From Isoetes taiwanensis (Eukaryota > Streptophyta > Lycopodiopsida > Isoetales > Isoetaceae): a DNA stretch of 64,000 nt. The stretch covers positions 5,388,653 to 5,452,652 of the forward strand of contig JAJEKV010000061.1 in assembly GCA_021234155.1 (NCBI GenBank), in the 5' to 3' direction. The translations under genes were made by a program, and so were the position numbers. Numbering within the stretch: the first letter of the stretch is position 1; every line of letters starts with the position of its first letter. Positions 1 through 64,000 of this stretch are shown piece after piece. Under the pieces are notes generated by a model, which made no database searches, was not told where the DNA came from, and was given only the letters and a program-made list of their open reading frames with translations.

Positions 1-644
1 TTAGTTACATCATTTTTGTAGTAAATATTTCCATTTGCCAGCACAGGTATTTGAATAGCCTCTTTTATAGCTTTAATCGGACCCCATTCTACTTGAGTAG
101 TCCTAAAATATTTTTGTTTTCTTGTTCGTCCATGAACAACCAAAAGTGCACAGCCTGATTCCTCCAACATCCGTGCATATACCACTATTTTGTCTACTTC
201 AAAAAAAACTCTAATTTTACAGGAAACAGGTATCTCCAGGTTGGATGGCATTTTAGAAACAATCGATGAGACCGACGATAACTTATCCATTAAAAATGAT
301 CTATAATTCCCTCGGCTTGCTATCTTCTTCGGACATCTGCAGCATCATCAACACAAGGTATAATTGTTATTTAAATAGTGATCAAATGCAAATGTTAATT
401 TCAATGTAACCTACTAAATATAATGATTGAAAGACCTCGTTGCACATGCTTAATTATCCTGAATTACAGCATGCTATCATACACTTAACCCTAGATTAAG
501 ATCAATGTAATTCGATAATGGTTCTATTATTTATGAAGCTGCCAATAAAATGTCTGGATCATTGCCACAAAACTGTACAAATAATGGTCTACCCCCCTGC
601 CATCAAATGCTGCAATAAAGCATTTAACTTCTAGCATTTAAGAA

Positions 645-2648
645 ACATGTAATGATAATGATAATGATATTAATCAAGCCATTTTTAGGCCCCCAGGCCT
701 CTATGGCATAATACATCAAAATAAGTCACTTATCTCAAAGCACCATCTGCGTGTCAAAGTCAGACATTAAATTAAATAACTCCATGATATCGCCTCTTTC
801 AGACCAAACATCTCTAATATACGAGCTTAAGACTTGCGCAGGTAGTCTCCAAAGCTCACTCAATGTAGCTGCATGGATACCATGGTCGGCCCCTAACATG
901 CTCATAAGAAGCACATTCTAGAAAGGTATGTTGCTCGCCAACCACCGGATCTAAACAACCCAAGCAATATCTCTCGTGGACGAGGTGTAGTGGCCCACCG
1001 CCCCGTTTCTATATGCAAGGCATGTGATGACAGTCTTAACTCGAGAAATCAACATACGATTTTTCCTGCTTACATATATATGATAGCAAATAAGGTTGTT
1101 CTTCATAAGCATCCAGCCCATTTATTTCTTCCATATAAAATCGTTTCTTCACATCTCCTTCAGGATCAAGTCTCCACAACTTATCCAACACCCTGATCTT
1201 CACATGCTCATAAACTTCTTTAAAGTTCCGTGACATCGGCCATGAATCTGAGTTAAGCCACCTTGCGCACCATCTTCTGACCTCACAATACCATCCCTTG
1301 TCCCTAGATTGCTCAAGAGCAACACGGGGAAATCTATCATCATCCAAAGACAGAACCCTATTCACATATGTGATGGTTCTACACAGTGCTTCAACTTCAA
1401 GTGGAAGGAAACCAGCTTCAGCCAACAACATACTATATGGAGTTTGAGGTTTAGCTCCCAATTCACTAAGCAAAAACCTCTTTTGTACCTTTTCAATTTC
1501 ACTCCAAGATTTCTCAGAGAGTCCCGCCCCAAAACCGGGCTCCCATACAAGACTATCGACTTAACACGCACTCCAAAGAGTAGCCTTCGTAATTTCCAAT
1601 ACTCAAAGTTATTCAATTTACATTGATGCAAAGATACTATAAAAAGCACGCATCCCCCCTGAAGCACGTTTCCGAGCCGCAACCGTCCACCTATAGTTGT
1701 TGCTTACCTCAATTCCCAAATATTTATAGGTACTTACTTTTTCCAAAGCAAATCCTCCTATAGTAAATACCGTGTGTCATCTTTACCTCCAAAACCATAA
1801 CCTTTGATTTGCCCGGATTAACCTCGCATCTCTTTTTTCTAAACAAAACGCACTTAAGACATCAAGATGTCTTTGTAGACCACTGGGGTTTTTTGAAATA
1901 AGCACAATGTCATCAGCAAATAGCAAAATCTGTAATACATACCTACCAAGCTGAGCACCCATACCACCAAGTCTCTCCATCCAATTTTCTAACTCATCAA
2001 TAAAGAGCCCAAATAATGTAGGTGAGCACGGACAACCTTGTTTCACCCCTATCGTGTTCTCCAACTTCTCATGACCTGCAAAGGGGAAAGAAAGCTCAAC
2101 TAATACCTTTTTGTAAAGACAAGCAACAGCTTGTCTAAGTTCACTTGGAACCTGTAACCATTCCAGCCTCTCAACCAAATCTGCTCGTTTAACACGATCA
2201 AATGCCTTTGTGAGGTCTATGAATGCCAAGAATCTTTTGTTACCTTGGCCCTTTCCCCCCTCTGTTATAACTCTTAGTGTGACAAGGTGATCAAGGGTAG
2301 AATGTGCTTTCCTAAAGCCTGCTTGCCCGGCAGCCCGCATATCTTTTTTGTCTGCCCAAGTGGAAATCTTATGTTCAAGCATGGCGGCAAACAACTTAGC
2401 AAATACATTGCTAACTAGAATAGTCCTGTAATTCCGCACATCATCCTGATTGCCACCCTTATGGATCGGTACCACCCTATTCAAACACCAAGCATCCGGA
2501 AAGGATCCTCTTTGAAGAGCATCATTACACAATTGGGCTAGCAGACCGTGAAGATGTCGTCCTCCCCACTTTACTAACTCAATGTACATAAACTCTTTGG
2601 CCAATATATGTAATGTTGTTACTCACATATATTGGCCAAAGAGTTTAT
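645..2648 (-). mobile_element. 5'-truncated non-LTR retrotransposon (LINE) inside the DUS1-like gene
   Basis: The minus strand at 1783-2604 encodes reverse-transcriptase palm motifs: FLAFIDLTKAFDRV, GVKQGCPCSPTLFGLF and LLFADDIVLIS. Downstream, 1036-1700 gives the C-terminal region (VLYGSPVLG, MLLAEAGFLPLEVEAL), and a zinc-knuckle-like CLGCLDPVVGEQHTFLECASY lies at about 880-960. No endonuclease domain is present, so the copy is 5'-truncated. Frameshifts separate the pieces. The presumed 3' end (left) carries a short TAATGA-type tandem tract at 647-670, as some LINE clades have instead of poly(A). A LINE tail at 55.6-56.7 kb shows related C-terminal motifs. Confidence 0.8.
2588..2648. repeat. 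23-bp perfect fold-back at the LINE 5' edge
   Basis: Positions 2588-2610 and 2626-2648 are exact inverted copies (core CTTTGGCCAATATATG) separated by 15 bases. The left arm is LINE sequence and the right arm abuts the interrupted DUS1-like exon. A small 5' inversion during target-primed reverse transcription would explain it; that is inference. Confidence 0.75.
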
Positions 2649-3193
2649 CGGGCAAGTTCTAAATTCTTTTCTACGATACATCTCGTTTTCAGAAAATATT
2701 CGAGAATGTAGCATTGGTGAATAAGCAGCAGGTGCACCATACTTCCTATGTAGCATTTAGAAGGGTAATTCCGAGCCTTCCACCATGGGCGCCACCAAAT
2801 GTTTTGGCTCCCTATTCTCCTGCGTAGCTCCCAAGCCTGGTGGACACATGGAGTCAATGCACAATCCATGATTGTACTTTTTCTTCCTGACTGGCATTGT
2901 TGGTTTCTTGTCACAGATACCATATTGAATAGTTGCAGTCTGCATTACAGACATTAGATAAGCACCTTAAGACATTCAACATCTAGGCACTAGAGTTTTT
3001 AACAGATGTGGCATTTTAACAGGAGTGGCCTTCTCCAAGCATGTGGTTCAGATTTACCAATATGATGGTGGGAGTGACTTGCGTCAACACTTAGCAGTAT
3101 GCACGGACTAATGACTTCTAAGACCTTCAACTGGACAATGTATAAATGACTCAAAACTTCTTGTGATGCAGATTGATAGAATAGAATAGATTT

Positions 3194-3648
3194 TTAGCGT
3201 CCACGGAGACCAATTGGCCTATGGGACCCAAACAAAAAAGAGAGCAGCAAGCGTATTACTGACAAGATTAAAAAAACCCCGCCCCGAAGGGTTTTCAAGG
3301 GAAAAACCTTAGCAGTAATAAGTATGCTGGCACGCTGTACAATTGTATAGGACAGTTCAATACCGTCCCGTAGGACACAAATGAGTCCGTGCATCCATAA
3401 CCTCCTGGAGGTATGACCCCAACAAACCCACTGACGATGTAGCCAATAACTGATGCAACGGCTGGCCAGGCACTAGTAATAAACACTAGTATCTGTATCC
3501 AGGTCAGAAGATAAGACGCTCCAAAGTAAAGGCGAATCTGAAATATATCAGCAACAAAAAAATCCAGCATCCAAATCCCAAGGAGAAACAGGAACAAGAA
3601 GATTTCTGCCATGTGCCTCCCCATCGCGGGGATCTCCGGAAAGACCAT
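3194..3648 (-). CDS. unrecognised multi-spanning membrane protein exon
   Basis: An ATG-initiated frame of about 117 codons (3648 to 3295) encodes several hydrophobic segments (FLFLFLLGIWMLDFF, YLLTWIQILVFITSAWPAV, VIGYIVSGFVGVIPPGG) and ends LYSVPAYLLLLRFFP. I do not recognise the family. An AG|GTAAAG-like junction just upstream of the ATG could mean it is an internal or 3'-terminal exon of a longer gene. It lies on the same strand as the signal-peptide-peptidase-like gene but its sequence does not match that family's C-terminus. It could also be chance. Confidence 0.3.
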
Positions 3649-4831
3649 GCGAAGTGGAATTTTCTTTACCTATCAACTTGGACTAAGCACATTGAAAAAT
3701 TGATTCTGTTCTCTATTGAGATATATCAAGGAATATCGTATAAAAAAAGACAATTAAATAAAAGAATCGAAAGAACTGAAGAGTAAGCAAGCTTACGCAC
3801 TAATGAGGTTTGCATTGTAGAAAATAGAATGCTCACAAAAAGATAACATGTGCTTTGTATAGTGAAAGTACACAAGTGTTCTATAATGTATTGTTAAGCT
3901 GTTGCAATTCAATATAGAAATGGTTGTAGAGCTGCGCATACAAGGCACTTTATTGGGTATCCTTTATTGTATGTATAAAAGGCACTGCAATCGCAAAATC
4001 TTATAATATCGCCCAAGATATTGCAGATCGACTGTAGACACAAATATCTCATTCTTGACACTTCTATCACCCGTACAAAGATGACAAAAGCAAATTTATT
4101 TAGTGGGCTCTCACCTAAAGTAAGAAATGTAATTGTAAGATTTCTTCAGCAATAAGAAGCTTACAGAGTACGCCAGATTAGAATCATCTTTAAAACGGAA
4201 AGAGCTATATCTTCAATGCCTCGTTTCAAATTCCCTCCTTAAAAGGGGATTGCCTCATTCCGTGGACGTTAAAATATACTTCCTTCCTTCCTTTCTTAAA
4301 TACATTTTGAGTTAATTTTTTGGTCAAGTTCTCTCCGTTATAGCAAAGCTGGACGAAGATTATGTCACACATGCACATTTCCACAACAACTAGAAGCATC
4401 AATTATAACTTGTGATATTGGTGTTTGCTTTGCATTTGTTTGCCCTTATCTGCCAAGTGTTTTTGCTTGCTCAAAAGAATAAACAATAAGGATTAACAAC
4501 TGCTAGCTATACAACTTTTCCTGTTGCTTTGGAAAGTCGTATGCAGCTTTTTATAGTTAAAATGGAAAGTCCAGCTTTCTGTTCCTTTCAGAGATAATAC
4601 ATTGCGCAATCTCTTTTGTACAACTGATAAACAATGGAATGTATTCCTTTGGACTCCCAACACACAGTCAAATTGGGAGAGAGTGATAACTTACCAAACC
4701 TTAAGCATGTGGCCATACCATTACGGAGAAGATGGGCGGTTTATCTCATCTGTACAGGACTCTTGTCCAACATAATATTTCAGCTAATGATACTAGTGCA
4801 ATTTCAATTTTCTTTAGAAATAAGGATTTAC
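3649..4831. other. no recognisable feature; probably 3' flank of the protease gene
   Basis: AT-rich sequence without a supportable coding region. The C-terminal exons of the signal-peptide-peptidase-like gene would be expected here, but I could not identify them with confidence. Confidence 0.4.
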
Positions 4832-6042
4832 CGAGAGTGCATGGGACGATGTAAAGTAATGCGCGCTGACCATTGCCATCCATCAGGTTCAACGCAACAT
4901 AGGTCAAAAAAGGGCCTGCAACGATAACGTTACATTAAGCAGGACCAACAAGCTCTCCAACCTGCCAATCATGGTCCACAAGAAGTAGCCTTTAAACAAA
5001 CTTTTCTTGGCTGCCCAATCGTACCTACAACATCAACCCATTAAATTGTGTCTTCATGCGAAAGCATTAACTATTAAAGCTCAGAAAATAAACTCATCAT
5101 GACAATGAAAATGCTGCATGTACATCTCAGTCTTGTACAGTCTCACAAAGACATACAATTTCACAAAGACATACAGTTTCATAAAGACAACCAATGGCAC
5201 CATGGCATGGCTGCTTTGACTACCGAGAAGCATGCATTGTAGATCTTGAACATAATCTGATCTGATCTGATCTGAGGACACATAATTCTACCAACTTTGG
5301 ATCTTCGTATAGGATTCAAAACCATTTGCATACCGCAAAGTGAAAGAGACCAATAAGCCAGGTAATAAAATGTCGCCAAAGCCAATGATGGAGTAGCCTC
5401 CCCATAAATAAAAAAGGCAGGGTATTTTAAGAAGCATTGGGATTGTTTCTCCCCCACTTCTCTTGTCACCTCTTGCAACCTGTGCAAAAGAAAAATCAAA
5501 GCCTCGCCAACAATCATAGTAACTGAAGAAGAAAATACAATACTCACCACAATCATCACGTTCTCTTTGAAAATGTAAGGTGAGATAAAGACCCAGAAGA
5601 TATCATAGAAGAAAGCACAGCTAAGAAGAACAGTAGAAACTTGTTGATATGAAAAGAAATTACTTAAAGTAAAATGATAGCAAAACCATTAGGGCAAATA
5701 AAGGAAGACAGGAAGGGACCGGGCTAAAAAGCTTATACTAACGTTGATGTTTGGCAGACGCACAATTTGCAACACAGTTATGATAAGTGCTATTCCTTGA
5801 ACAGGTAACAAATTTAGTCCGGCCAAAAAAACTGCTTCTTTTTCACAAATCCAAGCTTCATTTTAGTCCATAAATGATACATAATTTACAAGAATATCTT
5901 GAGCAATGCAAAAGAGACATGCCGATAGATTGCCCACATAACAGTACATGTTGTACAAAAGGGCGACACCAATAGGCTAAGCATGGAAACACCACCGAGC
6001 AGAGGAAGGTTCACATACAAGGTAGCTGCATGCGTGAACCAT
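4832..6042 (-). CDS. signal peptide peptidase-like intramembrane aspartyl protease (core exons)
   Basis: Exons on the minus strand, in order: ~5905-6042 ([29 protein letters not shown]), 5739-5795 ([19 protein letters not shown]), 5548-5639 ([17 protein letters not shown], catalytic YD), 5334-5479 ([23 protein letters not shown], catalytic GxGD), ~4966-5024 ([16 protein letters not shown]) and 4832-4915 ([20 protein letters not shown], the PAL-like region). Most junctions are GT/AG and in phase. The family cuts single-pass membrane proteins within the bilayer of endosomal or vacuolar membranes. The VARGD and YDW context resembles the plant SPPL2-5 group. Two oddities: the reading frame breaks between RHVSF and IAQDIL near 5905-5920, where the donor GG is reduced to G, and one junction (~4966) needs a GC donor. 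N-terminal protease-associated exons and the C-terminus were not resolved. The gene may be functional with unusual splicing or recently disrupted. Confidence 0.8.
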
Positions 6043-6146
6043 CTGTATCCATATGGAGCACGGAAGATGAGTTTCACAGATAAAGACAAGGAAGCATTTC
6101 CATGAGTTTGGTTAATAAATTTACAGCCTTTAATCTTGTGAAAGCC

Positions 6147-6172
6147 AGGATAAGGATAAGGATAAGGATAAG
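6147..6172. repeat. GGATAA hexanucleotide microsatellite
   Basis: About four tandem copies of AGGATA/GGATAA lie just upstream of the first recognisable protease exon. Confidence 0.85.
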
Positions 6173-7696
6173 TTCTTCTGCTATACAACTCACCAGTATA
6201 CACATTGATATCCAAATTATCATGTGGCGAAATTTATAAGGACGATGCATGTCTTGTTGAGAATCTCACCTTGATTGAAAGAGGTGAAAAATGGCCCAAG
6301 TTAGCAAACATGGCCTCGATTCCTACATAACGTGTAGTGTTTGAGATCTAATCTGTAATATAGAGGACAATGCCACCCAAGAAAATTCAGCCTTGAGAAG
6401 TTCTTAAAAGGTAGTACATACAAAGCTCTTAAAATGGCAGGGTTTGCAGGTTTTCCAGGGTCTATTCTAGATGCCAAAGAAATGACTGTAAATAAGATAT
6501 TTTACTGTAATTATAACTAAAGGCGGAGAGATCATCGTGGCATACCTCTACAAACACAAATGCCAAAGGAGGTGTTCCAAGCCATTCATTTCCCCTCTGA
6601 TGAAGACAGGAATCTCTGATAAAGTACTGAATATGTGATCATGCGACATCGTGAGGCCAAAGGCGGGTCAAAGCAAAATTGGGGCATCGATTCCATTACC
6701 TCCCTTTTGCTTGGAGTCACTGAAGCACAGATTACATTGAGCATGAGGATTTGGTGGTGGGGGTCATGGCCCATGATGGAGCACATTGGGCAAATGCGAT
6801 CTCCAACACTGCAGAGCACATAGTTAACCGCGTACGCAGAGCAAGTAAAGAATGCAAGCAGTGCAAAGCTCTCCTATCTTTGGCGGGCGGTTTGTCGAAT
6901 ATTTGCCCCTCTTGGATTTGAACATTTTAAAAGAAGAAATAGATGCAAGATTAAGGGAAGCGATTCGTTGGTGCGGCATCGGTTAGTGCTGTTGAAGTGC
7001 GCTCTGGAGCTAACTTCGGCTCTGTGATAAAAAGGGCATCACCATAGCCTCATCGTTACTGCTTCATAGTTATCGGAGAACCTTTTTATTGTGCCTCATG
7101 CTCAAATCTTGATAACACAAATGCTCACACACCTGTTGTATTCTTCTTGCATGCAATGGCTGCCACCACCATCGCATGAGGGAACGGCTCGCCTCGAAGC
7201 TTCTCGAACCCTAGAAACAAGGATGATCGGAACACCAAACGGAAGCAAGAGGTGGGCGATGGTAGAAACTCGGAAACAAAATATGCTTTAGAATCTAAGA
7301 AAGAAGGCTAGTTTTTACTTTGCGGGCCCCCATCCGGTGAAGGCGGCGGCACCAGTGTTTTTTTGTCTTCTTTCATCGGGGTTGTTGGGGTTGATTGGTG
7401 GTTTTGTTGGGTTTGTTGGGGTTGATTGGTTGATTGGCGTGCTTTCCGGAGAATCAAGAACATTGTTTTTGTCTTCTTTTACTTTTGTTTGTCTTTTTTT
7501 TACATTGCGGTATCGAGTTCACCGGGACGGGGGGGCCGCAAAGTAAAAGTCTCCCAGAAAGAAAATAATCACAGCAGATTGGAGACCAAAAGCCAAGATG
7601 CTATTCACAATGTCGTATGCAGCAAGAGTTCGGTATGCCGGAGTGAGGAGACTAATTTTCTGGAGCGAGACTGATTTTCTGGAGTTCTTTGAATTT
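6173..7696. other. upstream part of the protease locus, exons unresolved
   Basis: This should hold the N-terminal exons and promoter of the signal-peptide-peptidase-like gene. A short minus-strand stretch near 6290-6350 reads VGIEAMFANLGHFSPLSIK before a GT, in the place where the family has GIEGL-type sequence. A G/T-rich simple tract (GTTGGGGTTGATTGG motifs) occupies 7375-7440. No further exon can be asserted. Confidence 0.35.
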
Positions 7697-7893
7697 CCCA
7701 ACCGTAGATGCCGAAAATAAAGGATCCGATGGACAGGATTTTTTTTTGGCTTACGTGGCAGGACACGTGGCATAGCTAGAATTGCAGCAACCGTAGATGC
7801 CAAAAATAAAGGATCCGATGGACAGGATTTTTTGGCTTACGTGGTAGGACATGTGGCGTAGCTAGAATTGCAGGACACGTGGCGTAGCTAGAA
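7697..7893. repeat. ~93-bp tandem duplication plus partial third copy
   Basis: Two near-identical units begin GCAACCGTAGATGCC (about 7697 and 7788) and end GTAGCTAGAATTGCAG. A 27-bp partial third copy (GGACACGTGGCGTAGC...) follows. Each unit contains ACGTGG motifs, which resemble ABA-response/G-box cores. Any regulatory role is unproven. Confidence 0.8.
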
Positions 7894-8503
7894 TTGCAGC
7901 CTCGGGTTAGGCAACCTGTTAAAAAAAAAAAAACATTTCGCTAATAAGATGGAGAATCTTATGATTCATGCTGGAATGAAGCTGGTTTTTTTCTGTTATC
8001 AAATCTCGGTAAGTATTTGAATTCCTTTTAAGTTTCTCGATATAGTAATTGCTTCTTATGGTTTGCTTTGTTCGTATTGCAGGAAATGAATCTGTGTTCA
8101 AATTTTTGCATGGTTGTTATGGCTTGAATGCATATTCAGTTTTTGCTAATCCAGAATTTGGATTTTGTGGCTTTTTGTGGCTAGGAAAAAAGAAAGCGTA
8201 ATCTTATGTGATCAATGCACGTGGTGGAACATTTGATTTTTGCCGTCTGAACTCTGAGTCTTATTAATATTGAGCTGCATCAATTTGAAGACTACAATCA
8301 AAACTTTCAAGAACCTTCATGTGGTTCACTGCAGCCACAAATCCAGCAATGCTCTTAAATGTGATGTCTCTGATTCTTGCAAAAAATTTAAAGTTTAAGG
8401 AATCTAAATATGCACAACAAATTTGCATTGTTGGCTTCCTTGTGTAGTCATTGCTGCTTTTGAAGAATCTAGTCTTGAAGTGATTGCTAGGCTGTCCTAC
8501 ATT

Positions 8504-11500
8504 TTATCTGTTGTTCCCTTGCTGAAGCTTGATAAGACGATAATAGGCACCATCACTGTTTCCAGCAAGCTCCTCATGTCTTCCTTGTTCAATGATTTTA
8601 CCATCTTCAATCACTGCAATCCTATCTGCATTTCTAATAGTCGTGAGACGATGTGCTACAACTATGGTAGTTCTTCCTTTCATTAGCCTGTCAAGGGCCT
8701 CCTGCACAATGTGTTCGGATTCTGCATCCAAAGCACTCGTTGCTTCATCCAGCAGCAATATAGTCGGATTCTTGAGGACAGCGCGAGCAATTGCCACTCT
8801 TTGCTTTTGGCCTCCTGAGAGCTGAGCACCCCTCTCGCCCACATATGTTTTGTATCCATCTGGTAAGGCGGTTATAAAGTTATGCGCATTGGCCGCTTCT
8901 GATGCCGCAATCACTTCACTTTCAGATGCATTTTCTTTACCGTAAAGTATATTTTCATAGATACTGGTCGCAAATAAAGCAGGTTCCTGCTGAACCAACC
9001 CGACATAACGACGATATGATTTCAAATTCAACGTTCGAATGTCTTTTCCATCAACTAGTATCGTTCCACCAACAGGATCATAAAACCTCTCCACTAAGGC
9101 TATTATGGAGCTCTTTCCTGATCCACTAGCCCCAACTATTGCAAGTGACTGTCCAGAATGCACTCTCAAATTCAGCTTGCTGAATACAAGTACCTCTGGC
9201 CTAGATGGGTAGTAGAAATCGACTTTCCGAAACTCAATAGTCCCTTTCATTTCGCTAACGTGTTCCCCATCTGGACTATCTGGTTCAATCCTGGTTTTGC
9301 GATCAAGAATCTTGAAAACAGATTTCATGGCATTGTTACTTTTTACAATATCTGGAGTTAAACTGATTGTTTCTGATACAGCAAAGGCTGAGACAATGAG
9401 GACAAAAAATGCCTTCATGACATCACCAAAAGTTGTCTTCCCATTTTTAACCAAGTACGCCCCATACCATAGTGCAAGTCCATAAGAACAAAAGAGAAAA
9501 AGTTGTGATACACCATATGCTAACCCAGATATCTGCCCTCTGAGAAAGTTGGTCTGTTTTGGCACCTCTAGCTCACTTGCAAACAAGTCAACCAGTTTTC
9601 TCTCTGCATTGAAAGCTGCCACAACTCGGATATTACTTACAGCTTCTCCGGCCAGCGTTGTTGCTTTACTGTGTGCCTTGTCTATATCTCCAGCAAACCC
9701 CTTCAAAAATAATTGCTGAAATCCATAACCAGTCATCAGAAGCAGATGAAGTTACACATGAAAGTGCCCACGTTTAAGGTGAGGAATTAAGAGAAAATTT
9801 GCAAAATAATCACCTCAATGATGGCAGCAGCAACCAGTAGAGGTAAAGTGGCAGTTACTACAAGTGCAACTCTCCATGACACAATGTATGCAATAAGAAA
9901 AGCTGCAAGTAGTAATGTTACATTCTGTACAATTGTCGAAATTCGGTCTCCCATTGCAGCTCTCACGTATGTTGCTCCAGAAGATAAACGGGAGGCAATT
10001 TGGCCAGTACTATTTTCATCTTTATCAAACCAGCTAATTTCATTCCTTAATATTGCTGCAACAAAATATGCTGATCAAGTTTGTGCCTCAACTATCAAAC
10101 CAAATGAATATTTGCTATATTCACTTACCTGCAAGTAATAGCTCGCGCATTCGTTTCGTGAGATTTTCCCCTGCAATGGCGAAGAAATAATGATTCATAA
10201 AATAGACCACAAACGTTGCAGCTCCTACAGCAAGAAAGATGATGGCGTTTTTTGCAATCTCCTTCTTCATGTGATGGAAGTTTGTATCATAGAAGACGTT
10301 GATATTTGTAGCAAGAAAAAAGCCAAATATAGGATTGATAGTTCCAGAAAGCATGGCTCCTATCGTTCCTATTGTAAAAAAAGGCCACTCTGGGGCATTC
10401 AATTTCAATAACCTCCAAAAGTAAGCTTTGGACATCTCTTCATCCTCTTGCAGCTCACTAATATCGCCAATTCCCATGTGTTCTGAAGCTGTACTGGATT
10501 GCCGGCTCAGGAAACTCCTCACCATCGTGAAACTCAGCCGCGCACTCTCAACCTTACTATCTACACTTGAGCGTCTAGCAAAAGAATTTCCTTTTGACAT
10601 CCTGCAAACATCATAGAAGATTACTGTTAAAGAATTGGCAAATGTAAGAAACTTAGAAAACGTCGAGCACCAAAAAAGACAAACAACCTAGGGGGTTCTC
10701 TTCTCCCATGTGCTTCTACGTCTTTACTCATTTCTTGTAACTTAACAAGAGATGCATAAGCCCCAGTGTCCCTATTGGCAATGAGTTCCTCATGTGTACC
10801 TAATTCGACAATACTACCATGGTGTAAAACAGCAATCAAATCTGCATTTTGAATGGTTGACAGCCGATGAGCAACAATTACTGTTGTCCTGCCTATCATA
10901 AGGTGATCCAAGGCTTCTTGGACAACATGTTCTGACTCTGCATCTAAAGCACTTGTAGCTTCATCAAGAAGAAGAATAGCAGGATTCTTCAGCATGGCTC
11001 TTGCTATTGCCACCCTTTGCTTTTGCCCCCCTGAGAGCTGAACTCCACGCTCGCCAACCTGTGCCCAATGAAATTAGGTATTTTATTCATAGAAGTGTGT
11101 TTCTTGTACTACTTCAAAAGTAAGCAGGCAAACCTGCTACAATGTTAACTAGTGAGTTCCAAACCTGTGTTTGGTATCCGTCAGGAAGTTGGGTGATAAA
11201 GCCATGTGCATTTGCAGATTTTGTAGCGTGTTCTATGTCCTCAGCTGTTGCATCATGCTTGCCATAGAGGATATTTTTCTCAATTGTTGTCGCAAATAAA
11301 GCTGGCTCCTGATTCACCAACCCCATTTGTGTCCTGAGCCAATCTAATTTCAAGGTCCTGATATCATGATTATCAAGAAGCACCTTTCCTTTAACAGTAA
11401 ACAAATTTATAAGCAACTTTTCTGTAAGTCCCGAGTGTAAACATAGACAAGCTCAATTTATACCTGAACTCGGATCATAAAACCTCTCAATAAGTGAGAT

Positions 11501-13168
11501 AACAGTGCTCTTTCCAGAACCACTGCCGCCAACAACTGCTACAGTTTTCCCCGCTGGGATTTCAAGACACAAATCCTTGAATATGATTACATCAGGTCTT
11601 GAAGGGTAACTGAAAGATACATTGGATAAGCTGATATTTCCTTGTACAACAGCTAAAACCTCACCCTTCAGTCTATCCCCATTTATAACAGGCTGATGGT
11701 TAATCAACTGCATCAGTTGGTAAGCAGCCACTCTTGCTTTGGAGAATGCAGCAACACTTGGAGTTGCTTGACCCAGGGAGCTTCAAAACAAGGCAATTGA
11801 GAGTTAATATACCCCATGATCAAGGAGGTCTTATGTTATCATTTAGTTTGCTCTACTTGGAGCAATAGAGCATCCATACTTACAGGCCACCAACAATAAC
11901 AGAAAATATTGCTGCAAGAACTTTTCCTCCATTTGCCTCGCCTTTTCTAATCAGAATACCCCCATACCAGAACAGTAATGCCCAGCAACAGAAGAGAATT
12001 CCATAGGTAGATCCTACACCCATTCCCTTTGCCAAACCAGCTTTATAACCCAGTGGAAGTGTGGATTTCAATGCTTCAGAATATGTGTTGATAGTTTTGG
12101 TCTCCCCAACAAATGAATAGACAATCCGTGCCTGTGAAATAGCCTGTTTATCAAAGTGTTAGATGAGTTTCCAGGGAAAGTGCTGTTTTCGCTCATGCTC
12201 AAATATTTCCTGTAACTCCATTTAATAATCTCTTAGCCATATACCTGTTCTGCAATGTTTCCTGCAGTGGCATATGCCGCCTGGCTCTTTGTTGTAACAC
12301 CAGTCAGCGCATAGGCATACAGACCACCACAGATAGCTATCACAGGAAGGATGCCAATCGTCAATAAACTTAGTCGCCATACTGATATAAATGCAACTAT
12401 AAGTCCTCCAACAAATGTTGATGCAAAATGTAAAAAGAGACCCATCTGCCAGCCAAAGCTACCACATTCAGCTAAATTGCAACCAAGTATTGTACATAGA
12501 ATTGTAACTGGTCTACCTTTTCACTTATAGCCTCTTGAACAACCAAGATGTCGCTGGATATTCTCCCCACTATGTCTCCAGTCCTTGCATCTGTATCAAA
12601 GAAGCCAACATCTTGATTAAGCATGCTCTCTAAGTATTTAATTCTCAGCCTTGCTGTTTGACGCTCTCCTGTTTGCATCCAGTTAGACACTTCTGTTCAC
12701 ACCGCACAAAGAGGTGTCTAAGAAATAGGTGACGATAAAATTTCACAAGAAACCTTTCCAAATTAATGCTGCACCGCACCTGCCCATGATGCTGCCATAG
12801 ACACCAGACCAAGATAGACGAAATATAAAGCATACTGCATAAAGAAAGAAGATTGTGTTTAATTGCCAGCAGCGATATCATCCATGCCTAGCTTGCGTCC
12901 ATACCTTGGATACTTCATGGTACATTTTTTGAGGATTGTCTGCCAAGCTACCAAAGCTGTCGAGCAGATCCCCAAAGAAGAGAAAAAACGCAGGCAGTGA
13001 GAGACCATGGATGATAGCTCCAAGACTTCCAAATGCCATGAGAAAATAATCATAATGATCTGCATATTCAAAAAACCTGTGAATAGGAACAGCTTGTTCC
13101 TTATCTTTTCCAGATTGGACATCCTGTCCCTCTGGTTTTTTCTCATTTTCAGCTCCTGTAAATTCCAT
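8504..13168 (-). CDS. ABCB-type (P-glycoprotein/MDR) full-length ABC transporter, gene 1
   Basis: A multi-exon gene with the order TMD1-NBD1-TMD2-NBD2. It starts [12 protein letters not shown] at 13168. TMD1 exons span 12905-11880 ([32 protein letters not shown]). NBD1 has Walker [10 protein letters not shown] (~11500-11530), Q-loop [13 protein letters not shown], signature LSGGQKQR (~11010-11040) and Walker [15 protein letters not shown] serine-rich linker at 10470-10600 ([23 protein letters not shown]) looks phosphorylatable. TMD2 runs from 10430 through 9815 to ~9300. NBD2 has [23 protein letters not shown] and [12 protein letters not shown]. It ends [10 protein letters not shown] at 8504. 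All ATPase motifs are intact and no internal stop was seen, so it is probably functional. Family members export auxin, lipids or xenobiotics at the plasma membrane; the substrate here is unknown. It resembles the plant ABCB2/10/13/14 type. Confidence 0.93.
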
Positions 13169-15528
13169 GATGGATATATGAATATTCTAGTCTCCCTGAT
13201 TTTGCTTCTTTTTTGTGCACGGCACCATTCACAAGTGCTCCACAATTTCTGGTTGATCAAAGGTTTTTATACCATGAAGGTAGCTTTTTTCTGAGGTGCT
13301 ACATGCACACACCCAGTGAAATCGCAGAGGAGGTTTCTGGAGTCAAACTTTTCAGCATTGATTGAGTGCCTTGGAAGCAACTTAAACGCAACCGACAGCA
13401 TTAGGTTTGTGGAATGCATGATTACACGTAGAGAACCTTGCAGGAGTAAAAACCCACTTAAAGCATCCCAGAACGTTCCTGTGTCAAATGAATTTGAACT
13501 GTGCGGGCATGTAGGCTAGGATCGATTTGATGCTCTGCTATAAAGACTGAACTTTTAACCATAAACAACAATCTGGCCATGTTATGGTACAGCTCCGAAA
13601 CGTCTTTGATTAGTTTATATCTAATTATTTTCCTATTTGCGTTGAAGAAGAACGTGGTTTTCTGAATGAAATGCCTAGAAAATTGTCCCTGCCTCGATCT
13701 ACATAGGTTAAAATATTGGATTCCTCAACGTTTCGCAATTTGTCAAAAAGTTATGTCACCACTGAAACTACTTTTAATTTGGCATCTTCGATGCTAGCTT
13801 CCTAGCTCCGGCCAAATTGTTACCTGGGCTCCACACCTTTCTCCATTTTGAACTCGAAAATATGATCGAACGAAATTATGCCACAATTTCGCGTTCCATC
13901 ACCTTTCCATTCCTAGGAATTTGTTAGTATGTCCACACATTTGAGTCTAGGAATTATTTTGTAATTGACCATCCATTCCCCACACTGTGTCATCCTTCGA
14001 AGGATCCAAATGTAATATTGCTTGGGCAACAAGAACTAGAAGGAAATATAGCAAGCAAGCAGATGGCAAATCCAGCAAAGGAATCTCGCCATGCAAAGAG
14101 GAACAAGGGAAATAATTCTTGGAGAAACAAGGGAAGGAGGCAAGGGCGAGAGAAGGAAGGGGGCAGGTAGTAGGAGTTAGGACGACATTCTCAACATGCA
14201 TAATTTGCTATTTTTCTCAACTGTCCCTTTCCCCAGATAAAAGTTTAAGGTCCAGGTGAATATCCACGTTGAATTTCAAGATAGCGGAGAGTCTAGGCTT
14301 TCAGATAATGTGACAATAAGGTTGGGTTGTTGCGCTAAAAAAAGGAACTAGTAGTATGGCAGGCTTGGGCAAAGTTTTTTTTTTCTTTCCCTTTACCCTA
14401 CAATTAAAATAAGATAACAATCTTTTCTATAAATTGGCATGGCATTCAAAAAGAAAGTTAGGCACTTAGTCGGTCGGCCCCATTTTCATGGTCCCCAGAG
14501 ACATATAAACATGTAAGACACATTACTCAACTTTCTTACTCAATGACACATTAATAAAAGCATGGGTAAGCAACCATCTTAGAGTTATATGTGCTCATTT
14601 TTTAGTCCTATTTTCTTAAGTAGCAACCATCTTATTCGTTCGTATAGTTCTTATGCACAAGTTGGTGATGTGTTTCTATCATATTTAAGTCAAGTGTTGA
14701 ATACAATAGGTGCTGTAGACGATTGTCATCAGTTGGTAGAGATCCAAATTGCCAAATAGGCTAGGCCACTTGACTTTTTATTCCTCTATAATACCATGAT
14801 TGAATATCAGAATCATCTGATATTTAGAATTCCTGGTACATCCCAATGGCTGGAGGGTATTATACAAGTTTCATTTAATTTTTAAGTGCCTTTGGACAGA
14901 ACAAAGCCCCTGGCAGCATCTGTGCCCACACTCTACACATACAGGCTGCAAAACTGTATATGGCTATGGCAAAATGGCAGGACTTAAAAATGATCTTGTT
15001 TTGTCTTGATTTGCCTTGCCAATAACATATATCTAAAATTGAAATCAAAAGACAAGATTATGAAGGACTTGAAGCCCCAAAGGTCCAAGTTGTTCCTTTG
15101 ATGTAGGCAATCTTGTATGGCTGCAACCAGGAAATTTGGAAGATGCTTGTGCAGGCGCTATCATCCATCACATTTAGCAACTAGAAGTTTCTTCCTCACA
15201 GACTAAACCAAAAATAAACACCATGCATTAATTATACAAACCTGTGAAAAGTAGCTCTAGTTCCACTACTTAAATGCTTCCAAAAGGACCTACAAAAGCA
15301 TCAAAGATATGACCAATATACAAGATGAAGCTTTCTAGAATAAGCAAAAAGCTAACCCTCTGGAACTGAGGTCACCTGCTTAACCCTTGACAGATCTCTA
15401 TCAATGCTCCTTGATAGCATTAACAAAATTTCGGCCTGGTTTGTCACCATGGCATCACATCCCAAAAGAGCCATCCCTATTCTGATAATTTGAATCACAG
15501 CTTCACAAGATTTAACTATAAAAATATT
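13169..15528. other. 5' flank of ABCB gene 1 and intergenic DNA; nothing recognised
   Basis: The first few hundred bases should hold the ABCB gene 1 promoter. No clear TATA box, coding region or repeat could be supported. Short open frames here have no family resemblance. Confidence 0.5.
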
Positions 15529-16878
15529 GTTATTTGGGGCGTATATGGCGGCGGGTTAGGGCGGCGGCTATGGCCGCCTCCCCGCTCTTGAAGATCCGAC
15601 CTCTACGTATGAGGCCTAGGAAGGGTCGCGGGGGCACCACCGCCATCATCTAAGCAAGAGTAGCTGGGGTCGCTGGTTCTTGGTGCTGCCAAATGGTGGA
15701 TCTGAGCCCAGAGCCTACTCGACTTGGAGTATGGCAGAGCATAGATGCTTCGTGTTCTGTCCGGAGGTCTTGTTTGGTAAGATGACGAAGCTTGTGGTAT
15801 GTTCTTTCGGCTTGAAAACAGAGTTAGTAGATCGGTTAGGGAATGGGGCCCGCATCCACTCGTAGGCTACCGATTCTCAAGATCTTAGTCCGCTCTTTTC
15901 CACTAGCTTACGTGTTGCTTGCCACCAGTGCTTTTCGTGATTCTAGCAAGATTGCAAAAACGAGTTGTTTTTCGTGAGGTGGTTCTTCGCTACCGGATGC
16001 GTGCCTTTGGTCTCAGATATATTCCGCTTGCTCATTGTGCTTATTGCTTTCCCTATCCCGCTAGGGAGGTTTCGTATTCTAATGCAACATCGAAATGTAG
16101 TTCGACATGAAAATAGGGGAACCAAGCAGGCATTTCGTATGAGAGACTTGGAATGGCTCAATGGTCGAGTTGAGCGCATATGCATCAAGAACCCATGTAA
16201 GTATAGTGGCGGGTTGATAGAAAAAGTGCACCACCCATTGGGGAGGTCCGATCCATCACTATTTTGAGAGAAGAGGCGAGCTAATCTCCCTTAGTACGTA
16301 TTGGAAAAGGAGTTCAGTGCCCACTATAGTACCTTGAGATAGTTTGATTTGGGCCAAGTTAACGCGCTGGTATGAAGCTTGTTCTGTCGGCCCTGCTACA
16401 CTTATATCTTTCGGGGATGATCTTTAGGTGTTTCTTGATTCAAGATTAAACAGGTATCTCCTATTTACAGGTCAATATGAGGTAATGATATTGGTTTTGG
16501 ATATTGAGCTTTGGCATCTGCGCTGTAATCTTCCGATCTGGTCTCAAGGACAACAAATAGCTATATGGCATTGGGATAATATAAAAAAATTCAAGAAAGT
16601 GAGAAGTCCTACTTCTGTAGTACTTCCTAGCGTGGGAAGAGGAAGACCTCTTGCTTTAGTACTGAATTAGGAACTTGTTAGTGGTCCTCTGTAGTACTGC
16701 CATTGGAGGGAAGAAGTTGAGCGGGAGTTCATATGGAGTATTGAACGCTTTTGTATTGTACTAAATGCCATCCTAGCTGTTTTTGGGCATAATTCTTCCC
16801 ATTTGGCCCAGTTGAGGGGTCTTAAATAAGGTTTTGTACCATTCATTATATTATAAATAAAAACTTGCCTTCAACAAA

Positions 16879-16969
<91 letters not shown>

Positions 16970-16972
16970 TTT
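15529..16972 (+). mobile_element. poly(A)/(AT)n-tailed retroposon-like insertion
   Basis: The segment opens with a GC-rich stretch (GGGGCGTATATGGCGGCGGG, 15535 on) and ends TAAATAAAAACTTGCC, then an A tract and a long (AT)n run. The heptamer GTTATTT lies at both edges (15529-15535 and 16966-16972), consistent with a short target-site duplication. There is no intact ORF or recognisable protein. It could be an internally deleted LINE, a SINE-like element or a processed transcript. Confidence 0.45.
16885..16965. repeat. (AT)n microsatellite
   Basis: About 40 AT dinucleotides directly follow the poly(A) tract of the retroposon-like segment. Confidence 0.97.
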
Positions 16973-17668
16973 AATCTCACGCTTCAGCCACACTAAGACA
17001 AAACGATTTAGCTCCACGAATGTTAAAGGAATGCATTCTTCTGGGATAAAAAACACAAGCCCAATGGTCGAACTAGGTCTTCAAAAACACGCAACAGGTT
17101 GTGAAGAATAGAAAGCATGGAATATCTGAAGTGAGATAAAAAAGAATTTTGTTGTAAATGAGCAGAGACAATCGAAGATGAGATTTACTACCTTTATAGT
17201 TTCTTTTTATCAAGGCTCTATCGCTTTAGCATGGAGACCAATAAGCAAGATGGAAGGCAAAGCATTCCCTGGATTTTTGAGTACTATACCCTGATCCCTA
17301 TTAATTCTTTCACATTCTTACAGCCAATGATTGATTGGCTTACTCACATTATCATTATTTGTTAGATGCATCCAGCCATTCTTGTTGATAGGTTAAACAC
17401 CAACCTGCAAGAGATGTACACTGTTATTTAACAACCCTCTTATTAAGATATCATGCTTTTTCTGGAAGTATAGTAAAGAAGATGGACCAAATGAGTTGAT
17501 ACAAGATTAACTGGTAATTTGATCATGTTCCATGATGCACAGTGTATTGACAAAAATTATTGCCGCTGAAAACCTATATATAATCTAAATATTCTCTCTC
17601 ACAAGTATAACTTGCTCTATGATAGGTATACTTTGACTAGCTTGTAGGTAATGGAAGTGGACTGGAAA
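16973..17668. other. AT-rich intergenic DNA, nothing recognised
   Basis: No coding region, RNA gene or repeat could be supported. Confidence 0.5.
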
Positions 17669-17788
17669 GGTTCAAGTTTGACGGCATTCATGCCTGTTTT
17701 TGGTTTTTTTGCCTGTTAAAACAGGCATAAAAAAAATTGTCTTGTATATGAAGGGTAACAAATATCAATTTGCCTGTCATATAGAAAG

Positions 17789-17822
<34 letters not shown>

Positions 17823-18475
17823 GTCTGTCATTTGAAAGGTCGCAAATATAAATTTGCCTTTCATTTTTGTATAAGTACTAGGGTTATTTTATAGGCATAG
17901 GCATATCGAGTTAATCTACCTTACCTACCTCTAATAGAATAATGAATTAGGTAGCATTAATTTTATTTTATTTTTTAACTTCTAATACATTAATCCAGAT
18001 TCCTCCTATTCTCCCATTTCCCAACGAATCCACCAATTTGGGAAATTCGAATGGTTTTTGTTATGCCAAATTTGCCCTCACCGTCCGGCTCTTTTTTCTA
18101 GTTTCCAAATGCTTTCCGGAATTTTTTTTTGGTTCTTTCCCCTCGTTACACAAAACGGCGTCTGTTTGGAGTCTGCATGTTTTGATGCTTGGAATGAAGA
18201 TAAACGTAGAAGAACAGCAATGTCTCTTGATGACTCTTGAATTATGTTGTTGATGCTACTCTTAACTTTTTAACTATATGTTTATATTAATAGTTACTAC
18301 TATATAACTTACCTTTTTGTTCTATGTTTATAATTGAAAAACGGTCTTCTGTCAATTAAAATTTTTGTATGTCAGTTGAAAGGTTCAAATTGATCAACAT
18401 TCTGTCATATGAAAGACAAAAAAAAAAAAGGTGCCTATCATTGGAAAATTAGGGGGTGCCCGTCAAACTTGAACC
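17669..18475. mobile_element. MITE-like element with 16-bp terminal inverted repeats
   Basis: GGTTCAAGTTTGACGG at 17669-17684 has its exact reverse complement at 18460-18475, giving an element of about 807 bp. Internal sequence is AT-rich, with a run of about 30 A (17791-17820) and repeated motifs of the type TGTCATTTGAAAGG near both ends. No coding capacity. No convincing target-site duplication was seen, so the boundaries could be slightly off. Confidence 0.55.
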
Positions 18476-18489
18476 CTAATGCCCATATC

Positions 18490-19165
18490 CTCCTTAAAAT
18501 ACCCTCTTTTGGAAATGGGGGATTGACGAGCAAAGGATAATTTCTTGAGGGGAAGGGGATTCTAGTTCTATGTTAGGGGTATTGAGGGTGTAAGAGGGGA
18601 ATTGCAATTTACAACATCGGGATTTTCTGTAAAAAATAAAGAATGGGGGATGAGGAGAACTGGGGTAGTCAAGGGTACTAGGGGTAATGAAAGAGTAATA
18701 AGGGGATTGCAATTTAGAACATGGGAATTTCTACTAAAAAATGAATAATAGGGGATGACGAGAAATGGGGTAGTCAGGATTAGTAGGGGTGATGAGGGAA
18801 TAAAAGGGGAGTGCAATTTAGAACATGGGGATTTTCTGTAAAAACATGAAGAATGGGGAATGAAGAGAGAAATGGGGTAGTCAGGGGTACTAGAGGTAAT
18901 GAGGGAGTAATAAGGGGATTGCAATGTAGAACAGAGGGATTTCTATTAACAAAATGAAGAATGGAGGATGACGTGAAATGGGGTAGTCAGGGTTAGTAGG
19001 GGTAATGAGGAAGTAATAGGGGATTGGAATTTGGAACGTGGGGATTTTCTGTAAAAAATGAAGAATGGGGGATGAGGAGAAATGGGATAGTCAGGGCCAT
19101 TGAAGGTAACGAGGGATTGAAATTAAGAATTGGGGGATGAGGAGAAATGGGGTAATCAGAATTAA
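18490..19165. repeat. ~105-bp minisatellite with alternating unit types
   Basis: About six units, recognised by GGGGATTGCAATTTAGAAC near 18595, 18700, 18806, 18913, 19017 and (degenerate) 19113. Units alternate between TTTTCTGTAAAAA with GATGAGGAG and TTTCTACTAAAAA with GATGACG, implying a two-unit (about 210-bp) higher-order repeat. Confidence 0.85.
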
Positions 19166-21101
19166 ACAAGGGGATTTGAGTTCGAAAGAGGAAAAGGATA
19201 TGAAGAGGATTTAACCTGTTTCTACCATCACGGGGACATTATTTATGTTCAAAGGGTTCTTCTTAAATGACATTTCTACTCCTTGTATAAGGAGATGAAT
19301 CCTTATTCCTGGGATCAAGTTCTGAACCAATCAGTCCCTAAGACGTGATAACCTTTGGATTCAGACATTCCACATGTGTCTTTCTCAGGCTGGACGAGCG
19401 TCTTAAATATCATCTACTGTCATCATGTTTGAACCAAAGACAATACATGATAGCGAATGATATTTAAAGCATTGGTTCAAACATGATAGTGGATGTTCAA
19501 AGACAATACATGACAATGGATGATGTTTAAGTTGTTCATAGTATAGTTGGCATAGAACGGACAGTTTTAGGAATGACCCTTAAGGAACGGGTACTGAACA
19601 ACATTTCTTCAAGAACTGCTTAAGATGATCGGAAACATTAAAATCTTTCAGAATATTACCTCAAAATATGTTAATTTGTGAATGCTGGTTCCTTGATCCT
19701 CTTCAACAGGCTGCACCTTTGAACTAGCATGTTCTTTTAGTTTGAAGATACAAGAAGCTAAAAAAATATGACACATTAATGTCTCGCATCATTCACACCA
19801 AATGAACATAAACACCAAAATTATATCTTTCTAGGGACGGCGTGGTAGTTCTTTCTTAGCGCATCATTGCAGATGCCTCCTCTCTGTCTTTTATGCACTA
19901 AGGCAACATTATTTTTTATAGAAGCGTTGGATACAATATCACCTTGACAACCATTACTCATATCAGGGTTTAATCTCGTTGAAGCTTTTTCTTGGCTTGT
20001 CATGCCAGAGAATTGGCTAACAGAGACAATGTCCGCGTCAGTTTTCTTGCCACCTACATAACCATATCTATTTTAGAAGTCTTTCAGGGCATATTATTGT
20101 GCTACTTTTCCGATTGCAACAAGTCCCTCTTGCTGTTGGAGTCCTGTTTCTTGCTATGAATTTCGATCTCTTCCTTGAAAGCATAGTTCTTTCAAATGTT
20201 TCTTTAGAGGACGTGTAATTCAGTCAACAAGAGCATTCACAAGTTCCAAGGACAAATGTATTCTATAATGATGTTCGAAAAAGAGAAGTTCGACATGGGA
20301 GATTTGGCATGTCAAGCAAATCATGAGTTCAACATTTCTGGTCAATAGACAGTCAACATATAATAGGTAAATGCTATAAGGATTCTGGATACAACCTTTG
20401 GTGGAAGAGATTTTCCAGCTTTCTCACATCTCATTGAATCTACAGGTGCATTTTTAAAGGTGAGAGCATTTCTAAAAGGTGAGCGCATTCAAACCTAGTG
20501 CAGTGTTGTGTTTGGACGAGCATGATAAGCTACTACATGTAGCACAAATATCAAGATTATGTTGTTTTTTACTATAAAGCAATAAGAACATGCATTTATA
20601 AGCAATGGTAATATAGAAGGAAAAGGAAGATCAAAATAAAAGTAGTCCTCTATCATAGAAATGATGCATACAGATGGCAAGGAGATAATCTAGAGGACTT
20701 ATTGCATGTAGATGCCTTAGATTAGATACTTCAAAGACTGGTCTGTTATATGTCCTTAGGTATTTGAGCACTCTGCAAAGCAAAAGGAGAGGAATATAGA
20801 AAGTAACTTTATGAGGAATATATGCCAACTGCATGTTTACCTAAATATTATCTTTATGATGAAGGCATATAGAACAGATAGGTGCCTCGTGGCCTTCAAA
20901 AGTATATAGCTTGCATGATAGTCATCGCATCCCATACAATAACACTACAATTTTTGAACAATAAACTACTTCTTATCAAAACTTTAGGGCACCTTTATGG
21001 TTTTGTCATCCCCACAGGATATAATGCAGAATATAAGGCAAAACTGCTTGTTAGGATGAACAAATGTGAGATAATTAACACCACCAACATGTGCATCAAT
21101 A
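19166..21101. other. intergenic DNA, nothing recognised
   Basis: Some short direct repeats occur near 19430-19530 (variants of ACATGATAGCGGATG and CAAAGACAATACATGA). No gene or mobile-element protein can be supported. Confidence 0.45.
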
Positions 21102-21438
21102 TGCATCACAAGAAGTTTTGAGTCATTTATACATTGTCCAGTTGAAGGTCTTAAAAGTCATTAGTCCGTGCATACTGCTAAGTGTTGACGCAAGTCACTC
21201 CCACCATTATATTGGTAAATATGAACCACATGCTTGGAGAAGGCCACTCCTGTTAAAATGCCACACCTGTTAAAAACTCTAGTGACTAGATGTTGAATGT
21301 CTTAAGGTGCTTATCTCATGTCTGTAATGCAGACTGCAACTATTCAATATGGTATCTGTGATAAGAAACCAACAATGCCAGTCAGGAAGAAAAAGTACAA
21401 TCATGGATTGTGCATTGACTCCATGTGTCCACCAGGCT
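21102..21438 (+). pseudogene. duplicated fragment of the DUS1-like gene 5' region
   Basis: This stretch is nearly identical to the reverse complement of about 2838-3174 and includes the leader coding sequence MSVMQTATIQYG to SMCPPG. It stops just before the DUS barrel and joins directly to Ty3/gypsy sequence. It lies 18 kb from, and inverted relative to, the parent copy. There is no catalytic sequence, so it is a dead fragment. Confidence 0.8.
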
Positions 21439-22990
21439 TAATCTCATCTGGGAACAAATCATGAAATTCCTTCACCAATTTTGCTATCGGCTTTGGGAGC
21501 TTGCTCAACGCTTTGGCCTCTTTGTCTTCCTCTGTGTCTTGCTCGTCAACTTCGAGTTTAAAGACATAGGTCACTTGCTCCTTCCTTATGCATTTAAGTA
21601 GCTTCTTACTAGACATGCATTGCATGATTGGGGTGACTTCTTTATCTGTTATCTCAATGACCTTGCCCTCTGGCATCGTTAAGGTTACTTTTCGCCTCCC
21701 ACAATCAATCACGACTCCAGTCAGTCGAAGGTATTCCATGTCTATGATCAAGTCGTACTTGCCTATGTTCATCACTTCTGCTCCCATTCCAACATTGATA
21801 CCTGGCAAGTCTATGTCGAAGTTGATCCTCTTCCCTGCTGTGTGACGGATTGCCCCACTTGCCAACACAACCGGTCTAGGCTTGGACTTCAAAGGCTTCA
21901 GCTTCAACATCTCTACCATCCTTGGCGAGGCAAAATTGTGGGTACTCCCTGTGTCTATCAGCACTATGAAGGACTTGGCCCGGACCTTCCCAATCATCAA
22001 ATGACTTGGTACTGACTCTCAGCAGGCTATAGTCGCGAGCATCTTCTTCATCGATTTCCGGGGGTGTCTCCCATCCTCCTAGCTCTGCCAACGCCGCATT
22101 CATCACAAATGGGCAGTTATATGTCCGATGTCCTGGCTGGAAGCACCTGAAGCACAACTTCTTTTCAATACATTCCTGCCTCTGCTCTTTGGGGATGGAC
22201 TGTAAGAACTGCTTCACTGCTTTGGAGTAGTTTGAACCACCTCCTTGCTCCTTGTCCTTGAAGCTGCTTCTTGTCCTGCTTGTCGAAATTTGCGTTGCCT
22301 TGCTTCCCATAGCTTGCATTGTACTGAGGTCTGGTAGCTGCTGAGCTTGTTGCTCTTGGGCTGTAGCTTCCTGTAGCCTTCCCCTTGTCCTGGTAGTACT
22401 GTTGCTTCGGTCCACTCCCTTGAGGTCCTGTTCCTTGTAAGCTCACTGCCTTGGACTCTGCTTCTGCTGCTGTTCTGGGGTGTATTGCTCTCACCAAGTT
22501 CATGATCTCTTCGTTCAAGCCTTCAATGTACCCCTCTACTGCATGTCTTTCACTTAATTTTGGCGCATAGAGCCTCAGCCTCATGAACTCTTCAGTGTAC
22601 TTCTGGATTGTGTTATTGCCCTGCTCCAACCTGTAAAACTGCTGCATCATATGACACTTGTGTTCCCTTGGCACATAGTGACGCTTAAATGCTTTGGCAA
22701 ACTTCTTGAATCTACATCTATCTCTGCTTAACCCATGGGCTTTGGCATAGCCTTTCCACCAAATTCTGGCTGCTCCCTTAAGGTTTGCTGTTGCTACCCT
22801 GCCCTTGTCTTTATCCTTCATGCTATAAGCATTCCCATACTTTCTCATTTCATCCAACCATGCCTTGGCTTCCATCTCAGACCTTTTGTCCTCTGAGAAC
22901 TGTTCTAACTTCTTGGTTTTTCACACGTTGCTCAGTGCCGAATCAACTTTCTTCTGATAGTCTGCTTCCATTCTGCCCCTATCGCGGTTG
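21439..22990 (-). mobile_element. Ty3/gypsy LTR-retrotransposon fragment: gag, zinc knuckle, protease
   Basis: The minus strand encodes a retrotransposon gag domain (AARIWWKGYAKAHG, YTEEFMRLRLYAPKLSERH, 22440-22875) and a CCHC knuckle (CFRCFQPGHRTYNC, ~22130). A retropepsin follows (FIVLIDTGSTHNFASPRM, ~21970), then FHDLFPDEIKPGG, which normally leads into reverse transcriptase. A frameshift separates gag from protease, and RT, RNase H and integrase are missing. Both LTRs are absent or unrecognised. The left edge abuts the duplicated DUS1 fragment. Confidence 0.85.
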
Positions 22991-23351
22991 AGACCCTCCC
23001 GGCGGTCCTGTCGATCGTTCCCCTACTCCTCAGATTTAGAGTCGGTGTCGGAACTAGAGTTGGAGGAATACATGTTAGGTGATCTCCTTCTCCGGCTTCT
23101 CTTCTTTGCTTTGTCTGCTCTGCCGGCTGGTGTTTCAGGTAGTTGGACATTCAACCATCATTCAATTAAATTGGGATTATGTCTTAATTTTGGGACAAAT
23201 TTCATATTGTATGTTTTTTATAGCATATTCAAATTCACACAAACCACCTCAAAAGTATGAAATGTAATCTCATATTATTTACAAAATAGTCAATATTTCA
23301 CAATATAGCACCATATTATAAAAACGTGATGAAGAAAATTTACATAGTTGT

Positions 23352-26131
23352 TCACTTTTCTTCAAGCACCCCCAATGATATCATAGCCTTCTTCCTGACA
23401 TCCTGAGGTATTGTAATTCTCGCATTTCTAGCTGGAATAATGTTTGGAGTCCATGAGTACAATACACTTTCATAGTCTAGCCAAAGATCAAGATCACTCG
23501 GATTTCTCCTCCATCTCTTTGTCCAACAATCTGAGTACCTTTCTTTATCCGATACGTTAGTCAATTGATGCACTGGACACCACCATTCTATCCGCACATG
23601 GTTGAAGTTAATATTACCTTCTTCTTTGCAAATATCAGAGATGGTGAACCCCAACCACACTGGATAGGTATCTAAATCTGCTGGCTTTACTACCACAAAT
23701 TGGTGCTAGTTTTAGGCAACCACCCTTCTTTCAATTCATCTGAGGATGTGTCTATCTCCCCCAACAGGTTAATCACCTTCTTCCAGTAAGCCACCAAGGC
23801 ACGGTTGGTGTCATCGGGATTGGTTTGCCAATGCTTTATATAGTCCTGGATTCCTTCCTTAGTCAATCCCAATTGCTTCACTTCTTTAGTAGGTTTTAGA
23901 GCTTTTGGTTGACCTGGAGATATCATAAGCTTGCCATTCTCATTCTACGCCATATTTCCCCCCCTCCTCTCCACTCCTCCTCTAAAGGTCTCATCTTCCA
24001 TTGGAAGATTGGAATCCCCTTTCTCACCCAAAAAGTGAACTGCAGAGGCCTGGAATGACCTTCAAGATCCAATGCATAACTATCCACAAAGCTCTTCCAA
24101 TTGGGCACTTCTTCTATGAGAGAAACTATAAGGTTTGGAGTAGTGCATTCGTGCAAGATTTCCATTAGCCTAAGAAAGTTGGTCACTGTCTGTTGCTTCA
24201 GTATACAACTATATTTGCCAAATAATGCATCCACATCCTCATGGATATGCCCGGGCATCAGAAACCCTAAATTAACTCTTTCAAATATCCTCACAGCTGT
24301 TAAGTAGGATAGGAAAGAAAACATCCACCTGTGCACAATTATCAAGTTGCAAGAGGAACCTTTTGGGTAGATCTTGAGCTCTAGCACGTGAAGTTAAAGC
24401 TTTAACATGTTCACTAGACCCATGCTTCCTAAACCTTGCCTTGCTAAACTTTTCAATATTGTTAGGGTTTCCATCTAACAATGCACTATCTAGTGCCTGG
24501 CTAGCTGTAGGGTCCTGGAGGTGACCATTGTATCCATTTTCATAGTTTCTCAAACACCTCATGATATGAAAATCTGGACCATCACTCCACAACTCCAAAC
24601 TAAAATGGCCATAGTAGCATGCAAGATTGCCCCAGTCATTGAGATCTGTAAAGGGTATGATCTTCCACATGACCTTGGTATGTACTTGAATTGTGGAAGA
24701 CAAAGTCTTTTGCTGGTCCTTCTTGTCATGTATAATACATAAATAGTTATTAGGTTCCAATGCAGATAAAGTCCTCCACATCCAATAACATGATCTACAT
24801 GATAGTTGATCAGTCATATGGTCCTTCATATGCTCCCTTATCCTAGCCCGTTGACTAGGTTGCACAGTCTTATCAAGAGTCTCCTTCAACTTAGCACATA
24901 AATTGCACTTTGCAAAGTTGTTTGAAGTTGCTATGGTGACATGATTGAAATGCTTCTTCCATAGCCTACTAAAACTAGGTTGGGATATTGGAAGAATTTC
25001 CAATTCTCGAAGTAGGGAATTCACTTCCTCCAAAATACTCTTTTGAGTACAATGTGATGGTAACCTTTCCTCAACAACTGCTCTTCCCTTTTCATCCCTT
25101 CTGCTTTTATGTGGCATAGACTGCATTGAAATCAATATATTTTTCAAATATCTCCCTGGTAGCCAAGATCCTAGCAATTGGTCTCAACAAACCATTATTT
25201 CCATGCAAAGCAATCCTGTTCCCTTTTGCCTGCTTTTTTTTGCCAATTATGCCATGAAGAAGTTGGAATTGCATGAATATTCTGCCATGCTTTTTTGCTT
25301 TTCGTCTAACACCCTTCTTTCTTGCAGACATGGAAGAAGAGAAATGATGCAGTTCCCGGGCCCCTTTTTTTTTGTTAAAGAAGTTGTGGTCATGCCTCCG
25401 GGCATTTTTGTGTAAAAAATATTGTGAAAAGCCTTCGGGCATCTGATTACAAGCCTCCGGGCTCTGACATGTAAATGAATCAATTTTTGAATGAATTCAA
25501 AGTGTTTTCTCTAAGCAATTTTGTATCTCTAAAATTTTGTCTCTGCATTTGTCTCAATAAAGTCTGGGGAACACTATAAATCAACCGGTTGAAATTGCAT
25601 AAATAGAAAATTTCAGGCTCTAAACATGAGATATCTGATTCATCAAAGTAACCATAGAAAATTTTCCGATACGACCTAACAAAATTCTCCAACACTAAAA
25701 ATCATTTTTAATTGATGGCTGTAATTCAGCCTTGATAACAGGAAAACACATATAAAATATCTAAATTCTGTTTTTTCAAATGCAATAAATGGAATAAAAT
25801 GTCGTGAGAATTTATTGCATTAAATGCAATATTCTCCATATATACCATACATGTTATATCTGGCAGGAAGACCGTATGCCAGGCGTGTTAATTCAAGCAA
25901 TCAAATATTCACGCTTATTTATTTCTAATTATGCCTATATAAATCCAATTTCTACCTATTCTTCCTTTCTTCATACGATTTGCCGATTGCGCTTTTGTTT
26001 TGATCCGCCCTCCTAAAATCTTGGCGAGCAGGTTTATTTTCAGCAATGTTAGATGCTTCTTTGGTTTCGGCAATTCCTAATTTACTTGAAGACTCTGCCT
26101 TTTGTTCTGTAGCATCTGTAGCAGAGGACAT
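23352..26131 (-). pseudogene. DUF7869-like protein gene, decayed
   Basis: The minus-strand pieces, in order, are: a possible first exon (MSSATDATEQKAESS, 26131-25946) ending at an AG|GTAGAA donor; a basic segment (GKKKQAKGNRIALHGNNG, 25107-25442); a cysteine-bearing core (ISQPSFSRLWKKHF, FAKCNLCAKLKE, 24281-25177); LLQLDNCAQVDVFF; then FLMPGHIHEDVDALFGKYS (23923-24387), and a C-terminal YPVWLGFTISD/VRIEWWCPVHQ segment (23352-23696). The QLDN and GHIHEDVDALF motifs are the hallmark of DUF7869-type proteins and resemble an RNase-H-like transposase core. That parallel is my inference. Frames shift between pieces, so this is a decayed copy. The gene at 48.6-53.7 kb is a diverged relative. Confidence 0.65.
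25391..25463. repeat. three copies of a GCC-T/C-CGGGC palindrome
   Basis: CATGCCTCCGGGCAT (25391-25405), AAAGCCTTCGGGCAT (25428-25442) and AAGCCTCCGGGCT (25451-25463) lie within 75 bp. They fall in the 5' intron or upstream part of the DUF7869-like gene, between its possible first exon and the basic segment. Confidence 0.7.
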
Positions 26132-26427
26132 CGGTAGCAGAGGACATCGAAGCAAGCCTCAGAATTCAAGGTTAGTTCTGATTTAGTTTTAAGTTGCATG
26201 TCAATAGCAGATTTAATCCAAGAAGAGAAGCTCATTCATTTGCTCGAGGCAGAGGAAGCAGATGATGTTTATGAAAACCAGAATAGTTTTTTATAAACTT
26301 CATCTGCTTCTTTTTGTTTCGAGTAAATCCTTGAGTTTTTCTTTCTGAATGAATCATGTTGTTGCATGTAAGTTTCTATTATGAATAATAGAAAGCATTA
26401 GAAAAATCTCAAAGAATAAATTTGAAA

Positions 26428-26764
26428 CCCGCTAAGCGTGTTCCAATACACGCTAAGCTTAGCCTTGAATATGTATACACGCTCGGCGTGCATTCAGAAG
26501 AGAGAAAAAAAAAACCTATACAGATAGATAAGTAAATAGCTAAAGGCCAGGCAATTAATAACACGCTACTTATCTATCTGTATAGGTTTTTTTTTTCTCT
26601 CTGCTCAATGCACGTCGAGCGTGTATATTTTTTTCCTATATATCAGTTTACACGCTGAGCGTGTAAAAATTTTTATCCTTAGTTTCAATTCTTAGTTTAA
26701 ACACGCCGGGCGTGTCTCTTAGTTTCTGAGTTTATAAATAAATAAATATAACACGCCAGGCGTG
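26428..26764. repeat. dispersed CACGCNNNGCGTG palindromes upstream of the coiled-coil ORF
   Basis: Sites at 26428-26440, 26449-26463, 26478-26490, 26611-26623, 26651-26663, 26702-26714 (CACGCCGGGCGTG) and 26752-26764 (CACGCCAGGCGTG). Bases in the middle vary while the two arms stay complementary, as expected for selected dyad sites. The last site is 33 bases before the ATG of the ORF at 26798. Confidence 0.85.
26474..26627. repeat. 61-bp inverted repeat (hairpin) with 32-base loop
   Basis: Arms 26474-26534 and 26567-26627 are complementary with three mismatches. Each arm includes one palindrome (CACGCTCGGCGTG / CACGTCGAGCGTG), an A10/T10 run and CCTATACAGATAGATAAG. It could form a stable hairpin, act as a small-RNA precursor, or be a nested fold-back element. 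Confidence 0.85.
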
Positions 26765-26797
26765 AATACTGATACTCCTCTAACTTCCTATTGTTAG

Positions 26798-27307
26798 ATG
26801 CCAAGTTACATAAATCACCCAGTTGGTGAACAAGATGCAGTAGTGGGTTACGTCCATTTGGGGCAGCAATCACGCAGCCCGGCTCCAGTTGCGGCTCCAA
26901 GCTCCAGTCCGGTTGAAGCGCATCCGAGCACCAGTCCGGCTGAAGCCCCTCTGAGCTCAGCTCCAGTTGCACAAATCTTGCAACCCCTACAATACTTGGA
27001 TCAAGTGATGATGATGAATGCAGAGCGCAGGGCCATTTTAAATCTGGGCTCTGAGGCCCTTGAGATCACGAGGAGGCTGGCCGTATTATCTGACCACTTC
27101 GATAATGCTGTACACGCATTGATCGAGAGCGAATCTCGCAACCGTCAGCTTGAGATTCAAAATGAGAACCTTCGTTTCTTAGAGCCTCTATGCCTGCATG
27201 CCTCAACACGAACCACTACCGCAGGCGGCATACAACGCAATCCAGGAGCAGGAGGTGGAGGTGGAGCAGGCGGGGGAGGTGGAACTGGAGCCCGAAGTTT
27301 TACTTAA
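26798..27307 (+). CDS. coiled-coil protein with proline/serine-rich N-terminus
   Basis: An ATG-initiated frame of 169 codons. Residues about 25-65 are rich in Pro, Ala and Ser (APVAAPSSSPVEAHPSTSP). About 70-135 form a heptad-like amphipathic region (LEITRRLAVLSDHFDNAVHA, NRQLEIQNENLRFLEPL) suited to dimerisation. The C-terminus is glycine-rich (GAGGGGGAGGGGG). I do not recognise the family. It sits among palindrome sites, on the same strand as the ParB-like/FCP1-like gene, so a small DNA-binding or accessory protein is conceivable. That role is inferred from position. An AG lies just before the ATG, so it might instead be an exon. Confidence 0.45.
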   Translation: MPSYINHPVGEQDAVVGYVHLGQQSRSPAPVAAPSSSPVEAHPSTSPAEAPLSSAPVAQILQPLQYLDQVMMMNAERRAILNLGSEALEITRRLAVLSDHFDNAVHALIESESRNRQLEIQNENLRFLEPLCLHASTRTTTAGGIQRNPGAGGGGGAGGGGGTGARSFT

Positions 27308-28252
27308 AGAATTCACTATGCCCTGGAATGGAAATGGGAGTATCGATAGCCAAGCTACTCAGTAGACTGGGCTTGAAAAAGTAGATTTGGCTTGAAACAG
27401 TCTGGAATTTTGTATGTCTGGTTTATCCAGATTATATATAATTGTAAAATTTTGCCAATCAATACAACAAATTTTGTCTACTTCTATATTTCTACAATGT
27501 AATACATGTTACATACCTTTTTTAAGCGGTTTCTTGGCCATGCAACAAAAGTTCCAACACTTTCACCAACCTTATCCCCACCGGGGTCTTTGCGAGGTAA
27601 AGCTTCATCCATAGCGCAGCAGTTAATCACTATAACTCGGACATCCTTATCCCCGAGCGGAATTCCATGACAGTTTGCAGTCGGATCGATGGAGTCGATC
27701 TTGCATATCCTACTTTCCTTTTCTGATTTGTAGTTAACATGAAATATTCATCTTCGACACTGCAGACAATTGCCTATGCAGACACCTACTATTGGAAGTT
27801 ATTGTACAAGCTATAGAAATGAGATGCGTACCAGAATTCTGTAGCCATTCTTGAGAAGTCGATTCGAGTTCCCGAAATCACAGGCGCTATGGAAACGCAG
27901 GCAGTCGGGAAAAATTCGAATTAGAAGAAAGATTAGGTTAACTACGTTTAGGTGGGATAAATGTAATCAATGAAAGAACATGGTAGATTAGTTTTTAAAA
28001 ACTCAATGAAAAAAGTCGACGGAGGGGTTCTTTTTTTTTCTTTGAAAGTGAATCTTCGTCATTATTATTTTTATGTGTCAATAATATTTCAAAACTGCAT
28101 ATTGAGTTTTCTTGAAATTCAAATTTCTCGTACAGGTAGAAAACGCTATTTCTTGGCAGCTATTTCTCGTATAGGTAGAAAAAAGCTATTTCTTCAAGCA
28201 ACTCGAGCGCTTATCCGAGCGACCTTCCGACTCTGTTACTAGGCGACTCTAG
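27308..28252. other. spacer between the coiled-coil ORF and the ParB-like/FCP1-like gene
   Basis: No coding region supported. It should hold the coiled-coil ORF terminator and the promoter of the next gene. Two CTCGTATAGGTAGAAAA-type direct repeats lie at about 28128-28185. No copy of the palindrome family was seen here. Confidence 0.4.
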
Positions 28253-28591
28253 AGATGTCTTCTAAAACGAGAGGTGGTCGAGGCGGACGGGGCCGAGGAA
28301 GCGGTGGCAGAGGAAACTCAAAACCCGGCTCTTTTCAAGTTTCAGAGGACGTTGATCAGACCCCTATTCAATGTACTTAATTTGCCACAGAATACAGTAT
28401 TATGCTTTGCATGAGTTTGAGTTATTTCCTTGCAACATACAAGATATATTACCTTCAGTTAATGCTCTGATTGTCTGTTTTTTAGAATATAATTTTGCTC
28501 TGTTTTTTAGAATATAGTTCTTAGTAGTTTTTAACAGAGGGGTACACACCCATTGAGAATCTAATTCTTAGTAGTTTTAAATAGCGAGGTT

Positions 28592-28807
28592 CATGCCAAG
28601 CGTGAACTGGAGGTTTGACAGGTAGAGATAGCAGTATTCAATAAGGTTAAATAGTGTGAAATATGGATGCATAAAGGATACGTAGCTTAAAAAGTGGATG
28701 CATACTAATTTAGCTTCAAATTCACGCCAAGCATGGTTCACAATAGGAGCTACCAACACGCCAAGCGTGAATTATACTAATTTAGGTTTAAATTCACGTC
28801 AAGCGTG
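28592..28807. repeat. CACGCC palindrome cluster in intron 1
   Basis: CATGCCAAGCGTG (28592-28604), CACGCCAAGCATG (28723-28735), CACGCCAAGCGTG (28757-28769) and CACGTCAAGCGTG (28795-28807), each followed or preceded by AATT-type sequence. All lie within the intron between exons 1 and 2 of the fusion gene. Confidence 0.85.
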
Positions 28808-30056
28808 ATCTCTTGTTCTAAAAAATTTTATCTTCTTTTGCAGTGCCCAAGAGGAAGAAAACCCCTAATAATTCGAGGTCTATTCCTGGTAAGAAACCAA
28901 GGGTAGACGACCCAGATGTAATACCATATGATCTTACCTTAGATGATGAAGGGCCTATTCTTATGGCAACCACTGACCCTGCATGCCCTGAAGAGGAAAT
29001 GGACGAGGGTGCCGAGTGATACGTTGACCTCGCCAAGACAAATGGCAAGCTCGACTTAACGCTCTTCTCCAGGAAAAAAGAAGCAGACAAGATGACCAAA
29101 CAAGGGATCCTAATCTCTCGTGAGGAAGAGGACGACACCAACTGCAAATTGCTCTTGGAGATGACACGTAAGCAGAAGAAAGATCTGCTCAGACTTACTC
29201 ACTGTAGAGCTACTGCATACAAGGATACATTCATGAAGACAGATGTAAACGGTGAGACATGTTTTAAGTATGGCTGGCCCACCAATGTAGCAGTTACACC
29301 AATATCTATTTGCCAAGGGGTTATAGCTGTGCATAGAGGTATGTTCAATAAACCGACACCAAGTCACTATTTGCAGCAAGCTAGGGAATTAGCTGACTTG
29401 AAAGCTTCTAGGAGACTCCTAAATCTAGGGAAGGATGTTCAACCTGCAGTTGTCGAAGGCATGGAGGCTTCTGTTTTTGAGAATGAACAGGACAGGGTGG
29501 CGCAACTAGAGGCCATGAACAAGCTGAATAAGTAATCTGACCATTATCCATTGGGTCTTAAGGAAACTTTTCAGATCCATGTGAAGTCCCTCATCCGTTC
29601 ACCAAGCTCCATTTATGTTATTAGAAGATATAATCCAGCACATGCCATGGAGATAGTTCAGAGCATGATTAGTAATCCAGGTCAAATGCCTATGCCAGCG
29701 GATGTGTTACCTTGGGATATGATCTCGAACAAGCCTGCTATGTGGATGAACGTCGAGGAGTTATTATTAAATGATGACATTAAATTCGTCATCATCGACG
29801 GGCAGCATTCCGTTGAGGCACAAAAGGCCCTCATCAGGCAGGCAAAACAAACAGGCCAAACCGTGTTCTACAATCACTATGCATATAGGAGGTGTCGACT
29901 CTTGGATGCCAATACCTCACCTGCAGATTTGGCTGAGATTAGTGCAACTTTGAATGAAATGGGGAAGACATTTCTATACAAAAGGTAATTAACTACATTA
30001 GGATGTTATCATTTTAATATTCAGGCAGCTTAAATCAATTGAATTCCGTCGTCAGT

Positions 30057-30164
30057 TTCCAAATCAAACCAATTCACGCCAGCGCAGCTAAAAGCAAAAC
30101 AATTCACGCGCGTGAATTGTTTTGCTTTAAAAGCACGCCTGGCGTGAATTGGTTTGATTTGGAA
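30057..30164. repeat. spacer-less ~54-bp inverted repeat in intron 2
   Basis: Sequence starting TTCCAAATCAAACCAATTCA mirrors itself about position 30109-30110, where AATTCACGCGCGTGAATT is a perfect 18-bp palindrome. A few mismatches lie in the middle of the arms. Such a sequence can extrude as a cruciform, and it sits directly at the start of the 32-bp tandem array. Confidence 0.8.
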
Positions 30165-30441
30165 GCACGCCTGACGTGAATTCAATTGATTTAGAAGCAC
30201 CCCTGGCATGAATTCAATTGATTTAAAAGCAGGCCTGGCGTGAATTCAATTGATTTGAAAGCACGCCTGGCATGAATTATTTTGATTTGAAAGCACGCAT
30301 GGCATGAATTATTTTGATTTAAAAGCACGTCTGGCGTGAATTCAATTGATTTGTAAGCACGCCTGGCGTGAATTGCTTTGTTTTAAAAGCACGTCTGGCG
30401 TGAATTGCATTAGTAGCTTAATTCATTTCACGCTAGGCGTG
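30134..30441. repeat. tandem array of nine 32-bp units, each with a 13-bp palindrome
   Basis: Palindromes start at 30134, 30166, 30198, 30230, 30262, 30294, 30326, 30358 and 30390, an exact 32-bp period. They are variants of CACGCCTGGCGTG separated by AATTCAATTGATTTGAAAG-like spacers. A tenth site, CACGCTAGGCGTG, lies off-phase at 30429-30441. The array fills intron 2 (29985-30530) of the fusion gene. The spacing equals three helical turns, so all dyads face the same side of the DNA. Confidence 0.95.
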
Positions 30442-32578
30442 CTTTCTATGTTCATCAATTCAGTTCTATTCAAATCGCGCCCGGCATGTTTCTGTTCTAT
30501 AATACCGATTCAATGTCTGTAGAATTGTAGTCCATACGTGGAGCAACTGCGCCACGCCCGTCAACAGTGGGTGGATTATGGCTGCCCATTACCCATCAGA
30601 CAGGGCGGGTCAAAGTCTGAGGCATTCAAGCTGCTAGAGCGGACTCTGTCGCAGACAATTATACAGGAGAAGAAGATGACTGCAAGAAAATCAAAGAAAA
30701 AAGATGGTGATGATATTGCAGATCCTTCTGATAGCACATCTAGCAGGTCAGGTCCAACAGACTCGTATAAGATTGTCTTTTGTAAGGAGGCAGTATGGCG
30801 GAATGAATTCTGGGACGCTTATGCACAAAGGAAGCTGCCAGATACTATGGGTGATGTAAGCATCTTTGACTTGAATGTGCCAGAGATGAGAAAGACTCAG
30901 GGGCTAGACGGCACTGAGACCATTTGGGTTTTAGACCAGAGTTTGAATGAGGAAGTCTTATACAAGAAGAGTGCTTTCACTAAGGATAGGATGTCCTTCA
31001 TTGAGTGCTATAGCCATGTGAAGAATGTACGTACAATGAAGTCAGTTATAGGAGCTGAGTTACAAAGGCTATCGAGGGATGTGGCATTATCTGAAATTGG
31101 ATTGCTGGACAAATACAAGGTCAGTAATGATGACATCAAGAAGTTTGTATTCTAGTCAAAGGACTTCCCAAAGAATTGAAAGGCTAAAAATGCAAAACAT
31201 AAGGAGACTCTACCCCCTAAGGTTCTGGCCGAGTTGAGAAGAAAAGTGGCCCTTGTGAAGAAGATTACTGGAGAAGAAGACACTGTCCAGTATTCAGTCT
31301 CCATTGGGTACAAAGGTCTCTTGCCAGAACCAACTCTTTCCAGAATCACTCTTTGTGTTGGACAGCAGGGGTGGGAGAGGAGATATGGGCATGAACCAGA
31401 AGGACTACAACATCTTCTTTACCAGCTGTATAGGATTGACAACTGAGAGGTCCTTTACTATTGTCATCGTTTATCCTTCGGGTGACTCACATCTGCATGC
31501 ACTATCCGCTGCTTATGATCTGGAGTGCCTCAAAGTTATTAGGGAGGGATGCCTAATATATGATGTTAAGGATAATGAGCTACGAACAGTACGGAAGATG
31601 GCACATGTGATCTTTATTATGGTATCCATGCTGTCAGCAGTCAGACGAGGAATATGATAATGCTAAGGCCAAGGGTGACAATAGCAGTGCATGGGAATGT
31701 TTTCTTCTAGATGATCCAGACTTAACAACTATATTCTATTATACGGATCAGGATCAGGATGAGTCAGAAGAGAATGAAGATCGAGACCCTCTCCTAAGTG
31801 GTGAAATCAAGTACGAGCTACTAACTAAGGAGAAAAGCCCCTTAAATAAAAATGGATTTCCCCCATCTGTGGCTACTTACCTCGTCGAGGCATTTGCTCC
31901 AATTCATACAACCTACTTGGAGCTTCATGTTGGAGGTTATATTGCCTGAGAGGCTCTTATGGGTGTTAGAATATGTCACTGCTTTGTGAGTGATGAGCAC
32001 GTCAAAGACTTTCTTGAACCATTCCTCATGCATGTACTTGTCAAATCTCCTAAAGGCCCTTATGGCAACCTGAAATCTTCAGCAATCAAAAGTCTCGTGG
32101 ACTTGTCCAATTCAAAAATGGACGATGGTTCTGGTGAGGGAACTAGTAATCTGCAGCCTGATATGGAAAGCAATGACCAAGTGGCTGCTAAACTGGCTGC
32201 TCAAAGTAATGTGATGAAGGCGAACATAGGGAATATCCTTGCCTCCCTTGCGGGTGATGCAAGCAACAATAAAATAGATTCACAGGTTAACAAGGATCTA
32301 ATTGATAAGGCAATCGAGAGTGAAGGTGCCATTGGCAACCCAAGCGACTCTAGTGATACACAGGTTTGCCAAATCAATACTAAAATAATGTCAGTTGTGA
32401 AGGACGTACAGGAACTAATAGAAAATAACAATTCTAACAGTCAGAAGAGCACGAAGATTAAGGGTGGCGAAGGGGAGAATGACGCTGATGACGGCAGCGA
32501 AATTGAAAATGATAGGTATGGCCTTGCAGATAAAATTGCGCCACGCGGGATTTAATTTATCTTAGCTTTGAATTAAAT

Positions 32579-32670
32579 CGCGCCAAGAGTGCTTTGATTA
32601 TATTTCGTTGTCACACTAAATCACGCCGAGCGCGATTTGGTTAAGACTAACTCAAATCACGTCTGGCGCG
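32579..32670. repeat. palindrome cluster in intron 3
   Basis: CGCGCCAAGAGTG (32579-32591), CACGCCGAGCGCG (32622-32634) and CACGTCTGGCGCG (32658-32670) lie inside the 32516-32725 intron. They are more degenerate than the intron 2 set. Confidence 0.75.
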
Positions 32671-33299
32671 TTTGTATTGTTTGTGTGATCATATCTTGAT
32701 GACCAGAACATGTCTGATGTTTCAGCTTGCCTTGCGTTTCTAAGAAGGTTGTAGTATTCGACCTAAACGGAGTCCTTTATATGACTTTTCTGAAAAATAA
32801 AGTGGCTAGAGATCAGTTTCATTAGACACCAGTAGAATCAAACATCAAGTGGATCTATCCGCGACCGCACTTGAAGGAGATGCTAGATGAGGCATTCAGG
32901 TTATTTCGAGTTGATATTTGGTCATCCATGGAACTAAAGAACATCAAGGATACTTTGGAGGCACCGGGGGAAATGCATAGACATTGGTTGACCTTTTGGG
33001 ATCAGAACAAATGTGTGAAGTTCACTAATCCCAAGGATCCAACAGGCAAGCCTATCTTCATCAAACACTTGAGTAACATGATGGATGAACTTAGTATCGA
33101 GGATAAGGATGATATAATCATAGTGGATGATGATGCTCTCAAATGCTTCTACAATCAAACGCAGGCCCTGGATCCACCATCTTACGATCCAAAAAATTTT
33201 GCGACGGATGATTTTCTGGTGAAGTTTATGTCCATTATGAATAATTTGGCTATGGGGATGACGGTGCATGGTGTTAGATTCACACCCAGAACTGGATAG

Positions 33300-34071
33300 A
33301 ACGGCTGACATGGAACCACACCTTGTTAAATACGTGGAAAATATGGATTGATCCCTTAATGTTTTATTTGAATATATGATATTTTTGTATGATATTTGTG
33401 TCATGTATCGATAATTTCGGGTCTGCAATTGCCTCGCAAATAATGCAATCTGTTATTATCAAACCTAATATTTTCATCTAAATGCTGTTCAATTTTGATC
33501 TCATCTATCTTAGCAACTTGCGCTTCATTTTTGCATATTTCAATTCACATATGAAACGACACACGTGAATTGCAACCTTATGTTATTTATCAAGTCCAAA
33601 AAAAAAGATTAAAAAACAAAAACCCCCTAGAAGACAACAGCAGGTTGGCGTGATTTTGGAGTTGACATAATCCCAATTTAATTGGATGATGGTTATTCTG
33701 ATCTGGTCCCATTGCTGCCGCTCCCGCCAGCAAGGCTCTTATTTCGTGGATATCCGACCTTATCTACGATATTTCTTCGTCTGGGATTGGTGCCGCAAAC
33801 TCCTGGAACAGGTTCCTTGGCTGAAATTGCCTTGCAGGTGTTTGATCTTCCAGAGGTTGTCTATCTTGTTCCACATTCCTAGGTGCTCTAGCTGCATATT
33901 AGATTGCACTCTGATGATTAGCTTTTTGTTTGTTATTGCATTTGTTTCTTTGACGGTATAGTTGTGGGGACAAAATATATCAAAAGAACATATGTAATAC
34001 CATCACTTATATTCATAAGATATAAGATTTTTACATTCAATAGTAGAAATAGAGGATTAAAAAGTTTAATT
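33300..34071. other. convergent spacer between the plus-strand fusion gene and the minus-strand gene
   Basis: AT-rich DNA with no supportable gene. It holds the 3' ends of the two convergent transcription units. Confidence 0.4.
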
Positions 34072-35600
34072 CTATTCTTGGAATCTTCTATAAGTTGGGT
34101 TGTCCTCCAAGAACTTCTTCACTTGGGTTGTGCCAACTGTTCGCCCCAAGTTCCTAAGGATGTTGGTGGCCGTGCCTCCTTGGAGTGCTGTCACCAAGTC
34201 TTCGACCCTCCTCTCCGATGTGTAGGCTGCGGTGACGGCCAACCTGCCCTGTCGCCTATAAGGGACCGCAAAGTCGAAGATGCTTAAAGCTATTGTTCTC
34301 TTGACCAGGATGACATGGTCGATGTTTGGGGGCATCCGGGCATGTCTTCCGAATCCTGAGAGGGCAATCAGCATGAAAACCCCTTCTTCTCCACGTGGAC
34401 TGAATTGGGGGTGTATGAACGCTATCCTTCCATCAGTGAGCAGTGGCAAGTAGAACCTAAGGGCTTTGTCATGCCCTGCCTCCCCTGCCTCCTCTTCAGT
34501 TCTGATTGCAGCCCTGTGTCTTCCCGCATATTCGTCCACTGGTACTGCTATCATCTCCCTGTAGTCGCCAAACATAGACCTAGAAGAGGTCAAGTTGATA
34601 CTGCCTCTTTCCTGTCCGACTGGTGCTACTGCAGAGATGTTGGGTAGGAGTGCACTCTTTGTTTTCCCTCTGATTCCCATCCGCTCTTGGAGCGATATGA
34701 ACTCCTCCTCTGAGGGTAGCTCCTGCTGAGTCATCATCTGCCTAATGCCGGTGTAGGTTTCGATATCTGTTGATGACTGGCCAGTGTACGTCCGGGCCTC
34801 CCTTATACTGATGGGAAAGTCCTGAGTCTCCCGGTCGATGAAGTCATCGAGGTCGGGCTACTGGCGTAGGAGGTGTAGGAGCTCGTCTATCCTGTAATCC
34901 CTGTCCCTGCACTCATGGAGGTTGTTGATGTTGTGTAGGGTCAGGTATGCTTCCCCTTGAATGATAATCGGGATTAGACTCGTGATGCCTAGCCCAAGTG
35001 GTGGAGTTGTCCTTATCGCTCTTAACCCTTCTTCGAAGCTCGGGAGGTCTTCTTCGGCTTGCTGCCTTTCCTGTGTGGGGTCGACGTCGATGATGTCTTC
35101 CACGTCAGACCCACATCCTTCCTCTTCCTCCTGCTCTGCCTCTTCATACTTCAGACGCATCTGCTCCTCTTTACCTGCTTCCATGGCCATGGGCTCAAGC
35201 TCTAGAGGTTGAACAGAGGGTTCTCCTATTGGGTTTGGGCTCTTTGGGACAAGAATATAGCTATAGCTGCAGTGTAGGAGAAATATCTCCTCCTATTTAC
35301 AGCTACAGACATGTAGTTGGGCATGCGGGTAGCCTTATTTTCTAGGTACTTGTCTATTTTTTGGATGTCCTGCAGAGCTGCACGAAGAGCCATGCTAGGT
35401 GCAAAATATCCTATGCAGGGGGGAAGTTCTACTAGAGAGGGCCCTATCTTGGCATGGAACTCTGTCATGATCTCTTGATAGAAGGGAGTAACATTGATGG
35501 TGGCATCCACATCGATCTCCTTCTGAAAGACAGCGAAGACCGAAGCTTCAACCACATGAGCAGTGGCGCTGTACCATCGCCTGAATGCAGAGGTTGCCAT
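34072..35600 (-). pseudogene. unrecognised island gene with acidic middle region, broken
   Basis: The start ATG at 35600 lies 112 bases downstream of a TATA box. The first block (35600-35226) reads MATSAFRRWYSATAHVVEAS to AAIAIFLSQRAQTQ, then a stop. A frame change leads into an acidic block (EEAEQEEEEGCGSDVEDIIDV, 34858-35190) ending in a TAG. The same frame then continues from 34737 to 34072 (KTKSALLPNISAVAPVG, ALRFYLPLLTDGRIAFIHP, NILRNLGRTVGTTQVKKF). Reading through the breaks would give a protein of roughly 500 residues without introns. I recognise no family. It shares its promoter layout and flanking palindromes with the histone-H3-like gene upstream, which suggests both belong to one element. 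Confidence 0.5.
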
Positions 35601-35711
35601 GATGCTAGAGCTGCTGGGATTATCAAACAGATATGGAAGCCCCTCTGGGAGCTGAAAAATCGCCTTGGAGTGAGGAGCAGTAGAGTAGGGTGCAAATGAG
35701 GGTTGTGGTCC

Positions 35712-35719
35712 TATTTATA
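35712..35719 (-). promoter_or_regulatory. TATA box of the 34-35.6 kb gene with nearby telo-box motifs
   Basis: TATAAATA on the minus strand, 112 bases before the ATG. AAACCCTA-type telo-boxes lie at about 35723-35730 (read on the plus strand) and 35746-35755 (read on the minus strand). The same arrangement recurs upstream of the histone-H3-like gene. Confidence 0.65.
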
Positions 35720-35891
35720 GGCAAAACCCTAATTTGGGGAAATTTTAGGGTTTGGGGATATCTATCAGTTTGAGGTGCTGCTATGCAATTCATAGGTAAT
35801 CTAGGTTAAAGAGTGCATCCTAAGGATTTTATTGCAACAAATTTCACCTAATTTGGAGGTAGTTGGGATGAGTTAGGGCCATTTTGGTCTG

Positions 35892-36166
35892 ACCACTCAC
35901 AAAGTGCGCGAGAGCCATTTTCAAAAAGTTTGGAAGTGCTCCTGGCGCACTCTGTGAAGGGTGGGTTCCTGTTTGGGTCCAAGATGGCTCAAAATTTACA
36001 ATCTAAGGGTAGAATCCTACTTATCTCGGCGAGTTAGGACGATTTGTGCCCTTACTTTCTACATTTGGCCAAGTCTGGGCAGAGATCAGTGGCCGACCAC
36101 TCACACAGTTCGCGAGAGCCATTTGCAAAAAGTTTGGAAATGCTCCTGGCGCACGCTGTGAGGGGT
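35892..36166. repeat. two ~75-bp dyad repeats with CACTCACA...GTGCGCGAG arms
   Basis: Copies at about 35892-35965 and 36097-36166 share CCACTCACA, GCGCGAGAGCCATTT and CAAAAAGTTTGGAA, and end TGCTCCTGGCGCAC with TGTGA-GGGTGG. The ends of each copy are inverted repeats of each other. A third, partial copy (CCACTCACACGTGCGCGAG) lies at about 37692-37725. They flank both minus-strand genes of the island. Confidence 0.8.
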
Positions 36167-36311
36167 GGGGTCAAAAACTCTGACTTTTTGCCCAAATTAG
36201 GTAATTCCAATTGCACATATCATTATTACAACCTTATTACTTACAATTTTGCACTTCAACTTTATCAAAACATATTTTTATATTTACAAAACGTTTTGTA
36301 GTCACAACAGG

Positions 36312-37471
36312 TTAACAATCTATCTTTTTAATAAACCTAGCTAATTTCATATCCCTAGGCATACAAATTACTCTCTTTGCATGGAGAGCACATGCTAGAG
36401 AGTCTTCGAAGTGCTGGACCAGCTTTTGCTCTGCTGCCTCCTGCAATGCGAGTAACATATCGTCTGTTACTCTCTTGGTGCTGCCGAACTCTTGTAAGAT
36501 TTCCCTTGTCAATCTTGCGAAGGCAGCTCTTGGTATCAGCAGTCCGTAGCTCCTCTCAAAATGACGGATCTCCCGAGCAGCTCTTGCAAAATAGGAGTCT
36601 GCCTTTCTCTTCATCGGCTTCTTCGGGGGTACGGGTCTCTCCGGGGGCGGCTTCAACGTGTTCTTCTTGGATGGCCTTCCTCCCTCCACGTATGTTACCT
36701 TGTGTTCTTCATAATATTTGGAGTATTCCTCGTACATTTTCATGTACTCGTTGTACTCCTTCAGCTTCTTCCTGTACCCTCGCTCATGCTCTTGAGTACG
36801 TACGACTCCCGTGCCGGCCTGCCCTTCTTCGGATCTGCGGTCGGCTTCGGCCACTTGGGGTATGGGGGTGCTGCTGCTGCAGATTCCTCCTCCTCAGCAT
36901 CCACATTCGAAGGTCCCGAGCCTTCTGTTGGGCGGGGGACCCTTGACTTATCTTCGTCTGACTCAGTGTCTGATGACGATGATGGCGGCCTGTCGGGCTT
37001 CCGCTCCCTTATGATGACCCCCTTTGCCGGTGTTGACTTGGTTTTGCGCCGGGGTTTCTTGGGCACTTCGGGGTCCTTTCCTTTCTCCTCCCTCAACGTT
37101 TGGCGCTCCTCCCTCAATCTCTTCCGCTCCAGCTTCTCTTCAATCCTCTTCCTCTTTGCTGCTCTCTTCCTTTTTGCCATCTTCTTCAATTTACGTACCA
37201 GCTCCTCTGGTAGTTCTTCGTCCTGGTCATCCTCGTTTTCTCCTCCATCGCCCTGATTCTCGGGGTTTTCCTGATCTTCAGGGTTTTGGGGATGTTCTTC
37301 CTCGTCCTGTTGCTCTTGATCCTTCTCCTCAGCGTCAGGATTCGTGCCCGAGTTTTCTTCTCGCCTGGCTCGCTCCCGAGCCTCTCTGGCCTTCTGTTGG
37401 GCTGCAAGGACCTGGGCGTTGATATAATCATCTGGCACTACCATCCGAGCGGTTTGTTTGGTGCGGGCCAT
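36312..37471 (-). CDS. long histone H3-like protein: H3 tail, charged linker, divergent H3/CENH3-like fold
   Basis: ATG at 37471 in a good context (AAAACATGGCC), 105 bases after a TATA box. The protein starts MARTKQTAR, identical to the first nine codons of histone H3 including Lys4, then continues MVVPDDY. A highly charged linker of well over 200 residues follows (KKMAKRKRAAKRKRIEEKL; acidic Glu/Gln/Pro runs). After a one-base frame change near 36780-36855, the second frame gives YNEYMKMYEEYSKYY and a C-terminal histone fold: AREIRHFERSYGLLIPRAAF (alpha-N/alpha-1), LALQEAAEQKLVQHFEDSLA (alpha-2), then ALHAKRVICMPRDMKLARF (alpha-3). LLIPRAAF is closer to plant CENH3 than to canonical H3. Total about 385 residues, against about 136 for H3. 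It is either a real expanded H3 variant with a sequencing or recent frameshift, or a young pseudogene. No intron is needed. Confidence 0.8.
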
Positions 37472-37575
37472 GTTTTGAAATAAGCTGATCGCCTTCCGAG
37501 CACCTAAAACTCGCCTTGTTGGACGGAGAGCAACTAGCTGAAGAAGGAAAGTGAAAATGAAGAACCCTAATGGTC

Positions 37576-37583
37576 TATTTATA
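37576..37583 (-). promoter_or_regulatory. TATA box of the histone-H3-like gene, with telo-box
   Basis: TATAAATA on the minus strand lies 105 bases before the MARTKQTAR start. A CCAAACCCTAAAA telo-box sits just upstream (37597-37609). Telo-boxes are common in plant histone and growth-related promoters. The match with the promoter at 35.7 kb extends over the TATA box, its flanks and the telo-box. Confidence 0.7.
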
Positions 37584-37969
37584 GGTCTGGGGATTTTAGG
37601 GTTTGGACCTGCAATTTCACGTCGTACCATTCTGTAAAGCATTAGTGTTTGTAGGATTAATACATTGGGTTTGTTTAGGCAAAAAGTACCCACCACTCAC
37701 ACGTGCGCGAGAAGCATTCTCAAAAGGAGGCTTTTGTTGAGAGCCCAAAATGTGTAGAAACACTATGTAAGACTCATTCTAAGACGACAAAACCACGTTT
37801 TATCTTCTATTCCATGTTGTGTAGTAGTGTGCTAAATTAGATCGGTGCATTTATTGGCTCCCCATTTGGACTTGGATTCCAGGGGGGTATTTTACTCGTG
37901 GAATAGGGGTATTAGACTCGGGGTTTCGGCATGCATACTTATTCCACAAGTCGAATACCCCCAAAGTTA

Positions 37970-39200
37970 AAAGGGAAAATTCCATATATACCCTTGAAGT
38001 TTATGAGATTTCCAAATTTCCCCCTCAAGTTTTGTTAATTCCAAAAATACCCCTCCTAACTATCTACATGAACTAGTTAAGAGAGCTAAACTCTACAAAT
38101 TCCAAAAATACCCTCGTGTTCTTAGTCAGCATTTCAAATTTACCATTTACATTTTTTGAAATTCCAAACACACAATTGAATCATCAAAATGAAGACAATG
38201 AGCAAATTGTTTTATAATGCAGAATCAAATAATATTTTGTCGAACCAAATTTTCAGAAATGCACAATACTTTTCCATACCAATTTTCAGAGATTAGACTT
38301 GCAGAATACAAACTTCGGTGTACAGAATCCTACACCATTAACTTATCGGCTCTCGACAACTCTTTCGATTATGCCCTGCTTTACTACAACAACTACAATG
38401 AAGAGGACGTTTTTCCTTGCCATTATCTTCTGTCCGAATTCTTCTCTTCCTTGGGCGTCTCGGAGGTCTACGTGTCTTTGGTGGGAGCAATTTCTCATCC
38501 CCTTCTTCTTCTTGCCACTGTTCTCTTGGAAGAAGAGGGTGAATAATGTGAGAATAGGTGTCACAGTATGCTCTCAATGTATATGCGTGAATTGCATATG
38601 ATTGGATACGATCTTTCTTGAATAAAATAGCGGCAATTACATGTGAGCATGGTAATCCACTTACTTGCCACACATTGCAAGAGCAAACTCCTGTTTCCAT
38701 GTTCACCACGTGACTAGACTTTTGTGACACAATCTCAAACTCATGATAGGTGGCAGGAATAATCCGATAATACCTAGCGCGTTCATATGCATTCTAGATT
38801 TGAAGCTCTGCACTAGCCACAAGCATATATGATCCTGCTTCTCCGGCAGCCTGTAAGGTCAACTGGGCTTGTTCTCTACATTCAAAGAACCATTTCATCA
38901 ACTTCTGACGTATCCCCTTAGATTGCTTGCAAGTAGGTAATTATCTGGAAAGAAACGAAATGGGGAAGACACATTACCTGCATGCGAATTCGTTGATGAA
39001 TCGGGAGATCCCAGGGTAAGAATTCAGGTTTTCTCCACCGCTCTTTTCTGCTCTTCTGTTGCCGCTTTTTTTTTTCCTTAACTATTTTTAACGGATAATT
39101 GTTAATTTGGTTAGTGAAGGGTATATTTGGAATTAAGGAAATTTGAATGGCAAAATTGGAAATCCCATAAAATTCAGGGGTATTTTTGAATTTTCCTAAG
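37970..39200 (-). mobile_element. MULE (Mutator-like) remnant with long inverted ends and transposase C-terminus
   Basis: The minus strand at 38338-38730 encodes a SWIM zinc finger (CSCNVWQVSGLPCSHVIAAI) and a zinc knuckle (CSCCSKAGHNRKSC), the typical C-terminus of MuDR/FAR1-type transposases. The catalytic DDE part is missing. Flanks at about 37972-38130 and 39075-39200 are inverted copies built of GGAAAATTC, AATACCC and GGATTTCCAA-type motifs, consistent with the long inverted ends of a MULE. No exact 9-bp target duplication was found. An internally deleted, non-autonomous copy. Confidence 0.6.
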
Positions 39201-39211
39201 TTAGTTTTAAA

Positions 39212-39367
39212 ACTTATTCCACATGTCGAATACCCCCAAAGTTAAAAGGTGGGCTCGAAAGTTAAAACTTATTCCACAAGTCGAATACCCCCAAAGTTAA
39301 AAGGTGGGCTCGAACTCGCATAAGAAAGTTGAAAGCCAAATAAACTAACCATCTGCGCCATGCAACA
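39212..39367 (-). mobile_element. tRNA-derived SINE-like head with RNA polymerase III boxes
   Basis: On the minus strand, an A box TGGCGCAGATGG (39350-39361) and a B box GAGTTCGAGCCC (39307-39318) lie 31 bases apart, a spacing seen in tRNA-derived SINEs. No anticodon arm can be folded, so it is not a tRNA gene. The body contains two tandem copies of CTTTGGGGGTATTCGAC-TGTGGAATAAG. A third copy of that unit lies at 37937-37974, just outside the MULE. Confidence 0.55.
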
Positions 39368-40417
39368 TTACTGCAATAAAATTATAATAAACTATAGCAA
39401 GGCGTATTCGGCTCGCCATTTTGAAATTCAACCCCTTTCGGGAGCCAATATTTCGCTCGAAATTAGATCCCAATTTCATCTTGTCTTGTCTTGTCTAGCA
39501 TTTAATATAAAATAGCCTACTCGTAAGAGTGGATGGCGAAGGAATGTTATAAAGTTGGAATCACCTAAATCACACAAACTTGGATATGCATATAAGGTCA
39601 AATTTGATGGCCGTTTACATGCGAGGATTAGTTACGATATACCTAAAGTAACTGTTGTTACATTATTTTATTTGAAGCCTATTGACACCAGCTATTGGTT
39701 AATTATTTGCAAGCAAGTGCATGCATTGATGGAAGAATCTTTGGAAGGACGAGTGGGCGGTATAAAGTGTGAAGAAAAGTTTAGAATTGGTAAAAGAGGA
39801 AAACTACCACAATGCCCCTACAAATTTTGTTAAGTTCCAACTTTACCTTATTGCACATTCCTATACAATGTCAAGTTTTGCTAGGATTTGGTAAGTACTT
39901 TTATATGTTTCAAATTTATCTTATTACCCCTATCTATCTACCTATCTATTCTATCTTATACATTGTATTTAAGGGCAGTATCAATATGGATTATAATTTT
40001 TAAACATGCAAGGGCAGTGATAATTTTCGGTATGTATTATGCAGTATATCCAGCACGTAGCTCGCTGTCTTAAATAATATGCACGAAAGAGACGAAAAAC
40101 TTGACTGTCTTGTTGTGATAAGATGACTCAGCCGCAGTAAAATTTGACAAATGACTTCGTTGCCTCCTCCAAAAGTTTCAATTGGTCCAAAAAATATCTT
40201 CAGCAGACTGCAGTCCAGACCAAAAGAACGGTACAGTCCGACAACATTGGTGGATCCCGGGGCAGTTAATCTTACATTAACGCTCGTGGTTTTTGCATCT
40301 TACTCAAACTCATCCTTCATTGGATTGGATGGAGCCAGTCCTTTATTGGGTTTCCTTTAGAAATGCTACTCTGTTTCTAGAAATTCCAAACCGATCAGTG
40401 CCTTTGCGAGGGGCGGA
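39368..40417. other. 5' flank of ABCB gene 2, nothing recognised
   Basis: A short open frame at 39555-39833 has no family resemblance. The sequence just before the ABCB start at 40418 should contain the promoter and 5' UTR, but no unambiguous TATA box was found. Confidence 0.4.
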
Positions 40418-43400
40418 ATGAGCAGCATGGAAGCAAAATCAGATACCCAAGAGGCCTACACACCGGTTGAGCAGCAGAATCCAGATAATGAGGAACCTGA
40501 AGAAAAAAAGGAAGCAAAGGCTCCAGACCCTGCCATTTCTTTCTATAAGCTCTTCGCTTTCGCAGATAAGTTGGACTACTTTCTCATGTTTGTTGGGAGC
40601 ACAGGAGCCATTGTGCAAGGCCTGGCGCGACCTATCTTCTTAGTGCTTCTCTTCGGATACCTGGTTAATAGCTTTGGTAGTTATACAGAAAACCCTGCAA
40701 AGATGTATCATGAAGTCACAAAGGTTTCTTTTTAACCTATAGTCACAGTCCAATTTCATGCGTAATCTGACCCAGAACAAACTTTTTTTGGCAGTACGTT
40801 TTATACTTCGTCTATCTGGGCATTATAAGCTTGGTGGCATCTTGGGCAGGTCTTGCATTATGAGTTTTGTCTTTATGAGGTATGTTTGATTCCTACTTTG
40901 ACCAGCTTTTCTTTATGCTTAAATTCGAACAGAAGTGGCATGCTGGATACAAACTGGTGAGCGTCAAATAACGAGAATGAGAATTAGTTATCTTGAGGCA
41001 ATGCTTAAGCAAGACATTGAGTACTTTGATGTGGAGGGAATTGCCAACAAGCTAGTGGAGAGTATGAACACTGATACCTTGATCATACAAGAGGCGATTA
41101 GTGAAAAGGTTTTTTTGGTTGAAAACCATGAATTCTGCAAGTTTAAACTACTGGAAAAGCTGCATGAGACTCAGATTCCCAATTTTGTTTCTCACTGACA
41201 GATGGGTGCATTCATACATTCTATGTCAACGTTCCTGGGAGGACTTATACTGGGGTTTGTAACTGTGTGGCAACTTTGTCTCTTAACAATAGCCATTGTT
41301 CCTGTCATTGCTGTTTGTGGAGGGTTATATGCCTATGCGTTGATGGGTGTCAATTCGAAGAGCCAGGCAGCATATGCTAATGCTGGTGGCATTGCAGAAC
41401 AGGTATTGTTTAGCTCGGACAATCACATATGACATACCTAACCTGATGCACTACATTACAGGCAATTTCCCAGGTACGAACCGTGTATTCATTTGTGGGA
41501 GAAGCAAAAGCAACCAACTCCTACACCGAGGCACTTAAGTCCACAGTTAAACTAGGTTATAAAGCTGGATTGGCCAAGGGCATAGGAGTAGGTGTCACAT
41601 ATGGAATTCTCTTTTGTTGCTGGGCACTACTGCTCTGGTATGGAGGTGTCCTTGTCAGGAAAGGCACTGCTGATGGAGGCAAAATCCTTGCAGCAATATT
41701 TGTGGTCATCGTAGGTGGCCTGTATGTCCATCAGTTCCAGCCTTGCAAAATCATTCGTTAACACTGATTTTATTTCTCTACTAACACCATGCTTTATTTT
41801 CTATATTTGAAGTGCATTGGGACAGGCCTCTCCGAACTTTGAAGCCTTTTCAAAAGCAAGAGCAGCTGGATATCAAATTATGGAGGTAATCAACCACAAA
41901 TCTACCATGAACGAGGATTGCTTAAAGGGAGAAGTGCTTCCTGTTGTGCAAGGAAATATCGAGTTCCGAAATGTTTCCTTCAGCTACCCATCAAGACCTG
42001 GCGTGGCCATCTTCCAGAACCTCTCCCTCAGAATTCCTGCAGGGAAGGTGGTGGCTGTTGTGGGAGGTAGTGGTTCTGGAAAGAGCACCATTATTTCTCT
42101 TATCAACAGATTCTATGATCCTACATCAGGTACAATCAGATTTACATAGAAATTGCATCAGGAAGCCACTAAAAAACATTCTTTTTAAAGGGAGTGTGCT
42201 GCTGGATGATCATGACATTAGGACTCTACAATTAGTTTGGCTCAGAGCCCAGATGGGTTTGGTCAGTCAAGAGCCAGCTCTTTTTACGACAACAATCGAA
42301 GAAAATATCCTGCATGGGAATGAGAAGGCAACCATTGAGGACATAGAAAAGGCTGCAATGTCTGCAAACATTCATGACTTTATTAGCCAGCTTCCACAAG
42401 GGTACAAAACTCAGGTTTGACATCTTTTCACGTAAACCTTGGAAATGCACATCACAATATCATCGTCAGCATGATCTCATGTTCCATACTGACAAACCAA
42501 AATTATAACAGGTTGGTGAAAGGGGCATCCAACTTTCAGGTGGCCAAAAGCAGAGAATAGCAATTGCAAGAGCAATGCTGAAAAGCCCTTCAATTCTTCT
42601 TCTCGATGAAGCGACCAGTGCATTGGATGCCGAGTCGGAAGAAACAGTGCAACAGGCCTTAAATAAACTAATGAGAGAAAGAACAACAGTAATTGTTGCC
42701 CATCGTTTATCTACAATTCAAGATGCAGATATCATTGCTGTGCTTCAAGAAGGTGTTATTGTTGAACTGGGCACACATGATGAACTGATCGCCAAAGGGG
42801 ATCTTGGAGAATATGCAGCTCTAGTGAAGCTACAAGAAGGAAGTGATAACGCAGAAGCCAAAACCTTTTCCAGGTTGATGCTATTTTTGCAACTCCAGCA
42901 CAGGAATGGAATGTAATCTGATTTATCTTTTCTTTGTATTTGCAGGACACCAACTATGACACCAAGAGGTGGTTTTACGTCACCAAGGACACCACCAAGA
43001 GGTGGTTTTACATCACCAAGGACACCAAGGGGTGGTGGTTTTACATCACCAAGGACACCAAGGGGTGATGGATTTTTGCCACCAGGGAGCCCAATGGGGT
43101 TTTTGTCACCAAGGAGTTTCTTGTCACCAAGGAAAAGACTAGATGGTACTTCACAGTTTAGTTTTAAGCGAATAGAGAGTTATGTCACAGAGACTTATGC
43201 CCCAGAGAGTTATATCCCAGAGAGTTATATCACACACCAGTCCAGCACAGGCTCGGATACAATGTTGATCCAGGACAAACCCAAAAGCAAAGCATATTTT
43301 TGGCGCCTATTGAAATTAAATGCACCAGAATGGCCCTTCTTTACAGTAGGAGCAGTGGGAGCAATGTTTTCTGGGGTTGTTGCACCTGTATTTGCCTACC

Positions 43401-45253
43401 TTATAGCCTCAAACATGAAGATGTACTATGATACAGATTACCATCGCATGAAAAGGGAAATTGCGAAGTTTTCTATTATATTCAGTTGTGTAGGTGGTGG
43501 AACTTTCATAGCGTACTTTGTAGAACAATTCTTTTTTGCCATTGCAGGAGAAAACCTAACAAAACGTGTACGAGAAGCAATGCTTGGAGGTATGTTAGGA
43601 GGTTAGAATCATTAGTAGTGTCTGGCTAATGCAAACTAATCACTGCATGTGTTCCACTGCAGCAATATTAAGAAATGAAGTAAGCTGGTTCGACGAGGAT
43701 GAGAACACTAGCAGTCAACTTGCATCCCGGTTGGGTTCAAGAGCAACGTTAGTGAGAGCTGCTATGGGAGATCGCATTGGAATGATTGTTACAAACGTAA
43801 CATTGTTGATCACTGCTTTCCTCATTGCATTTATTGTGCAATGGAAAGTTGCCTTTGTCGTCGGTGCAACTCTACCACTACTTGTCGCTTCAGCCGTGAG
43901 TGAGGTACAAATATTTAGATGAGACTTTGTTCAATCTTAATGGGAAAACAGTATGCTTATTCATTGATTGTGTTACAGCAATTATTCCTGAAAGGTTTTG
44001 CTGGAGACATAGCCAAAGCACATGATAGAGCAACCATGTTGGCAGATGAAGCTATATACAATATTCGTATTGTAAAATCTTTTCACGCTGAGAAAAAGCT
44101 AATAAATCTCTTGTCTACAGAGCTATCTGGGCCTAAACAAAGCAGCTTTCTTCGGGGACAGATAGCTGGGTTTGGCTCTGGCATAGCACGACTGTTTCTC
44201 TTCTGGTCTCATGGTTTAGGACTGTGGTATGGTGCTCGGTTAATAAGAAATGGCGAGGCAACCTTCGGAGATGTAATGAAATCATACTTTATTCTTATCA
44301 TGACATCATATGCAATAGCAGAGACAATTGGTTTGGCACCAGATATTGTGAACAGCAATAATGCTATGCGCTCTGTTTTTGAAATTCTTGACCGTAAGAC
44401 AAAGATTGATCCAGAGGACCCTGCAAGCGAGCACATAAATGAAGTAAAAGGCGATATTGAGTTTATAAGAGTGGTGTTTTACTATCCATCTAGGCCTGAT
44501 ATTCCTGTGTTCAATAATCTAAATTTGAAACTGCATTCAGGACGTACGCTTGCACTTGTAGGACCCAGTGGATCAGGAAAGAGCTCTATAATATCACTAG
44601 TAGAAAGATTTTATGATCCTGTTGCTGGTGTAATCCTTATTGATGGGAAGGACATACGCAACTTGAACCTCAGATCATATCGAAAACATGTTGGTCTCGT
44701 TCAGCAGGAACCTGCTTTGTTTGCAACTACCATTTATGAAAATATAATCTATGGAAAAGAGTACGCAACAGAAAATGAAGTGATTGAGGCAGCCAAAGCA
44801 GCTAATGCTCATAACTTCGTGAGTGCACTGCCAGATGGATACAAAACACATGTGGGTGAGAGGGGCGCACAACTTTCAGGAGGACAAAAGCAAAGAATAG
44901 CTATTGCCCGTGCAGTCCTAAAGAATCCAGCAATATTACTTTTGGATGAAGCTACGAGTGCCTTGGATGCAGAGTCTGAGCACGTTGTACAAGAAGCTCT
45001 TGATCGACTTATGAAGGGAAGGACAACAATAGCTGTGGCGCATCGTCTTTCTACTATTAAAAATGCAAACAAGATAGCAGTAATACAAGATGGAAAGATC
45101 ATTGAACAGGGTAAGCATGAGGACCTTGTTAAGGATGAAGAGAGTGCATATCATCGTCTATTCAAGCTTCAACAGGGGAGTAAAAGAGAAAGCAGAAAGG
45201 CTAATTATCTATCAAAAACACCCCAAGATAGCTCCCATGATAACAGGCAGTGA
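40418..45253 (+). CDS. ABCB-type (P-glycoprotein/MDR) full-length ABC transporter, gene 2
   Basis: A multi-exon gene beginning [16 protein letters not shown], with an acidic N-terminus and TMD1 from 40540 ([14 protein letters not shown]). NBD1 has Walker [10 protein letters not shown] (~42065), a short 62-base intron at 42130-42191, Q-loop [13 protein letters not shown], signature LSGGQKQR (~42535) and [12 protein letters not shown] (~42597). A repetitive linker (42958-43090) precedes TMD2 ([17 protein letters not shown]). NBD2 has GPSGSGKSS (~44562), [14 protein letters not shown] (~44873) and [13 protein letters not shown] (~44930). The stop is at 45253. All ATPase motifs are intact. One TMD1 stretch ([20 protein letters not shown]) departs from the usual TGD-V-RISSD form kept in gene 1. 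It is a paralogue of the gene at 8.5-13.2 kb with matching exon layout; the substrate is unknown. Confidence 0.94.
42958..43090 (+). repeat. in-frame minisatellite encoding TSPRTPRGG repeats in the ABCB linker
   Basis: About four in-frame copies of a 30-36-base unit (ACACCAAGRGGTGGTTTTAC) encode GGFTSPRTP-type repeats between NBD1 and TMD2. They are followed by [18 protein letters not shown] repeats at about 43170-43230. SP/TP sites recur, so the linker may be a phosphorylation target. Gene 1 lacks these repeats. Confidence 0.85.
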
Positions 45254-48200
45254 TCAGTCATAACCATGCTAGAATCTGTAAAACTTTATGCATACTTTCT
45301 AGAATGGCGACAAACCAGAAATGCACGATCAAACGAACCTGTCTATCATCAAGCTTGTATCTTTGTATCTTTTAGGGGCTCCCCATTGAGCTTGCCAAAG
45401 TAAATAAATATTCATCGTTGGTGGAATATCCTGCCAGCGTGACAGAACACATGTCATGAGTTCAAACGTACAAGTAACCTCCTGCGTAGAATACAAGAAT
45501 ATACCACTTAAATTGGAAGGACTTTAGCCCGAATTCGACAACAATACAACAATAGATTGTTACAATGCCACTTCTACGCACAATAGCTAACAAATATAAG
45601 TGCGTTAAATGAAAAATGCTCTGCTGCAATGTTAGTAATTTGGATACACTATTTCAAATTTACAAAGCAATGAACATTATGGCTGATGGGAGCTCTAATG
45701 CATTCCCAACCCTAGGAGCTGGGAATATTTCCATGGATATACCCTCTGGAAGCATCAGAACCCTGCCGAATGGGGTCAAACGCCTAGGTGGCTCTATTTT
45801 TTAGGGGCTTTGACAAGCATTGAAAACAGTTCAATTCTATGTTGACTCCAGAATAGAAAGAAACTTAAATTAAACTTCAATCCCCTATTAGAAAGCATTG
45901 AAAGAATGAGGATGCTATATTAGCATCGACCAACCTATGCCACAAAATTCATGGCCACAAGAAGGCCTGCACACCACAAAGACACACGAATCTTTGTTCT
46001 GGTTGCGCGTACTTTGCTTACTGCAGAACTGAATCTTCCATACTTGAGAACCCGATTCCGCCACCTGCAAGTACAATGAAGAAACAGGCTGGGGGATTTG
46101 AACCTCCTGCGCAATGCGCAGCTCCAAGTAGCCTGCCTGCCCTTAAAGGGCAGGGGCTATGCAAGCACACTATGATTGTCCCCTTAGTTTTTTAGTCCAC
46201 AAGCAAGCAATGCAAGCCACAAAATCACATAAATCTGTTTCCATCATTCAATTAGAGAGCGTTTTCTTTTTCCTTCGAATTACAATACAATTTTTACAAT
46301 TCCTTTTTTTTTTTTTAAATGTAACGCATATAGATGCCCAGCTCCAAGCTCTATCCACTTCAAAAGATTTCTGAGTTGCATATTTTACCGTGTTAGTTTT
46401 TATTAGAAAAGTTGATCATTGTGCAACCTGTAAGCAAATACTATGCAAGAAACTTGTAAATGTACCGCGTAACTTCAGTAAGTAATTCACTGTGCAAGCA
46501 AAATCTGTAAGCAGTGCTTGTGCAACCAACTAGTCTCTTGCTGCTTCTCATTCACCGAAGAAAAGCAAGTCTCCCCTGCATAACAAGCAAATTTCTCACA
46601 AATAAACAAGAACCCTTACCTTCAAGATATGGCGATGCAGGTCTGGAATAAAGAAGTCTACTTCCGGCTTCTACAACAATCCTCCAACGCATCACAGCTT
46701 CCAAACCGCGCCAAAAACACCTTTTACTTCGAGCTTCTGCATCGGACCCACGAAATCTAACCTATTTAAGGAAGTGACTTCAAACCTCAAAACGTTTTAG
46801 GTTCTGGGCCCTTCACAGGTTGTTCTGAAGCTAGTTTCGGGCAGCACCAAGGTCATTCGAGCTTCGGAGCTCGAATAGAGCCTGCATATATCAGGCGGGG
46901 ATAATCGCCATATATATAGTATATAGTATGCTATTTTCGTTTTGGGGTTGGGGAGGGTTTTCAGGCAGTGGTTTGGCCTATGGTTTCCATATAGTATTGT
47001 ATTGAAAACGGTATAATTTGCCATGTGAGAGGAGCTTGAGTGTTTGTTGCTATTTTGGGCGATTTGCAACTCGCTTTTTTCATGGATGTTTTTGCATTTT
47101 TTGTAATGGTTGGAAGGAAAAGATTCTAAATTTTAGGGTCAGGGATAAGATTGCACGCTGGTTTCTTTTCTCGGCGAGGTGCCAGGCGATCCGAGCGAGG
47201 GATCCGAGCGAGGGATCCGGGGATATATGTCCGAGCGAGCGAGGGTTGAGGGACGGAGTTTTGCAGGAGCGTGCCTGGGCCTGGGCCAGATTGCAGGAGC
47301 CGATTGCAGGAGCGTGCAGGGGCAGTTTGACTTTGCAGGAGCTTTGCAAGGGCTTTGGAGCTAATGGTTCGGCATCAAAAGAATCGCCAGGTCGGTGAAG
47401 AATCGCCATAGCCGGTTAAATGTCAGGAATACTCTGCGGCCTGGAGCGAACCGACCGTGCAAATACACAGATTTCTTCCTTTGCATGACCTATTTCCCAA
47501 ATCCCAACCTCCGCATCCACACCTCCATCGCATTCTCAGCATTCTCAGAGGAGATGAGCTGCAAAAAGTATCTGCAAATGTAGTCCAGATTTTAGTCCAG
47601 TTGAAGGCGAAGGGTAGAGCCAACAGAAAGAGGCTGGGATTTGTGCAGCAGATGGTGAATCCGAAGCTGTGTGAATACAAGATTGCATTCTTAATTTGAA
47701 GGAGGAGGGATCATATCGGATTCTGCAGGCGCTATGGCAGAAGGCCCTGCCAGTTTATACTATGGCAGGACTGGGTGCAGCAAATTTATTGGCACCATTG
47801 GGTTTTTTTTGTGTTGCTTCTTTCTTTTTTCCGCTGCAACCATAGGTTCGTTCTACACCATTGACATTGGCATGCAATTTTTGTGTCAAAATTCTAATGG
47901 CCATTGATCTGGCACAATACCTGGAATATTCGCCAGATCAATGGTTTGCAATAAAACTTGAACCAAACGCTATAATACTTGAAAAAATACGACATGTTAG
48001 GGTATAGTGGCGATTTGGGTCAAAGATCAAATTGGTCTTAGGTTAGCATGTCAATTCTAGCTTAACAATAGAAGTTATAAGCTAAATTGCATCTCTTTTT
48101 TAGTGATAGATGTTTTTGAGCCATTATCCCTAAAACAGGACTGACTAGGGAACACTAACCCTTGTATTCCTCGGGATTAGATGTGATATATTAGAACTGT

Positions 48201-48564
48201 TGTTCTATGGCTACAGTGATGTATGATCATGAGATGATGCTCTATTTTGCACCTCTTATGTGTGTAGGAAGGGGGGTAGAGACTTAGAAGCAATGTTAGC
48301 ATGATTCTAAGAGTTAGACCTCAGTAATTCCCATTGTATTCGGCTCGTGCATGATCGTAGGTCAAGGGCTTTGACTCGCTTGGAATAGGGGACTTGTTCG
48401 ATTCCAAAGTGATCCATGGTGTGCATGTCTACCAGAGATCCAGAGCAAGCTAGGCACAATACCTTACCATTCCCAAAGGGCAAGGTATGGATTTGACCCC
48501 TCGTAAGTGATGCGTCACCTCAGTGAGGTTAGATCGAGTATGAGTGAGCGACCTCATCTTTCTA
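45254..48564. other. intergenic DNA after ABCB gene 2
   Basis: 45254-47000 shows no supportable feature. 47170-47400 is GC-rich, with repeated GATCCGAGCGAGG and TTGCAGGAGC motifs. A 47457-47699 frame (FLPLHDLFPKSQPPHPHLH to LCEYKIAFLI) cannot be assigned to any family. 47700-48560 has nothing recognised. Confidence 0.45.
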
Positions 48565-48704
48565 GCTGCCTGCAATTGGCAAGATGCCTCCTTCAATGTC
48601 TTCGTGTGTATGTCCAGGCATCATGAAACCCAACTCTATCTCCTCGAACACACCAAGATATACTAGGTATGAAAGATACGAGAATACATACCTGTTTTTG
48701 TTTT

Positions 48705-50961
48705 TTTTTAGGGTAAGAGTATGATATATTAATTAATAGTAAATATTATACAAGTATCCCTTGTATGGGATTATGAGGGGAAGAAACCCCACTACCGAAT
48801 CAATCATGGAGTAGCCTCTGCAAATCCTGATCCTGATTATCCTTAGATAACCAATGACACTTGAAAAACAAGTAGAATCCTTGAACTTTGCCAATCCTGT
48901 CTAGAACTTTGTTGTAATTACGTCCAAACTTTCGATGATGAGCTAACGCCATAAGGGCCACCTCCAAATTGAAAATATTTTTCAGCTTATCCAAAGAAAA
49001 GTGTTGCCCACCCAAGGCAATTCCGCATCTATGTTTCCAAATTGCCCACAGAACAATGTTAACAAGAGACGCTGAAAGTATTTCTCCATTTGATACCACT
49101 ACTATCCCAGGCCATTGTAGCGCATTCACACCAATGAGGGGGCTCACCCATCCCCAGAAGTCTAACAGCTTGGGACAAAAAAATAGATGTGTAAGGGATT
49201 TCGCAGTATTACAGCCAAGTGGGCACCGGTCAGTAAGACAGATCCCCTTTTGATAAAGCCTCACCATAGTGTTGAGCCCCCCCTGTAAAGCCACCCATCT
49301 AAAGACTTGCAAACGTTTTGAGCAAAGGGTTGCCCATGAACCAACTAAAAGCTGTGTAGCTTGAGCAACACTAACATCCAACCTGTCAGCTGCTTTTTGA
49401 GGGGAGCCTGCAACATATTTTTTGAGGCGGTAGAGAGTACTGACAACATATTTCTCTTCCCCCTTACAGCTCCAACGGTCACTCGGGCCATCCTTACCTG
49501 AGAGGACATCCAAGGTGGCACGAATTTCAGAGAAGATCTTCCTGTCTCCCTCCCCTGCATTATGTATCCTATTCTTGAAGCGGGACCAAGAGAGCCACCT
49601 CATACCATCCCATAGATGCCCCACTCTGGTAAATCCAGATTGCCTCCATTTAGTGAAAATGTGAGGGTGTATAAGAGCTAGGGGGAATCTATTTCTGGAC
49701 CAGATCTGTATGTTCCAAAAAATGCTTAGCTTACTAGCCTCCCTAGGTGTATCCATAGGCTCAAATAGACTTTGAACTTCCCTCCAAGCTTCAAGTAGTT
49801 TGCGCATAACTGGAGATGTGCCCGGGGCAATTTTGTAGCTAAAAAAGAAGGCACCCAAGTCATCTCGGGGCAGAGATGGCTTACCTTTTAATGTACATCG
49901 CTGAAGCCAGTACTTGAGGAAGTGCAGTGCAGGGGAGGTGATACCATGCAATGCTCTCCATACATATTTCCCAGCTAGCACTTGTGCTTGAGTAACCAAA
50001 TCTTTGCATCCCATTCCTCCATCCCTTTTGTCAATACACATTTCTGCCCAGGCCACTTTATGCATTCCTCCCCCCCATATGAACTTTCTAATAATGGATT
50101 GTATTTGACTGTAAATACCCTTCTGAGCCACAATAGCCGAGGAGTAGTAGATGTGGGATGTAGCTAGAACTGCCTTAGCAACTGCTATCCTGCCAGCACT
50201 AGAGAGACCTTTGGCTGACCATAAATTGATTTTCTTTCTCAAGTGATCCAGAATAGGCATCCATAGTCCTTTCAAGTTATCCGAGAGGACTAGGGGTAGA
50301 CCAAGCAGCTTGGTTACCTCATCTTTAAGGACTCGAAAACCGAGATTATTTACTCTCGGGTCCACAGCCTCCTCAAAGGGCCATATAACATCACATTTTG
50401 ATGCATTGAGCTCGATCCCTGATATTTTTCCAAATGCACCCAACACTTCATGAAAGGACAGAAAACTAGAGTCATCAAACCTAAGGAACATGAAAGTATC
50501 ATCTGCATACTGTATAATTGTGAGCTTGTCCTGAGAGTCTGGGAGTTGAAGACCTGTGAGGGTGCCCTCAGATATCTTAGATTCCACCATCTGGGCAATG
50601 ATTAGGAAAAGATAGGGTGCCAGGGGGCAACCCTGTCTAATTCTCCTTCGTAGCTCAAATAGTCCTGAGGGCTGCCCATTGACAAGAACTGATGCTGAGG
50701 CAAATTTGTTCAAGCCCAGGGACAAGTCAACAAATGAGGCATCAAAGCCCATAGACAACATAATATCCTGGAGTCCCCTCCAACGAAGGGTGTCGTAGGC
50801 TTTGCGAAAATCCAGTTTAACAAATACACACTCTTGTTTAGAAAGCTTACACCAATGTAGGCCTTCTCTTACTGCAATGAAGTTATCCAAACGCTGTTTG
50901 TTCGACCCCAATAACTCTACTAAGGATAGGCTTCAGCCGGTTGGCAATTATCTTCATAATC
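48705..50961 (-). mobile_element. 5'-truncated L1-type LINE with 15-bp target duplication
   Basis: ORF 48800-50911 (minus) encodes reverse transcriptase: FVKLDFRKAYDTLRW, RQGCPLAPYLFLI and QYADDTFMF, a thumb, and a zf-RVT region (CPLGCNTAKSLTHLFFCPKL). MKIIANRLKPIL lies just upstream in another frame. Endonuclease and ORF1 are missing. ACCTGTTTTTGTTTT occurs at both edges (48690-48704 and 50962-50976) and the 3' end is a short T run on the plus strand (poly(A) of the minus transcript). The long intact RT frame and clean target duplication indicate a young insertion into the DUF7869-like coding sequence. Confidence 0.92.
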
Positions 50962-52911
50962 ACCTGTTTTTGTTTTCACCTGAAGCATTGTCCAGTTGCA
51001 GCAACAGTGTTCGGGGGAGGGGCTTGAAAGAAGGTCCTTCTCGTCTAGGCAAACTTGCAGGGATGTTGCTATTGGTGAGTGCCAATTTCGATTTGAGTGC
51101 CATACTGTTACGCAAGGAAGTCACCCAAGCTAGAGCTGATGTTTCCGGCATTGTAAGATGGCCTCCTGGATACTCATGAACCATCTCGAGCCTTCTCAAG
51201 ATGCTATTCAAAGAACCCACATGGAAGTTCAAGTCATCTGGCCATAGATCCAAAGCAAAGTTTCCATAGCTTCCCCTCCCATGACCATGAGTGAGAGCAC
51301 CCGTCAATGATGTTTTGAGTTTATCCAGTCTCCAAAGTGACTTCATCGATTGCTGCAATTTTGTGGGTATGACAGGAGGCTTGCTCCAATCTGTGTGCTC
51401 TTCTCTGGTCATGCAATATCTTCCTTTCTGCCTCATCCTTTGTCTTCAACAGCTTCGTACGAATGACCTCGCATGTATCAGATTTAGTAGAGAACAGAAT
51501 TTTTTTTGCGATACTGACATCCCTAAAGCTCCTTTTCCAAGTTCTATGAAACCCCGCTAGCGAGACTTTCTTGTCTGTCAGTGCCATAACTTCTACATTC
51601 ACCTCTTATAGGATGCTTGTTTTCGTAAACATTGCAGGCAACTTCCTAATGTTTTCCCGGATTCCATCTTCATTCCTCCGACTACGGTGAGGCAAGGATT
51701 CACAATTCTCCCTTACGAACATGGAGAAAACAGCCTCGGATGCTAAGGTGGATGCACGAGGCTTCAAACTACCACAGTTCCCGTGCTCTGCTTTGCGAGC
51801 ACCCTTGATGTATTGTGCTTTCCATTTCAGATACCCTGACTTTGAGATTCCCAGCCCAAGGTACCAGGCTCTCTCACAGACTAGCCTGCTATGCAACACC
51901 AGACGTTCCACTCGACGGCCTTTCATGTTGTTCCCAAGCATATCATACACAAATGTCACCCTGTCGCTAGACTTCATTGCATAGAACTCCTTGCGCATGT
52001 CGATGACCTGACTTTGCACAAATGTCACCCTGTCGCTAGACTTTGCACAACACCTGTGTTTGCAACACAACGTCGTTCGATATTTCAAAATAGCCTCCCT
52101 AGAGCTAAGGCATCCAATCTTAGGCTATCTCAAGAACCGCCTACGCTGACGGGAGTGGAAAGTGTACTTGCGCCTCTCGAAATTTGGATGCTTCTCAATA
52201 ACAGAGCTGCCTTGACTTGACGGAGTATCTGCTTGCTCGGTTGGCTTTGCAGTCAAGATCTCAGACACCTTTACATCATCCACTGTAATATATTCGTTAC
52301 TCCACTTTACAAGCATACCTGCTTTTGGTACCTGTAAACAAGCCTGACAGCGGAAATTCACTTCAGCAGGAATTGGGTAACCCTCAACAATAGTCACTCC
52401 AATGCATTTCAACCCTAAAAACTGGTCGCATACTGCATCATCTGGGCCTGTAAAGGATATGAACCCCTTTCCCACAGGAATGGAGTCGCAAGAGTGCCAT
52501 ATTTCACAGTCCTTCTCCAGTAAAGTGTATCTGGTGTGGGGGATAGGTTCCATAGTAGATTTCACTCTCTGTTTTTTGGAGGTAGACCCGACATCCTCTA
52601 TATTGGATTCACGGACATCTTCCTCTCTCCAAAGAATGAAGGATCCTTTGGCTTCTCCTATAGTTTCTGCATCCGGAGTGGGCCATGGGAGGGCGTCACA
52701 CTCCTCAAAAACCTCTTGAACACCAACACTGACAGCTCCAGCGGGGATGGTTCTGAAATGACACTGGTTAGAGTCTCCAGCGAATCCTTTGGCAATGGGA
52801 CGACCATCCTTGAAGATGTACACTTCCTGCAGGACAGAGAAGTCAGAACATGGGGCCAGGTTATTGAGAGCAGAACATACTGCAACAGAATCAGCCCCTG
52901 ATTTGGGACCT

Positions 52912-53371
52912 CAAATCGGGCGGATGCCCGATTTGACCCATGGTGCACTCGCCACGAGAGGCCATATTGGGCGGACATCCAATTACAGGCCCGGGCCAGT
53001 TTGGCATATCCAATCGGCTCTGAAATCGGGCGGTCGCCCAAATTGGTTTTGAATCACCTATGAGGCCACTGGGAAAATGATATTGGGCGGCCGCCCATCC
53101 TAATTCCTTGCAAGCTCAACACAGCAGGCAATCCAAATTGGGCGCCCGCCCAATTTGTTTTGCACGTGGCACACTGGCCAAAGTAAATTGGGCGCCTGCC
53201 CAATTTGTCTTCCATTTCCTGCAGGTGGGAACACATGAGCGCCTTCAGTCGTCGGTCGCCCCAAATGGATGCTGTGCACGTGGCACTGGCCAAAGTAAAC
53301 TGCGCCCAGTTGGCATTCCATTTCCTGCAGGTAGGAACACATGAGCACCTTCATTGGGCGGTCGCCAACAT
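52912..53371. repeat. second palindrome family, AAATTGGGCGNNNGCCCAATTT, in the intron
   Basis: Sites at 52912-52935 (CAAATCGGGC/GCCCGATTTG arms), 52965-52982, 53024-53044, 53082-53098 (ATTGGGCGGCCGCCCAT), 53135-53156 (AAATTGGGCGCCCGCCCAAT core), 53185-53206, and degenerate 53250-53265 and 53353-53371. Some sit in ~120-bp tandem units that share CACGTGGCAC-CTGGCCAAAGTAAA and TTCCATTTCCTGCAGG. The sequence is unrelated to the CACGCC family but has the same dyad design and an equivalent intron position. Confidence 0.88.
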
Positions 53372-53691
53372 TTAGGCCAGGTGTTTCTGGAGGGCTCCTC
53401 AAAATTGGCTGGTTTTGAAGATTGTCAGAACTTGACTCCCCCCGGAGACCAAGAAGATGAAACCCTGGAGTAGCCTTAGAGTTGCATTTCTGGAAGGCTA
53501 CAGTCGAGATCCAAGGCTTTTCTTTTTGATCTATCTGCAAAGTATGCACAAGAGGGGTGGTTGGAGCATACTACTCTTGCCATTGTTCTATGCCAGCCAA
53601 CTCCATTGTTATGACTTTCATCTGTTATTAGCTTGAGGTCTAGATCGTCAGCCATACCACACAGACCTGAAGCTTGGGTTGGGATCTCCAT

Positions 53692-55575
53692 GCTGTACGT
53701 TGACGATGATGTCTATGGCAACATTATGATGATGATGGTGCCTCATCCTTCATGGTATGTATTTCTTCGAGTATATGGCTGATGCTTGTGCTTACATTAT
53801 ACTTCTGCAGTGAGATCAACCTTTGGAAGATGGAACAATGATATGTCCTTCCACATCAACGCTGGAGCACCAGCCAACGGACGATGATTGTGTGGACGGC
53901 CTCCTGCCGACTTGCAGGGTCGACATGAGGGGATCTCCAGATCCTATATGATGGAAGCATCGTAGAGGATCGGGGGATTATCTACAAGTCATAAAACTTC
54001 ATAATAAGCCTTGCTGCCTGCCTCGACGACGGCTTGTTAAGGACTCCTCTATGGTGTTTCCTTTGGTGACCGGACTGCTGATTTCAACTGAAGACATGAA
54101 AACGTTGATCAAACGACGATTTGAAAAATGTGAATACAACACAAATTAGTAGGAGCCATTGAAATACGAGCCATTTAGATTAATAAGATATGTGATGAGT
54201 ACAAGCATTTGTAAATGAACATGATTTACAATCCATGAATTTATTAACATCTCAATGATAGATAGATTGAATGTTAATTCTATTCTCGGTCCAGAAGTGG
54301 GATTGTATCCAACTCTACATGACTCCTCATACATGCTGTTCCACTACACTTGAAGCCAAAAAATTAGTATTGATTGATCACCAAATGGCAAAATTAAGAC
54401 CCAATGGTTAAGGTTTTGGCGAAAATATATGATTTATTTTGCTTAAAGAATATTAAAAAGTAGACAAAATTTCTCGGTCTGCCATAATGTCAAGCTCGTT
54501 TTGCCTTCCTAACTGCGCGGTTGACAGCACACTGCTAGAGGAGCCGCCTAGTTTGCAATGGTTTTGGTGTTTACAATGGGTAGCTTTTGCAAAAACCATT
54601 GAATCTAAGCCTGGGAATTGCCATCTGGCATATGAAGGCGACCATGTTTCATTCCTTAAGAATTGTCCTTGGGTATCTTATCATGCTTTAATACTATAGA
54701 TTCATCCTCATTTTAGCTTATTGAAGAAAGGAAGGATCCGGAACAACTTTCAGAGCTTTTGAAAAGTCCCAATTCCCTTGCCACATCCATGGGTGAAGTA
54801 TAATATGAAGATGAGCCTGACAATGATGATGTGAAGACGTGATGATGTTCGGTGAGAAGATCCAACTGAGATGGTTGATTGCCCATTGATGCTACCTCAT
54901 AAGGTCCAACCCAATTAGGTTGCATATGAAACCATCAGGTAAATATAGAAATAATATTTCTGGGCGAAGGTACTCCTACAGATTTTAGGTCCAATTGGCT
55001 ATGGTAGAAGGTGCTTCATGGCCTTTGAAGATATGGAGAGCCAAAGCTTTGGTACTATAGGTCACAACCACTAAGAAATAAATCTCTTTTAATGCAGCCT
55101 ATTTGCACTTCATCCGGCAATCAGATATATAATGTAAGGCTTTTTTCCTAGCTGTGCTTTCCATTTTTCTATTGCAGGCTCACGTGGATTCTGGTACATG
55201 ATGTGGCACCAATAAGCTGATAGATTTAACAGTTTTATCAAACAGTTTTCTATAATAGGCAAAATGAAGGAACTTGCTCTAAGGGTATGCATGCATAAAA
55301 ACTTTTGAATTCAAATTTTTAACTTTTCTATGTGTCTTAGGTCATAGTAGAGAATCTTTCTGAGGAAGAAATCTTGAAAGAATGTTTCACGAAAAAAAGA
55401 TACCAATGGTTTCATTACCTTTGAAGAACTGAAGGGGCTGAGCTGGAAATAGCATGCCCAAATTTAATGGAGTCTGAGATAAGGGATCTTATGTATGTTG
55501 GGATTACTTTGTTCTACTTTTTGTATATTATGAGAGTACTAGACTTCAGGAGGTAGAGTAAAGAAAACATCCTTT
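53692..55575. other. intergenic DNA, nothing recognised
   Basis: Presumed 5' flank of the DUF8039/DUF7869 gene, then AT-rich DNA. No coding region with family resemblance. Confidence 0.45.
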
Positions 55576-55669
55576 GATTCAATATTATACCTACATAGCT
55601 CATCCTTCACATTACTAATAATGATTCAATATTATACCTACATAGCTCATCCTTCACATTACTAATAAT
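55576..55669. repeat. 47-bp perfect tandem duplication
   Basis: GATTCAATATTATACCTACA... occurs at 55576-55622 and again at 55623-55669 without a mismatch, at the end of the LINE fragment. The identity suggests a very recent duplication. Confidence 0.9.
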
Positions 55670-56713
55670 GGATTCACTATAAGCTCCTTCATTGATTGCT
55701 TGATACTCTTCTAAGATTCGTTTGACGGCTGCCACTATCCATTTTGCTCTGCAATTGTCCCGTGTGCCTTTGTCCACTTTTGTTCCCCACTCTATCTCTG
55801 GAGCATTTTTCCTGATTTGTTCATAGGCTGGGAATCTATTCCATACGTGCCCTTCATCTTCTATTTCCCCAAGGTCGCATAGTTTGTAGATTCCGTGTTT
55901 CTCTTCTATCAATGGTCACTGCCATCTACGTTTCTCAATCTAGAGCCTGTGATTGCCCATTCTGAATCTTCCAATTACTATTCTTGCGTATTTCGTTGTT
56001 GTCCAAAACTGCCCTCGGGGTTCATATTCTCCAAGTACAGGACGAGTTTTGTGTCTGGTTGCCTCTATACCCACTGTCTCACTAGTCTTGTTCTATTCTT
56101 TCTGCAATTGCATGTTCTCTACTTCCCTCCACAAGTCTAATCCCATTCTTTCTGCCCATTGTTATACTTCTGCTACCCATCCCCCCACGCTGTTTGCCCC
56201 ATTACCTTTGATTCTTCAATCTCTTGCCTGACTTATTCTATTGTTCCTGCTTAGGTAAGAGATTGTCTTTTCCAAAGCCAACACCTCAAAGGGTGTTATC
56301 TCTGTTTCGTGCAACAATATCGTCATTGGAGTGGCTTTTTTCACTATGAGCTCCTTCGCTTGGTAATGCTTAATTAGCCTTTCTGCCTTTGACCATTTGC
56401 CTGCTGATGCACTATATCCCCATACCTCTACCCCATATAGCATTGTTGGAGTTACTGCCATGCCATTTAAACAAATGGCATAATTTTATACTTTTAAGGT
56501 TAATGGCCAGGCTCTACATCGACCAATTGTAGGGACAAAATTTTGCCACTCGTAGGGTAACAAAATTATCTTAGAATTTAGCTCTACAATTATGAAGGCA
56601 TTTTCTGTAACATAGTATTTTTGCTTTGGTTCAAATTTTCTTGATTCAATTTTGCAATTTCCATCCCAAATCCTCTCTTCATTATCCCCTTGAATTTGCA
56701 CTTCATCTCCCAC
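55576..56713 (-). mobile_element. LINE 3' fragment (RT C-terminus and zinc-knuckle region)
   Basis: The minus strand reads VTPTMLYGVEVWGYSAS, then EITPFEVLALEKTISYLSRN (56216-56461), then YKLCDLGEIEDEGHVWNRFP and AKWIVAAVKRILEEYQAI (55607-55912). These match the C-terminal region of the LINE at 0.65-2.65 kb in layout (VLYG..., LPLEVEAL, knuckle). No RT palm remains. Probably the same clade, a different truncated copy. Confidence 0.7.
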
Positions 56714-57001
56714 TCAATTCAAGGTTAGTTTCTATTTACCAAGTACCCGCAATATAGTTTTTGTTAGATCCATCATACTGAATCCACTTGTGATTCCGCC
56801 TGCATTCAACATGTTTAAAACATTAAAATAATGTAGTCTTAGTTAGAAAAGGAAAGATGCCTTTGTTTGTAACAATTGCATAAGCATGATAAAAACTGGA
56901 GGCCTACTCTCTCAACAAAGAAACGGATGTTGCAGATTGTATTATTCTGCTATTGTCATAATTTACTTTCTTTTTTGTAGAGAAATTCTTATAAGTATTT
57001 T

Positions 57002-59080
57002 TTGTATGCTAATGCAGCTACAATGGAAGGAGCTTCACAGAAGAGAATAAGTGAATTCACAGCATGTAAGACTAAACGACATATCACAATATCATTTGCT
57101 ACCTCCACCTTTAAGGATCAAATTGAAACAGTTGATGAAAGCTACACATGTGCAGATGACAAGGATTACGATCCTGATGAGTTGGTAGAAGATTTAGATA
57201 ATGAGATAGAAAGGTCAGAAAATGATTTGCATGTCATGGAAGATGGCAGAGAGAATCAAATGCATATACATGCTGGTGAAGACGCCGTTCGTGGGCAAGG
57301 GCCATACAAGGAGAGGAAGGGTGATGGGATGCCAATAGAACCTTCAAAAATGATTGGCTTAGAGAGTACCCTTTCATCGGGCCATGGATGGGTGCAAAAT
57401 GGTAAAGTATACCATTTGTTCTTGGAAGAACAAGAGAAAGTATTACAACCAAAGAAGAACAATGTTGATAGGCACGTTGGTAAGTTAAAAAATATGACCA
57501 TGGAGAATGGAATTAGTAAATATGTATTTGCTGGTTGGGAAAGTGCGGAGAATAATGTGCATGCACGCAATGCACAATTATACTATAGGCATGAGTATAA
57601 AATGAAGGAAAAGAAGAATCGGACAACCAGGATGCATTGTATGTTTGGAAAGGCTGAAATGAAGAGTACGAGGCTAAATGCATTCAAATGAGAGTTGTGA
57701 TTCATTTGCTCTAGCAAGCATGGCCAATGAAAGATTTTCTAGTGCATGAGATGTTGAATGTAGCACACAGGCTGCCAAATACTCCAAGGTGCCACTGATC
57801 TGAAAATTCAGGTTGTATGTCTTTTGTTGCACTCGAGGAGCTACGTGAAGTGATTAAAGGTAGTTTGTGGTTTTCAAATCATTCATCTTGCGGCTTACTA
57901 ATTGCTTGTCGTATGCATTGAATGTGTTGCAGGATCTATGTTTTTAGCCTTGTCCTTGGATGAAGTTACAAACAATGACAATACATCATGGCTATGTATG
58001 CACCTTTATAATGTTATGGATTTTCGCAGGAAATCTTATTTTTTATGTATATCAAAGTTGTGTTTAGATTCTACAGCTAGAACCCTTTATCGTGTTATAG
58101 AAGAGAAATTGGAAGAAATTGTGGATTTGAGTCTAGTTGATTGGCGCAAGAAAAAAATTAGTTTGTTTTGGTACGTATGGAGTGGAAATGGATTAGCAAT
58201 TAAATTGCGCACTAGTTTCATGCCTTATGCGGTGGCAATCCATTGTATGGTGCATCGCACAAATCTACCATTCAGAATTATCTCAGACTTTGCTTGTGTT
58301 CAGAAGGTTGAGAATCTTGTACGTGTAGTCAACCAATTTTATTGTCCCAGTCCAGAAATGTTTGCTCATTTCTAGCAATTTTCTATTGGATTAAGCTTAG
58401 GATTGAGATTGTAAACGAGCGCTTCTTTCCTTTGCATTACAGTGAGGAGAGATTGACGAAATAATTATATTTGGAGAATGGAAGTGCAAGTAATAGATTT
58501 TAATTCACTTGTCATCCACAAGAATCGAGATGAATTCTGTGGCAACATGTCTATCCTCTGAGTTGCGATCAAGATTTCCTCGGGATGAACTTTTGGACGA
58601 TTTAGGTATCGTGTTTCCTAATTTTTGAAACAATATTACAAAGACATGAGGTAATTTGTTTAGAGATTTACCACAAACTTAGGAGTCTTGTGAGATCATT
58701 TTTGTATTAAGCATGTGGTTGAAGAAGTGGAAATTGATGGGATATTAGATCTAGAAGCATTGGAAGAACAGTCAGGATTATTTGGGTCAACTATGTATGC
58801 CCAGTTTGGTCTATTAAAAAAGCCACTGGAGCAGGGTGCAGTTACAAGATTATGGGTCAAATTGACCACTCATCAATATCTAACGGCTGCTATGAGTGAA
58901 TACATCAAGTTGGCAAATCTAGTTTTGACGATGATTCTTGGTAGCGTGGAAGATGAGCGAGCTTTTAGCTCACTATCTTTTATAAAGAATAAGTTGTGCA
59001 ATAGATTGGATGCAAACTCAGATGTTACAATGCGTTTATTCAAGTGCGAACACTCATTGGAAACTTTTCCATATGACTGA
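57002..59080 (+). pseudogene. hAT-superfamily transposase (DUF4371-like), broken
   Basis: Three separated plus-strand frames. 57002-57691 has an acidic N-terminal region (MEGASQKRISEFTACKTKR) and basic KMKEKKNRTTRMHC. 57902-58375 matches the hAT core: LALSLDEVTNNDNTSWLCMH, then AIHCMVHRTNLPFRIISDF. 58715-59080 has the C-terminal dimerisation signature (LGSVEDERAFSSLSFIKNKL). Between them are stops and frame changes, and the second catalytic region (usually GADGAS-like) reads VWSGNGLA. Transposase function is lost. No 8-bp target duplication or terminal repeats were located. Confidence 0.8.
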
Positions 59081-61379
59081 GCTTTTCAAATGTGGAAAGA
59101 TGCACACGGACCCCAAATTTTGCTCCACAGTTGTTTTTAAGTTGTATGGAAGTGTTGTTTTATGTCAAAAACAACACCAAAATGGCATCAAAAATCCATA
59201 CGGTCATTTTATTCGAATTTGCTAGAAGTTACAGTTGACTTTTGGCAAAAATTTTCCACAGTGGTTTCTTGGCCCTTTTTTTTCGTTTTGTCAATGTGTC
59301 CTTTTTTTCACTATTGTTTTTACAAATTTTTCTCAACGTGTGGTTTTCTCTTGATTGTTGTTTTTGGAGAAGCCACCTATATTTGTCTTCTAAATAATGA
59401 TGTAGGTTTCAAAGATAATAATATCGTGGAAAACCTGAAAAAGACAGTTCTTTTTCCTTTTTTTTTTATATATATATTATGTTTTTTCTCTACATGTTGT
59501 TTTTAAAAGTTCTCATTGTTTTCTTAAAAAAGAATAAGTAATTTTAAAGAAATCCACATATAGGGTTTAAAAATAATTTTTATTTTCAAACGTTGTTTTC
59601 TTTGATATGATATGTAGCTATTAAGAAGTAGACAAAATGTTTTCTTAATGTAGGTGTTGTTTCTAGTGTTGTTTCCTGCAAAAAAAAAAAAAAAAAAAAA
59701 AAAATAAAATATATGTGGCATTTATTTAAATTTAAAAAAACAACCCTTTGGTCCACTCGAACATCCGCCTAATCAATCAAATTAACACATGGCACTCAGT
59801 CTTTTAAACAAATTGAGCCCCAACGTTTATTTTTTGGCTATTGATAATTTCAATCTACTAAAAGGAAAAAGACATCATGGAGCAAACATCATTTGAATGC
59901 ATATAAAATGAATACAACATTGTGAATTTCCATTAAACTCAAGTTTGCCTTGAAATTTTGATCTTAATTATTTCCATATTTACATTCAAGCTTGCCTTGA
60001 GACTTAGACTACATTTTCACAAATTTATATATTGTATAAACTCAATTTTGCTTGATTCATATTCTTGCCATGGTGCTGATTTGATACATAGCAGTTTAAA
60101 TGATATGCATATTCTTCTTCTTTTCATGGCACTGCCACCTTGCAAACATGTTTCCTTTCATTACGCCAAAATATTCAGAAGAAAATAAATGTCCCTTTAA
60201 CAACCTTTTAACAAGTTTGCATGTTTCTTTAATGCAATTTTACAAGACAAATGGAGAGTCGCCAAATGTATTTTCTCAAGTAGCTTCTATCTCTTCTCGC
60301 ATAATCAAATACAAAGGACAATCACCCCTTCCTAGAAAAAAGCCAAGATTAATGCTCTTCCCGCAAAAAACAATCACAATAAAATATTGAGTGCTCAATT
60401 GATCTTATTTTGAAGTAGACAGAATAATCGTATGCTCATTGCCAAATTTACAATAGGCGAAACCTTTTATTCAAAAATTGGTTTAGAAAGACAGTAGTGT
60501 TCGTCCTTTTCCAGTTTCAAAGGCATATCAAAAACAATTAGCCAGCAGTATTTTTTAATACGTCCTAGCTCCATATTCATAAAAACACACCGTTTATGTA
60601 GTTTTTAGAAATACATCATGGGCATATGCAATCAAGGGAGGAAACGGAGAGCGTAATAAGATTTACCGATCCACGAAGCCCCCCTTTGTGACAAGAGCGC
60701 CAAGCCTTGTTTGATCTTCATTCCAGCCACTGCTCAAGATTCAGCTTGAAGTAGGTCGGCCAAGAAGTTATATTAAGGCATCTTTAAGGATCTGCAACTT
60801 AAGCTCCAAAGAGGGCAAACTAGGTCATCTCCGATTGAAAGAAAGATTAGATAGTTTACAAAATCAAGGGAGCAGACTAAAAAATAGATTGAACTCACCG
60901 ATGCGCCCTACCGGCCGATACAAGTTGATGCAAAGGATGTAACGAGCTTTGCCATCGCCAAGCAAAGGAGCACCTGCCAAGGAAAGGAACTCTGCCAGAT
61001 TCACCATCGCCAAGGGGCGCCATAGCCAAGGGGAAGAGAGGAAAAACATAGGGAGGGAAACACAGCGCACAGGTATGTCGCTAACCTCAGGCCTTGCTAC
61101 AGCCAATCACATTAGAGGACTTGGATCAACATCTTAGCTGTTCATCTTGCTGTCAATCTTGACCCTCAATTTCAAGGGCCAATAACGTAATAGAACGGGG
61201 ATCAAGATCTCAACCGTTCATCTTGCCGGTTTAATAAAATACTACTTGCATGCATATTTTCTAAATATATATAATAGATTCTATCTTTTTTTTTTTTTTT
61301 TTACTTGGGCTACTTTTTCTCCTATTGTACTCCACTCTTTTCTCCGTTGCCTTTTCATATACAACTCCCTACTCTTTCC
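59081..61379. other. AT-rich intergenic DNA, nothing recognised
   Basis: Homopolymer runs (A tract at 59680-59704) and T-rich stretches. 60640-61140 is less AT-rich, but no coding family can be named there. Confidence 0.45.
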
Positions 61380-64000
61380 TTACCACGCCTGATTTAATTT
61401 CCTGTAGTCCACGCAAACGCGTATTTTGCCATTGTGCTTGAGAGCAATTACAATTGGGCTCACCCACTCTAAGTGTTTGACCTCATAAATCAAGCAAGCT
61501 GCAAGAAGTTTGTCTATTTTGGCTTTGACACCTGGCCAATGGAGTTGAGTTGAGCCCAGCATCGCCGCTGCTAGATTGGACATGCATCAGTTTGGTGGGA
61601 ATGGTTAGTTCCCCAACTCTTTCTTGATACCCCTTAAGTCTTTGTAGCTCCACGCAAAGATGTGCTTGAACTTCTTTTATAGTTGTGTGGAAGATTTGCA
61701 GCCAACCTGATAGGTTGATTATCTCCAAGATTCACGACTTCAACTTCTGGAGTTTGAATGTGTGAGACTACTTCTGTGTCCTTGACAACATGAGCAGGAG
61801 GTTGGAACCACGGGTGGTGCGTGCAGCAACCACCGCCGTGGAAAAAAAAAAGGTCACTGAATGTTATCAAGTAATGGTTGCTTCATGACAGCAGCAACAT
61901 CAACAACGTCATGAGGAGTGTCATCTGCAGGGAAAATATCAACTCATTGGATCTAATTGCAAGGTGTTACATATGGATTCAGTAAGGCAGCCACAACCTG
62001 GTCCTGATCAAGGGTCATATCGCCCCAAGGATCTGCGTACTCGGGGTAAGAAACATAGGAAGATCGCCTGGAGAAGCCTGAACATGATAAATATTTTGAG
62101 CTTCTTCAATCAATTGCCCCGAGACAGATAGCTCAAAGATGCTCAACGTAAATGAGCTTACCGGGGCCTGTGTCCATGGTGGCATTCAATGTGCCGTCTG
62201 TGATGACAAGTTGATCAGTTGCCCAATAATGAATGCTTTTAGCTTGGCGGAGGAAAGGTCGCCCCATCAAAGATTTCATAATCACCGGATCTTCACCATC
62301 TTTTCAAACACCAAACTCCAAGAGGAATTTGAGATCCCTAATGCTGATGTGGAGAAGAGGGATAGGTCGCATGATGTGGCCATTGGCAAGCTTGATGTCA
62401 TAGGGGACACGATAAAGTTGCTTGATGCCCAACTGTCAAAGAAGCTTGTCCGTGATGAGGTCGATGACACTATCGCCATCAATTTGCACATGATTGATCC
62501 GTTGATTTCCCACCGTATGGCGTACCGCTGTGGTAGAGGTGGCTACAACACCTACCAAGACCGGTAGGGGGGCAACCGCTCCTTGAGAGCGTGACACGCT
62601 TTGAGAATGGTAGCAAGACTCAAGGGAATCTTAATTTTTGCCAGCTCCTCTTGGAGTTCCAAAGGAACATGTGAGAAAGGACCTGCAGGTTCCAACGGTG
62701 CAGGAGTCTGAGGCATGGACGCGGAGACTTCCTTGAGTAGCTCCACTTCAGCAGCAATTTTGGGGCACCGAAAGTGGGTTTTTTGACGGAGGGCGCTTCT
62801 GACGCCGGTGGGCACGCGGTGGTGGCGTGAACATTGGCAAGCGCAAGCGACCCTCAACAGCCTTGCATAAGTTTGAGAATGCTTTGGCGCACCTTAGGCA
62901 TGACATGAGGCATGAGCTTATCAAGATCATGGTCGAAATGGACCGCTTTTACGCCCCTCATGCGTAATAATGTTCACAAAGAAATGCAAAAGCTGCGCGT
63001 CATGTGGGATGATCGCCAACGCGGATGCCTTGGTCCGGGCGAGACTAGGGAGGATTAAGAGCATGATAGATTTCTTCCCCGAGCTTGTTGATCCGTGAGT
63101 TGTAGAGGGTGCTACTTGTTGAGGTCTCTTCTTTGTGGTGGTCGAGGGGCTTCTTCAAAACCGACGGGGCCCCGCTTTTGCCATTGGCTTAACTCGTGAG
63201 TTGGTAATGCAATAAGATGAACCAAGTCGCTTTGATTTTTTCCTGGAAGCTGAACTTGGACTTGAGGAAGCTGAGGACATGCCGTGGTGGTACCATTCTT
63301 GACAGTGATAGCACTGTGCTTTCGAAGGATCAAAAGGAGTTCGAGAACCTTGACCCCTAAATTGTTGGAGATGCTGAGCCTGTTGATATTGTTGAGACGG
63401 ATAGGATTGCTGTTGTGGATATTGCTGTGGTGTGGTTTGCACCTGGAAGACATTTTTTGCCTGGTGTAGGATGAGCACGGGTACACTCTTCAATAGAATG
63501 ATTGCACATATTACAACATTTACAGTGAGGAGGACGATTGGTAGAGTTATACTGACCTTGGTACTTACAAATGTGACACCAAATCTGACTTCTTTGAGGA
63601 GGAGTAGAATGGGGAGGTTGTACCACATTCTGAGGAACCATGATGGGAGGCATGAAGGGAAGCTCCGTGAGGGAAACACCCCGAGACGACACATTGACAG
63701 AGTGATTTACCAATTCGATGGCTTGCTCCAAGGTCTTGGGACGCATGTACTCCGTCATAAGACGAATGGCAGGAGGAAGACCCTGAAGAAACCATACTAG
63801 AATCTGGCTACGTGGGATACTCTTTAAGCTTGCTGACAAGAATTTGGAGATGATCTGCAAAGTCACGGACAGACTCCGTGGGTTGTTGCTGAAGATCGTT
63901 GAGCTGCTTCAGAAGCTGCTGATCATCATTCGTGGTGCCATAATGAGAGATAAAGGCAGTCTTCATCTCTTGCCAGTTTTGTTTCCAGTGACTTTTATTG
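61380..64000 (-). mobile_element. Ty3/gypsy LTR retrotransposon, degenerate, continues past the right edge
   Basis: Minus strand, reading leftward: gag (FLQGLPPAIRLMTEYMRPKT, then a cysteine/histidine cluster CHICKYQGQYN...CKCCNMCNHSIEEC, 63357-63866), a glutamine-rich linker, a degenerate protease-like stretch (VQIDGDSVIDLITDKLL, 62300-62560) with a stop, and reverse transcriptase start (VKAKIDKLLAACLIYEVKHL, IRVCVDYRKLNQA, 61380-61583). RT palm, RNase H and integrase are lost on the left, and the gag start lies beyond 64000. Several frame changes make it inactive. Confidence 0.8.

Follow-up and report, generated by a model that had tools for sequence, protein, structure and literature searches.

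Mobile elements are silenced through marks on the tail of histone H3. A precedent for a transposon with its own H3-like gene dates from 2013: H3L, in a hAT transposon of Pyrenophora tritici-repentis (PMC3538342, in its available text). A histone H3K9M peptide, ARTKQTARMSTGGKA, has been crystallised with G9a (PMC5030085, in its available text). H3 borne by a transposable element is already known; what is new in the present case is that the H3 gene stands first in an abundant LTR retrotransposon lineage of a plant and is under selection there. The word "histone" does not occur in the available parts of the Isoetes taiwanensis paper (PMC8566536) and the Isoetes sinensis paper. In searches of open PMC papers for H3-carrying elements, judged by title and start of abstract, LTR elements with such a gene are absent from the results.

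The H3 fusion and the retrotransposon lineage that carries it

The window, a stretch of 64,000 nucleotides from the lycophyte Isoetes taiwanensis (the first-pass annotation had wrongly supposed a fern), contains an H3-fusion ORF at 36312-37471 on the minus strand, recognised from the ORF list and from profile and genome searches as the first ORF of a branch C retroelement, with one frame change. The N-terminal residues of histone H3, MARTKQTAR, begin at an ATG at 37471 (37445-37471, minus strand), and translation and the branch C alignment put Met next, where H3 has Lys9. A charged linker (36761-37444, minus strand) continues the open frame of the tail (36761-37471), and the H3 fold occupies another frame (36312-36893), with 92 open codons at 36315-36590 on the minus strand. 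A profile search of this C-terminal block, proposed earlier as a check, matches the core-histone family PF00125 (Histone) with E 2e-19 and 70.5 bits, and H3 chains in PDB are matched with E 1.7e-20; the arrangement first read from the letters, MARTKQTAR at an ATG, a charged linker and then an H3 fold, is borne out by the ORFs and by this Pfam match. Branch C departs from canonical H3, which has about 136 residues with tail residues 1-38 contiguous with the fold.

The frame change between linker and fold, also noticed at first reading, is real here and is private to the window copy, being absent from other C copies. An intron at this point was considered and rejected, as the fold frame is continuous there in at least nine of 20 family loci (L030, L033, L034, L035, L038, L041, L042, L044 and L045). 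Other C copies read through from tail to fold without a break in frame, so the frame change must count as damage particular to the window copy. Single-frame copies holding both parts are found at C907:46167956-46169119 and C907:46751453-46752616 (478 codons each), in C423 (453 codons) and in C1018 (L037, 417 codons). Sharing one open frame in these undamaged copies, tail and fold belong to a single polypeptide, with an N-terminal extension and a C-terminal H3 fold, and the possibility that they belong to separate genes is excluded.

The label "CENH3-like" is not supported, since H3 and CENH3 lie at about the same distance from the fold. Against two host H3 proteins the window fold scores 202-203 (54%), against rice CENH3 187 (55%) and against Arabidopsis CENH3 176 (49%), the CENH3 reference sequences being provisional. 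Folds of five branch C representatives are 52-55% identical to host and Arabidopsis H3, and 55-58% and 49-51% identical to rice and Arabidopsis CENH3, respectively (again against provisional references); folds of six A/B/D representatives are 85-88% identical to host H3. In a phylogeny with H3 and CENH3, branch C falls outside CENH3, with no CENH3 grouping, and the loop-1 insertion is absent; the comparison is only as good as the CENH3 and other non-host reference sequences, which are provisional. Judged by eye, the C fold presumably keeps His113/Arg116/Asp123-type residues. A viral sequence collection scanned with the window fold, by a scan that detects close relatives only, gave no confirmed relative.

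Within a chromodomain-type Ty3/Gypsy LTR retrotransposon lineage, the H3 gene occupies the first ORF position, between primer site and gag, with a conserved ORF2 after it. The element order is LTR, primer site, H3-fusion ORF, ORF2, gag, protease, reverse transcriptase (RT), RNase H and integrase with chromodomain. Twenty loci of 10 kb (L009-L028), taken from the histone-search list and mostly chosen for long open frames, all contain Ty3/Gypsy LTR retrotransposons. Similarity among copies begins at TGTGACGTTCC in 13 of the 18 loci examined; the LTR has the form TGTGACG...CGTCACA and is followed by the 12-mer TGGTATCAGAGC, which is found in 12 of the 19 A/B/D loci tested and in the C locus L038, there as a primer site 718 nt before the ATG. 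We take this 12-mer to be complementary to initiator tRNA-Met. Where both are marked (nine loci), the H3-fusion ATG lies 596-761 nt beyond the primer site. The evidence for pol and the chromodomain comes from one branch B element, with the window copy contributing gag and protease: Pfam finds capsid/gag, aspartyl protease, RT (7e-39), RNase H and integrase in Ty3 order in L019, and its 3' continuation, L050, holds a chromodomain (PF00385, 8.3e-9). The second LTR, in L050, shows 48 mismatches to the first over about 1622 ungapped columns, the LTR being partial in the sequence examined. Related copies thus hold the LTRs, primer site, Ty3-order pol and integrase chromodomain by which such an element is recognised. 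The first-pass annotation had proposed an element-borne H3 derivative with a readable tail far from the nucleosome; that part of its reading was right, and can now be specified as the first ORF of a Ty3/Gypsy element.

Four branches are recognised. Branch A (L009-L012, L015-L018) starts MExxK, branch B (L013, L014, L019-L025, L027, L028) starts M[PSM]RFKLT where readable, and branch D (L026) starts MANTK (MANTKSAP); branch C, that of the window, has MARTKQTAR, the charged linker and a fold with 54-55% identity to host H3. Branches A, B and D share a conserved N-domain ahead of the fold, for which Pfam gives nothing at E 0.1 and PDB at best an unconvincing match at E 0.34. The H3 tail is not N-terminal in A and B loci, and branch B has an internal STGGK- or TTGGK-like stretch with no preceding ARK (by eye). 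The branch D N-domain has at least 150 matches in the genome at 78-100% identity, most of those among the top-scored being free of stops, so that D is an abundant H3-carrying branch.

The window copy and its surroundings

ORF2 of the window copy (34075-35600, minus strand, ATG at 35600) encodes a protein of no assigned family; its reading frame shifts between 35226 and 35292 and is interrupted by an in-frame stop at 34855-34857. It is related to its A/B/D counterparts, with E 2e-10 and 23% identity over 213 columns at best, and ORF2 is present in 19 of 20 A/B/D loci, L019 being the one that misses it. A search against Pfam gave no match at E 0.1; a match to TAF8 (E 0.089) is treated as chance, and the C-terminal part has no match in PDB at E up to 10. 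The idea of an H2A-like partner histone, seen by eye, was dropped at an hhalign probability of 0.2 of 100 (with provisional reference histones).

The gag and protease of the same retroelement type lie at 21437-22962 (minus strand, 48% to L019), and no further pol was found in the window with the L019 pol as query. A TIR DNA transposon with 31-bp inverted ends and an ATTC duplication sits between ORF2 and gag (23153-33694); in the branch C copy L049, gag follows ORF2 directly, without this transposon. Homology of the window to other C copies begins at 37725-37727 and extends through ORF2; the window copy yielded neither an LTR nor a primer site. Because of the order of the genes, we infer that the H3 gene, ORF2 and gag of the window were once one element. 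Within branch C the window copy is old and broken, a DNA transposon separating its ORF2 from gag, and its H3 gene is a retroelement gene rather than a lone host gene.

Several other repeats surround this copy. The TIR transposon (10.5 kb) carries a DndB/DGQHR-like ORF at 29536-29988 (Pfam DndB 1e-4, below the Pfam cut-off) and a CTD-phosphatase-like ORF (NIF 4e-10), and a genome search with it gave 126 matches, with 23 candidates scored, the window's own included; the DndB and NIF genes were rejected as parts of the H3 element, as they sit in this separate one. A MULE-like remnant at 37874-39310 has a SWIM zinc finger (1.5e-8) between inverted ends of about 88 nt. Capture of the H3 gene by a MULE was likewise rejected, since the SWIM fragment, at 37.9-39.3 kb, has inverted ends of its own and does not overlap the H3 gene. 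Two ABC-transporter-like genes (by eye; 8504-12452 on the minus and 41195-45253 on the plus strand), inverted and 73-77% alike, border the element-rich middle of the window, and an inverted pair of 345 nt (2833-3177 and 21095-21439) is 98% identical, its second member adjoining the end of the gag-protease remnant.

A TATA box had been reported upstream of the H3 ORF and is indeed present, at 37575-37584 on the minus strand (CTATAAATAG), where motif and alignment of copies mark a possible internal promoter; it is kept as TATAAATA in 11 of the 15 branch C copies aligned there, the window included. ORF2 has its own TATA box by motif (35711-35720, minus strand), present in 14 of 15 aligned C copies. 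The DNA upstream of the C H3 ORF resembles that upstream of ORF2, with a local score of 99 against at most 75 in 200 shuffles (plain, not dinucleotide-preserving). Self-comparison reveals a repeat unit with inverted CTCGCGCAC / GGCGCAC motifs ahead of ORF2 (35891-35968) and a second copy of it, 91% identical, at 36095-36172; alignment places the 5' homology limit to other C copies, with remnants of the repeated CTCGCGCAC motif, at 37680-37727. Inverted CTCGCGCAC / GTGTGAGTGG motifs recur upstream of both C-element ORFs (35890-36172 and 37680-37727), and several other C copies have additional such motifs upstream, about 210 nt apart. Among 14 A/B/D loci tested, TATAAATA lies near the LTR start in 11, and between the LTR-start site and the H3-fusion ATG in none. 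It is possible, judging from these motifs, that the H3 ORF and ORF2 of branch C each have an internal promoter.

Copy number, tails and selection

The genome searched comprises 1,658,258,908 bases in 1110 contigs. A histone-family profile search gave 8704 first-look candidates, and the best 150 were scored (all E <= 2.2e-39). The first 15 of these behave like host H3 genes, their match beginning at profile position 2 and scoring 164-165 bits, and eight of them (L001-L008) read MARTKQTARKSTGG...; the remaining 135 start at profile positions 4-25, many in open frames of 300-494 codons. Used as a query, the window fold has at least 150 matches in the genome (78-100% identity, window included), and tail plus linker at least 162. 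The H3-fusion element is present in hundreds of copies or more in this quillwort genome.

Fourteen C loci, the window among them, align over the ATG; six have MARTKQTAR exactly, and several of the changed tails look like products of CpG decay (CGC to TGC). Residue 9 can be read in 10 of these loci, four having been set aside for indels in or just before it, and is Met in seven, Val in three and Lys in none; with Met9, the branch C N-terminal peptide is ARTKQTARMVVPDDY. Sites that exactly encode MARTKQTAR followed by Met or Val number 120 in the genome, against 0 in a reversed control, and therefore are not due to chance. At least 18 of the 100 such sites listed have an H3-fold match downstream on the same strand, and in these linked sites the distance from tail start to fold is 702-888 nt. 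Sites with MARTKQTAR-Lys9 at an ATG number 1051 (reversed control 0), and five of the 100 listed are, by comparison of coordinates, starts of full host H3. Because only 15 of the best 150 histone matches resemble full host H3, most of the 1051 are probably not directly followed by a canonical H3; given their number, loss of Lys9 may not be general.

In branch C, tail and linker have a pN/pS of 0.275 (data from 16 of 20 loci), the second part of the linker one of 0.109 and the fold one of 0.090 (20 of 20 loci); choosing loci by H3 similarity lowers pN in the fold. ORF2 gives 0.25 in its N part and 0.21 in its middle, and neither the C linker nor ORF2 served as a criterion for choosing loci. The same C DNA in wrong frames gives 1.1-2.9, and intergenic DNA 0.65-0.98. 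Values for branches A and B are biased by a choice of loci that also favored long open frames: in A, the fold has 0.011, the linker 0.16, the N-domain 0.30, ORF2 0.54, gag 0.52 and a piece of RT 0.44, and in B, the fold has 0.066, the linker 0.31 and the N-domain 0.18. Figures for gag and pol are probably inflated by broken frames. Within branches, pS is 0.25-0.6. Purifying selection acts across the H3 fusion, because pN/pS is well below that of the wrong-frame and intergenic controls. No extra constraint is found on the C tail, with pN/pS of 0.29 for codons 2-10 against 0.23 for codons 11-56.

Proposed roles and comparison with known systems

On balance we favor the reading that the H3 fusion of the retroelement enters host nucleosomes and there tethers the element or evades K9/K27 marks. 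Its likely role, inferred from sequence, would be to form nucleosomes as an H3 that either holds the element on chromatin or protects it from silencing, and the element seems to come with chromatin machinery of its own. The fusion would pair with host H4 by means of its kept fold (near-canonical in A/B/D) and so enter nucleosomes. The extension would then either tether the element nucleoprotein to chromatin or yield nucleosomes unable to take K9/K27 silencing marks; the latter is proposed because canonical residues 9-38 are replaced or rearranged in the branches read. The free H3 N-terminus of branch C (ARTKQTAR), with Met or Val at residue 9, may be recognisable by H3K4 enzymes and readers.

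A function as chromatin tether or targeting factor is possible, although we would not bet on it: the fold would anchor in nucleosomes, the extension or ORF2 would recruit integrase, gag or element cDNA, and the integrase chromodomain may read the element-loaded nucleosomes. The occurrence of H3 fold and chromodomain within one element lineage agrees with such a tether, as do ORF2 as a conserved partner and an A/B/D N-domain that is conserved while lacking a Pfam match (E 0.1) or a convincing PDB match, but two of the three methyl-lysine cage aromatics are missing in the one element chromodomain read (by eye, against HP1).

That the C protein acts as an anti-silencing decoy seems unlikely. By analogy with H3K9M, which traps Clr4 and G9a, its ARTKQTAR-Met9 would trap SUVH/KYP-type H3K9 methyltransferases, and the element would reduce H3K9 methylation in cis or trans. 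Met or Val in place of Lys at residue 9 in every readable C locus (7/10 and 3/10) suits this proposal, and in the available texts of the respective papers H3K9M dominantly blocks H3K9 methylation in fission yeast (PMC5030085) and the geminivirus protein TrAP inhibits KYP (PMC4606454). However, phospho-S10 or S10D weakened the H3K9M trap (PMC5030085, in its available text). Position 10 in branch C is Val where H3 has Ser, the sequence beyond residue 9 differs from H3, some C copies have Val9, Lys9 sites outnumber Met/Val sites by 1051 to 120, and the tail codons are under no special constraint. Val9 is not a known inhibitor. A composite of these ideas, a plant LTR lineage that encodes its own H3 against heterochromatin, with Met9 of branch C as a natural H3K9M-like trap on a long spacer attached to a nucleosome-forming fold, is a shade less likely still.

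Passive capture, with a transduced H3 that rides along without function and is open only through recent amplification, is very improbable: H3 capture by a fungal hAT element is known (PMC3538342, in its available text) and the window copy itself is broken, but pN/pS of the fusion is far below 1 at pS of 0.25-0.6, with controls near or above 1, and the H3 ORF is followed by ORF2 in diverged branches. Scarcely credible is a domesticated host H3/CENH3 variant gene with the element copies as its pseudogenes, for which speak the separate TATA box, a clean ORF in some copies and a few motifs in common with Arabidopsis CENH3 (EIRHF, LLIP; provisional reference), and against which stand at least 150 matches per search, the retroelement features next to the copies read (LTR, primer site, gag and pol), and the lack of a CENH3 grouping.

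If the fusion is indeed a nucleosome-forming H3 of the element, an element carrying such a conserved fusion together with an integrase chromodomain would have a direct counter-move or a targeting device at the level of H3 marks. Branches with different tails (MARTKQTAR-Met/Val in C and other starts in A, B and D) would provide a natural series for the study of tail function. Elements of this kind can also inflate the number of histones counted in lycophyte annotations.

Canonical H3 and CENH3 have the H3 fold in common with the element proteins, in which the tail instead leads into a long charged linker or is replaced by a novel domain. With H3K9M histones (PMC5030085, in its available text), most readable C copies share ARTKQTAR followed by Met9; the branch C version is natural and element-encoded and has other residues beyond 9, so that the resemblance is one of sequence alone. 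Plant chromoviruses share with the Isoetes lineage the order gag-PR-RT-RH-IN and an integrase chromodomain (PMC3350952 and PMC2864245, in their available texts, and partly general background), to which the Isoetes lineage adds two ORFs, placed after the primer site and before gag and headed by the H3 fusion. The term "additional ORF" has no occurrence in the available texts of PMC3350952 and PMC2864245, nor "histone fold" in that of PMC3350952. The closest parallel in gene content, the H3L hAT transposon (PMC3538342, in its available text), likewise has an H3-like ORF between element ends together with a further ORF of no known function, and it too has multiplied; ESTs of H3L exist. It is a fungal DNA transposon with 26 very similar reference copies, and its available description mentions no giant extension. 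The Isoetes elements, in contrast, are plant LTR retrotransposons in several diverged branches under long-term purifying selection, and their fusion places about 230-370 residues ahead of the fold.
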